A stretch of 41,896 bases of DNA, from NCBI GenBank assembly GCA_015233145.1, contig JADFYI010000008.1, positions 14,356-56,251 on the forward strand, in the 5' to 3' direction. Both the position numbers and the translations under genes were made by a program. Shown here in pieces: positions 1-41,896 of this stretch. The stretch's first letter is position 1. Each line of letters starts with the position of its first letter. Under the pieces are notes generated by a model. The model was not told where the DNA came from and did not search any database. It saw only the letters and a program-made list of their open reading frames with translations. The stretch comes from Candidatus Omnitrophota bacterium (GTDB lineage: Bacteria > Omnitrophota > Gorgyraeia > Zapsychrales > Fredricksoniimonadaceae).

Positions 1-1
1 G

Positions 2-2833
2 CAGTATGTTGAGGCTTTTAAAAAGGGTGCGTTTAACCTGATCAAAGAAGAAAAAGACACCCTGACCCAGGAAATCCTTCCCAGAAAATATTTTTCCGGC
101 GGAATGGATTTCGGGCAGGCGTTGCCCTTGGTTTTGGCCTTTACGCATGATGCGTCCATGCTTTCTCAAGGCAGTTTGGGGCGGATCATGGTTGTCAGGA
201 CGGATTTTCAGATCGTCAATCGGCCCGTACAAGCCCTAAGAGGGGGAAAAGAAATTTCATTTCCAGGGACTCTTGATATTGAAAATTTACCGACCAATGA
301 ACTCGTGCGAAGGCATTATTCCAATATAGGTACTCTCGAAGAAGACATTGTCAGTTTTTTTGTCAAGCTTACGGGGTGGCTTTCAGGAAGCGCGCAGGAA
401 GAGCTTGTTCGGGAGCTTTTTATTAATCTTTATCACGAGAGCGAGAATGAAAACAGGCGCGAGGCCATAAGAGCAGATGTCTCTCTCATGCAGAGTGCCC
501 GCGGGGTAAAGATCCTTAAATTGGTTCTTTTTCAGCCATTTATCAGCTCCGAGAGATGGGCTAAAATCAGAAAGAATTCAAAATTAACTTCCCGGGAATT
601 AACTAATTTCAGGGTTCGCGGCGAAAAAAATTTATTGGAAGACGGCGGGGTTGGGTTTTTTAGTTATGGCCGTTTGGTTGCGGAAGGACGGCGTGTCGCT
701 CTGAAATACAAGCGGGAAGAAAATGGCGGCATGACCATGACGCTCTGGATGAGGGCCGACAGCGCCATGAAGGCCTATGACGCCGGGCGATTGGCAAAAG
801 ACAAAAGAACGCCCTGGGACATCCTGCTCAAAGACCCTGTGTTTCAAAAACGCTACGGAGAGGGCAAGGCGCAATCCTTTATCCCTGAAAGCATCAGAGA
901 TTATGTTGTCAGAAGCCGCAAGTATGAAAAAAACATTAATATTTTCTTAAGCGAATTTGTTTTAACAACCCTGATGCATGCTTATAAAGACAGGCACGAC
1001 CCTGTTTTTAATGAATTCGACTTGGGCAGTTTTGATTATCAGATTTTTATGATGGATTTAATTGCGTTTATGGACCAGGCCAACAAAGATAATGCCAGGG
1101 CGCAGGAGGCGCGCGCCTTTTTGTGGAAGCTTGGCGAAACCGCGTTTCGCCATCATATTAAATATTTTGGCAAAAGCGATCGAAGCGTTTTTCGAAAAGT
1201 TTTTCCCTTGGCCGATCAGCTTCCCCCAAAATCTGCCTATCCTTTGGCGGACCTCGCGGCGGGTACGCGGGCCGCCCAGTATATGGCAAGGCTCACAACC
1301 CCGGTTGTGATGCTTGATAATTCTTATTTTATTGAGGCATACCTTAATGAGGCCAGGCGCTATTTTGGCAAAGAAAACCTGGTTACTGTCCGCCGGGGAG
1401 ATGTTCGCGAGGCGCAGAATCTTTTGCGCGGGCCTTACCAGCATATTCGTATCAGCCATATTGATGATTATGTCGGAAAATTGCCGGATTCATTTTATCA
1501 GGCCCTTTTAAGAAAAGTTGTCTTGGGCGGGAGTGTTGCCGTGGAATATCCGCTTCAGGCCAAGTCGAGGCAGTCATTAGCCGCGCTTTTTCGGATAACA
1601 AAAAATGATGACGCCTGGCGCCCGGCTGATAAGGGGCGGTATCAAGGATTAAATGGCAAGCCAACAGACTATGTTGTTTTTGCCAAAGAAAGGGCTCCTT
1701 CTGATCATGCTATGGCAACGCCGCCAGAACCCACCATGCAAGGTTATATGGAGGATATTAAAGAAGCAGAAAACCAGGGTTTGATTAAGCATGGGCTGGG
1801 AGGAATGGAAAACTTTAAGTTTTCCCATTTTGAAAAAGTTTATGATAAGAACGTGCGGTCTTTTTCAAAAAATGGGAGAGTGTTGCTGGAAAGGCTTTTG
1901 AAAGAACAGGGAGAGGAAAAAGCAATCAATATCCTTGAGCTTGGGCCTGGCAGTGGCATGGCCTCCTCGCAGATGAGCCAGATGGCTCCCCATGCGCTTA
2001 TTGATACGGTAAGCCTTGTTCCTCTGGCGCCGCATTTTCGTTGGAAGAGTGGGTATTATCAGGTTTTGCAATGGGCCACGGAGTTTGCCGCAAAAAAAGA
2101 GGGGGCGCGGGTAAAGCAATTGTTGTCCGAACAAAATGGGATTTTGTCTTTGGATATTGCGCTCGCTTTGCAAAGGAACGGTTATCCGGTGTTTGATATT
2201 TCAGACAAGCCTTATATTCGCCAGCAATATATCCAAAGTTTTGGTTGGAAAATTGAGATTGAGAACGAGAGAAAGTACAGCCTGATTTATGACGATAACG
2301 GAGGGTTTGTCTATTCTGCTATTGAGGGGTATTCTCTGGAAGAGCTTTATGAAAAAACACTGAACATGCTCGATGACAATGGTGTTTTTTATCTCGAGGC
2401 TGATGTGGGAAGGCTGGAATCTTTTGCAATGTTGCGATCCACGGCCATGGCAGAGAAGTTCCTTTTTATTACTTTTCCAAGATACGGGATGATGATTGTT
2501 CCCAGAAACAGCCGGATTGGCCAACAGTTTCTTCGGGAGATCGGGCCATCTCTTCAGGGTACGGAAGGGTTCTGGTATTCGCTGAAGGATAAAGATGCGC
2601 AGGAAGTTTTGGCCATGTTACACAGTGTCACTGACAGCGCAATGGCCAATAAGGGCGGTATTGATTTAAACACAGACAAGATTGATCTTCAAACGAAGAG
2701 TGACAGTGAGTTGTCCATAAAATTTAATATGGACCCTGTGATGCTCAAACGCGTGGAGAATGCCCAGGGCTTAACGCCTGTCATTACAAGCATCCTTCCT
2801 TTAGATGACCTTTTGCAGTTTTTGGGAGTGTAG
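2..2833 (+). CDS. Large multidomain protein with methyltransferase-like regions (5' partial)
   Basis: The frame is open from the first bases of the window and the first ATG (104) has no ribosome binding site, so this is the 3' part of a longer gene; at least 943 codons are present. Two regions look like Rossmann methyltransferase folds. One, around residues 430-540 of the visible part, has an acidic VRRGDVREA segment followed by HIDDY. The other, near residue 640, has the glycine-rich motif ILELGPGSGMA typical of SAM-binding motif I. Both look divergent. The C-terminal tail, from AMANKGGIDLN to the final FLGV, matches a recurrent ending I remember in giant Omnitrophota proteins; this is recall, not a search. 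The phrase D-x-AMA occurs twice (DHAMATPP and DSAMANKG), hinting at repeated modules. Substrate and function are unknown. The next gene starts about 90 bases downstream. Confidence 0.6.
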   Translation, partial: QYVEAFKKGAFNLIKEEKDTLTQEILPRKYFSGGMDFGQALPLVLAFTHDASMLSQGSLGRIMVVRTDFQIVNRPVQALRGGKEISFPGTLDIENLPTNELVRRHYSNIGTLEEDIVSFFVKLTGWLSGSAQEELVRELFINLYHESENENRREAIRADVSLMQSARGVKILKLVLFQPFISSERWAKIRKNSKLTSRELTNFRVRGEKNLLEDGGVGFFSYGRLVAEGRRVALKYKREENGGMTMTLWMRADSAMKAYDAGRLAKDKRTPWDILLKDPVFQKRYGEGKAQSFIPESIRDYVVRSRKYEKNINIFLSEFVLTTLMHAYKDRHDPVFNEFDLGSFDYQIFMMDLIAFMDQANKDNARAQEARAFLWKLGETAFRHHIKYFGKSDRSVFRKVFPLADQLPPKSAYPLADLAAGTRAAQYMARLTTPVVMLDNSYFIEAYLNEARRYFGKENLVTVRRGDVREAQNLLRGPYQHIRISHIDDYVGKLPDSFYQALLRKVVLGGSVAVEYPLQAKSRQSLAALFRITKNDDAWRPADKGRYQGLNGKPTDYVVFAKERAPSDHAMATPPEPTMQGYMEDIKEAENQGLIKHGLGGMENFKFSHFEKVYDKNVRSFSKNGRVLLERLLKEQGEEKAINILELGPGSGMASSQMSQMAPHALIDTVSLVPLAPHFRWKSGYYQVLQWATEFAAKKEGARVKQLLSEQNGILSLDIALALQRNGYPVFDISDKPYIRQQYIQSFGWKIEIENERKYSLIYDDNGGFVYSAIEGYSLEELYEKTLNMLDDNGVFYLEADVGRLESFAMLRSTAMAEKFLFITFPRYGMMIVPRNSRIGQQFLREIGPSLQGTEGFWYSLKDKDAQEVLAMLHSVTDSAMANKGGIDLNTDKIDLQTKSDSELSIKFNMDPVMLKRVENAQGLTPVITSILPLDDLLQFLGV

Positions 2834-2924
2834 CCCGTCGTCTTGTTTTCCCTATAAATATGTTTTATACTTTGTTTTAGTGGATTGCATACATTTCATA
2901 CTTTTCTTACAAAGGAGCGATGGT

Positions 2925-3179
2925 ATGGAAGCTATATTTCAGGGCAAGGCGTATGGGGCGGTAAGCGTAGGGGCCAGGGGGCAGATTGTGATCCCCTCAG
3001 GCCTTAGACGAGAGCTCAATATCAAGGCCGGAGAACAACTTATGATTTTCTCGAAGGCTGATAAAAAGTATATCAGCATGATGCATGTGCGGGACTTTGG
3101 CGCACTCATGAAGCGCGCAGGCAGTGTTATTTCAAGGCTGGAGTCCAAGGTTCCTCAAAGGAAAGCGAAAAAAAGGTAG
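2925..3179 (+). CDS. AbrB/SpoVT-type transcriptional regulator
   Basis: A small 84-residue protein. Residues about 12-45 carry the swapped-hairpin signature (VSVGARGQIVIPSGLRREL followed by IKAGEQL), which binds DNA in AbrB, MazE and SpoVT proteins. The start at 2925 is chosen because AAAGGAG lies 7 bases upstream; the frame extends further upstream but without a ribosome binding site. The C-terminus is lysine/arginine rich. It ends one base before the TolC-like gene, so it is probably co-transcribed with the efflux operon and may autoregulate it. A MazE-like antitoxin role is less likely because no toxin gene is adjacent. The family call is confident; the regulatory target is inferred from position. 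Confidence 0.85.
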   Translation: MEAIFQGKAYGAVSVGARGQIVIPSGLRRELNIKAGEQLMIFSKADKKYISMMHVRDFGALMKRAGSVISRLESKVPQRKAKKR

Positions 3180-3180
3180 T

Positions 3181-4524
3181 ATGAGATATCAAAAAGCGTT
3201 TATCTCAACATTGGTTTTTTTAGCCCTTATGGCCGGGGGGGCGCCGCTTTGGGCCCAAACCCCGAAAGAGGCTTATCTGACATTCAAGGATGCCTTAAAA
3301 AGGATATCTGAAAGTTCCAGGGCTGTGAAGATTTCAAGGAAAGGCACGGAAATAAACCATGAGGATGTGAACCGCGCCCGTTCCGCGCTTTTGCCTCAGG
3401 TGACGGCAGATGCCGGCAGACAGCATTTTGTTTACCAGCCTTCTGCTGTTTTTGGGGCACAGAAGGTTTTTACAAGCCAGAAAGATTTTAATTTTGCCGA
3501 GATTCGTGCCTACCAGACGCTTTACGACTTTGGGCTTAACTCCTCGAATTTAAAGGCGGCTCATGAATTGGAAACAAGCGCCCACAATGATGCGGAACGC
3601 GCGAGCAATCAGTCGACGTTAGAGTTTATTGCGCTTTATTTTGACCTTTTGGAGTCTGACAAGCTCATTGTGGTGGCTAAAGAAGAACTCACAAGCCTTG
3701 CCTCGCATTTAAAGGACATTTCTGTTCTTTTTCGTGAAGGTGTGGTGACAAAAAACGAATTTTTAACAGTGCGGGTCAAGTTTGGGCAGGCCCGCGAAAA
3801 AGTTTTGGCGCTTAAGAATTTGCGCAAGGTCCAGGTCACAAAGCTGTGTTCGCTTTTGTCTTTGGACGATGGCCTTATCCTTTCGGTTGAAGATCCGGCC
3901 GTAGCACCGGCAGATACTTTAAAAGTTGAAGACGCTGTTTTTGCTGCTCTCATGAGGCGGCCTGAACTTAAAGGGCTGGATAGCGCCATCGGCGCTTCCC
4001 GGTTTCGTGAAGAAGCCAATCGTTCTTCCAATTATCCGGCGCTCTTTACCAACGGAGGTTACAATTACGCCCAAAACCGTTACCAGGGGCGAAACGACAA
4101 TTGGGATGTGGAGCTTGGGGTAAAATTTAACGTTTTTAACGGCGGGCTTACGCGTGCCGAGGTTGTTAAAGAGAAAAAGCACGGTGAAGCGCTTGCTGAA
4201 CAGAAAAAGAAACTTGAAGAAGATATCCGTGTTGAGGTTGAACGCGCTTATTGGGAGCTTAAGAATTCAAAAGAGAAAGTTCGCGTGGCCACGACATCTG
4301 TTGCCCAGGCTAGGGAAAATTTACGCGTGAACAGGGTGCAATATAGGGAAGGCGCGTCGTCTTCGACACAAGTTTTGGATGCGATTGCCCTTGTGACTGG
4401 TGCTGAAACTGACCTTTGGCGCGGAACATACGAGACAAAACGTGCCTGGGCCAGGCTCCTTTACAGCATGGGCAAGGATTTGGACACATCGTTTTTAGAA
4501 ACCCCTGATCGGAGGGAATTATGA
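3181..4524 (+). CDS. TolC-family outer membrane efflux protein
   Basis: A 447-residue protein with an N-terminal signal peptide ending near ALWAQ (about residue 22-26), followed by long amphipathic helices and two outer-membrane-efflux-protein repeats, as expected for TolC/OprM channel proteins. The second repeat is recognisable around LGVKFNVFNGG, and YREGASSSTQVLDA near the C-terminus is a conserved family stretch. The start at 3181 has AAAGG just upstream, one base after the regulator stop. Its stop overlaps the EmrA-like start (ATGA). It should form the outer membrane exit duct for the EmrAB-type pump encoded next, making a tripartite drug or small-molecule exporter. Confidence 0.92.
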   Translation: MRYQKAFISTLVFLALMAGGAPLWAQTPKEAYLTFKDALKRISESSRAVKISRKGTEINHEDVNRARSALLPQVTADAGRQHFVYQPSAVFGAQKVFTSQKDFNFAEIRAYQTLYDFGLNSSNLKAAHELETSAHNDAERASNQSTLEFIALYFDLLESDKLIVVAKEELTSLASHLKDISVLFREGVVTKNEFLTVRVKFGQAREKVLALKNLRKVQVTKLCSLLSLDDGLILSVEDPAVAPADTLKVEDAVFAALMRRPELKGLDSAIGASRFREEANRSSNYPALFTNGGYNYAQNRYQGRNDNWDVELGVKFNVFNGGLTRAEVVKEKKHGEALAEQKKKLEEDIRVEVERAYWELKNSKEKVRVATTSVAQARENLRVNRVQYREGASSSTQVLDAIALVTGAETDLWRGTYETKRAWARLLYSMGKDLDTSFLETPDRREL

Positions 4525-5537
4525 TAACCGCAGAAAAAATAATGTCGGTCAAAAAAGGAAAGGTGGCCGTAAAAATTATTGTGGCATGCCTTTTGACGTT
4601 TTTGGCTGGCATGGGCGTCATTCATTTCTTGAAAAACATGGCTTATGTAACGACGGATGATGCCTATGTTGAAGGCCGTATCCATCAAATAGCCCCTAAA
4701 ATTCCGGGAACAGTTTCCAAGGTTTATGTGGTGGACAACCAAAAAGTCAAAAAAGGAGATTTGCTGGTTGATATTGATCCCCAGGATTACGAGGTTAAAG
4801 TGAAAGAGGCGGAAGCGGTTTATTCGGCAGAAAGCGCGCGGCTTAAAGAAGCGGATGCGCGCATTAGCGGAGCCGAGGCCGCGCTAGAGGTACAGGAAAC
4901 AACGCTCAGGCAGGCCAAAATTGACGCCGGGCGTGCCGAACGGCTTTTCGCCGAGGGGGCTTATCCCAAAGAAAAGCTTGAGAAGGCGCAGACAGCGTAT
5001 GATTTTTCCAAGGCGCAAATTAAGGCCGCGAAAGAAATGATCCTGCAGGCGCGGGCCAATAAGGAGCTTGAAGCCTCGCTTGTGAAACAGCGCCAGGCCG
5101 CTCTTGAAAAGGAAAAACTGAATTTGGGGTATACAAAGATTTTTGCTCCGGCCGACGGGTTTGTTACAAGGAAATCTGTGGAAGACGGCAACCAGCTTCA
5201 GCCGGGCCAGCCTTTGATGGCGGTTGTGGCGCTTGATGATGTTTGGGTGGCTGCCAATTTCAAAGAGACCCAGCTTAAAGGAATCAAGCCGGGGCAGGAG
5301 GCCTTTGTTGAAGTGGATACGTATCCGGGGCATGTTTTTAAAGGCAAAGTGGATAGCGTCATGGCCGGGACCGGCTCTGCGTTTACATTATTTCCGACGG
5401 AAAATGCTCTTGGCAATTACGTCAAGGTCGTTCAGCGTATTCCGGTCAAGATTATTCTTGATAACGATAGTGATTCCGGGCATGTGTTTCGGGTTGGCAT
5501 GTCTGTGATTGCAAAAATTAGGGTCAAGAATGAATAA
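4521..5537 (+). CDS. EmrA/HlyD-family membrane fusion protein
   Basis: A 338-residue periplasmic adaptor with one N-terminal transmembrane helix (about residues 17-38). The biotinyl-lipoyl-like half motif PGTVSKVYVVDNQKVKKGDLL follows, then an alanine/lysine-rich alpha-helical hairpin (about 95-190), the second lipoyl half (about 200-235) and a beta-barrel domain ending with FRVGMSVIAKI. This is the usual order and length for EmrA. GGAGG lies close upstream of the ATG, which overlaps the tolC-like stop. It should link the EmrB-like transporter in the inner membrane to the TolC-like channel. Family membership is clear; the substrate cannot be told from sequence. Confidence 0.93.
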   Translation: MITAEKIMSVKKGKVAVKIIVACLLTFLAGMGVIHFLKNMAYVTTDDAYVEGRIHQIAPKIPGTVSKVYVVDNQKVKKGDLLVDIDPQDYEVKVKEAEAVYSAESARLKEADARISGAEAALEVQETTLRQAKIDAGRAERLFAEGAYPKEKLEKAQTAYDFSKAQIKAAKEMILQARANKELEASLVKQRQAALEKEKLNLGYTKIFAPADGFVTRKSVEDGNQLQPGQPLMAVVALDDVWVAANFKETQLKGIKPGQEAFVEVDTYPGHVFKGKVDSVMAGTGSAFTLFPTENALGNYVKVVQRIPVKIILDNDSDSGHVFRVGMSVIAKIRVKNE

Positions 5538-7068
5538 GTGGATTATCGCGATTGTTATTATTATCCCCACGTTTATCGAGGTTGTGGATACCTCGGTTGT
5601 GAACGTTGCCCTGGACCATATCCGCGGCAGCCTTTCGGCAGGAGTGGATGAGGCCACCTGGGCGATTACGTCTTATTTGGTGTCGAACGCCATTATTATT
5701 CCGCTCACGGGCTGGCTGGCGCGCGTATTCGGCCGCAAGCGGTATCTTATTTTTTCTGTGACTCTTTTTACTGTCAGTTCTCTTTTTTGCGGCATGGCGT
5801 GGAGTTTGTCGAGCCTGATCTTTTTTCGCGTTTTGCAGGGGCTTGGCGGCGGCGCCCTTCAGCCGATTTCCCAGACCATACTTCTTGAAACTTTTCCGCC
5901 CAAAGAACACGGCATGGCCACCGCAGTGTTTGGTATCGGCGTTATTTTTGCCCCCATTCTGGGGCCTATTTTAGGCGGATGGATTACCGATAACTGGTCG
6001 TGGCACTGGATATTTTTTATCAACATCCCCATAGGGGTTTTATCAGTCATCCTGATTGCGGCGATCATTAAAGACCCGCCGTATTTGAAACGAATACCTT
6101 TCAGCCGTATTGATTACTGGGGGCTGATCCTCATCAGCCTGGGGCTGGGGTGCCTTCAGGTGATTCTTGATAAAGGCCAGCAGGACGACTGGTTCAGTTC
6201 TTCGTTTATTCTGACCTTGGCAGTCATTTCAGCGCTTGCGCTTCTTCTTTTCATCTTGGTAGAACTTTTTTGGGCCAAAGACCCGGTTGTGCATTTGCGT
6301 ATTTTTAAAAATAAAAGTTTTGCTTCGGGCAGTGCCGTGATGTTCACAAACTTTTTTGTGCTTTTCGGGACCATTGTCATTATCCCGATTTATCTCCAAA
6401 GGCTCATGGGATATAACGCATTTTTATCAGGGCTGGCCCTGGCACCCGGAGGGATGGCCATGGTTTTTATCATGCCTGTTGTGGGGAAACTGGTCACAAA
6501 AATCAGCCCCAAGGTTATTCTTTTCACAGGGCTTGTGGTCTCGGCTGTATCGACGATGATTTTGACCAAAGTCAGCCTTGCCACAGATTTCCAATTCATT
6601 GTTTTTGCGCGTGTCATAACGGGTATCGGCTTAGGGCTTATGTTTATTCCGCTCACAAACCTGACGCTTTCGAGCGTTCCCAAAGAAGAAATGGGCAACG
6701 CAACTTCTCTTTATAACCTGATCAGAAATCTCGGGGGCAGTTTTGGTGTTGCTTTTGTCACAACCGTGCTGGCCCAGCGCGCGCAGTATCATCAGGCGAG
6801 GTATGTGGAGGCCGCAAATCCCTATAATCCCAACTTCCAGCAGGCTGTCATGAAAATTTCTTCCATGCCCCAGGTGCATTCTCTTTCCGGCGTTCCTCCG
6901 GCAGCTGCTGCCAAGGCAGTTATTTATCAGGAAGCGCTGAGGCAGGCGAATCTTTTTTCCTTCGTGGATACGTTCTTTTTGTGTACAATATTGTTTATCA
7001 TCATTATGCCGCTTCTTCTTTTCATGCGCAGGCCCAAGTACGCATCAATGCCCGTCTCGGCACACTAA
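5530..7068 (+). CDS. EmrB-like MFS transporter (DHA2, 14 transmembrane segments)
   Basis: A 512-residue, very hydrophobic protein of the DHA2 drug:proton antiporter family. Visible landmarks are the N-terminal VVDTSVVNVALD segment, FGRKRYL between helices 2 and 3, and the antiporter motif C region (GVIFAPILGPILGGW) followed by WHWIFFINIPIG, which is typical of EmrB/QacA. The ATG at 5530 overlaps the emrA-like stop by 8 bases; an earlier TTG in the same frame is less likely because it lies inside emrA. It is the inner membrane engine of the efflux system with the two preceding genes. The 14-segment count is by eye. Confidence 0.93.
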   Translation: MNKWIIAIVIIIPTFIEVVDTSVVNVALDHIRGSLSAGVDEATWAITSYLVSNAIIIPLTGWLARVFGRKRYLIFSVTLFTVSSLFCGMAWSLSSLIFFRVLQGLGGGALQPISQTILLETFPPKEHGMATAVFGIGVIFAPILGPILGGWITDNWSWHWIFFINIPIGVLSVILIAAIIKDPPYLKRIPFSRIDYWGLILISLGLGCLQVILDKGQQDDWFSSSFILTLAVISALALLLFILVELFWAKDPVVHLRIFKNKSFASGSAVMFTNFFVLFGTIVIIPIYLQRLMGYNAFLSGLALAPGGMAMVFIMPVVGKLVTKISPKVILFTGLVVSAVSTMILTKVSLATDFQFIVFARVITGIGLGLMFIPLTNLTLSSVPKEEMGNATSLYNLIRNLGGSFGVAFVTTVLAQRAQYHQARYVEAANPYNPNFQQAVMKISSMPQVHSLSGVPPAAAAKAVIYQEALRQANLFSFVDTFFLCTILFIIIMPLLLFMRRPKYASMPVSAH

Positions 7069-7078
7069 ATTTTATCTT

Positions 7079-8365
7079 ATGAAAAAGCGTGAAATCGTAT
7101 TAACTATTTTTGCAATTTTGGCGTTGGGTGGCGCGGTTTTTATGGCCGCTTTTATCTACACACCCTGGGGGGCCCGCCTTGTCTTAACAAACACTGTCAG
7201 ATTTTTCTTAAAAACATCTGACGTCCGATGGGAATCCCTGGAAGGAAACCTGGCGCGGGGGGTGGTGGTCCGCCGTCTTGAGATTAAATCCATGCGTCAG
7301 CTTTTTCCCGGGAATGCCTTGCGTATTCAGGCTTTATCTTTACGGGCCCGTGATTTCGGGATAAGCGGCCTTTCGGTTACGGTTGACAATGGCCGGCTTT
7401 CTCTCCGGGGAGATGAGCCGATTATTTTTGCGGGGCGTTTTGACAATGGAGTTGTGAATGCCAACGTTTATACGCGCAATTTGAATTTTTCCGATGTGAG
7501 GGAAGTTTTGGGAAGGTTCTTTGACATTCCGCCCATTAAAGGCACGTTTCGGGGCATTGATCTTTTTGTGCGCGGAAAAGTGAATAATCCGCATGTTCGG
7601 GGGCATTTCTTTATCGAACGGATTGCTCAAAATGATTTTACTTTCGAAGAAAGCCCTGTGATCGTGTCTTTGCGGCTTTTTCGGGGCATGTTTCGCTGGG
7701 AGGTTTACGGGCGGATGTATTTTAAAAAAGGCAGGCTTAAGACCTCTTTTGCCGAAATGCAAGTGCATAAAAGTTCCCTTAAATTTGTCGGGCCGCCGCC
7801 CCAGCCTGAACTTGATATTCGGGCGACTGCCGAAGTTCTTCGGACAAAAATCGATATTCTGGTACGCGGAGAGCGCAGGGCCCCCAAACTTTCTTTGACA
7901 AGCGATCCGCCTCTTCCCAAAGAGCAGATCCTTTTGATGCTGGCAACGGGAAAAAAATGGGAGGGGCTCGAAACTATGGATGGGCAGAAAAAGGTTTCCC
8001 CGGAATTAACAGCGGATTTTGTCGATTACCTGCTTTTCGGCGGGTCAGCAAGAAAAGTGGTTCAGTATCTGGGCTTAAGCGACATTACGTTAAAAGCTGA
8101 CGCCAATAAGCAGGGGGTGACGTTCAGTAAAGATGTCTCTCATCTTCTGGGTGTGGGCTATGGCGTTGAAAGGGAGGTCAATATTTCCGAGCCTCACGGC
8201 CTTACCCAAAGGCTTGAAGGGGAGCTTTATCTGACAGATAAAATGACAGTGGGCGTTCAAAAAGAGTTTAAACCGCTCTTGCCTAATCAGCCCGAGATAA
8301 AAGAGACGCCGCTTTCCAATATGCCCGATGACCGGGTGTATATGAAATACAAAACATCGTTTTAG
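7079..8365 (+). CDS. Short TamB-like (AsmA-superfamily) envelope protein
   Basis: A 428-residue protein with an N-terminal membrane anchor (about residues 8-28) and a long beta-rich periplasmic part. The C-terminal third resembles the TamB domain (old DUF490): LSLTSDPPLPKEQILLMLATG, then FGGSARKVVQYLGLSDITLK and a beta-barrel-like end finishing YMKYKTSF. TamB and its relatives bridge the inner and outer membranes and act in lipid transport or outer-membrane protein assembly. E. coli TamB is about 1260 residues, so this version is about one third of the usual length. It starts 10 bases after the emrB-like gene without a clear ribosome binding site and may be part of the same transcript. No omp85/TamA partner is seen nearby. 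Confidence 0.72.
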   Translation: MKKREIVLTIFAILALGGAVFMAAFIYTPWGARLVLTNTVRFFLKTSDVRWESLEGNLARGVVVRRLEIKSMRQLFPGNALRIQALSLRARDFGISGLSVTVDNGRLSLRGDEPIIFAGRFDNGVVNANVYTRNLNFSDVREVLGRFFDIPPIKGTFRGIDLFVRGKVNNPHVRGHFFIERIAQNDFTFEESPVIVSLRLFRGMFRWEVYGRMYFKKGRLKTSFAEMQVHKSSLKFVGPPPQPELDIRATAEVLRTKIDILVRGERRAPKLSLTSDPPLPKEQILLMLATGKKWEGLETMDGQKKVSPELTADFVDYLLFGGSARKVVQYLGLSDITLKADANKQGVTFSKDVSHLLGVGYGVEREVNISEPHGLTQRLEGELYLTDKMTVGVQKEFKPLLPNQPEIKETPLSNMPDDRVYMKYKTSF

Positions 8366-8382
8366 ATTTATACCTTTCTTTC

Positions 8383-8411
8383 TTGACTGGGAAGCCCTTA
8401 CTCGCTAATCT
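8383..8411 (+). promoter_or_regulatory. Sigma70-type promoter of the dedA-like gene
   Basis: TTGACT (8383-8388), a 17-base spacer and TAATCT (8406-8411). A start point about 6-8 bases downstream would fall at about 8417-8419, only 3-5 bases before the ATG at 8422. The mRNA would therefore be leaderless or nearly so, which fits the lack of a ribosome binding site there. Confidence 0.6.
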
Positions 8412-8421
8412 ACATTTCGTT

Positions 8422-8988
8422 ATGACACCGACACTTCCTCCGCAGATAACAGAACTCATTACCAAACACGGCGACGTGGGAACTTTTATTGCGATGTTTC
8501 TTGAGTCGAGCATCGTTCCCATCCCCTCAGAGGTTGTGATTGCCGGCGCCGGGGCTATCGGCGTTCCGTTATGGTCCATTGTGATTTGGGGGGCCCTGGG
8601 CTCTACATTGGGCGGCATGGTGGGGTATGCCATTGGCCGTTATGCGGGCCTGCCGGTTATCCTCAAGTTTGGGAAATATATTTTTATCACGCCGCATCAT
8701 GTCCAAAAGGCTGAAGATTTTGCAAAAAAATACGGGGCATGGAGCGTTCTTATCGGACGGGTATTGCCTGTCATCCCGTTTAAAGTTTTTTCTATTGCCG
8801 CGGGCCTCACATGCCTTCCGTTTCCTGCGTTTATTATTTTTACCATGATCGGCGTTGTCCCGCGCCTTATCATCCTTGCGCTTTTTGGCGCAATCGTGAT
8901 GCAGTATACCAAGCCGTTTTTTATGGTTGCTGCGGGCATAGCTCTTGTGGCCGGTCTTTTCTTTCTCTGGAAAAAGCATCGCCGCTGA
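8422..8988 (+). CDS. DedA-family (SNARE-associated) membrane protein
   Basis: A 188-residue membrane protein. It carries the DedA/VTT signatures: FLESSIVPIPSEVVI with the conserved E and P residues near the N-terminus, GSTLGGMVGYAIGRYAG, and GRVLPVIPFKVFSIAAG with the conserved arginine and proline. DedA proteins are implicated in polyprenyl-phosphate and phospholipid flipping and membrane potential homeostasis. The start at 8422 gives the usual length. A TTG at 8383 in the same frame is rejected because it is the -35 box of a good promoter. The next gene follows after one base, so the two are co-transcribed. Confidence 0.9.
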   Translation: MTPTLPPQITELITKHGDVGTFIAMFLESSIVPIPSEVVIAGAGAIGVPLWSIVIWGALGSTLGGMVGYAIGRYAGLPVILKFGKYIFITPHHVQKAEDFAKKYGAWSVLIGRVLPVIPFKVFSIAAGLTCLPFPAFIIFTMIGVVPRLIILALFGAIVMQYTKPFFMVAAGIALVAGLFFLWKKHRR

Positions 8989-8989
8989 C

Positions 8990-10234
8990 ATGAATAATAC
9001 TTATGACCTGATTATTATTGGCGCTGGCGCGACAGGCCTGATGTGTGCGGCCGAGGCCGGACAGTTGAGGCTCAAAACCCTGGTTCTTGAGGGCCAGCCC
9101 AAGCCAGGCGCTAAAATTCTTATGAGCGGCGGCGGGCGGTGCAATGCCTCCAATATCCGTGTGACCGAGCAGGATTATGCCACAAATGGCTCAATCCATA
9201 CCATCCGCCATGTCCTTAAAATAATTTCTTCTGATGATGTTTTTATGTTTTTCGAGCGGTGGGGCGCGCCTCTCGTTTTGGAACAAGACGGAAAATATTT
9301 CTCCGCTGACGGCAGGGCCATGACTGTTTTGCAAGCGCTTCTGCGCGCGGCCAAAGAGGGGGACGCCGAGATTTTGTGTTCCAGGCGGGTCTCATCAGTA
9401 GCGCTCCAAAATGATACCTTTAATGTGGTTGCAGGCACAGAGGTTTTTGAAGGCCGGGCGGTTGTGGTGGCCACTGGAGGGATATCATATCCTCAAACCG
9501 GAAGCAGCGGCTTTGGGTATGCTTTGGCCAAATCTTTCGGCCATCAGATTGTTTCTCCTCAGCCAGCCCTGACCCCTTTTAAAGCGAGCCGCGACATTTT
9601 CAGCCATCTTCAGGGCATTGCCCTTCCGGTTCGGCTGACGTTGTGGCTCAAAAACCGTAAAGAACGGGTTTCCGAGGGGCCGCTCCTTTTCACGCATTTG
9701 GGCTTTAGCGGGCCGGCAGTGTTTGATATGAGCCGTCATTGGGTTCGCGCCAAAGAAGCTGGGAACACCGTGTTAACAGCTGATTTTTTGCCGTTCAGTA
9801 AAAAAGACGGGCTCGGGTTTGAAGATTTGCCGCCCCTGGCATTGAAAAAGACTTTGAAAAATTTTTTGGGTGGTGTTTTTCCGGAACGCCTTTCGCTCAC
9901 CCTTATTAAGGAAGCAGGGCTTGACCCGGCGAGTTCTTTGGAACTCCTTTCCAAAGACAAAAAGAAAAAATTGGCGTTATGCGTGCGCGCGTTCCCCTTG
10001 CCCATCGAGGGCGTATTCGGCTTTGATAAAGCCGAGGTCACCTCTGGCGGCGTGAGCCTTGAGGAGCTGGAGGGCGCAACCCTTGAATCCAGGTTGCAGC
10101 CAGGGCTTTATTTTGCCGGGGAAGTGCTGGATGCCGACGGCCGTGTAGGCGGGTTTAACCTGCACTGGGCATGGGCTTCGGGCCAGGCTGTGGCCCGTGC
10201 TATCGCCAGAAAAAAAGAAAAAGGGGCATCATGA
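8990..10234 (+). CDS. BaiN/HI0933-family FAD-dependent oxidoreductase
   Basis: A 414-residue flavoprotein. The N-terminal dinucleotide-binding motif is IIIGAGATGLMCAAEAG. The family-specific GGGRCNASN follows at about residue 46, then TGGISYPQTGSSGFGY, FTHLGFSGPAVFDMS and the C-terminal FAD motif GEVLDADGRVGGFNLHWAW. This is the HI0933/YhiN/BaiN family, whose members are aminoacetone- or bile-acid-related oxidoreductases of mostly uncertain substrate. The ATG at 8990 lies one base after the dedA stop; an upstream in-frame ATG would overlap dedA and lacks a ribosome binding site. Its stop overlaps the next start (ATGA). Family is certain, physiological role unknown. Confidence 0.9.
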   Translation: MNNTYDLIIIGAGATGLMCAAEAGQLRLKTLVLEGQPKPGAKILMSGGGRCNASNIRVTEQDYATNGSIHTIRHVLKIISSDDVFMFFERWGAPLVLEQDGKYFSADGRAMTVLQALLRAAKEGDAEILCSRRVSSVALQNDTFNVVAGTEVFEGRAVVVATGGISYPQTGSSGFGYALAKSFGHQIVSPQPALTPFKASRDIFSHLQGIALPVRLTLWLKNRKERVSEGPLLFTHLGFSGPAVFDMSRHWVRAKEAGNTVLTADFLPFSKKDGLGFEDLPPLALKKTLKNFLGGVFPERLSLTLIKEAGLDPASSLELLSKDKKKKLALCVRAFPLPIEGVFGFDKAEVTSGGVSLEELEGATLESRLQPGLYFAGEVLDADGRVGGFNLHWAWASGQAVARAIARKKEKGAS

Positions 10235-10560
10235 CAACTGTTATCCTTCTTACGATTTCCAATATTTTTATGACCACGGCGTGGTATGGCCATTTGAAAT
10301 TCAGAGATAAACCGCTGTGGATTGTGATTCTGGTCAGCTGGGGGATTGCGTTTATCGAATATTGTTTTATGGTGCCAGCCAACCGCTGGGGTTACGGCCA
10401 GTTTAACGGGGCGCAGTTAAAAACTATCCAGGAAGTGATCACCATCGTAGTTTTTTGCGCGTTTTCCGTGCTTTATTTAAAAGAAGAATTGAAATGGAAT
10501 TATATCGTGGGTTTTCTCTTCATCATCGCCGCAGTATTTTTTGTGTTCAAGAAATGGTGA
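10231..10560 (+). CDS. DUF486 small membrane protein (DMT-like)
   Basis: A 109-residue protein with four predicted transmembrane segments. The stretches NIFMTTAWYGHLKF, SWGIAFIEYCFMVPANRWGY and LKTIQEVITIVVF are characteristic of the DUF486 (DMT-superfamily) proteins, including the polar NRxGY motif. The start at 10231 is supported by AAGGGG about 7 bases upstream and by the ATGA overlap with the flavoprotein gene. A longer frame from 10171 lies inside that gene and is rejected. Function is unknown; family members resemble half-sized drug/metabolite transporters and may act as dimers. Confidence 0.88.
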   Translation: MTTVILLTISNIFMTTAWYGHLKFRDKPLWIVILVSWGIAFIEYCFMVPANRWGYGQFNGAQLKTIQEVITIVVFCAFSVLYLKEELKWNYIVGFLFIIAAVFFVFKKW

Positions 10561-10595
10561 GTTTTTACGTATAAGAAGAACCTGGGCTTAAAATG

Positions 10596-10626
10596 CGCAA
10601 ATTTAAAGTTGTACTTTAAATTTGCG
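10596..10626. promoter_or_regulatory. Perfect 14-bp inverted repeat, operator candidate for the DUF4143 ATPase
   Basis: CGCAAATTTAAAGT (10596-10609), a 3-base centre and its exact complement (10613-10626). It overlaps the likely promoter of the next gene: TTGTAC at 10609-10614, with -10 candidates TATTAT at 10630 or TATGTT at 10633. An AT-rich symmetric site across a -35 box is the usual place for a repressor. It lacks a following T-run, which argues against a simple terminator of the preceding gene. Confidence 0.55.
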
Positions 10627-10649
10627 TAATATTATGTTATGCTTCCGTT

Positions 10650-11813
10650 ATGATAATAAAAAGAGAATTAGAACCAGAGTTGAAATCTTCTGCTAAGCAG
10701 TATCCTGTTGTCACGATAACTGGCCCACGCCAGTCTGGGAAGACGACATTGGCTCGCAGGGCATTTCCTCGATACCGCTATGTTAATCTCGAGGAGCCTG
10801 ACACTCGGGAACTGGCCCATGCTGATCCGCGTGCTTTTTTAAATGTAACCGAAAAGGGGATGATCCTTGATGAGATCCAGCGTGTTCCGGAACTTTTGTC
10901 GTATATTCAGAGCATCGTTGACGATAAGAGAAAGAAGGGGCAATTTATTCTCACTGGCAGCCGGAATTTTGAGCTGATGGAGTCGGTAACTCAATCTTTA
11001 GCTGGGCGGACGGCGATTTTGAATTTATTGCCTTTGAGCATGAACGAGCTTAAAAAAGCCAAACAGCACAATTCTGTCGATCAGTATCTTTTAAAGGGCT
11101 TTTATCCACGGGTTTATGCGGAAAATCTTGAACCATGCAAAGCCTATCGTAATTATTTTCAGACTTATATTGAACGTGATTTGCGTTCCTTGGTCAGTGT
11201 TAAAGATCTGAGGGCTTTCCAGAAGTTTGTCAAGCTGTGTGCCGGACGGGTTGGTCAAATTTTTAATGCCAGCACCCTTTCGTCAGAAGTCGGGGTGTCT
11301 GTCCCAACGATAAATTCATGGGTTTCGATTCTGGAGGAGTCATACATTGTTTTTTTATTGCCACCTTATTTTACCAATGTTAAGAAGCGCTTGGTTCGTT
11401 CACCCAAGATGTATTTTTATGATGTGGGTTTGGCAGCCTACCTTTTGGGAATTGAGAATTTAACACAGATTAGCCGTGATCCCTTGAGGGGGGCGTTATT
11501 TGAAAATATGGTCGTGATGGAGCTAATGAAATATCGCTTGAATAGAGGGCTTGACCACGGCCTTTATTTCTTTCGTGATGACAGGCAGCATGAGGTTGAT
11601 TTAATTATGGCCTCTGGAGCGGGTTTGGTTTGTGTTGAGATTAAATCTTCGTTGACCTTTCATCAGGATTTCCTACAGGGCCTGAGATATATTCGGCATG
11701 TTTTTAAGAACAAAACAATCCGGACGATTGTGATTTATGCTGGAGTCGGGGCGCAGTCCGGAGAAGAGTTTTCCCTGTTGAATTATCAAGATACAGCTAG
11801 TATTTTTGTGTAA
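10650..11813 (+). CDS. AAA+ ATPase with DUF4143 domain
   Basis: A 387-residue protein. Walker A (GPRQSGKTT) is at residues 25-33, a Walker B-like MILDEIQRVPELL at about 70-82, and a sensor-like FILTGSRNF near 100. The C-terminal DUF4143 half ends with EVDLIMASG followed about 8 residues later by VEIKSS, an arrangement like a PD-(D/E)xK nuclease core. Such ATPases are widespread, often scattered as many copies per genome and near mobile or defence genes; their role is not settled. The gene has its own promoter and palindrome, is more AT-rich than its left neighbours, and is not in an operon. It sits directly upstream of the secretion/pilus operon, possibly marking the edge of an acquired region. 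Confidence 0.88.
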   Translation: MIIKRELEPELKSSAKQYPVVTITGPRQSGKTTLARRAFPRYRYVNLEEPDTRELAHADPRAFLNVTEKGMILDEIQRVPELLSYIQSIVDDKRKKGQFILTGSRNFELMESVTQSLAGRTAILNLLPLSMNELKKAKQHNSVDQYLLKGFYPRVYAENLEPCKAYRNYFQTYIERDLRSLVSVKDLRAFQKFVKLCAGRVGQIFNASTLSSEVGVSVPTINSWVSILEESYIVFLLPPYFTNVKKRLVRSPKMYFYDVGLAAYLLGIENLTQISRDPLRGALFENMVVMELMKYRLNRGLDHGLYFFRDDRQHEVDLIMASGAGLVCVEIKSSLTFHQDFLQGLRYIRHVFKNKTIRTIVIYAGVGAQSGEEFSLLNYQDTASIFV

Positions 11814-11843
11814 CTAAAAGATAACCACACAAAGCCAAAATAC

Positions 11844-11978
11844 TCAGTAGCAGCCATAATGTTTATCATGATCAGAATCTAAAAAACCGCATTTTATCGT
11901 CTCGTAACACGCCGCCATTCTCTTCACAAATTCAAGAAATATAAAATAGTCTTGCGGTTTGTTAATATCAATTTTTGA
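11844..11978 (-). pseudogene. Possible small gene or gene remnant in the intergenic gap
   Basis: The 261 bases between the ATPase and the operon hold a minus-strand open stretch of 44 codons. It reads as plausible protein (FIFLEFVKRMAACYETIKCG, then DSDHDKHYGCY) and ends in TGA at 11844. Immediately upstream in the same frame is a TAA (11979-11981), preceded by another protein-like run (QYYWRFVKSIFDV) with an ATG at about 12020. That pattern could be a decayed gene with an in-frame stop. The longest ATG-started part is only 24 codons (11844-11918) and has a weak ribosome binding site. It could be chance, and the plus-strand operon promoter overlaps its upstream part. Confidence 0.22.
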
Positions 11979-11997
11979 TTAAACATCAAATATAGAC

Positions 11998-12026
11998 TTG
12001 ACAAAGCGCCAATAGTATTGCATACT
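11998..12026 (+). promoter_or_regulatory. Sigma70-type promoter of the secretion/pilus operon
   Basis: TTGACA (11998-12003), a 17-base spacer and CATACT (12021-12026): a perfect -35 and a -10 with one mismatch. The predicted start at about 12033 leaves a leader of about 40 bases before the ATG at 12075. No other convincing promoter was noticed until after the operon ends at 30862, so this one probably drives the whole 18.8 kb unit. Confidence 0.65.
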
Positions 12027-12074
12027 TATCAATGAAGAAATTGTCTATTAGTCAAATTAACAAGGTTTTAGAAT

Positions 12075-13325
12075 ATGCTTCGAGGAATAACGCCAATTGA
12101 CGGGGCTTTTGAATTGATGGGATTGCATCAATCCCAGGCCTTGATGCAGTATATATTTGTTGAAACATCAACTGGAAAGGCTGTTTTTGCCTTGGGTTTT
12201 ATCTTAAGCCTTTGGAGCGGGTTAGGGAAGGGAACTTTCAGACCAGCATTGGTTTTTACATTCATGTTTTTTTCTTTGTGGTTCCTTTTAGTTCTACCGA
12301 CTTCTCAACCCGCTTCCAGTGTTTCTACCATGGAAGCAAGCGCCAGTGAGGGCATGGGCATTTCTACTTCAAGCATATTAGAGAAGAATGGGTATACCAG
12401 TTTGGTGGTCAACCCTGTGGTGGATGTGGCCAGTCAGTGGCTGGGGAATTTTGTGAATGCCGGGGTGGCGGCTTTGGATACAGTGTCAAGTAGCCAGAGT
12501 TATTTAAGAGCACCCTTTTATTTAACAAAGCTTTCCATTGTGGCCAGCGGTGTTATTGAAAAGGGAATCACAGATTTAAGCCTTGAGGAGCGTTTGGTAA
12601 TTTTTTACCAAGATTATTATTTGCCAGCCTTGCAGGTTCTAAAAAATCAGGGCAGCCTGGGGAGTTTAAGTGATATTTGGCCTGGAGCTGAGAGCGTCAC
12701 GGCACTTTATAGCAGCACAGGAAAATCGCTTTGGCAGGCTCTGAGTGCAGATCTTTATCAATTTGCTAATGGTGAAGGACACTTGTTCGATAAAGTGTTT
12801 GAAAATTTTTATAACAATACGGTTGATAAGGATGCCATTGTCCGCGCGCTTGTCATGTCGGAAGTGAGACACAACAAGGCGCGTTATGCCATCAAAACTT
12901 TTCATGTCAGCCGTGAATTAGCGTTAAAAAATATCTCCGGATCAGAAGAAGCCAAGGGTTTTGGCTATTGGGTTAAACACAATATGCCGCGGATGGTTTT
13001 AAGTTGTATCCCGTATGTTCAGGGTGGCGCAATTTTTCTTGTTATCGTGTCTCTTCCGATTGTTCTTCTGGCTGTTTTTTTATGGAGGAAGATGGGGATT
13101 TTAGCTGTGTATCTTGTGGCACTTTTTAGCGTCAAGGCATGGACTTTTGTGTGGGCAGTCTTGGATAAAATTTCTTTAATAAATTTCTCGATTGGGAAAT
13201 CACTCACAGGAGTTTTACTTTGGACAGCTCCTGGGCAAAACATGCTGACAACGGCCGGGATTATGATGACACCGCTCTTGAGTCTATTCGTCTTGGTATG
13301 GGTAGCCAGGACGGTTAAACAATAA
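12075..13325 (+). CDS. TraG N-terminal-like inner membrane T4SS protein
   Basis: A 416-residue membrane protein. Three hydrophobic segments lie in the first 80 residues, a soluble stretch of about 200 residues follows, and several more segments close the protein (about 310-412), including SCIPYVQGGAIFLVIVSLP and a FSVKAWTFVWAVLDKI helix. This arrangement matches the membrane half of F-plasmid TraG/ICE TraG-like proteins, which act in pilus assembly and mating-pair stabilisation. F TraG is about 940 residues with a large periplasmic C-terminal half that is absent here. In most MPF-F clusters traG is last; here it is first. AAGG lies about 10 bases upstream of the ATG. The identification rests on topology and context, so it is moderately sure. 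Confidence 0.65.
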   Translation: MLRGITPIDGAFELMGLHQSQALMQYIFVETSTGKAVFALGFILSLWSGLGKGTFRPALVFTFMFFSLWFLLVLPTSQPASSVSTMEASASEGMGISTSSILEKNGYTSLVVNPVVDVASQWLGNFVNAGVAALDTVSSSQSYLRAPFYLTKLSIVASGVIEKGITDLSLEERLVIFYQDYYLPALQVLKNQGSLGSLSDIWPGAESVTALYSSTGKSLWQALSADLYQFANGEGHLFDKVFENFYNNTVDKDAIVRALVMSEVRHNKARYAIKTFHVSRELALKNISGSEEAKGFGYWVKHNMPRMVLSCIPYVQGGAIFLVIVSLPIVLLAVFLWRKMGILAVYLVALFSVKAWTFVWAVLDKISLINFSIGKSLTGVLLWTAPGQNMLTTAGIMMTPLLSLFVLVWVARTVKQ

Positions 13326-13356
13326 AAAAGCTTGATAAAAAGGAAAGGGGAAAAAT

Positions 13357-13656
13357 ATGTTCATTCAAAGGATCATCAGTATTTGCTTCTTAGCGGTTGG
13401 GGTTGCGTCCGAGGCATTGGCGCAAAGTTCCCAGACGACGGAAGCGGCCCAGGCAACAACCAAGACGGAATTTGGTAATCTTTCAGCGTTTATTGTCACC
13501 ATCATTACAGGCCCGGTGGCAAAAATCATTGCCCTTGTTCTTTTGCTTGTTGGAATCTGGAAAATTATTAATAAAGATTATGGGACGGCGGTGGGGTGCA
13601 TTTTGGCGCTTCTTGTGCTTATATTTTTACCGCAAATCCTGACAATTTTTGGTTAA
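13357..13656 (+). CDS. TraA/VirB2-like conjugative-type pilin precursor
   Basis: A 99-residue protein with a signal peptide (first about 22 residues, ending ALAQ). A short polar threonine-rich stretch follows, then two hydrophobic helices (about 47-68 and 76-96) separated by a short charged loop (NKDYG). This is the layout of TraA/VirB2/TrbC pilins that polymerise into the T4SS pilus. AAAGGGG precedes the ATG. It sits directly before traL, as traA does in F-type clusters. The sequence itself is poorly conserved in this family, so the call depends on size, topology and position. Confidence 0.78.
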   Translation: MFIQRIISICFLAVGVASEALAQSSQTTEAAQATTKTEFGNLSAFIVTIITGPVAKIIALVLLLVGIWKIINKDYGTAVGCILALLVLIFLPQILTIFG

Positions 13657-13660
13657 TTCT

Positions 13661-13963
13661 ATGCGCCCATGTTCTCGCACCATTGACAGGCCTTTGTTGA
13701 TCCTCGGACTCGAGGGAGAAGATGTCGCTGTTCTCATGCTTTTGTGCGGTATTCCAGCTGTTCTTTTTTCTCCGGCGATCCCTGTGATTGGCTTATTGAT
13801 TGTCTGGCCGCTTTTGGCAGCGTTCAAACGCGGGAAACCTGAAGGGTATGTATTGCATTTTCTCTATAGCCTGGGAATGTCGCTTCGCGGACTTTTACCG
13901 CCTCAAACAAAAATTAGATATTCGCCGTATCCTCGAAATAAGGAAGAAAAAAGGAAAAACTGA
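13661..13963 (+). CDS. traL: TraL-like T4SS protein
   Basis: A 100-residue protein. It has the TraL/VirB3 pattern: a short N-terminus with IDRPLLILGLEGED, two adjacent hydrophobic helices (about 23-55), then a conserved-looking KRGKPEGYVLHFLYSLGM and a basic tail. TraL is the VirB3 equivalent at the inner membrane, working with the TraC ATPase. The ATG at 13661 is preferred over a GTG-type start overlapping the pilin gene. It starts 4 bases after the pilin stop and overlaps traE by one base. Confidence 0.82.
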   Translation: MRPCSRTIDRPLLILGLEGEDVAVLMLLCGIPAVLFSPAIPVIGLLIVWPLLAAFKRGKPEGYVLHFLYSLGMSLRGLLPPQTKIRYSPYPRNKEEKRKN

Positions 13964-14592
13964 TGGCTGATATCGTTCAAAATCCGCAAAAGTCTGAAAG
14001 TTCTCTCTTTTTCGAGCGCTATGCCTCGGCCGAGCAGGCTGTTGTCACTTTAAAATACGCAGTCGTTTTCTTGGCTGGCGTTGGTGTTGTTTTGTGCGGA
14101 GCCCTTGTTTTTACAGTGACACGACCTAAACCAGTTTTTTTTGTGCCTTCAGCATTGAGCGCGGAACTGGTGTATCCAGGGAAAGTTCCGCTGTCGTCTG
14201 TCAAAAGTTTTGCCGCGTTCTGGCTGATGAACTGGATGAACTATACTCCTGAAGCTGTAAAGGGTGTTTACGAGCGCGCAGTTCCTTTTATGACGCCTCA
14301 GCTTTTATCAAAGCTTCGTTCGCGCATGGATGAAGAGTTTAAAAAAATTACGCGCGACCGGCTGTCCTCAAGTTTTGTTCTTACCTCAGAGCCCATAGCC
14401 GAGATAACGACAGGCGGATTTAATGTTTCTTTTGCAGGCGATCGAATTGTGTTCATGGGCAAAGAGGAAATGAAAACAGAAATCGTCCGATTTACGCTGG
14501 CTGTCACGCGTTCTTCCCCGACGGAGAGAAATCCTTACGGCCTTGTGGTTGCCGATATCAGGAAAGAAAAGGAAATAACCAATGAGAAATAG
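13963..14592 (+). CDS. traE: TraE-like (VirB8-type) T4SS protein
   Basis: A 209-residue bitopic protein with one transmembrane helix (about residues 25-47) after a short cytoplasmic tail and a periplasmic domain. NYTPEAVKGVYERAVPFMTP matches the VirB8/TraE fold region that follows the helix. F TraE is 188 residues, so size fits. VirB8 family proteins scaffold the inner membrane complex. Order traL-traE-traK-traB is exactly that of F-type systems. Its end overlaps the traK start by 11 bases, indicating translational coupling. Confidence 0.82.
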   Translation: MADIVQNPQKSESSLFFERYASAEQAVVTLKYAVVFLAGVGVVLCGALVFTVTRPKPVFFVPSALSAELVYPGKVPLSSVKSFAAFWLMNWMNYTPEAVKGVYERAVPFMTPQLLSKLRSRMDEEFKKITRDRLSSSFVLTSEPIAEITTGGFNVSFAGDRIVFMGKEEMKTEIVRFTLAVTRSSPTERNPYGLVVADIRKEKEITNEK

Positions 14593-15280
14593 AGCTTTTT
14601 GTATCACGTTTGCGGTGATTGTTTTTGCAGGCTGTATTTTTTTGTTTCCGAATTTGTCGTTTGCTCAAAGAGTTCTTGAGGGTGGATCAACGTTAAATAT
14701 TTTTGGAACTGTTGGGCGTGCTACAGAAATATTTTTTGAGGACGGTATTTCCAATCTCGTGCGTTCTGGGGATCCCGCTACACTCAAAGTCGAGCATATT
14801 TCCGGACATTTGTTTGTGACGCCATTATCTACAACGCCGGCAGACCTGACCATTATTGATACCCGCGGCCGTTCCTCCCGGTTAAGCATGGTGTTTGATA
14901 AATCTTTTGATGACAAAATTGTAGTCTCCGCGGCCGCTGATTCAGGAGATGAAAAACAAGGCGAGAGTGGAGTGTCATCTATTATCAAAGATTTGGTTTT
15001 GGGAAGAACGCCAAAGGGCGCTACGGAAAAACATTCCAATAGTGTGGTATTTGACAACGGACAGTTCAGGCTTCATTTGTCCACGATTTACGAAATGCCT
15101 CATTTTTTAGGTTACGTGATCATTGCGGAAAATCTTTTAAACCGTTCTGTTCTTGTCCCTGTTGAAGAAATAACATTCCCAGGTCTTGTGGCGGTATCGT
15201 CAGAAAAAGACCTTTTAGGCGCCCAGGGCAGCTCTGAAAACGTGTCATTGTCAAAAATATTTATGGTGATCAAGCGATGA
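14582..15280 (+). CDS. traK: TraK-like (VirB9-type) T4SS outer membrane core protein
   Basis: A 232-residue exported protein with a signal peptide cleaved near LSFAQ (about residue 29). A beta-rich domain follows with GHLFVTPLSTTPADLTIIDTRG, a stretch typical of TraK/VirB9 N-terminal domains, and a C-terminal domain containing RLHLSTIYEMPHFLGYVIIAEN. TraK joins TraB and TraV to form the outer membrane core complex of F-type T4SS. The usual length is about 240 residues. The gene overlaps both neighbours by a few bases. Confidence 0.83.
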   Translation: MRNRAFCITFAVIVFAGCIFLFPNLSFAQRVLEGGSTLNIFGTVGRATEIFFEDGISNLVRSGDPATLKVEHISGHLFVTPLSTTPADLTIIDTRGRSSRLSMVFDKSFDDKIVVSAAADSGDEKQGESGVSSIIKDLVLGRTPKGATEKHSNSVVFDNGQFRLHLSTIYEMPHFLGYVIIAENLLNRSVLVPVEEITFPGLVAVSSEKDLLGAQGSSENVSLSKIFMVIKR

Positions 15281-16476
15281 AAGATTTCTTAGATAAGTTT
15301 AAAGACAACATTTCCAATTTTCGCGAAATGAAAAAAAGCGAACAGCAGGCTTTTTTTGTCAAAGTGATTGGTTTAGGGGCGGTTGCCATTATTGCCGCGT
15401 TTTTTTTATTTTCAACGGGAACGCCTCAAAACAAAACAAAAAAAGCCGCAACGGCCTCATCACAAGAAAAAGTTAAAACAGTTTCTGTCAAAGACGATAA
15501 CGGGCTTTTAGGCGAGGAGATCGACCGCAAGGCATACGTGGAGCGGCTTGAAAGCCAGTATTATGCGGTTTCAGAAAAGAACGAGGAATTGGAAGGGCAT
15601 TTAAAAGAGTTGACCGGTAAGCTTGGCGAAATGAGTAAGGTGCAGTCCAAACTCGTGGAAAGCCTGGCCACAACAGATGCGCGGCTCCTTGAAACGGCCA
15701 AGGCTGCGGCAGACGCTCGCGCTGTTGGGGAGAAAAAGTCAGAGGGGGAAAGCCCGGCCGTTGATCCGGCGCGGTATCGCCTGGAGGTTATCAATTTAAA
15801 TCCGCTTGATCCTAAAAATCCGAAAACAGTTTATCTTCCGGCGGGAAGTTTTGTGCGCGGCACTCTTTTAACAGGCGTGTATGCGCCTTCGGATCAGGGG
15901 AATCCTCTTCCTGTTCTTATTCGGCTAAATGAGGCGTTTTATGGGCCCAATGAAACGCGGATTCCTTTGGAAGGCTCTTTTGTCATCGGGAAGGCGTCAG
16001 GAGATCTTACCAGTGAACGGGCGCTTATTCAAATTACAACACTTTCTTCAGTCCTTCCGTCAGGCGAAGCGTTTGAACAGAGGGGGAATATCGGATACAT
16101 CACAGATACTTATGGCCAATTAGGGCTTAAGGGAATAGTGGTCAGAAATACCGGCAAACAGCTGGCGATGGCGTTTATGAGCGGGTTTGTCGGCGGTGGG
16201 TCAGAAGCGCTGGCAGACTCTGAAACAACAACAGTCGAAGGGCAGTATGGAACTTTACGCCGGAATGTGACAGGAGATGTGTCGCGTCATGCAGGTTTCT
16301 CAGGCCTTGCTCAAAGCGCAGCGCAGCTTTCCAAATATTATATGGACCAGCTGGAAAAAATTGTTCCTGCCGTCAAGGTTGACGCGGGGGTTGAGGTTTA
16401 TCTCATTGTTTTAGAAGGGGTCAAAGTCTATGGACTTACGAAAGACGATTCCAATCGCATTCGTGATCTTGATTAA
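15277..16476 (+). CDS. traB: TraB-like (VirB10-type) T4SS protein
   Basis: A 399-residue protein. One transmembrane helix (about residues 29-47) is followed by a linker, a coiled coil (about 85-150, YVERLESQYYAVSEKNEELE onward) and a VirB10/TraB beta-barrel domain. The barrel shows VYLPAGSFVRGTLLTGVYAP and RIPLEGSFVIGKASGDL, with a C-terminal helical antenna-like segment around GKQLAMAFMSGFVGGGSEA. VirB10 proteins span both membranes and link inner and outer complexes. F TraB is about 475 residues, so this is slightly short. The next gene begins 47 bases before its stop. Confidence 0.88.
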   Translation: MKDFLDKFKDNISNFREMKKSEQQAFFVKVIGLGAVAIIAAFFLFSTGTPQNKTKKAATASSQEKVKTVSVKDDNGLLGEEIDRKAYVERLESQYYAVSEKNEELEGHLKELTGKLGEMSKVQSKLVESLATTDARLLETAKAAADARAVGEKKSEGESPAVDPARYRLEVINLNPLDPKNPKTVYLPAGSFVRGTLLTGVYAPSDQGNPLPVLIRLNEAFYGPNETRIPLEGSFVIGKASGDLTSERALIQITTLSSVLPSGEAFEQRGNIGYITDTYGQLGLKGIVVRNTGKQLAMAFMSGFVGGGSEALADSETTTVEGQYGTLRRNVTGDVSRHAGFSGLAQSAAQLSKYYMDQLEKIVPAVKVDAGVEVYLIVLEGVKVYGLTKDDSNRIRDLD

Positions 16477-16846
16477 CATGTGGCCCAATGTAAGCCACGC
16501 TGAAAAAAGAAAAGAGCCGGATGACAGCAAGGTCAAAACGTTTGCAGAGACTTATCGGCGTTCCAAAGAAGCTAAATTGCCGGATATTTCTTCGAATCCA
16601 GCAGGGCTTTTTCAGATGGCCCCTCAAATGGGGTATGTGAAGCCTTATTTGCCAGTCATGGTTCCGCCGCGCGTGGTTAAAGTGTGGATTCCGGCACATA
16701 CCGTGAGCGGGGATAAAGACGTCCTGGTCGCTGGACACTGGACATTTGTCATGGTGGAAGAGCCAGGCTGGTATATCAAAAATGAACTTTCTCTTAAAAT
16801 GACGGCTGAGGTCATTGTGCCGTCCCTCCCAAGGATAAGCCGATGA
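16430..16846 (+). CDS. Exported protein in the TraV position, PAH-motif family
   Basis: A 138-residue protein with a signal peptide (first about 24 residues, ending NVSHA) and no cysteine near the cleavage site, so it is not an obvious lipoprotein. The C-terminal half has a beta-rich module with VVKVWIPAHTVSG followed by GHWTFVMVEEPGWYIKN. A similar module occurs in the lipoprotein encoded just after traC (19355-19807): VVxxVxVPAHxxxG ... V ... PGxW. In F-type clusters traV, the VirB7 equivalent, lies between traB and traC, so this protein may replace it. AAGGGG precedes the ATG; the overlap with traB and with traC (ATGA) shows coupling. Function inferred from place only. Confidence 0.6.
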   Translation: MDLRKTIPIAFVILINMWPNVSHAEKRKEPDDSKVKTFAETYRRSKEAKLPDISSNPAGLFQMAPQMGYVKPYLPVMVPPRVVKVWIPAHTVSGDKDVLVAGHWTFVMVEEPGWYIKNELSLKMTAEVIVPSLPRISR

Positions 16847-19368
16847 CAAGAGTTAAGACTGAAGATATGAAGCGTATTTTCGACGAAAAGCTTTCGCTGG
16901 TCGATTATCTTCCGTATGGCGAATATGTTGACGGGGTATTTTTAAATGTTGACGGGAGCCTGGGGCGCGTCTGGGAGTTAACGCCATTTGAGTCTGAACT
17001 CGCGGGAGAGGCCGGGCTTAAAGAAATGTCCAACGCGGCATCAGGGTTGGTAGGGAGTTTAAGCAAAGAGTTTCAGTGTCAGATGATCCTTTTTTGTGAC
17101 AGTGAAGTGGCGCCCGCGCTTTTGGATTATCAGAAACGCTCTTCAGGCAGCGATAACCTGATTGTGAATGCTGTTATTGACGGCAAGGTTCGCCATATTC
17201 TTGAGGCGAATAATCAAAAGAATCAGGGTGAGAATGTGATGCCCCGCAGGATCCGGGTCTTTTTTACGGTCAAAATGACACCCCATTGGATTTCTCCATC
17301 AGCGGGAAGCGGATTTTTAGAGTATTTTTCAAATGGAAAAATTATCAGCGATCGAATCGCAGCGGAATGGCGGCGCCATCGAGAAGATTTTTTAAGGGCT
17401 GTTGAATCTGTGGAAAATCGTCTTTCAGCATTTCGAATTCCCCATACCGCTTTAAATAAAGAAGCACTGGCGCGTCTTTTATACAGGTTTTTAAATCCTG
17501 TCCGTGCGCGCAGCATCCCCAAGACGCCGGCAGGAGATGATTTTATCCGCGAAGGCGTTCTTTACCATGCCCCTGAAGCCCGTGGGGAAGGGTTTGTTTT
17601 AGATGGCTGGCATACGCGTGTTGTAAGTTTGAAAGAACTTCCCAGCCAAACGCTGACAGGCATGTTCAGCACGGAGACTTTGGCAGGCGGAAGCAAGTGC
17701 CTCGTGGATATTCTCAGTGATTTTGTTTTTGTCCTTAATTTTGTTGTCCCTGATCAGAGTGAAGCGCTTGAAAGGCTTAAGTTTCAAAAGACATTTGCTT
17801 TTATGCAGCGTTCAGGCTCCTCGGGAGATGTAAGCGAGGAGGCGGTCTATAAAAAAGAAGAACTGAGCGCTGTTATTTCCGAAACATTCAAAAGCGGCCA
17901 GCCCATAGTTTATACCAGGGCGCATTTTGTTCTTTTAAGCGCCAGTGAGCATGACGTAGAGCGGGCCTGCGATTCCCTTTTAAGCGCGCTTCATGGTTAT
18001 GGTGCCGAAGGCTTGAAAGAAGAGATCATTGCGCCGTCTTTATTTTTGACATGTCTTCCTTTAAATTTTGACTTTGGCCTGGAAAACTTTATCAAGCGCA
18101 CCAAAAGGCTTTTGTGCGACAACTTTGCCGACATGCTTCCTTTATACGGTTCGTTTCACGGTACGCCCACACCCGCGGCATTGTATTTAAACCGCCGCGG
18201 AGAGCCTGTGTTTGTTGATTTCTTTGATTCTGAAACAAATCCACATGGCGTTATTATCGGCGCCTCGGGTGCCGGAAAATCATTTTTAACCAATGATTTT
18301 ATTTATCAAAACTACAGGCTGGGATCGCGCTTTTTCGTTCTGGATAAAGGCAATTCCTATCAGAAAACCTGCGAAATATTGAGCGGCCAGTATATTGCCT
18401 TTGATATGGCAAAGCCTTTAACGATTAATCCGTTTTTCCGCACCCCTTCCAATGAGAATCTGGCATTTTTGATTGAGGTACTATCACTTATGGCTTCCGG
18501 CGGAGATGACCGCGATCGTTTGACGCGGGAAGAAAAAGGCTTTTTACAGCTTGCGGCCATTGAAACCTATGACAGAAAGCCATTGGGGGAAGTTGTTTTA
18601 AGTGATCTTGTGGCAGTGTTGAATGACGAAGCTTTCGCTGCGCTCAAGAATGCGCGCGCCGGTATGGGGCCGGGGCTGGCTCTTCGTTTGGCCTCATTTA
18701 CCAAAAATGGCCAATTTGGCGAGTTTTTTGACGGCCCCAATCAATTTGATGTCGAAGGGCGGTTTACAGTTTTTGAGCTTGGGAATTTAAGTGCGTATCC
18801 TGATTTGCAGCTGGTTGTGCTTCTGAACGTCATGTTTTTTATTACTCAATTTGTGGCAGCTCCTGAAGCGCGAGGGGAAAGGAAGTTTCTTTTGATTGAT
18901 GAGGCCTGGCAGTTACTCAAGATGAGTAACACGGCGGAGTTTATTACCAATGCGTTTAAAACTTTCCGCAAGTACCGCTGTTCTGCCGTGGCGGTAACGC
19001 AGGAAGTGGCTGACCTTCTTCAGCAGAAAAGCGGGCTGGCTATTTTAGCAAACAGTGCCAACAAGATTTTTTTAAAGCAGGAGCCGGCGCTGATTGACCG
19101 GCTAAAGGCTGAGCTTTCCTTCACTGATCAAATTGCAGCCTCTTTAAAAAGCGTGCGTACGGTCAAGGGCAAGTATTCCGAGGCGCTTGTGTTGACAAGT
19201 TCATCATCGGGTGTCGCAAGGCTTGTGCCGGACCCGTTTCTTTATTGGGTTGCGACAAGCGATGCGAAAGATAACGAATATTTAAACGAAGCCAAGCGCG
19301 CGAGCAATGGGGACCTTCTCGCGGCGCTGGCGCATTGCGCAAAGGAGCATCCGTATGGAGTTCGATAA
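16843..19368 (+). CDS. traC: TraC/VirB4-like T4SS ATPase
   Basis: An 841-residue cytoplasmic ATPase, close to the 875 of F TraC. The N-terminal TraC domain starts with DYLPYGEYVDGVFLNVDGS. Walker A (GASGAGKSFLTNDF) is at about residues 473-486 and Walker B (FLLIDEAWQLLK) at about 682-693. A glutamine of AVTQEVADL and the C-terminal VirB4 region with FLKQEPALIDRL follow. VirB4 ATPases energise pilus assembly and substrate transfer and are a defining marker of T4SS. The start at 16843 overlaps the previous stop and has AAGGAT upstream. All motifs are intact, so this machine looks functional. Confidence 0.95.
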   Translation: MTRVKTEDMKRIFDEKLSLVDYLPYGEYVDGVFLNVDGSLGRVWELTPFESELAGEAGLKEMSNAASGLVGSLSKEFQCQMILFCDSEVAPALLDYQKRSSGSDNLIVNAVIDGKVRHILEANNQKNQGENVMPRRIRVFFTVKMTPHWISPSAGSGFLEYFSNGKIISDRIAAEWRRHREDFLRAVESVENRLSAFRIPHTALNKEALARLLYRFLNPVRARSIPKTPAGDDFIREGVLYHAPEARGEGFVLDGWHTRVVSLKELPSQTLTGMFSTETLAGGSKCLVDILSDFVFVLNFVVPDQSEALERLKFQKTFAFMQRSGSSGDVSEEAVYKKEELSAVISETFKSGQPIVYTRAHFVLLSASEHDVERACDSLLSALHGYGAEGLKEEIIAPSLFLTCLPLNFDFGLENFIKRTKRLLCDNFADMLPLYGSFHGTPTPAALYLNRRGEPVFVDFFDSETNPHGVIIGASGAGKSFLTNDFIYQNYRLGSRFFVLDKGNSYQKTCEILSGQYIAFDMAKPLTINPFFRTPSNENLAFLIEVLSLMASGGDDRDRLTREEKGFLQLAAIETYDRKPLGEVVLSDLVAVLNDEAFAALKNARAGMGPGLALRLASFTKNGQFGEFFDGPNQFDVEGRFTVFELGNLSAYPDLQLVVLLNVMFFITQFVAAPEARGERKFLLIDEAWQLLKMSNTAEFITNAFKTFRKYRCSAVAVTQEVADLLQQKSGLAILANSANKIFLKQEPALIDRLKAELSFTDQIAASLKSVRTVKGKYSEALVLTSSSSGVARLVPDPFLYWVATSDAKDNEYLNEAKRASNGDLLAALAHCAKEHPYGVR

Positions 19369-19807
19369 GACAGGAAAGTTTATGGCCGTTACCTTCATAA
19401 TTTCAGGATTTCTTTCAGGCTGTGTTGCCTCTCAGGCCGCGACCGAAAAAATTTCTTCAACGTCGATTTATGAAGAAGGCTACCGCAAGGGCGTTTCGGA
19501 AAATCTGGGCGCGATGGTCGAGAAGTTAAATGGCAATGATTTCCCTTATATTGCCGGAACCTGGTCGGCTCCTGTTGTTCAGGAGGTAAGCGTTCCTGCG
19601 CACGTTCATGGAGGAATTTTTTACCCCGAACATAATGAGCTTGTGATCATTACTCCCGGCGAGTGGAAGCGCAATGCCGCGTTTCCGATTTCTTCTAATC
19701 GAGATAAAAATATTCCGATAGAAAACAAGGCGGTCAGGGTTGAGGCGCCTGTTGTTGATATTACATCGCTTCCTTCACAAAACGGGAAGCCATCCAAAGG
19801 AGAATAG
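19355..19807 (+). CDS. Small lipoprotein between the T4SS and pilus blocks, PAH-motif family
   Basis: A 150-residue protein with a lipobox (FLSGC, cysteine at about residue 23) after a hydrophobic segment, so it should be an outer membrane lipoprotein. The start at 19355 is chosen for AAAGGAG 7 bases upstream; an earlier in-frame ATG lies deep inside traC. The central region has VVQEVSVPAHVHGG then LVIITPGEWKRN, resembling the protein encoded just before traC. It could be the TraV/VirB7 equivalent of the T4SS, a PilL-like or pilotin-type lipoprotein of the following secretin, or a physical link between the two machines. The lipobox is seen; the role is inferred. Confidence 0.65.
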   Translation: MEFDKTGKFMAVTFIISGFLSGCVASQAATEKISSTSIYEEGYRKGVSENLGAMVEKLNGNDFPYIAGTWSAPVVQEVSVPAHVHGGIFYPEHNELVIITPGEWKRNAAFPISSNRDKNIPIENKAVRVEAPVVDITSLPSQNGKPSKGE

Positions 19808-19809
19808 CC

Positions 19810-21411
19810 ATGCGCTCAGTTCATGTGTTTTTAATTTTTGGGGTCTTCCTTTTGACCTGGTCTTGTGCGCATGCCGAGGAATCGTCATCGCTCAAAAAAG
19901 AAGATATTGTGAAAGAAGAATGGGCCAAAGCAGCTTTTCCCAAGACTTCTTTTTATGCGCCGTCTTCATCATCTATTGAGGAAAAGGTGATGAGCGAGAA
20001 GCCTTTGCCTGTCAGTGTTCGCGCTCCGATTGAAGATGAAAAGGCCGGAGCCATGACAACGCCAAAGATTACGGAAAAAGATTTACCAGCGGAATTGGAT
20101 AAAACAATGACGCTTTCCGGAAGAATGAAGCTTAAAACCGCCTTGAAACTGTGCGCGGTGTCAGCTGGAAAAAGCCTTCTTTTGGGAGCCGGCGTTGAAG
20201 ACAGGGATGTGTCTGCAGATTTTGTGAACATGGCCATTTGGCGTGCGCTCAACACCCTTCTTTATCCATCAGGGTATGGTTTTAAGATTAATGGCCCTGA
20301 TCTTGTGATTTTGGCACGCGAAACCCGTGTTTTTCGTTTAAACCTTCCGCCGGTAACGCAAAGTTTTAATAATTCAACAACCAACGAAAGCACAACCGGA
20401 GGGACAGGGGAATCCCAAAATTTAAACCATCAGACAAATTCAAGCAATGGCGGACGTGTCAGGGTTGGCGCCAAAATCACGGTAGAAAACAAGTCTGAAA
20501 ATATCTCTTTTTGGGACGATATCGAAAGGAACGTCAAAATCATCCTTTCTCCCAGAGGCGCATTTACCCTTAATCGCGCGGCAGGAGTTGTTGTGGCTGA
20601 GGATGATCCGGGGAGCCTTGAACGGTTAGCTGCATTTTTTACGGAAATGAATTCCCGTGTTTCGGCGCAGATCATGGCCGATGTTAAGGTTTTGGAAGTT
20701 GAGCTTAATCATGAACACCGCCTTGGCATTGACTGGGCGGCGCTCATGAATAAAGGCAGTTTGAAAGGAGTTAATTTTACAACGAATTTTGCATCAGAAA
20801 ACTTTTCGTCAGGAAATGTGATGACCCTGACAGGTTCTGTTGGAAAAACCGGGGCCGGGACAACAGCGGATGGTGTCGGGGCAGTGATAAAGGCCCTGGA
20901 AGAAATGGGACGGGTGGAAGTGGTGTCTCAGCCGCGGGTTGTGATGCTTAACAATGCGGTTGCGAATATCCAGGTGGGTGAGACGCGTTCCTATGTTGAT
21001 AGCGCGTCAACGGAGACTACTACCTCTGGCGGAACAATAACCACAGCGACATTAAGTGAGGTTCACGGCGGGGTAACGTTACAGATTGTGGGCAATATTT
21101 CCGGGGATGATATTTTCTTGAGTGTAACGCCTGTGGTGAGCGCCATTGATGATATCCGTTCGATTTCTCTGGGGCAGGGCAACAAGCTGGAAGCTCCTGA
21201 AACTTCCATGAAGTCTATGTCAACGCTGGTGAAGGTTAAAAATGGGGAAACCGTGGCCATTGGCGGGCTTATTACGCGCAATCGTACCAAGAATGTTTCC
21301 GGCGTTCCGATTTTGTCACACATCCCGATTATCGGAAAAGCCTTTTCTTACGAGACGCGCAAGGATAACAGAACCGAGCTTGTGGTGTTTATTACACCGA
21401 GGAAGGGATAA
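19810..21411 (+). CDS. pilN: PilN-type secretin of a type IVb pilus
   Basis: A 533-residue secretin with a signal peptide ending near CAHAE; a cysteine there could allow lipidation, as in R64 PilN, but the lipobox is poor. N-domains follow, with a Ser/Thr/Asn-rich linker (about 190-215), then a segment beginning around WDDIERNVKIILS. VVVAEDDPGSLERLAAFF matches the region preceding the channel in PilN-family secretins. The secretin domain (about 290-533) shows VVSQPRVVMLNN, VKVKNGETVAIGGLI and the signature VPILSHIPIIGKAFS, and ends in ELVVFITPR. It should form the outer membrane pore. AAAGGAG lies upstream of the ATG, 2 bases after the lipoprotein stop. Confidence 0.92.
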   Translation: MRSVHVFLIFGVFLLTWSCAHAEESSSLKKEDIVKEEWAKAAFPKTSFYAPSSSSIEEKVMSEKPLPVSVRAPIEDEKAGAMTTPKITEKDLPAELDKTMTLSGRMKLKTALKLCAVSAGKSLLLGAGVEDRDVSADFVNMAIWRALNTLLYPSGYGFKINGPDLVILARETRVFRLNLPPVTQSFNNSTTNESTTGGTGESQNLNHQTNSSNGGRVRVGAKITVENKSENISFWDDIERNVKIILSPRGAFTLNRAAGVVVAEDDPGSLERLAAFFTEMNSRVSAQIMADVKVLEVELNHEHRLGIDWAALMNKGSLKGVNFTTNFASENFSSGNVMTLTGSVGKTGAGTTADGVGAVIKALEEMGRVEVVSQPRVVMLNNAVANIQVGETRSYVDSASTETTTSGGTITTATLSEVHGGVTLQIVGNISGDDIFLSVTPVVSAIDDIRSISLGQGNKLEAPETSMKSMSTLVKVKNGETVAIGGLITRNRTKNVSGVPILSHIPIIGKAFSYETRKDNRTELVVFITPRKG

Positions 21412-21413
21412 GT

Positions 21414-22622
21414 ATGAGTGTTTATCTTTTTCAGAACGGAAGTATTTATTTTGAGCGTAACGGAAAATTGGAGCGTATCAAAGAAGAAGCCTTTCTTTTT
21501 TCGGATAATGCCAAAGATTCTTCGGTTCAGGTGATGGTCGCGGAAACAATTTTTAAGCGCGTTGATATCCTTTTATCGCAAATGAAAAGGCGCGATGAAA
21601 TTTTTAATGCCCAGTTTTCTGATGAGTTTGCGGTTCAGGATGAAAAACTTAAAAACGGCGTTTTTCAGTTGATGGCGGCCAGCGCCGCAAGGCTGCGCGC
21701 GATCGCGCGCGTATTTCCGATAAAAACTATCAAAAGCTGCGTGCCTTATGCCTTGGCTGTCAGGGCTCTTTTGTTATCCCGAGGCATTATCAACGAGGAT
21801 CGTTTTGTTTTTTACATTGATGATTTGGGAGATAAAACGCTTTTGACTGTTTTTCGCAGCGATGAAGTTGTTGAAACGCGCGCTCTTCTCAAAATTGATC
21901 CCGCTCAAATTTTGGAAGAAGTTTTTCGCAGTGAAAAAAAATTATTTGATAAGTCCGTGTCTGACACAGGGACATGCGTGATTGCTTCCAATGCCCCCGG
22001 GGTGATTGAAGCCCTGCGTGCGATTGATGATAAGACCCATGAAGGTGTCCTTATTGACGGCAATTGCCCGGTTTTTGATGCGTTTAAGAGCGCAAGGTTC
22101 CTTGTTCATTTTATGCTTCCTGAGGATATTTTTGCGGTTAGAAAAGAAAAGGAACAGCGCCAGAAAATAACAGCTTTTTTTATAGCGTTTATGTTTATTT
22201 TTATCGGACTAGGGGTCAGGGCAGTGGCTGTGTCAAAGGCGCAGGGCCATGAGCGGGCGTTACAGGCTCTTAAAGCGCAACATGTCATCAGTCTTCGAAA
22301 ATTAAATATTATGAGCGCTTTGACTTATCAGGATCGGCTGAGGCACAGGGGCAAAGATAATCTTGTAAGACTTTTTCATGCTTTTCTCTGGAATTTACCT
22401 GCTGAAGGAAAAGTCGAGAGTTTCCTTTGGGAGCGCGGCAAAGATGAGCGGGCAGGGTTTAGCGCAGTTGTCTCTTCCCGAAATGCGGGCGACTTGTCGT
22501 TTGGAATGAAGGGTCTTTTTGCCAGCCGCCGGGTTGTCCCTGTTTTTGAACGTGGCAGGCCTGCGCTGCGTGTTTCTATTGAATCTTCCGGTCAGGACAT
22601 GAAAGGGGAGGACATGCCATGA
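21414..22622 (+). CDS. PilO2/GspL-like bitopic pilus assembly protein
   Basis: A 402-residue protein. It has a cytoplasmic N-terminal domain of about 245 residues, one transmembrane helix (about 250-268, ITAFFIAFMFIFIGLGVRA) and a periplasmic domain of about 130 residues. This topology is shared by type IVb PilO2, BfpC and type II GspL proteins, where an actin-like cytoplasmic domain contacts the ATPase. Placement directly after the secretin copies the pilN-pilO-pilP order of R64-type thin pilus operons. Sequence motifs are weak, so the call is from topology and synteny. It starts 2 bases after the secretin stop and overlaps the next gene (ATGA). Confidence 0.7.
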   Translation: MSVYLFQNGSIYFERNGKLERIKEEAFLFSDNAKDSSVQVMVAETIFKRVDILLSQMKRRDEIFNAQFSDEFAVQDEKLKNGVFQLMAASAARLRAIARVFPIKTIKSCVPYALAVRALLLSRGIINEDRFVFYIDDLGDKTLLTVFRSDEVVETRALLKIDPAQILEEVFRSEKKLFDKSVSDTGTCVIASNAPGVIEALRAIDDKTHEGVLIDGNCPVFDAFKSARFLVHFMLPEDIFAVRKEKEQRQKITAFFIAFMFIFIGLGVRAVAVSKAQGHERALQALKAQHVISLRKLNIMSALTYQDRLRHRGKDNLVRLFHAFLWNLPAEGKVESFLWERGKDERAGFSAVVSSRNAGDLSFGMKGLFASRRVVPVFERGRPALRVSIESSGQDMKGEDMP

Positions 22623-23110
22623 GGCAGGTCATTATTTCTTTCGGGATTATCTTGGGCTTATGGTCCGCGCTGTCAGCAGGACATGTTATTAAAAATTCTC
22701 AGCGACTGGAGCATGAAATAGCCCGGCTTCAACATGAAATTTTTTTGGAGGAAAACGAAGCCGCGTATTTAAAAAGTTTTTCTCAAATGCCGCCGATCCC
22801 GCTTCTTGTTTCATATCGCCAGTCATTAAAAGATTTTGACGCCATATCCAGAGCCTGCCGCGTGAAGGGGCTGGTAAACATTAAAACTTCATTTCAAGGT
22901 GAAATTTCTTCGGCTATACGGCCATCTTTTATGAAAGGTTTGCATGAATTACCCATTGAGGTCGTCTTTAGCGGTGTTAATTCAGGTGCTGCCTTAGGGT
23001 CTCTTTTAGAAGGCATTTCTGCGATGGAACATGTTGGTCCGTATATTTTACGACGGATTTATCATGCGGGGGATAGTTTGGTCTGCCAACTGGATGTTAT
23101 TGGGATTTGA
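22619..23110 (+). CDS. PilO/GspM-like small inner membrane pilus protein
   Basis: A 163-residue protein with an N-terminal transmembrane helix (about residues 3-20). A short coiled coil follows (about 24-50, LEHEIARLQHEIFLEENEAA), then a compact domain ending in LRRIYHAGDSLVCQLDVIGI. The pattern helix, coiled coil and ferredoxin-like fold is that of PilO/GspM/PilN alignment-complex proteins. The ATG overlaps the previous stop and has GGGGAGG about 9 bases upstream. It probably pairs with the preceding bitopic protein to connect the ATPase/platform to the secretin. No closer homology is recognised. Confidence 0.6.
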   Translation: MRQVIISFGIILGLWSALSAGHVIKNSQRLEHEIARLQHEIFLEENEAAYLKSFSQMPPIPLLVSYRQSLKDFDAISRACRVKGLVNIKTSFQGEISSAIRPSFMKGLHELPIEVVFSGVNSGAALGSLLEGISAMEHVGPYILRRIYHAGDSLVCQLDVIGI

Positions 23111-23124
23111 AGGAGGAATAAATT

Positions 23125-23592
23125 ATGCGTGTTTTATTGTTGTTTTTTGGGATGGTTTTTATTTTTACGCCTTGCGGCGCCAGAGCGGAAAGCTCGTCTC
23201 AGGCACAAGAAGTTCATGGCGAAAAGCCGCTTTTGGAAATGCGAAATTTTATGGAAACAGAACGGCACAAACAAGAGGAACTAACGCTTTTAGAACTGGA
23301 TTTGGAGAAGCTTAAAGTTGAGGTTGAAAGGAAAAAGGCGTTATCCGCACTTTCTGATTTTTCAATGGGCTCCGGGAACTCTCCCTCAAAAGATGCAGTT
23401 TCCCCAAGGCCGGAGCTGGCATTTGTATTTTTAAGCGGGGAAGACAAAGAGGCTGTGTTCAATTGCGATGGTGTTGAGCGTCATTTTAAAGAGGGCGAGA
23501 GCGTAGGAAACGAGACTTTGAAAAAAATTACTTCTCAGGGAGTGGTTTTGGTTTCTCGTGATGGGCAAGAAAAAACAGTAGCGGTGAAATAA
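23125..23592 (+). CDS. PilP-like periplasmic pilus protein
   Basis: A 155-residue exported protein with a signal peptide (about residues 1-21, ending ARAES). A charged, probably coiled, stretch follows (about 40-75), then a C-terminal beta domain: FVFLSGEDKEAVFNCDGVER, FKEGESVGNETLKKITSQGV and a final VLVSRDGQEKTVAVK. This small beta-sandwich with a G-rich turn and VxLxxxGxExxL end matches the homology region of PilP/GspC proteins that bind the secretin N-domains. AAGGAGG lies 6-7 bases before the ATG. Position between the PilO-like gene and the ATPase agrees with R64 pilO-pilP-pilQ order. Confidence 0.72.
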   Translation: MRVLLLFFGMVFIFTPCGARAESSSQAQEVHGEKPLLEMRNFMETERHKQEELTLLELDLEKLKVEVERKKALSALSDFSMGSGNSPSKDAVSPRPELAFVFLSGEDKEAVFNCDGVERHFKEGESVGNETLKKITSQGVVLVSRDGQEKTVAVK

Positions 23593-25223
23593 TGAAAACC
23601 GAACGACTTGGTTCCATTTTGATAAAAAAAGGTTTTCTCTCGGCCGATGATCTTGATTTTTGCCTTGCGGTTCAATCTTCTTCCCGCGGCAAGGGGGGCG
23701 AAGAGCGGCTGGGGCATATTTTGGTTCATTATAATCTGGCGCGTGAAGAGGATGTGGCGCGGGCTTTAAGCGAGCAGGTCGGCTGGCCATTTTATGATGG
23801 AGAGTATGTTCTTAATGCCGAGGGCGCAAGGCTTATCGGGAGCGTGATGAAAGAGGGGATGATTTTTCCGGCCACGGTTGAGGATGACCTTGTTTTTGTG
23901 GTTGCCGACCCCTATGACACGCGCATAAGCGATCATGTCGCACAGCTTTCTTCGGGTGGGGCAAGTTTTTGCGTAGGCCGGGCAAGCGCCGTATCTGCTG
24001 CTGCGGCTTTAATAGCAAATCCAGAGTGGGACAATTGTTGTTTTTCTTCATCGAGTTTTGGCCAGCCGGTTAAGGATGTTCATTCTTTGGCTTTTGGGCT
24101 TCTGGAAGCCGCGGCAGGGATGAACGCCACGGATATTCATATCGAGCCTTCGGAAAAGGCTGTGGAAATCCGTTTTCGCATTGATGGGCTTTTAAGGTTT
24201 CATTCTTCTTTGGCGCTCGAAGATTTGCCACGGCTTGTAAATATCTTTTTTCATAAAGCGGAAATCAGCCCCGGAGATTTCTTACGTTTTCACGACGCGC
24301 GTTTTGAGCACGGTTTGCGCAGTCAGAGCCTGGATATCAGGCTTTCCCATATCCCAACGGTTAACGGTTCTTCTCTGGTTTTAAGGATTTTAGATAAAGC
24401 CCGTTCAGCGCTTTCTTTGGAAAATTTGGGTTATGCGCCGGAACACTGGCAAAAAATTCTTCATGCCATCCGTCATCCTCATGGCATGGTGCTTTTAACC
24501 GGGCCTACGGGCTGCGGAAAAACCACAAGCCTTTATTCGATGCTGAATTATTTAAAGAGCATTTCCACCAAGATCGTTACGGTCGAAGATCCGGTGGAAA
24601 TGCGCATTCCGCTTGCGGCCCAGGCCGCGGTGGATTTAAAAAAGGGGCATGATTTTTCCTCTGTAACGCGCGCGTTTTTACGCCACGACCCGGACATTAT
24701 GCTCATCGGCGAAATTCGCGATGAGATGACTGCGCGTGAGGCTGTAAGAGCCGCTATTACGGGGCATAAAATATTTTCGACCCTTCATACCAATGACACG
24801 GCGAGTGCTGTTTTGCGCCTGCACGATTTGGGCGTTCATAACAGCTATATCGCCAACACCCTTTTGTGTGTTGTGGCCCAGAGGCTTGTGCGTAAACTTT
24901 GCCCCTTTTGCCGGGAAGCGTATGAGGTGCGTGTGGGAGATGCGGATGAATTTGAACGCGCTTATTTAACGGAACCCTTGCAAAAAGTCTTCCGGCCGCG
25001 CGGGTGTGCACATTGTTTTGACGGACATCACAACCGGACGGTTGTCGCTGAAATACTGTTTGTTGATGATGAAATCAGATTTCTGATTGAACAGGGCCTG
25101 GTTAATGAAATAACCCTCCGGCTTAAGGCCAGAAAAAATCATATTACTATGCGTAACGATGCGGCGCGCCTTGTGCGGGAAGGCATTATTTCGCTTGAAG
25201 AAGCGATAAGGGTGGTGGGCTGA
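23592..25223 (+). CDS. GspE/PilB-type pilus assembly ATPase (PilQ of R64-like systems)
   Basis: A 543-residue secretion ATPase. It has an N-terminal MshEN-like domain (GSILIKKGFLSADDLDF ... VGWPFYDGE), IHIEPSEKAVEIRFRIDG, Walker A GPTGCGKTTSLY (about residues 305-316) and an Asp box with VTVEDPVE. Walker B (DPDIMLIGEIRD) is followed by the His box GHKIFSTLHTND. A tetracysteine zinc site (CPFC near 437 and CAHC near 472) is intact, as in assembly-type rather than retraction-type ATPases. It powers pilin polymerisation. The start overlaps the PilP-like stop by one base and lacks a strong ribosome binding site, suggesting translational coupling. Confidence 0.95.
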   Translation: MKTERLGSILIKKGFLSADDLDFCLAVQSSSRGKGGEERLGHILVHYNLAREEDVARALSEQVGWPFYDGEYVLNAEGARLIGSVMKEGMIFPATVEDDLVFVVADPYDTRISDHVAQLSSGGASFCVGRASAVSAAAALIANPEWDNCCFSSSSFGQPVKDVHSLAFGLLEAAAGMNATDIHIEPSEKAVEIRFRIDGLLRFHSSLALEDLPRLVNIFFHKAEISPGDFLRFHDARFEHGLRSQSLDIRLSHIPTVNGSSLVLRILDKARSALSLENLGYAPEHWQKILHAIRHPHGMVLLTGPTGCGKTTSLYSMLNYLKSISTKIVTVEDPVEMRIPLAAQAAVDLKKGHDFSSVTRAFLRHDPDIMLIGEIRDEMTAREAVRAAITGHKIFSTLHTNDTASAVLRLHDLGVHNSYIANTLLCVVAQRLVRKLCPFCREAYEVRVGDADEFERAYLTEPLQKVFRPRGCAHCFDGHHNRTVVAEILFVDDEIRFLIEQGLVNEITLRLKARKNHITMRNDAARLVREGIISLEEAIRVVG

Positions 25224-26416
25224 TGAATTGGCGGTATAAGGCGTTTAACAGAATGGCGCGTGAAGTGGCGGGAATTGAGGCTGGCGCGAGAAAAGAAGTT
25301 CTGGCGCGTTTGAAAAGCCGGGGCCTCGCCGTTATTTCCCTGTATCCTGATTTTTATGGCTGGGCAGTTTCTTTGATGACAAAAAAACAGGTTTCGTCAA
25401 AACAGCTTTCTCTTTTTTTTCAGGATTTTGCCAATATGCTTTCTGCCGGGATAAGCCTTAAAAACTCTTTTTTTGCCTTGGAAGAAACCTCCTGTTGCAG
25501 TGAGCTTGCTTTGGTGTGCAGAAATGCGGTTGGTGACATTGAGAGCGGAAAGGGATTAGCCGAGGCTTTTTCAAGCAGTTCTGTTTTTCCTAAAATTTCG
25601 TTAACTGCCCTAAGCGCAGGGGAACGTTCAGGCAATATCCCGCAGGTGATGGAACTTTTGAGTAAACATTACAAGGTTTTGGCTGATATCAGGAGAAGAA
25701 TGCTCGGGAGCCTGGGATATCCCGCAGTTGTCTTTTGTGTTTTGACAGGTGCCGTTGTTTATGCCTCGGTTGCGGTCATTCCGCAGCTCGAGCCGCTTCT
25801 TCCTCGAGGAGCCATGGAGGGAGGATTGACACGGATTTTAGTGGGATTCAGCCATGTGCTTCAAACAGAATGGCCCCTGGTTTTAGGAGGTTTGGCATTA
25901 TTAGCAGGCGGCGCTGTTTTTTGGGCTAAAAAAGATCCCACTTTCTTTGCGGGGCTGGCGAGCCATTTTCCGTTCATTGGCCCGGCGCAGAAAGACCTGG
26001 AACTCAGCATGATTTTTTTCAATCTTTATGTGCTTCAAAAAAGCGGGATCCCGCTTGAAATGGCTTTGCAGGAAACGCTCGCGGGTGTCGGAGTTGAGGC
26101 AGGGGCTCATTTAGAAGAGTGCCGCAGGTTTCTTGCCGGGGGGCTTACTTTGTCTGAGGCCCTGGGCAGGGATGAATATTTTCCGCGCATTGTGGCGGAT
26201 ACTGTCCGTATCGGCGAAGAAACAGGGCGGTATGACGAATATTTCGAGAGGGTTTTTCATCATTTTTACAGGTCGTTTCAAACAAGGATGGATGTTTTAT
26301 CCTCAGCGCTGCATCCTGCGCTTTTGTGCGTGAGTGCGGTTTTGATTGCCTCGTTTGCTTTGGGGTTCTTGAAGCCCATTTACGCGAATTTAACAAATGT
26401 TGGTGTTTTAAGGTAA
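25223..26416 (+). CDS. GspF/PilC-type inner membrane platform protein (PilR of R64-like systems)
   Basis: A 397-residue protein with two GspF domains. The first contains QLSLFFQDFANMLSAGISLK and LSAGERSGNIPQVMELLSKHY, then a double membrane segment around LGYPAVVFCVLTGAVVYASV. The second contains FFNLYVLQKSGIPLEMALQ and RIGEETGRYDEYFERV, with a final transmembrane helix (about 370-390). These are the canonical motifs of the pilus/type II secretion platform. It overlaps the ATPase gene by one base (TGATG). Length is normal. It should be the rotor on which pilins are assembled. Confidence 0.93.
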   Translation: MNWRYKAFNRMAREVAGIEAGARKEVLARLKSRGLAVISLYPDFYGWAVSLMTKKQVSSKQLSLFFQDFANMLSAGISLKNSFFALEETSCCSELALVCRNAVGDIESGKGLAEAFSSSSVFPKISLTALSAGERSGNIPQVMELLSKHYKVLADIRRRMLGSLGYPAVVFCVLTGAVVYASVAVIPQLEPLLPRGAMEGGLTRILVGFSHVLQTEWPLVLGGLALLAGGAVFWAKKDPTFFAGLASHFPFIGPAQKDLELSMIFFNLYVLQKSGIPLEMALQETLAGVGVEAGAHLEECRRFLAGGLTLSEALGRDEYFPRIVADTVRIGEETGRYDEYFERVFHHFYRSFQTRMDVLSSALHPALLCVSAVLIASFALGFLKPIYANLTNVGVLR

Positions 26417-26437
26417 TAAAAAAGAAAGGGGTTTGTT

Positions 26438-26869
26438 ATGAACAACAAAGGTTTTTCATTAATGGAGTTGGCCATTGCTGTCGGTCTTATCGCGGTCATG
26501 GTAGGTGTGGTTGCCGCCGGAGGAGGCATGATGAACAAATGCCGTGTCCAGCGTGAGGTGGATGCGGTTGATAATCTCCGGGTGGCAGCACAAAACTATC
26601 TTTCAACCAAAAATTTGACCTATAGCGGTATCAGTGTTTCAGCGCTTAAAACAGCCGGGTTATTGCCGAATAATTTTGACCCATCCGGCGCAAATAGTTT
26701 TGGGGGGAATTATACGGTGAGCGCCAACAGTTCTGATAACACCAAGCTCGATATTGCCCTGGGAAATATTCCTGAAGCAATGGGGAATGATCTTTCGGCT
26801 TCGTTTCAGGCCAAGTCGGATTCAACCAGTTATGACAAAACAAGCAAGTTATGGACAGCGACGTTTTAG
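26438..26869 (+). CDS. Probable major type IV prepilin
   Basis: A 143-residue protein with a short leader MNNKG followed by FSLMELAIAVGLIAVMVG, i.e. a class III signal cut before F1 with the essential E5. The rest is a small globular head (about 110 residues), glycine/serine rich, with one cysteine near the end of the helix and none later, so the usual C-terminal disulfide is absent. The short leader is of the type IVa style even though the machinery resembles type IVb. AAAGGGG lies 7-8 bases upstream. Being first after the platform gene and having the strongest ribosome binding site of the three pilin genes, it is the best candidate for the major subunit. No prepilin peptidase is encoded in the window. 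Confidence 0.85.
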   Translation: MNNKGFSLMELAIAVGLIAVMVGVVAAGGGMMNKCRVQREVDAVDNLRVAAQNYLSTKNLTYSGISVSALKTAGLLPNNFDPSGANSFGGNYTVSANSSDNTKLDIALGNIPEAMGNDLSASFQAKSDSTSYDKTSKLWTATF

Positions 26870-27354
26870 AAAATAATTTAAGTTTGCTTTGGCAACGTTT
26901 TTCTAATTCCAAAGGCTTTGGGCTTTTGGAGTTGTCTTTGGCGGTTCTTCTTGCGGGCATTTTTTTTAGTGTTATCGCAGCCGCAGGGCAGGGAATCGCT
27001 TTTTCGGCCAAGGGACAACGCACGGCACAAGAAATGTCATCCCTACTGGAGATGTCTTATCAGTATCGGCTCCAAAAAGGCGAGTGGCCTAAAACGCTTG
27101 CGGACATGAAAGATGTATTTTCTAATGTTCCGTTAAAGAACTTTTGGGGCCAGGCATTTGTTTTAGGCGGAAATGAAATGCGCGCATGGGTGGAGACAGA
27201 TGTTCCGGTAAAAGCTGTTTCTGCCTTTTCCGGGCAGATGTTTACTGTTGTCAGAAACAGCAACAGCTTTACAACAGTGAGGGGCTCTCAAAATATTTCT
27301 TACGGGAAAGTGGCGAGGCTGGCTTATGAGAGGGCGCATGGGGATAAAAAATAA
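26851..27354 (+). CDS. Minor prepilin-like protein with a long leader
   Basis: A 167-residue protein with a leader of about 22 residues ending NSKG before FGLLELSLAVLLAGIFFSV, giving E5 and a 20-residue hydrophobic helix. The head has the pattern SSLLEMSYQYRLQKGEWP, also seen in the third pilin (SQLEEAARVYYIKKNSWP), so the two are related. The leader is longer than in the other two pilins and more type IVb-like. The gene overlaps the preceding pilin by 19 bases with no clear ribosome binding site, so it is probably coupled and expressed at a lower level. A minor or initiating pilin is the likely role. Confidence 0.8.
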   Translation: MDSDVLENNLSLLWQRFSNSKGFGLLELSLAVLLAGIFFSVIAAAGQGIAFSAKGQRTAQEMSSLLEMSYQYRLQKGEWPKTLADMKDVFSNVPLKNFWGQAFVLGGNEMRAWVETDVPVKAVSAFSGQMFTVVRNSNSFTTVRGSQNISYGKVARLAYERAHGDKK

Positions 27355-28249
27355 AGGATTCTCTTTGCTTGAGCTGTCGATGGTTTTCATGCTCATGGCC
27401 GTGATCGGCGGGGCCGTAATTCCAAACTTTTTAAAGTCAGTCCATATTGAGGCCGCAAAGAAAACCGCGCTTGAGATGTCGCAGCTCGAGGAGGCGGCAC
27501 GGGTGTATTACATTAAGAAAAATTCCTGGCCCGATACTTTAAAAACCCTTCAGGATGCGGAATTTTTGGATGAGAAATGGGATGGTCAGAATCCTTTTGG
27601 CAGCGCGTATGTTTTTTCTATTAACGGCTCTGTCTTTACCGTGAAGACTGAAATGCCGCAGGACATGACAACAGTTACAGCCGCGTTGCTTCCCATGTCA
27701 AGCGCGAATGGCAAGGAAGTCTCATCTGATGTTACGATTCCCGGGGCCGATAGCCAGGGAATGCCCGCGGGCGCCATTATGCCCTGGACTTCAGTCACCC
27801 CGCCGTCCGGCTGGCTCATTTGTGATGGCCGCTCGGTTTTGCGCACCGATTACCCGGCTCTTTTTGCGGTCATCGATGTAAGGTACGGCAGCGGCGATGG
27901 GACAACAACATTTAATGTCCCTGATTTGCGCGGAAAGTTTCTCGCGGGCCTGGATGCGACACAAACAGAATTTAATTCTATCGGCAAAGCCGGTGGCTCG
28001 ACAACAATTGATATTTCGCACACTCATGCCATAAGCCGCGGGGGGTATATGTCACACAATCGCACCGGAGATTCTGTTGGAGATGGCTATTATTCGGTAG
28101 GTTATATTGCCATAACAACACCGAATTGGGATTGGGGTGGGGCTTCAGGGTTTGGGCTGGATAGTGATATTAACACCGCCAATGTTGTGAATCCTTTAAG
28201 AACGATTTTGAACCCCTACTCAACAGTCAATTGGATTATTAAAACGTAA
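27326..28249 (+). CDS. Pilin-Tail Collar fusion, candidate pilus-tip adhesin (PilV-like position)
   Basis: A 307-residue protein (303 if the ATG at 27338 is used). The leader ends KNKG before FSLLELSMVFMLMAVIGG, a type IV pilin N-terminus with E5, and a pilin-like head follows to about residue 130. From about residue 150 the sequence becomes a phage Tail Collar domain: GAIMPWTSVTPPSGWLICDG, YPALFAVIDVRYGSGDG and FNVPDLRGKFLAGLD, as in tail-fibre and microcystin-dependent-protein families. The C-terminus is glycine/tyrosine rich and ends YSTVNWIIKT, like tail-fibre tips. In R64 the last pilin-like gene (pilV) encodes the tip adhesin that recognises recipient cells; this protein holds the same place. 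It overlaps the preceding pilin gene by 29 bases. Confidence 0.88.
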   Translation: MRGRMGIKNKGFSLLELSMVFMLMAVIGGAVIPNFLKSVHIEAAKKTALEMSQLEEAARVYYIKKNSWPDTLKTLQDAEFLDEKWDGQNPFGSAYVFSINGSVFTVKTEMPQDMTTVTAALLPMSSANGKEVSSDVTIPGADSQGMPAGAIMPWTSVTPPSGWLICDGRSVLRTDYPALFAVIDVRYGSGDGTTTFNVPDLRGKFLAGLDATQTEFNSIGKAGGSTTIDISHTHAISRGGYMSHNRTGDSVGDGYYSVGYIAITTPNWDWGGASGFGLDSDINTANVVNPLRTILNPYSTVNWIIKT

Positions 28250-28260
28250 CTCGGAGACTT

Positions 28261-29214
28261 ATGCGGGTTTTATTTCTTATACTGCTTTTTTCTTTGCTTA
28301 CTGGGTCCCAAAGCTCTGCCGGGATGATTACAAAAGCAGAGTTGCGAAAAAAGGCAGATAACAAGCAATGCGTAAATTGGCACGCTATTGGCAAGTGCAT
28401 GTATGCTCCAGAAGTCCCGGGAACATTGTATGAATACTGGTCACCGATGATGGTCATCGAAACTGTCAAGCAATCAGGGGAAAGCGTTATTGAAGGCCAA
28501 AAAAACGCGGTGCAACAGTGTATGGGAAAAGGTAATGCTATTAATTTTTTTGAAGATTCAGGCTCGAATAAGCCTTCGGGCGACATTTTCTCGCGCAGCG
28601 CGGGCTCGACGTCTCATGATGATGGCACGGTCCTGCAGATGAGCGAGGTCCATGTTTTTCCATTTTCCTCATTCGGTGGAATCCTTTCGGTTCTTAAAGA
28701 TATTGTTTGTGAAAGCGTGCCTGAAGTTGTTGCGGGGACCATTAATTATTGCAGCGAAAAAGATGCTCTTGAATGGCGCAAAGGGACAAAAGAACTAGGA
28801 AGCCCGGTTGTCAAAAATATTTTAAAATTTCCGAATTTATGCAGCGGCTCGGTTCCGTTTCCTTTATTGTGCGCTGGGAAATGGGGGCCGATTTTCCCGC
28901 GTATCGGTTTTTCACTCCAGGCCGATGACGCGGTTTATTCTGCCCTTTCCGTTGTGCGGGCGGTGAGCGTCAGTAATATTATCCAGGCCGGTACGGCACA
29001 GCATGTTGTTTCTGTGCCGATAGCTATTGTTCCGCTCACAGATTTGGATAAACTTCAGCTTGTTTATCCGAGCACAGTTTTGTTGCCTTCGTGTATTTAC
29101 ATCGGAGCAGACCCCCGGAATCCTGTTGCGTGGCCCGATCATCAGATTTCAAAAGACGGAAATTATGTGTGGGCGTATTGGCGGAGAAAAACATGTTGTC
29201 GTCCTCTTTTATAA
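28261..29214 (+). CDS. TraU-like (ICE TIGR03756-type) exported T4SS protein
   Basis: A 317-residue protein with a signal peptide (about residues 1-20). Cysteines are regularly spaced: CVNWHAIGKCMY, then an aromatic WSPMMVIETVKQSGES, later CSGSVPFPLLCAGKWGPIFP, and a CC pair at the end. This resembles the TraU family of MPF-F systems and its ICE relatives, which are periplasmic, disulfide-rich and needed for mating-pair formation. Twelve bases separate it from the pilin fusion, with CGGAG upstream. The T4SS genes thus resume here after the pilus block. The TraU assignment is from remembered motifs and is moderately sure. Confidence 0.62.
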   Translation: MRVLFLILLFSLLTGSQSSAGMITKAELRKKADNKQCVNWHAIGKCMYAPEVPGTLYEYWSPMMVIETVKQSGESVIEGQKNAVQQCMGKGNAINFFEDSGSNKPSGDIFSRSAGSTSHDDGTVLQMSEVHVFPFSSFGGILSVLKDIVCESVPEVVAGTINYCSEKDALEWRKGTKELGSPVVKNILKFPNLCSGSVPFPLLCAGKWGPIFPRIGFSLQADDAVYSALSVVRAVSVSNIIQAGTAQHVVSVPIAIVPLTDLDKLQLVYPSTVLLPSCIYIGADPRNPVAWPDHQISKDGNYVWAYWRRKTCCRPLL

Positions 29215-29570
29215 CATTTTTTCTGTCACTGGCCTTGCTCGCTTCTCCGTGTTTTGCGCAAAGCGCGGCTTATGGCTTAAGCGAGATTGATTATTTTTCC
29301 ATGAAATCTTCGCGATTAACTGTCCAGGCGCCGCAAGAAGACCTTTGGGCAGAGCCCGTACTATCACCTGACGGCAAGGTCAGTATTTATCATCCGCCGG
29401 CTGTTGTTGTGGATTTTTTAAATAACCCTAACGAGGAAACCGGTCGTAAATATCTAAATTGGAATGCCAGCCGTTTATCAAAGATTCAAAAAGCCCAGAA
29501 GGTTCTTGAGGCGCTTTCTCATCAGGAGAAAGGCCCGGTATCATTATCCGAGAACGGGGGCATTAAATGA
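29193..29570 (+). CDS. Small exported protein of the T4SS distal block, unrecognised
   Basis: A 125-residue protein with a signal peptide (about residues 1-23, ending CFAQS). The start at 29193 is preferred because it begins the signal peptide and follows GGAG; the longer frame from 29091 lies inside the TraU-like gene. The mature part has YFSMKSSRLTV, a proline-rich middle and a helical stretch VDFLNNPNEETGRKYLNWN followed by SRLSKIQKAQKVLEAL. That helix is faintly reminiscent of the N-terminal helices of TraF/TrbB-type proteins (NPxxENxxxYL), but there is no thioredoxin motif. It overlaps both neighbours, so it belongs to the operon. Function unknown. Confidence 0.6.
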   Translation: MLSSSFITFFLSLALLASPCFAQSAAYGLSEIDYFSMKSSRLTVQAPQEDLWAEPVLSPDGKVSIYHPPAVVVDFLNNPNEETGRKYLNWNASRLSKIQKAQKVLEALSHQEKGPVSLSENGGIK

Positions 29571-30862
29571 AAATCAGAGGATTGGTTATTGTTTTTATTT
29601 TTGCCGTAGCGTCTTTTCATAGCGCTTGTGCGGATATTTTTGAGCATGTTAATCCTGAAGATACGGTTTTAAGAAGCGCCTTAAATGCGGACAGGAGCGA
29701 ATATTATTTTCATAGCGCAGGGATTGATTACGAGGAAGTTGAAAATTCAATTACCTTAACAGACAGCGCTTCCAAGAGGGCTTTGAGCCGGGCGAATGGG
29801 TTATATAATTCTGATGAGACATTAAACAAATATCTTAAAAACGATCTTTCCTCGAGCAGTTATATTCCCACTCCTGATTCAAACAATCCGTTATTGCTTT
29901 TAACCTATTCGAGCCCTGCGGCGGCTGACGTTGTGAAACATTCGAGAATTGCGGCTTTGGAGCGTGTTAGCCTGGAAGAAGCGCGTTTGCGCGAGGTTGA
30001 GGGGGCAAGTGAAGGGATTGTTGATAAATTGGCAAAGCTATCGGAAAAAAACTGCCTTGAGGCCAATGAATCCCAGGGGCTTATGAATGCCATGCGTACC
30101 TGCCGCAGTGAAGAGGGGATGTTTACCTGGCTCAAAATAGATATTGGGTCAGGGAATGGCGATCCGATTTTGGGCAGCGGCGTTTTGAATGTTGTTTCTT
30201 TTGGGTTAAAGCGATTGGGCTTTAGCGATAATCGCATCGAAAGCATTCGAGGATTTTCAGGAGATGTGACCATTACAAAAAATACGATTAAAAATGTGAC
30301 TATTTATAAAAAGGGAGTTTGGAGCAGCAATAAAACATTTAAAAATTTTTATGTGTGGTTTAAAGATATTTGCAAAGGCTATAAAGACAAATGGGATGCG
30401 GCGTTGACTGCTTATCAGGATTCAGCCAGTGTCAGCGACGATGATCTTAAAGGGCTTTCTTTTCCCGGTGTTCCGGTGACACCGCAGACTTTTTCAGGCC
30501 TATCCTTATTGCCGAAACCGGCGAGAGATGTGGCCTTAATACAGCTTTCCTCATCAGCGGCACTAGTAATGGCGGAGAGGCTTTATCGAGAGGTGGCTTC
30601 CTACCTTGAGCTTGCGGCCCAGGATCCTGAATTGCCGCTTGAATATCGGGAATTGATATTAGCTCGCAAGCAGTATTGTCTTTCCGAATTTGATAAACTC
30701 CGTGCTGATCGTGAAAGCGTCCTTCCTTATAAAGACCTTCTGGCACAACTCAGTCAAGATAGCGATGTTTCCCGCGCCAGGCTATCGATTGAGGGCAATG
30801 CATTACCTGCGGGGGATGCAGCGCAGGATTTAAAAGACCTTCTGTTGATGCCAGAAAAATAA
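29567..30862 (+). CDS. Exported helical protein, possible TraH/TIGR03755-like T4SS component
   Basis: A 431-residue protein with a signal peptide (about residues 1-22, ending SACAD). The mature part is mostly helical with a few cysteines, including EKNCLEANESQGLMNAMRTC, and a long C-terminal helical region (about 335-425) rich in leucine and charged residues. In MPF-F and related ICE clusters a TraH-type protein of 430-460 residues lies near TraU, which fits by size and position, but I do not recognise a decisive motif. It overlaps the previous gene (ATGA) and is the last gene of the operon; no hairpin terminator follows before the next promoter. Confidence 0.5.
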   Translation: MKIRGLVIVFIFAVASFHSACADIFEHVNPEDTVLRSALNADRSEYYFHSAGIDYEEVENSITLTDSASKRALSRANGLYNSDETLNKYLKNDLSSSSYIPTPDSNNPLLLLTYSSPAAADVVKHSRIAALERVSLEEARLREVEGASEGIVDKLAKLSEKNCLEANESQGLMNAMRTCRSEEGMFTWLKIDIGSGNGDPILGSGVLNVVSFGLKRLGFSDNRIESIRGFSGDVTITKNTIKNVTIYKKGVWSSNKTFKNFYVWFKDICKGYKDKWDAALTAYQDSASVSDDDLKGLSFPGVPVTPQTFSGLSLLPKPARDVALIQLSSSAALVMAERLYREVASYLELAAQDPELPLEYRELILARKQYCLSEFDKLRADRESVLPYKDLLAQLSQDSDVSRARLSIEGNALPAGDAAQDLKDLLLMPEK

Positions 30863-30863
30863 C

Positions 30864-30891
30864 TTGTTAATTTTAGTAATATATATACAAT
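30864..30891 (+). promoter_or_regulatory. Promoter and operator candidate of the toxin-antitoxin pair
   Basis: TTGTTA (30864-30869), a 16-base spacer and TACAAT (30886-30891). The sequence TATATAC occurs twice around the -10 region, 12 bases apart, and GTATATAC is self-complementary. Such AT-rich repeats over the -10 are expected where an antitoxin autorepresses. Confidence 0.5.
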
Positions 30892-30919
30892 AGTATATAC
30901 ATCGCACTGGGGCGAATGT

Positions 30920-31174
30920 ATGGAAAAAGTATTGCGATGGAACGAATTAAAGAATGCGCGTTTAAAGAGGGCACGGGGGGCTTCTTTTCAGGAAGTTTTA
31001 TCTGGCGACTTTTTACAGACTATCGAGCATCCATCGCGTACTGGCCAGAAGATTATGCTTTTTCGTTATCGGCGAGAGGTCTGGGCAGTGCCTTTTGTGG
31101 AAAATGAGGATGAAATATTCTTAAAGACGACATATCCTTGCCGTAAATATAGAAAAATGTTTGGGGGAGAATAA
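30920..31174 (+). CDS. BrnT-like ribonuclease toxin
   Basis: An 84-residue basic protein. Near the N-terminus WNELKNARLKRARGASFQEVL matches the BrnT-type pattern (W, N..K, R, SF-x-E). Mid-protein it has HPSRTGQKIMLFRYRREVWAVPF and it ends EIFLKTTYPCRKYRKMF, the RK-rich end typical of small toxins paired with CopG-type antitoxins. BrnT toxins are RelE-fold ribonucleases. It starts about 22 bases after a predicted transcription start and is followed after 4 bases by the antitoxin, the toxin-first order known from brnTA. The alternative frame at 30916 has no support. Confidence 0.78.
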   Translation: MEKVLRWNELKNARLKRARGASFQEVLSGDFLQTIEHPSRTGQKIMLFRYRREVWAVPFVENEDEIFLKTTYPCRKYRKMFGGE

Positions 31175-31178
31175 AATT

Positions 31179-31430
31179 ATGCGTAAAATCAGGATGACAC
31201 GAGATGAAAAAATAGTAATTGATGCCGTTTTGAGTGGAAAGCTTACGCCCGTGGATAAAGAAACAGAGCGGCGGATTGCTCGTGCGGTTGCTGCGTATCA
31301 GAAAGACGCGGTCTTGAATATCAGGATTAACTCTAATGACCTTTTTCTTCTTAAAGAAAAAGCCAGAAAGTTCGGCGTTAAGTATCAGACATTTATTTCC
31401 GGTATTTTGCACCAGGCCGCGCATGTTTGA
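31179..31430 (+). CDS. CopG-family antitoxin
   Basis: An 83-residue protein with an N-terminal flexible part (MTRDEKIVIDAVLSGKLTPV). The ribbon-helix-helix end, AVLNIRINSNDLFLLKEKA then FGVKYQTFISGILHQAA, is the signature of CopG-type antitoxins that neutralise BrnT-like toxins. The ATG at 31179 is preferred over an in-frame TTG at 31161 within the toxin gene; GGGGGAG lies about 10 bases upstream of it. It probably binds both the toxin and the promoter described at 30864-30891. A perfect hairpin follows 13 bases after the stop. Confidence 0.85.
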   Translation: MRKIRMTRDEKIVIDAVLSGKLTPVDKETERRIARAVAAYQKDAVLNIRINSNDLFLLKEKARKFGVKYQTFISGILHQAAHV

Positions 31431-31443
31431 AGTGGCCACCGCG

Positions 31444-31476
31444 CCCAACCGCGCAGGTCCGACCTGCGCGGTTGGG
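31444..31476. terminator. 33-base perfect palindrome, probable terminator
   Basis: CCCAACCGCGCAGGTC (31444-31459), one central base and the exact complement (31461-31476), followed by GTGGGTTTTGTTGATTTTTTC. The 16-bp GC-rich stem and T-rich tail suit a strong terminator of the toxin-antitoxin operon on the + strand. The perfect symmetry could also mark an extragenic palindromic repeat. Confidence 0.7.
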
Positions 31477-31546
31477 TGGGTTTTGTTGATTTTTTCTCAA
31501 GGCTATCCCTGCCAGTTCTCTAAAAAAATAACGCGAAAAGTTTCTC

Positions 31547-31575
31547 TTGTTACTCCTGCGCAGGGTGGATAGAAT
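31547..31575 (+). promoter_or_regulatory. Sigma70-type promoter of tatAC
   Basis: TTGTTA (31547-31552), a 17-base spacer and TAGAAT (31570-31575). The start point would lie at about 31582, at the 5' edge of the AAAAGGAG ribosome binding site of tatA, leaving a leader of only about 14 bases. Confidence 0.6.
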
Positions 31576-31595
31576 AAGAAAAAAGGAGATCATAT

Positions 31596-31766
31596 ATGGG
31601 CCGTATTGGTTTTTCAGAACTTCTTCTTATTTTGATCGTGGTGCTTCTTCTTTTCGGAGCTAAGCGTTTGCCGGAGATCGGCGCTTCATTAGGCAAGGCC
31701 ATCCGCGAGTTTCAATTAGCTTTGAAGGGCGAGAAATCCGATGACCAGGGAACTCCCAAGTCCTAA
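31596..31766 (+). CDS. tatA: Twin-arginine translocase subunit TatA/E
   Basis: A 56-residue protein. A short N-terminus GRIGFSELL leads into one transmembrane helix, then the conserved [20 protein letters not shown] with the FG hinge and amphipathic helix of TatA/E, and a short polar tail. TatA forms the size-variable pore of the twin-arginine pathway that exports folded proteins. AAAGGAG lies about 7 bases upstream. It overlaps tatC by 26 bases. There is no separate TatB, so this is a minimal TatAC system in which TatA may cover both roles. Confidence 0.92.
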
Positions 31767-32454
31767 GGCTGACCTTTCTTTTTGGGGACATCTTGAAGAA
31801 TTGCGCGGGCGGATTTTAAAGATCGCTGTGTTTTATGTGATCGCCTGCTGTCTTTTTTATCCCGAAGCCCAAACAGCTTTGGGATACCTTATTGCTCCCG
31901 TCGGAAAACTTATTTTTACTTCACCTGGCGATGCCTTCTGTGCTTTTTGGAATGTGGTTCTGGGGGGTGGGGCTCTTTTGTCAGTGCCGTATATCCTTTA
32001 TCACATCTGGAGCTTTATTGCCGAAGGATTAACCGAAGAGGAAAAAAAGCTCGTGTTTTTTTACGGGCTTTTATCGTTTGTCCTTTTTTTGTTGGGCGCT
32101 GTGTTTGCGTTTTATGTGATTATGCCCATGGCGCTTCAGTTTTTCTTAAGTTATCAAACCCCGCAGATAACGGCGTTTATTTCGGTTGATAAATACATGT
32201 CGTTTTTGTTTTCCTGGGTGATAGACGCAGGACTGGCTTTTGAAACCCCGCTTTTTATTTTTGTGCTGGCCCGTTTTGGCATTGTGACGCCGGAATTTTT
32301 TGCCCAAAAAAGGCGTTATGCAATTGTGATTATCCTCATTATTGCCGCGATTTTGACCCCGCCGGATGTTGTCTCTCAAATCCTTTTGGCCGCGCCTATG
32401 CTGATCCTCTATGAGTTGGGGATTATTTTTGCGAAGATGGGGAGAAAAAAGTAA
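31741..32454 (+). CDS. tatC: Twin-arginine translocase subunit TatC
   Basis: A 237-residue membrane protein with six transmembrane segments. The conserved [13 protein letters not shown] is at the N-terminus, the glutamate-containing [14 protein letters not shown] is in the first periplasmic/cytoplasmic turn, and later segments include [18 protein letters not shown] and [22 protein letters not shown]. TatC recognises the twin-arginine signal. Length is standard. The start lies inside tatA in another frame. A shared hairpin follows the stop directly. Confidence 0.95.
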
Positions 32455-32480
32455 AACCCCCTGCCTGCGGCAGAGGGTTT
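32454..32480 (-). terminator. Hairpin between tatC and the first mini-gene
   Basis: Twelve-base arms at 32454-32465 and 32469-32480 with a 3-base loop. On the minus strand the single imperfect position is a G.U wobble, while on the plus strand it is a C-A mismatch, so it is more stable as a terminator of the minus-strand gene. T-rich sequence follows on the minus strand. It may also stop tatC transcripts. Confidence 0.6.
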
Positions 32481-32502
32481 CAATGGGAAGAAATAAAAAA
32501 AG

Positions 32503-32583
32503 TTATTTCTTCTTTTTTGCTTTCTTAGCAGGAGCTTTTTTAGAAGCTTTCTTGGTGCATTTTTTCATTGAACAGCAAGGCAT
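32503..32583 (-). CDS. Lysine-rich mini-protein 1 (26 residues)
   Basis: A tiny ORF encoding 26 residues: an MPCCSMKKCT head with three cysteines, then a Lys/Ala/Pro tail ending KKKK. It has AAAGGAG 8 bases before its ATG, a promoter candidate (32609-32637) and a terminator directly after the stop, so the unit is complete. The tail resembles the C-terminus of histone H1-like bacterial proteins. The cysteine head could bind metal. It is clearly related to the second mini-gene, sharing the tail pattern and the ribosome-binding-site context GGAGAAxATCACAT. Role unknown; nucleic acid or ribosome binding is the simplest guess. Confidence 0.65.
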   Translation of the reverse strand: MPCCSMKKCTKKASKKAPAKKAKKKK

Positions 32584-32608
32584 GTGATTTTCTCCTTTCC
32601 AGGTTAAG

Positions 32609-32637
32609 ATCTTATTCTATCCGAATGCTTTGAGCAA
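32609..32637 (-). promoter_or_regulatory. Promoter candidate of mini-gene 1
   Basis: On the minus strand TTGCTC (32637-32632), a 17-base spacer and TAAGAT (32614-32609), about 25 bases before the mini-gene ATG. The -35 touches the long inverted repeat upstream. Confidence 0.4.
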
Positions 32638-32686
32638 CTCCTAAGACCCCGGCAGCCTGTTCGGCTGCCAGGTGGCCTTAGGAGTT
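32636..32686. repeat. Long hairpin-forming inverted repeat between the mini-genes
   Basis: Outer arms AACTCCTAAG (32636-32645) and its exact complement (32677-32686), inner arms GGCAGCC (32651-32657) and GGCTGCC (32663-32669) around a TGTTC loop; the bases between can pair partly. This gives a nearly continuous stem of about 20 bp. On the + strand it is followed by TATTTTTC. It could be a terminator, a repeat element or part of a small RNA. Confidence 0.65.
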
Positions 32687-32710
32687 ATTTTTCAAGAATC
32701 CTTGAAAAAT
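32687..32710. repeat. Perfect 10-bp inverted repeat abutting the long hairpin
   Basis: ATTTTTCAAG (32687-32696), loop AATC, then the exact complement CTTGAAAAAT (32701-32710). It directly adjoins the preceding hairpin and lies just downstream (minus strand) of the terminator of mini-gene 2. Confidence 0.65.
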
Positions 32711-32716
32711 AAACAA

Positions 32717-32737
32717 CCCCCCGCGTGAGGCGGAGGG
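32717..32737 (-). terminator. Terminator hairpin of mini-gene 2
   Basis: Eight-base arms at 32717-32724 and 32730-32737. As with the hairpin after mini-gene 1, the one imperfect pair is a wobble on the minus strand and a mismatch on the plus strand, so it fits minus-strand termination; TTGTTTATTTTTC follows. Confidence 0.6.
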
Positions 32738-32760
32738 CCATTTACAAGACGATAAAAATC

Positions 32761-32820
32761 TTATTTCTTCTTCTTTTTGCCTTTTTTCACAGGAGCTTTC
32801 TTTTTGGCTTTTTTCGCCAT
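32761..32820 (-). CDS. Lysine-rich mini-protein 2 (19 residues)
   Basis: A tiny ORF of 19 residues, MAKKAKKKAPVKKGKKKKK, with 13 lysines. AAAGGAG lies 9 bases before the ATG, a good minus-strand promoter is at 32862-32889, and a terminator hairpin follows the stop, so it looks like a genuine short gene. It is a shorter relative of mini-protein 1 without the cysteine head. It is too short for ordinary gene callers. A nucleic-acid-binding, histone-tail-like role is likely from charge alone, but this is inference. Confidence 0.65.
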   Translation of the reverse strand: MAKKAKKKAPVKKGKKKKK

Positions 32821-32860
32821 GATGTGATTCTCCTTTCTGAATTTGCGTTTACTATATATG

Positions 32861-32889
32861 TATAATAGCACTGTGTTAGAATGATTCAA
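32861..32889. promoter_or_regulatory. Overlapping divergent promoters (mini-gene 2 and hemW)
   Basis: Minus strand: TTGAAT (32889-32884), a 16-base spacer and TATTAT (32867-32862). Plus strand: a perfect TATAAT at 32861-32866, with only a weak -35 (TGAATT at 32838) upstream. The two -10 boxes occupy the same bases, so polymerase can bind for only one direction at a time. Confidence 0.5.
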
Positions 32890-32921
32890 GAGAGTATTTT
32901 TTTAAGTTAATTATTTTTCTT

Positions 32922-34025
32922 ATGACTCCTTCACTTTATATCCATATTCCTTTTTGTGAAAAAAAGTGCCCCTTTTGTTCATTTGCGGTCGCGGCATCGC
33001 AGATGAACCGCTGTGACGAGTATATCGGCGCGCTGGAAAAAGAGGCTTTGAGCTTTAAAGGCACACCGGTGATGAGCGTTTACGTGGGGGGCGGAACGCC
33101 CTCGTGCCTGTCATTGGCTCAGATGGAGCGGCTGTGGGCTGTGATTGCCGGAAATTTTTGTTTCTCTTCGGATTGTGAAAAAACTTTTGAGGCCAACCCG
33201 GAAAGCATGGACCCGGAAAAGGCGCGGCTTCTTAAAAGTTTGGGCATTAACCGGGTCAGTTTGGGGTTGCAGTCCATGAACGATGAGCGCTTGAAATATC
33301 TTGGCCGCGGGCATAATGTTTTTAAGGCCAAAGAAGCTTTCAAAACTCTGCGTTCCGCCGGATTTAAAAATTTGAATGTGGATTTGATGTACGGCTTTCC
33401 CGGCCAAACGCCGGAAGAGCTTGATGCTGATTTTCGAAAGATCACGGCTCTGGGAAGCGAGCATTTATCAATTTATAATCTTACCATCGAGAAAAAAAGC
33501 CTTTTTTATGTGCAAAAAAAGAGCGTTGATAACGAGACCCAAGGCAGGCTTTATGAGCTTATTTTGCGCCGGGCGCATCAGGAAAGTTTTTTTCAGTATG
33601 AGGTCAGTAATTTTTCCCGCCAGGGATTTGAGTCGCGCCATAACCTGAATTATTGGCAGGGTGGAGAATATATCGGCTTGGGCGTTGCCGCGCATTCGCA
33701 TCTAGAGGGCCGGCGGCGTTGGAACGTTGACACTCTTCCTTTATATTTAGCGGCTATGCGGGATACCAAGAGTGCTATGGCCGGCAGTGAAGAATTGTTG
33801 CCTGGTGATAAATTTATGGAGACTTTTCTTTTTGGATTAAGAATGAATTCCGGCGTTGACCTTTATGCGCTTGAGCGTAGAATGAAAGTGAAGTTCCCCG
33901 AAGGCAAAAGCGATGAGCTGGGAAGCCTTATTGAGGCGGGATTCCTTGAAGAGGACGGCCCTGTGGTTCGTGTTACAGACAAGGGGCGTTTGGTTTTGGA
34001 TGAAATATCTGCAAGACTGATCTGA
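32922..34025 (+). CDS. hemW: HemW-like radical SAM protein
   Basis: A 367-residue radical SAM protein. IHIPFCEKKCPFCSF near the N-terminus gives the CxxxCxxC cluster (residues 12, 16, 19). YVGGGTPSCLSLAQMERL, RVSLGLQSMNDERLKYLGRGH and NVDLMYGFPGQTPEEL are all family signatures, and the C-terminal HemN domain has SNFSRQGFESRHNLNYWQGG and LGVAAHSH. HemW is a heme chaperone once annotated as coproporphyrinogen III oxidase. Its short length and C-terminal region fit HemW better than HemN. No Shine-Dalgarno is visible before the ATG. Confidence 0.9.
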   Translation: MTPSLYIHIPFCEKKCPFCSFAVAASQMNRCDEYIGALEKEALSFKGTPVMSVYVGGGTPSCLSLAQMERLWAVIAGNFCFSSDCEKTFEANPESMDPEKARLLKSLGINRVSLGLQSMNDERLKYLGRGHNVFKAKEAFKTLRSAGFKNLNVDLMYGFPGQTPEELDADFRKITALGSEHLSIYNLTIEKKSLFYVQKKSVDNETQGRLYELILRRAHQESFFQYEVSNFSRQGFESRHNLNYWQGGEYIGLGVAAHSHLEGRRRWNVDTLPLYLAAMRDTKSAMAGSEELLPGDKFMETFLFGLRMNSGVDLYALERRMKVKFPEGKSDELGSLIEAGFLEEDGPVVRVTDKGRLVLDEISARLI

Positions 34026-34037
34026 CAGGAGCAAAAT

Positions 34038-35051
34038 TTGCGTCGAGTTATTTTTATAATTGTCGTGTTTCTTACAATTTTTTTTGCTGCCCTGGTTGCG
34101 GCGCTCAATAGCCCGTGGCTTTCGGTCAAACTGGCCCGGCGTATTTTAAGGAGCGCTTTAAAAGAGGTCAAACTGACAGAAGTTGTGGTAACGCGCCAGC
34201 ATTTTACGATGCCCGGGGAAGTTGAGTTTACAGGAGTGCGGCTTCTTTTGATGATCAAAGGAAAGCCGCTGACCATTAACGTCCCGCATTGTCATGTCAC
34301 AGGCCTGCAGACGTTTTTTTCAAACGAACCAAGGGTTTTTATAACAGTTAAAGATGCGGCAGCACAATTTCCCCCTGGAGAGGCACGTAATGTCGGGGCA
34401 GAGCTTTCTTTCTCAATGACTGCGGATAAAAAATTTGTTTTAAGCGGCCCGGTTTCGGCACAAGAGGCCAGCTGGGACCGGTTTAAGGCTGCGCAGGTTT
34501 CGTTTTTTCTTGCTGGCGCGCCCGAACGCTGGGAGTTTCGTGCCATCAAGGCTTCGGCTTACGGCGGAGGGCTGGCAGGCAAAGCCCAGGTTGTTTTTTC
34601 ACAGGTTCCGGCATATGATGTGGAACTGTTTTTATCCGATATGCTGACGACCGAGCTTTCCAAAATCAACCTTCAAATTTCCGAGCAGCTGGGAGGAAAA
34701 ATCGGCGGCGCTGTCCATGTGACCGGGAACGGCGAGAAGATGTCTTCCCTGGCCACAGACTTGTCCATGCCGGGCGGCGGAAAAATGAGCGCTTCGCTTT
34801 TGGGGGTTCTGACGCAATATATCCCGCAGTCCAGGGAAAAGAAGATGCTGGACGATTTGATTAAAGTCGGCGGGCTTTTGGATGTTGAAGTGCTCTCTTT
34901 TTCCATGAAAAGCGATTCGCCGAGGCATTTATCCGGAGAAGTGCATATTTTAAGTAAAGCGATTAATGTGGAATTAAACATTACTAATGATATAAATACT
35001 GATGGCACGCTGGAGTCGCTTTTATCATATTGGCAGGCTTATTTAAAATAA
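34038..35051 (+). CDS. Short YdbH/AsmA-like envelope protein
   Basis: A 337-residue protein with an N-terminal transmembrane helix (about residues 3-22) and a beta-rich periplasmic part. The C-terminal part has ISEQLGGKIGGAVHVTGNGEK and ends with ELNITNDINTDGTLESLLSYW, resembling the end of YdbH/DUF748-type AsmA-like proteins. It uses a TTG start (34038), supported by AGGAG 6 bases upstream. E. coli YdbH is about 880 residues, so this is a reduced version. Its partners YnbE-like and YdbL-like follow in order, which supports the assignment strongly. These proteins act in phospholipid transport between the membranes. Confidence 0.72.
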   Translation: MRRVIFIIVVFLTIFFAALVAALNSPWLSVKLARRILRSALKEVKLTEVVVTRQHFTMPGEVEFTGVRLLLMIKGKPLTINVPHCHVTGLQTFFSNEPRVFITVKDAAAQFPPGEARNVGAELSFSMTADKKFVLSGPVSAQEASWDRFKAAQVSFFLAGAPERWEFRAIKASAYGGGLAGKAQVVFSQVPAYDVELFLSDMLTTELSKINLQISEQLGGKIGGAVHVTGNGEKMSSLATDLSMPGGGKMSASLLGVLTQYIPQSREKKMLDDLIKVGGLLDVEVLSFSMKSDSPRHLSGEVHILSKAINVELNITNDINTDGTLESLLSYWQAYLK

Positions 35052-35065
35052 GGAAGGATGGGGAT

Positions 35066-35257
35066 ATGCAACGAAAACGGATTTATGGGGCGACACTGCT
35101 TTTAGCGGTGATGCTTGCGGGATGCACGGTCAAGGCCATTGGAGACCCTAACAGGCCGATTACGATTAACGCGCACATCACGCTTGATATCAAAGGCCTT
35201 GAGAAAACAGCATCGGGAATTGAAGATTTTGTGAGCAGCGGCGAACAAAAGAAATAG
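35066..35257 (+). CDS. YnbE-like small lipoprotein
   Basis: A 63-residue lipoprotein with a lipobox (MLAGC, cysteine at about residue 19) and then NRPITINAHITLDIKG, the conserved core of the YnbE family (PITIN followed by an alternating hydrophobic strand). YnbE polymerises as beta strands at the outer membrane end of YdbH in E. coli. The ATG at 35066 gives the lipoprotein signal; the upstream in-frame extension lacks one. AGGAAGG lies upstream. Only 14 bases separate it from the preceding gene. Confidence 0.82.
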   Translation: MQRKRIYGATLLLAVMLAGCTVKAIGDPNRPITINAHITLDIKGLEKTASGIEDFVSSGEQKK

Positions 35258-35272
35258 TTAACGGAGGATAAT

Positions 35273-35674
35273 ATGAAGAAAATATTTGTTTCCATGGTCT
35301 TAATTTTGGCGTTTTGCGGCGTTGCTTTGGCGCAGGGCGCGTACAGTATTAAGGAAAAGACGCCAGCTGTGCAGGCGGCGCTTGAGAATCGCAAAGCGCG
35401 TTTCCCGCAATTGAAAGCATTGAAGGCCGAGGGAGTTTTGGGGGAAAACAATCGCGGTTATGTTGAGGCCCTTGGTGGGGGTGCTGATGCCAAGTCGCTC
35501 GCGGCGGCTGAAAATACAGACAGAAAATTTATTTATCAGACCATTGTTGAGCAGAATAATTTGGACGCCGGAGCTCTTTCTACAGTTGAGGGTGTTTTTG
35601 CGGGAGTTCAGCGCGATAAAGCTTCTTCCGGTGAAAAAATTCAGGATGCCGGCGGAAATTGGGTAACGAAATAG
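35273..35674 (+). CDS. YdbL-like (DUF1318) periplasmic protein
   Basis: A 133-residue exported protein with a signal peptide ending ALAQG (about residue 21). The mature part has YSIKEKTPAVQAALENRK, GVLGENNRGYVEALGG and NTDRKFIYQTIVEQNN, ending with a conserved GEKIQDAGGNWVTK, as in the DUF1318/YdbL family. In E. coli YdbL modulates YnbE strand assembly along YdbH. GGAGG lies 6-7 bases before the ATG. The gene ends 6 bases from the convergent polyprenyl synthetase. Confidence 0.85.
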   Translation: MKKIFVSMVLILAFCGVALAQGAYSIKEKTPAVQAALENRKARFPQLKALKAEGVLGENNRGYVEALGGGADAKSLAAAENTDRKFIYQTIVEQNNLDAGALSTVEGVFAGVQRDKASSGEKIQDAGGNWVTK

Positions 35675-35680
35675 CGCGGG

Positions 35681-36769
35681 TTAGTAGATTTTGATCTTAA
35701 TGCCGTTGTTATCAGCCGCATCCTGCGACTGGCCAAAAAGCTTAAACAGCGATTTGTAAATAAGATCGCGGCAGGGCCTCGAAAGGGTGAGATGGGTTGT
35801 CAGAATCGTGTTGGCTTTCTCAGCGCGCGTTTTGACAGCCCGCAGCGCATATTCAAGGCTGCCGCAGTTAACGAGGATTTCTTTAACAGCTTCCAGGTCA
35901 GAAAGAGTTTTTTGAGGTTTGTTAAAAAGTTTTAAGAATTCTTTTCTTTTTTTGCCCTTGAGCGTCCGATACGCATGGACCATGAGAATAGTTTTTTTGC
36001 GTTCTTCCAGGTCGCTCAGAATAGATTTCCCGATATTCAGTTCTGTTTCAAACATCCCGATAATGTCATCCTGGATTTGAAAGGCTTGGCCAATGAGGAG
36101 CCCAAATTGCGCCAGCATCTTGATTTCATGTTCAGGTGCTCCGGCGAGAATGGCGCCTGTCACAAGCGGGCAGTCAAAGGTATAGCGCGCGGTTTTAAGC
36201 GAGTAATTTAAAAAAACATCTTTTTCTGTCACATGGTCGAGGGAGTCAACGCCATGGACGGTGTCGATAAATTCTCCCATGGCCGTAAAGGCCGCTGTTT
36301 TAACGAAATATTTAAGCGCGCGTTCCTTGCGGCGCGGGTCTTCATTGATGGAAAGAAAGGCGTCAATGGCCAGGGTATAAACAATATCGCCGGCAATAAT
36401 AGCAAGGTCTTTGCCAAGCTGGTCAGGGTTGTCGCAGGGGATTGTTTTATTAAGAATACGGTGAAGGGTTGGCCGGCCGCGCCTGAGGCTTGAGTTGTCA
36501 ATGATATCGTCATGAATAAGCATGAAATTGTGCAAGAATTCTATGCAGGTTGAGGCATTGTAAAGCGAACGGGTAGGGTCTTTCCTGGAGTAGCCTTTAT
36601 AGCTGAGAATAAGAAGCAATGGCCTGATGCGCTTGCCTTGTCTTAAGGAAAATTCGCGGATGGAATCATAAAGGATGGGATTGACCAGATGCAGCTGGTA
36701 ATCCTTTTTGACATGCGTAAGGAAGCTTGCCAGGCTTTTGTTAATTTCTGTGCGATATTTGTCCAACAT
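35681..36769 (-). CDS. Polyprenyl (trans-isoprenyl) diphosphate synthase
   Basis: A 362-residue protein of the E-isoprenyl diphosphate synthase family. GKRIRPLLLILS is at about residues 41-52. The first aspartate-rich motif (HDDIIDNSSLRRGRPTLH) is near 90, and the second, FQIQDDIIGMFETELNIGKS, near 235, has DDxxG as in the archaeal/GGPS-like branch (QIRDDYLGxFG). It condenses isopentenyl diphosphate onto allylic primers; chain length cannot be read reliably, though the pattern suggests a short- or medium-chain product. It is the only large minus-strand gene in the window. Length is slightly greater than the usual 320-350. Confidence 0.9.
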   Translation of the reverse strand: MLDKYRTEINKSLASFLTHVKKDYQLHLVNPILYDSIREFSLRQGKRIRPLLLILSYKGYSRKDPTRSLYNASTCIEFLHNFMLIHDDIIDNSSLRRGRPTLHRILNKTIPCDNPDQLGKDLAIIAGDIVYTLAIDAFLSINEDPRRKERALKYFVKTAAFTAMGEFIDTVHGVDSLDHVTEKDVFLNYSLKTARYTFDCPLVTGAILAGAPEHEIKMLAQFGLLIGQAFQIQDDIIGMFETELNIGKSILSDLEERKKTILMVHAYRTLKGKKRKEFLKLFNKPQKTLSDLEAVKEILVNCGSLEYALRAVKTRAEKANTILTTHLTLSRPCRDLIYKSLFKLFGQSQDAADNNGIKIKIY

Positions 36770-36822
36770 GGCCGTTATGTTAGCATAAGAAATCTTGACG
36801 CGCCACTTCGTTTAGAATTTCA

Positions 36823-36850
36823 TTGAAGTCTAGCGGGTAAGTTATACAAT
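36823..36850 (+). promoter_or_regulatory. Promoter of the DUF2059 protein gene
   Basis: TTGAAG (36823-36828), a 16-base spacer and TACAAT (36845-36850). The start point at about 36857 leaves a leader of about 95 bases. Confidence 0.55.
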
Positions 36851-36869
36851 CTTCATAAGGCGATATGCG

Positions 36870-36945
36870 GACACCGCGAAGGTGCCGAGCGCCTTACTTA
36901 GTAACGGGCTCCTGCGCGGTGTGCCGAAGGCAGGGTAATCAAGGG
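36870..36945 (+). promoter_or_regulatory. Structured 5' leader upstream of the DUF2059 gene
   Basis: ACACCGCG (about 36871-36878) pairs perfectly with CGCGGTGT (about 36914-36921). Between them AAGGTGC and GCGCCTT can form a second hairpin with a CGA loop. A GC-rich fold of this size in a short leader suggests RNA-level regulation or an embedded small RNA. I do not recognise it as a known riboswitch class. Confidence 0.4.
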
Positions 36946-36952
36946 GATGGTT

Positions 36953-37714
36953 ATGAAAAAGTTTGTTTTTCTTTTGGCGTTTTTTTTAATTTCCGGGCAG
37001 GCGTGGTCAGCCACCGTATTTTTGAAAAACGGGAGTTCCGTGGCAGGCAAGGTTGTGGAACGCACGAAAGATGCTGTGAAATTAGATGTTAGCGGCGTTT
37101 CCATTACGTATTATAACGATGAAATTGATCATGTGGACGGCGCGGATGCTGATCTTTCAGCGGCAGCTCCAGCAACGCCTCCGGTAGCGGCAACGGTACC
37201 TGCAACAGCACCGGAAACAGCGGCCGTAGCAACGCCGCCAGCCGTAAATCCGCCGCCTGTTGAGGCCCAGGAGAGTGTTCCGCCGAAAGAAACAGCTGAT
37301 AATTCAATGCCTGCAGCAGTCGCAGTTGCCCCATCCGTAGTTCCGGCGTATTCGCCAGAGATTGCCAGAATGTCCAAAGACGAGTTGATCCTTAAATTCG
37401 TTGAAGTTTTCGGGACCAAGATTTCCATGCAGGTCAATTTTGATCAAATGGCGCAAAGCATGACACCTGAGCAGGCCAATGATTTCAAAAGGTCGTTCAA
37501 GGTGGATGATATTATCAGGGAACTTTTGCCGATTTATTCGAAACATTTTTCAGAAGACGATCTGCGCACTTATATTTCCTTTTATTCTTCCCCGGCAGGC
37601 CAAAAGCTGGTGACTACAATTCCTCTTATCATGAAAGAAAGCGTGGATGTGAGCATGAAATATTTTGAGGCCCACATGCCGGCATCCATGAGAAACGCCT
37701 CCACACAAAAATAA
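36953..37714 (+). CDS. Exported DUF2059 protein with N-terminal small beta domain
   Basis: A 253-residue protein. The signal peptide (about residues 1-20, ending AWSAT) is followed by a short beta domain (VFLKNGSSVAGKVVERTKDA ... ITYYNDEIDHV) of the kind found in LSM/SH3-like envelope proteins. A linker very rich in Ala, Pro, Val and Thr comes next (about 65-125), then a C-terminal DUF2059 domain with SEDDLRTYISFYSSPAGQKL and TIPLIMKESVDVSMKYF. The ATG at 36953 is preferred over 36947 because AAGGGG is then 6 bases away. DUF2059 proteins are periplasmic and of unknown function. A strong terminator follows, so it is monocistronic. Confidence 0.8.
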   Translation: MKKFVFLLAFFLISGQAWSATVFLKNGSSVAGKVVERTKDAVKLDVSGVSITYYNDEIDHVDGADADLSAAAPATPPVAATVPATAPETAAVATPPAVNPPPVEAQESVPPKETADNSMPAAVAVAPSVVPAYSPEIARMSKDELILKFVEVFGTKISMQVNFDQMAQSMTPEQANDFKRSFKVDDIIRELLPIYSKHFSEDDLRTYISFYSSPAGQKLVTTIPLIMKESVDVSMKYFEAHMPASMRNASTQK

Positions 37715-37734
37715 TTTTTTTCACCATTTTTTTA

Positions 37735-37759
37735 AAGAGCCGGCACATTGCCGGCTCTT
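37735..37759 (+). terminator. Rho-independent terminator of the DUF2059 gene
   Basis: Eleven-base perfect arms AAGAGCCGGCA (37735-37745) and complement (37749-37759) with a CAT loop, followed by CTATTTTACTCTTTTTT. Confidence 0.85.
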
Positions 37760-37832
37760 CTATTTTACTCTTTTTTAAGTTTCCATAAGTCATTCTGCCG
37801 CAATATATTACATCTCAATCAATAGATTTTGT

Positions 37833-37861
37833 TTGATTTTATAAATGTTCTTTGTTATATT
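37833..37861 (+). promoter_or_regulatory. Promoter of the purine operon
   Basis: TTGATT (37833-37838), a 17-base spacer and TATATT (37856-37861). The start at about 37868 gives a leader of about 130 bases before purB. The leader holds AGGCTT/AAGCCT (7 bases apart at most), a weak AAGTT/AACTT hairpin with a following T7 run near 37915, and ACAAAAATTT paired with AAATTTTTTGT closer to purB, so attenuation is possible. No known purine or ZTP riboswitch signature is seen. Confidence 0.5.
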
Positions 37862-37999
37862 AACCAGGCTTTGATAAGCCTTTATGGCGTCAGGGCATCC
37901 CCGAAGTTTTTGAACTTTTTTTAAAATAATGGGACAAAAATTTCTTCCAATTCTGGCAAAAATTTTTTGTTCGTTTAAATTCAAAAAGGAGAGCGTTGT

Positions 38000-39295
38000 A
38001 TGATTGATCGTTATACCCTTTCGAAAATGGGCCGCATTTGGTCTGAGCAGCATAAGCTTGAGATTATGCTTCAGATCGAGATCCTGGCGTGCGAAGCCAT
38101 GACTAATCTCGGAAAAATCCCAAAGCCTGCCCTGGAAAAGATTAAAAAGAACGCGAAGTTTGACCTCGATGAAGTCAAGCGCATTGAAGAGCGTACCAAG
38201 CATGATATTGTGGCTTTTATCCAGAATGTGGGTGAGAATTTGGGGCCCGAAGCGCAGTATCTGCATATGGGGATGACCTCGTCTGACCTTCTCGATACCG
38301 CGCTGTCCGTGCAGTGTGTTGAGGCCTCTGAGCTTTTGATCGCGGATATCAAAAAACTTTCCGCTATTCTCAAGGAGAAGGCCAAGAAATACAAAGATAC
38401 GGTTTGCATCGCACGGACTCACGGCGTGCATGCCGAACCCATGACTTTTGGCTTGAAGATGGCGCTTTGGTATGATGAAATGCGCCGTAACTTAGGGCGG
38501 CTTGAGGCTGCGGCTGAGGATATTCGTGTCGGGAAACTTTCCGGTGCCATCGGCACTTACGCCAGCATTGACCCGATGGTTGAAGAGTATGTTTGCCAGA
38601 AACTGAACTTGAAGCCTGCCAACATCGCAACCCAGGTTATCCAGCGCGACCACCATGCGCATTTCCTTAATGTCATTGCCCTTGTCGGCGCTTCGTTAAG
38701 CAAGTTTGCCACAGAAATCCGCCTTCTTCAGAAAACCGAGGTTCTTGAAGTTGAAGAGCCTTTCTTTAAGGGACAAATCGGGTCTTCGGCCATGCCTCAC
38801 AAGCGTAATCCTGTCACATGCGAGCGCATTTGCGGGCTGGCGAGAATCCTTAAGTCTAACGCCCAGGTTGGGATTGAAAACATTGCCCTGTGGCATGAGC
38901 GCGATATCAGTCATTCTTCGGCTGAGCGCGTGATTATCCCAGACAGCACCATTGCCCTCGATTATATGCTCAACAAGTTTATTCCTTTAATCGACGGCCT
39001 TCTGGTGTACCCGAAGAACATGATCGATTCTTTGCAGAAAACCCGCGGGCTTATTTATTCCCAGCGCTGCCTCCTTGAACTTATGAAAAAGGGGCTGCCT
39101 CGTTCTGCCGCGTATGAAATCATCCAGAGCTGTGCCATGCAGGTTTGGCAGGAGACGTCAGACTTCCGCGAAGTCTTGAACCGCGACCGCCGCGTCCGCA
39201 AGTATCTTTCTAAAAATGAGATTGATGCCTGTTTTGATATCAAGTATTACATCAAGCACCGTGATTTTATCTTGAAGAGATTAGGGATAAAGTAA
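38000..39295 (+). CDS. purB: Adenylosuccinate lyase
   Basis: A 431-residue enzyme of the fumarase/aspartase superfamily. It carries MTSSDLLDTALSVQ, ARTHGVHAEPMTFGLKMALW with the catalytic histidine region, and the superfamily signature GSSAMPHKRNPV with the flexible-loop serine pair. It catalyses two fumarate-releasing steps in purine synthesis (SAICAR to AICAR and adenylosuccinate to AMP). AAGGAG lies 8-9 bases before the ATG. Length is the common bacterial one. It is the first gene of the purB-purC-purL cluster. Confidence 0.95.
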   Translation: MIDRYTLSKMGRIWSEQHKLEIMLQIEILACEAMTNLGKIPKPALEKIKKNAKFDLDEVKRIEERTKHDIVAFIQNVGENLGPEAQYLHMGMTSSDLLDTALSVQCVEASELLIADIKKLSAILKEKAKKYKDTVCIARTHGVHAEPMTFGLKMALWYDEMRRNLGRLEAAAEDIRVGKLSGAIGTYASIDPMVEEYVCQKLNLKPANIATQVIQRDHHAHFLNVIALVGASLSKFATEIRLLQKTEVLEVEEPFFKGQIGSSAMPHKRNPVTCERICGLARILKSNAQVGIENIALWHERDISHSSAERVIIPDSTIALDYMLNKFIPLIDGLLVYPKNMIDSLQKTRGLIYSQRCLLELMKKGLPRSAAYEIIQSCAMQVWQETSDFREVLNRDRRVRKYLSKNEIDACFDIKYYIKHRDFILKRLGIK

Positions 39296-39313
39296 TTTTG
39301 CAGGAGTTTTCTT

Positions 39314-40021
39314 ATGGAAAAGAAAGACAAGATTTACGAAGGCAAAGCGAAAATCCTCTACACAACGAGCGATCCCGACCTTTTGATCCAGTATTTCAAG
39401 GATGATGCCACGGCATTTAACGCCAAGAAAAAAGGCACCATTGATGAAAAGGGGATCATGAATAACAGCATTTCCTCGAAGATTTTTGAATATCTTGGGA
39501 GTAATGGCATCCCCACGCATCTGGTGAAGGTGCTCTCCGAGAGGGAAATGCTTGTGAAGCGCGTCACGATCGTTCCGGTTGAGGTTATTATTCGTAACCG
39601 TGCCGCAGGGTCCTTGTGCCGCAACTATGGCGCCCAGGAAGGCAAAACCCTGGCCCGTCCGATTTTTGAGCTTTGCTACAAGAACGATGCTTTTAACGAT
39701 CCTCTGATGAACGACGACCATGTGGTGGCGTTAGGGCTTGCCACAGAGAAAGAATTGGCGCGGATTAAAGAGCTGACGCATAAGATCAATGACCTTATGA
39801 AGAAGTTCTTTTTAGCCTTGAACATCGAACTGATTGATTTTAAACTTGAGTTCGGCCGTTACAAGGGTGAGATTATCCTTGCCGATGAGATTTCTCCGGA
39901 TACCTGCCGTTTATGGGAAGTCGGCACCGGTGTCCGCCTTGATAAAGACCGTTTTCGTAACGATCTAGGCAATATTAAGGAAGGGTATCAGGAAGTTTTA
40001 AAAAGAGTGACTGGGAAGTAA
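39314..40021 (+). CDS. purC: SAICAR synthetase
   Basis: A 235-residue enzyme. KIYEGKAKILYTT forms the N-terminal ATP-binding strand, DDATAFNAKKKG is the conserved loop, and VIIRNRAAGSLCRNYG, LIDFKLEFGRYKG and LADEISPDTCRLW are diagnostic. It converts CAIR plus aspartate to SAICAR, the substrate of PurB. AGGAG lies 8 bases upstream of the ATG, 18 bases after purB. Length is typical of the short bacterial form. Confidence 0.96.
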   Translation: MEKKDKIYEGKAKILYTTSDPDLLIQYFKDDATAFNAKKKGTIDEKGIMNNSISSKIFEYLGSNGIPTHLVKVLSEREMLVKRVTIVPVEVIIRNRAAGSLCRNYGAQEGKTLARPIFELCYKNDAFNDPLMNDDHVVALGLATEKELARIKELTHKINDLMKKFFLALNIELIDFKLEFGRYKGEIILADEISPDTCRLWEVGTGVRLDKDRFRNDLGNIKEGYQEVLKRVTGK

Positions 40022-40031
40022 TTTTCACCTG

Positions 40032-40100
40032 ATGGCTGAAAAGTTGGGAAGCTTAAGGGCTTGAAGGTATCTCCCTTTGGCTTTTTAGTTTTTCAGCCAT
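40032..40100 (+). other. Structured purC-purL intergenic region
   Basis: ATGGCTGAAAA (40032-40042) and its exact complement (40090-40100) enclose about 47 bases that contain AAGG/CCTT pairings. The stem would fold in the operon mRNA 40 bases before purL. It is not followed by a clean T-run, so it is more likely a processing, stability or partial attenuation element than a full terminator. Confidence 0.5.
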
Positions 40101-40139
40101 TTGTGTTATTTGTTTAATCATTAACCGGCATTGGCAACC

Positions 40140-41896
40140 ATGATTTGGCGTGTTGAAATCAAAGACAAAGACGGCATTTTCGATGCCATAGGCAGCGGAG
40201 TGGCGCGCGATATCCTGGATTTGGGGATACGTTCTATCCACGACGTCCGTGTTGTTCAGGCCTTTATCCTGGAAGGCGAGATTTCAGGAGCAGACACCGA
40301 GCGCATTGCCCGCCAGCTTTTGGTTGATCTTGTGGTGCAGGATTTTCGTTATGCCGACAAGCCGTTCCCCAATTTTTTTGTCAAGGCCAACGATGCCCAT
40401 GTGGTAGAAGTGGCGTATAATCCCGGCGTTATGGATCCTGTCGAGGCCTCGACGCTTAAGGGCATTGGTGATCTTGGCGTGAGCGGGGTCGTTTCGGTGC
40501 GCACGTCGCGTCAGTTTGTTCTGGAGGGGAAGCTTTCCGATCAGGAGCTTGAACTGATTAAAGATAAAGCGTTAATGAACAAGCTTATTCAGCACGCGGT
40601 CAAAGATCCGGCGAGCACGTTTAAAAGCGTGGCGTTAGGCCATGCGATCAAAGACAAGCCGGATGTCAAAAGTGTCAGGATTCTGGGGCTGGCCGACAAA
40701 GCGCTTAAGGAGCTTTCAAAAAAAGGGCAGCTTTATCTTAATCTCGATGAGATGCGAGCCATCCAGAAGCATTTTGTTTCTCAAAAACGGGAACCGACGG
40801 ATGTTGAGCTTGAAACCATTGCCCAAACGTGGAGCGAGCACTGCAACCACAAAACATTTCGCGGTAACATCCGTTATACTGTCAAGGAAAAGGGCAAGGC
40901 CGCCAAAGTTGAGGTCATTAAAAACCTTTTAAAGAGCACCATCGTCAAGGCTACCTACACGCTCGACAAGCCCTGGTGCGTTTCCGTGTTTCATGATAAC
41001 GCGGGGGTCATTAAATTCGATAAAGAGTATAACGTCTGTTTTAAGGCTGAAACCCACAATCATCCTTCAGCGCTCGAGCCTTTTGGCGGCGCGAACACAG
41101 GCGTGGGCGGGGTTATCCGCGATACGCTCGGAACTGGTTTGGGCGCCAAGCCCATTTGCAATACGGATATTTTCTGTTTTGCCCGCCCGGATTATTCTTT
41201 TGATGACCTTCCGGCCGGCGCGCTTCACCCTTTTCGTGTCATGAAAGGTGTTGTGAGCGGTGTGCGCGATTACGGCAACAAGATGGGAATTCCGACAGTG
41301 AATGGCGCAATCTGTTTTGACGATCATTACGTTGGAAATCCGCTGGTCTTTTGCGGAAACATCGGGCTTTTGCCCAAGGGCATGGATAAAAAAGCTGTCA
41401 AAAAAAATGATCTGGTTGTTGTTTGCGGTGGGCGTACCGGCCGCGACGGCATTCATGGCGCAACGTTTTCTTCAGGCGAGCTGACTCATGAGTCAGAGGT
41501 TGTTTCTTCCGGAGCTGTCCAGATCGGCAATCCCATTGAAGAGAAAAAAGTTTGCGATGTGCTTTTAAAGGCGCGTGATGAAGGACTTTATTCCGCGGTC
41601 ACGGATTGCGGCGCAGGCGGGCTTTCGAGCGCTGTTGGTGAAATGGGAGCTGTTTTGGGTGCGCGTGTGGATTTAGACAAGGTCCCGTTAAAGTATCAGG
41701 GCCTTAATTACACGGAAATCTGGATTTCTGAGTCGCAGGAACGAATGGTGCTGGCGGTTCCGCCGTCAAAGATCGGCCGCATGAAAGAAATTTTTGATTC
41801 TGAAAATGTGGAGCTCGCGGTGATCGGCACTTTTCCCGGCACGGGCCGGCTGGAGCTTTTCTTTAACGGAGTCCAGGTCTGCAATCTTGACATGCA
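40140..41896 (+). CDS. purL: PurS-PurS-PurL fusion: phosphoribosylformylglycinamidine synthase (3' partial)
   Basis: The frame is open from an ATG at 40140 to the window edge (585 codons). Residues about 1-72 (WRVEIKDKDGIFDAIGSGVA) and about 86-155 (VVEVAYNPGVMDPVEASTLK) both look like PurS domains. The PurL synthetase follows: TWSEHCNHKTFRGNIRYTV near 230, ETHNHPSALEPFGGANTGVGG with the catalytic histidine near 305, PTVNGAICFD, GGRTGRDGIHGATFSS, and DCGAGGLSSAVGEMG. The enzyme makes FGAM from FGAR, glutamine and ATP. The glutaminase domain or separate PurQ would lie beyond the edge. The start has no strong Shine-Dalgarno; the N-terminal domain fit supports it. Confidence 0.9.
   Translation, partial: MIWRVEIKDKDGIFDAIGSGVARDILDLGIRSIHDVRVVQAFILEGEISGADTERIARQLLVDLVVQDFRYADKPFPNFFVKANDAHVVEVAYNPGVMDPVEASTLKGIGDLGVSGVVSVRTSRQFVLEGKLSDQELELIKDKALMNKLIQHAVKDPASTFKSVALGHAIKDKPDVKSVRILGLADKALKELSKKGQLYLNLDEMRAIQKHFVSQKREPTDVELETIAQTWSEHCNHKTFRGNIRYTVKEKGKAAKVEVIKNLLKSTIVKATYTLDKPWCVSVFHDNAGVIKFDKEYNVCFKAETHNHPSALEPFGGANTGVGGVIRDTLGTGLGAKPICNTDIFCFARPDYSFDDLPAGALHPFRVMKGVVSGVRDYGNKMGIPTVNGAICFDDHYVGNPLVFCGNIGLLPKGMDKKAVKKNDLVVVCGGRTGRDGIHGATFSSGELTHESEVVSSGAVQIGNPIEEKKVCDVLLKARDEGLYSAVTDCGAGGLSSAVGEMGAVLGARVDLDKVPLKYQGLNYTEIWISESQERMVLAVPPSKIGRMKEIFDSENVELAVIGTFPGTGRLELFFNGVQVCNLDM

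Follow-up and report, generated by a model that had tools for sequence, protein, structure and literature searches.

Very small lysine-rich genes beside hemW in an order of Omnitrophota, with a possible role in nucleic acid compaction

Between tatC and hemW of an Omnitrophota genome the minus strand carries two reading frames so short that ordinary gene finders would pass over them. Are such frames genes and, if they are, what could peptides made up largely of lysine do in the cell? The window, by which we mean the whole stretch of DNA analysed (41,896 nucleotides), comes from a draft genome of 1.8 Mb which is 80% complete. The features of the locus are the following:

31741..32454, plus strand: tatC, the convergent neighbour (Pfam PF00902, TIGR00945)
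32444..32480, minus strand: intrinsic terminator of gene C, hairpin and T-rich stretch, back to back with tatC
32503..32583, minus strand: mini-gene C, 26 aa with a three-cysteine head, MPCCSMKKCTKKASKKAPAKKAKKKK
32592..32600, minus strand: Shine-Dalgarno sequence of gene C, GGAAAGGAG, 9 nt
32637..32722, minus strand: dispersed two-hairpin repeat between genes A and C, outside the mini-gene system
32706..32740, minus strand: intrinsic terminator of gene A, hairpin and T-rich stretch
32761..32820, minus strand: mini-gene A, 19 aa, MAKKAKKKAPVKKGKKKKK; counterparts in the corresponding place upstream of hemW at 47 of 62 loci
32830..32838, minus strand: Shine-Dalgarno sequence of gene A, AGAAAGGAG, 9 nt
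32862..32889, minus strand: gene A promoter of the extended -10 type, TTGAAT-16-TATTAT with TGC before the -10
32922..34025, plus strand: hemW, divergent to the mini-genes and the anchor of the scan below (296 bits to the NCBIfam equivalog TIGR00539, cut-off 205)

Two complete short genes thus lie on the minus strand in the stretch that separates tatC from hemW. The leader of gene A reads AGAAAGGAG-AATCACATC-ATG and is matched by that of gene C, GGAAAGGAG-AAAATCAC-ATG. Each gene is followed by a G+C-rich hairpin and then a T-rich stretch, the hairpin of gene C being common to it and the convergent tatC. A preliminary description of this DNA had reported the two frames of 19 and 26 residues, a three-cysteine head on one of them, the matching leaders and the terminators, and in all of this it was right. 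It had also given both genes a promoter candidate. This holds for gene A; the candidate of gene C is weak, having TTGCTC with either TAGAAT just 12 nt away or TAAGAT at 17 nt.

Could the frames have arisen by chance? Because circularity had to be avoided, hemW and not the peptides was used as the anchor. In 81 genomes of the same order the DNA upstream of hemW was scanned for frames of 10-46 codons starting with ATG, GTG or TTG, preceded by a Shine-Dalgarno sequence and containing at least 35% lysine; loci were counted where 300 nt or more of this DNA was present, which left 62. A qualifying mini-gene was found in 47 of them, always on the strand opposite to hemW and starting 74-518 nt from it. 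Dinucleotide shuffles predict 0.175 per 62 loci, the other strand of the same loci gave 1 of 62, and the same scan of 119 kb of other DNA from the phylum gave zero matches. A pattern scan across the family never gave more than one KKK-stop copy in a genome; almost all of the copies lay at the hemW locus, and the reversed control pattern had zero matches. It should be noted that the pattern used across the phylum, AAAGGAG..ATGNCNNNNAARAAR, is unspecific, longer genes beginning likewise, and served to locate loci only. Genes A and C are almost certainly real genes, and the family of tiny genes to which they belong spans an order of Omnitrophota, adjoining hemW. The preliminary description had held chance to be unlikely, and in this it was right. 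Other lineages of Omnitrophota have similar genes after rsfS (family f38), between the gene of an HD-domain protein and uvrA (f27) and near panB (f57).

Among the apparent negatives six were variants which the cut-offs had missed, and five of these are longer than the mini-genes: L331 (49 aa), L358 (73), L318 (82), L353 (83) and L351 (109); the sixth, L313, has 16 aa and is richer in arginine. With the variants included, a family member is present in 53 of the 62 hemW loci, and some of the remaining loci (L138, L116) have a member located elsewhere. The long forms consist of tandem KKKAT, KKKVA or KRKAT units (a KKK-xx repeat), have the same composition and spacing as the mini-peptides and end in the same type of stop-proximal terminator, AACCCTC...GAGGGTT-T. 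The mini-genes thus stand at the lower end of the size range of a single family, which varies in length from 12 to 109 aa at one syntenic locus. A search of PDB sequences with the 109-aa form returned a collagen chain as its sole match (E 0.066).

Two types of mini-peptide can be distinguished. The plain ones, type A (49 distinct sequences of 12-39 aa), contain 56.9% K, 20.3% A, 8.9% V, 8.3% T, 2.5% R and 2.3% P. The Cys-headed ones, type C (17 distinct), contain 44.8% K, 11.0% C and 9.4% S. Taken together the two types have one acidic residue and zero aromatics, and their basic residues come in runs of 2-3 separated by spacers of mostly 2 residues. Profile searches of the mini-peptides against Pfam and NCBIfam gave zero matches, as did an Rfam scan and a tRNA scan.

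Cys-headed copies occur in 13 other genomes as well, and the motif CCxSKKC of this partner is kept in several genera. The heads read ACCSSKKC, PCCSMKKC and SCCSTKKC in the family to which the window belongs; a different family within the order has AGCCCSSKK and GCCCSSKKK, and KCGAKRK is found in the second gene of a pair in f38. Several genera of the window's family have a plain and a Cys-headed copy, in either order, which makes the duplication suggested earlier plausible for them; the rest of the order mostly has a single copy.

What selection has kept is the protein. In protein-guided alignments of same-genus pairs the differences at codon positions 1, 2 and 3 number 80, 84 and 320 (320 of 484 at the third), and in ungapped pairs of equal length 71, 82 and 274 (274 of 427); the pairs have common ancestry, so that these counts are not independent events, but their direction is beyond doubt. 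The two lysine codons are used about equally (AAA 378, AAG 369), and at shared lysines there are 127 synonymous AAA/AAG switches vs 46 replacements of lysine. Third-position bias and synonymous change are thus both found, as in a protein-coding gene. The preliminary description had asked whether lysine-codon variation is synonymous among relatives, which it is, and had named as the outcome pointing to an RNA that the frames are lost while hairpins persist; it is the frames that are conserved.

The expression signals are of one kind across the family. Of 46 type-A genes 42 are preceded by an extended -10 (TGnTAn[TA]AT), compared with 2.6% in shuffles, and in most of them TTTGCA is found at exactly 17 nt from it; a TTGACA/TATAAT scorer barely separated the genes from shuffles, whereas the extended -10 did. 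The Shine-Dalgarno sequences measure 8-10 nt, and the longest anti-Shine-Dalgarno match averages 8.8 nt vs 4.9 nt for 29 genes of the window. Terminators follow 58 of 68 family members where about 4 are expected. The extended -10, the long Shine-Dalgarno sequence and the terminators together make abundant single-gene mRNAs likely, and judged by these signals the mini-genes are probably strongly expressed single-gene units. Few conserved protein genes of bacteria with a full set of expression signals are this short. Their length lies below the usual limit of gene callers, and their peptides would vanish in tryptic proteomics.

The reading we favour, and consider rather probable on the evidence of sequence, is that the family encodes disordered lysine-rich polycations which neutralise or compact nucleic acid across this order of Omnitrophota. 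Lysines in clusters of 2-3 that recur every 4-5 residues, with near-zero acidic and no aromatic residues, would bind phosphate backbones irrespective of sequence, and by such binding the peptides would neutralise and compact the nucleic acid. The target would most likely be chromosomal DNA, possibly RNA, although the sequence features point to no single one among DNA, RNA, polyphosphate and membrane. A peptide of 12 aa is expected to bind DNA weakly, so its abundance would have to be high. The Cys-headed copy would probably add cross-linking through disulfides or metal, a guess from its motif.

The histone-like protein HU bears on this proposal. In 28 relatives HU stands by itself, measures about 90 aa and bears no lysine tail, and no fusion of the HU fold (PF00216) to such a repeat was found among them; the genome of the window itself, which is 80% complete, yielded no HU. 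Since HU has no lysine tail here, the function of the tail may be supplied by a separate protein, and the mini-peptides could be what supplies it.

Which known proteins do the peptides resemble? One of the closest likenesses is to Hc2/HctB of Chlamydia (PF07382, NF038052), which also has lysine-rich pentamers with Ala/Val/Thr/Pro spacers and varies strongly in length. The forms of 49-109 aa have the tandem pentamers of Hc2, with basic runs of 3 and 2-residue spacers, and the minis have 2-3 such units. Hc2 differs in being 165-237 aa long with a C-terminal domain of its own, compared with 12-109 aa for the family here, and we know of no Cys-headed partner of Hc2. Membership of Pfam HC2 (PF07382) was rejected: the best scores are 17.7 bits (L358), 14.1 (L331) and 8.0 (L318) against a gathering threshold of 40, the minis have zero matches, and the matches of the long forms are compositional. 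Hc2 binds DNA, has a higher affinity for RNA than Hc1 and varies in its number of lysine-rich pentamers (PMC2848022). BpH1, the Burkholderia-type histone H1-like protein (NF038053), is likewise a free-standing lysine-rich repeat of variable length, but has 182-206 aa in Bordetella pertussis (PMC2848022); membership of NF038053 was also rejected (best 12 bits, cut-off 80). The C-terminal KPAA domains of AlgP and PhaF are disordered Lys/Ala/Pro repeats too; those, however, are tails on larger proteins, whereas here the repeat makes up the entire protein. Isolated KPAA repeat peptides bind DNA in vitro, and AlgP with its H1-like Lys/Ala/Pro repeat binds DNA and associates with polyphosphate granules (PMC9239181). 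The mini-peptides would then be minimal-sized proteins acting in the manner of the repeat domains of chlamydial Hc2 and BpH1 or of the KPAA tail of AlgP. The preliminary description had called them histone-tail-like, which suits a type A composition of 57% K and 20% A and relatives at the corresponding place whose Hc2/H1-like lysine repeats reach 49-109 aa. Similarity of low-complexity sequence does not, however, establish common descent with Hc2, BpH1 or AlgP. Protamines are very short and highly basic, at times with cross-linking cysteines, and they are arginine-rich and eukaryotic; the mini-peptides are similar to them in size and basicity, and homology is not claimed.

A wider proposal, which we put forward tentatively and hold to be a little short of an even chance, is that Omnitrophota have a class of micro-nucleoid proteins. 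These would be lysine-rich, 12-26 residues long and encoded by single genes, with a Cys-headed partner possibly making compaction responsive to redox or metal, with HU tailless, and with gain and loss of repeats tuning the length from 2-3 units to about 20. If this holds the class is previously undescribed, its kind, the lysine-rich histone-like polycation, being already known; new here are the size, the order-wide synteny, the Cys-headed partner and the length series, and the genes are under-described. A search of one collection of papers found none naming Omnitrophota together with lysine-rich proteins, and a survey of prokaryotic histones names the phylum only for IHF histones, which are unrelated to the mini-genes (PMC11390915). 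Should the peptides indeed pack nucleic acid, they would offer a natural length series for asking how short a lysine-rich tail can be, and would suggest how a phylum of ultra-small cells handles the charge of its chromosome; Omnitrophota cells are reported to be mostly ultra-small, about 0.2 um (PMC10066038).

Other functions have to be weighed against nucleic acid compaction. The peptides could be small basic proteins which associate with the ribosome or bind rRNA, being in size and charge like bTHX or the eukaryotic eL41. They are tiny and basic and have the strong Shine-Dalgarno sequence expected of abundant proteins, and in f38 the gene which a mini-gene follows, rsfS, codes for the ribosomal silencing factor. 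The spread of 12-109 aa at one locus is at variance with the fixed contacts of ribosomal proteins, the neighbours elsewhere are others (uvrA, panB) and the minis match no Pfam or NCBIfam profile. We regard this function as unlikely, and the ribosome association named as an option in the preliminary description found no support here. Slightly less likely still is that the peptides bind polyphosphate or some other polyanion and organise granules as AlgP does. AlgP, itself H1-like, combines granule association with DNA binding (PMC9239181), but no polyphosphate gene is adjacent and the minis do not have the helical N-terminal domain of AlgP.

An antimicrobial or secreted effector peptide seems very improbable. 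The positive charge is high, the Cys form MGCCCSSKKK (G215) resembles a eukaryotic lipidation motif, and Omnitrophota are reported to have host-dependent traits (PMC10066038). Against this the peptides have no hydrophobic face, aromatic residue, signal or leader, and conservation at a single locus throughout an order is unlike bacteriocins. The position of a Lys-rich, Cys-containing short frame next to a radical SAM gene raises the thought of an attenuator leader peptide, or of a RiPP precursor matured by that neighbour; this is more improbable again. With a terminator of its own and a convergent tatC, the mini-gene has no downstream gene to attenuate, hemW being divergent; the radical SAM neighbour is HemW itself, above the TIGR00539 equivalog cut-off, and not a dedicated maturase; and outside this order the neighbours differ. 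That a small RNA is what has been conserved, its frame being incidental, as a short transcript with promoter and terminator might suggest, is in effect already refuted by the strong third-position bias, the interchange of AAA/AAG and TGC/TGT, the Shine-Dalgarno sequence at every copy, the in-frame expansion of repeats and the constant composition.

Some further observations concern the window and its surroundings. The large hairpin between genes A and C is an unrelated dispersed repeat and not the conserved unit. It is the window's copy (intergenic, 32637-32722) of a palindromic two-hairpin element of about 80 bp, which has copies in seven other loci and is found in many genomic places (16 matches, some of them a copy already counted, read on the opposite strand). 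An alignment of seven copies yields 32 consensus pairs, of which 19 show compensatory changes, and the element has no match in Rfam. Lys/Ala micro-frames led by a Shine-Dalgarno sequence also occur as look-alikes in other phyla; the matches listed include seven such loci, and among them are Acidobacteria, Gammaproteobacteria, Brocadiales and one Thermoplasmatota archaeal MAG. L100 and L101 encode (1516-1788) proteins of 89-90 aa with two KVAKVG(V/I)K...GDISCAKM repeats, one cysteine per repeat and a lysine-rich tail. Elsewhere in the window, positions 12075-26416 hold TraL, TraE, TrbI-like and TraC genes of F-type conjugation-like character, and a secretin, a T2SS/type IV pilus ATPase and T2SSF belong to the same run, which suggests a hybrid pilus or secretion locus. 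At 27326-28249 a pilin-like N-terminus (GFSLLELSMVF) is joined with PF07484, a phage tail collar domain (E 3e-23).
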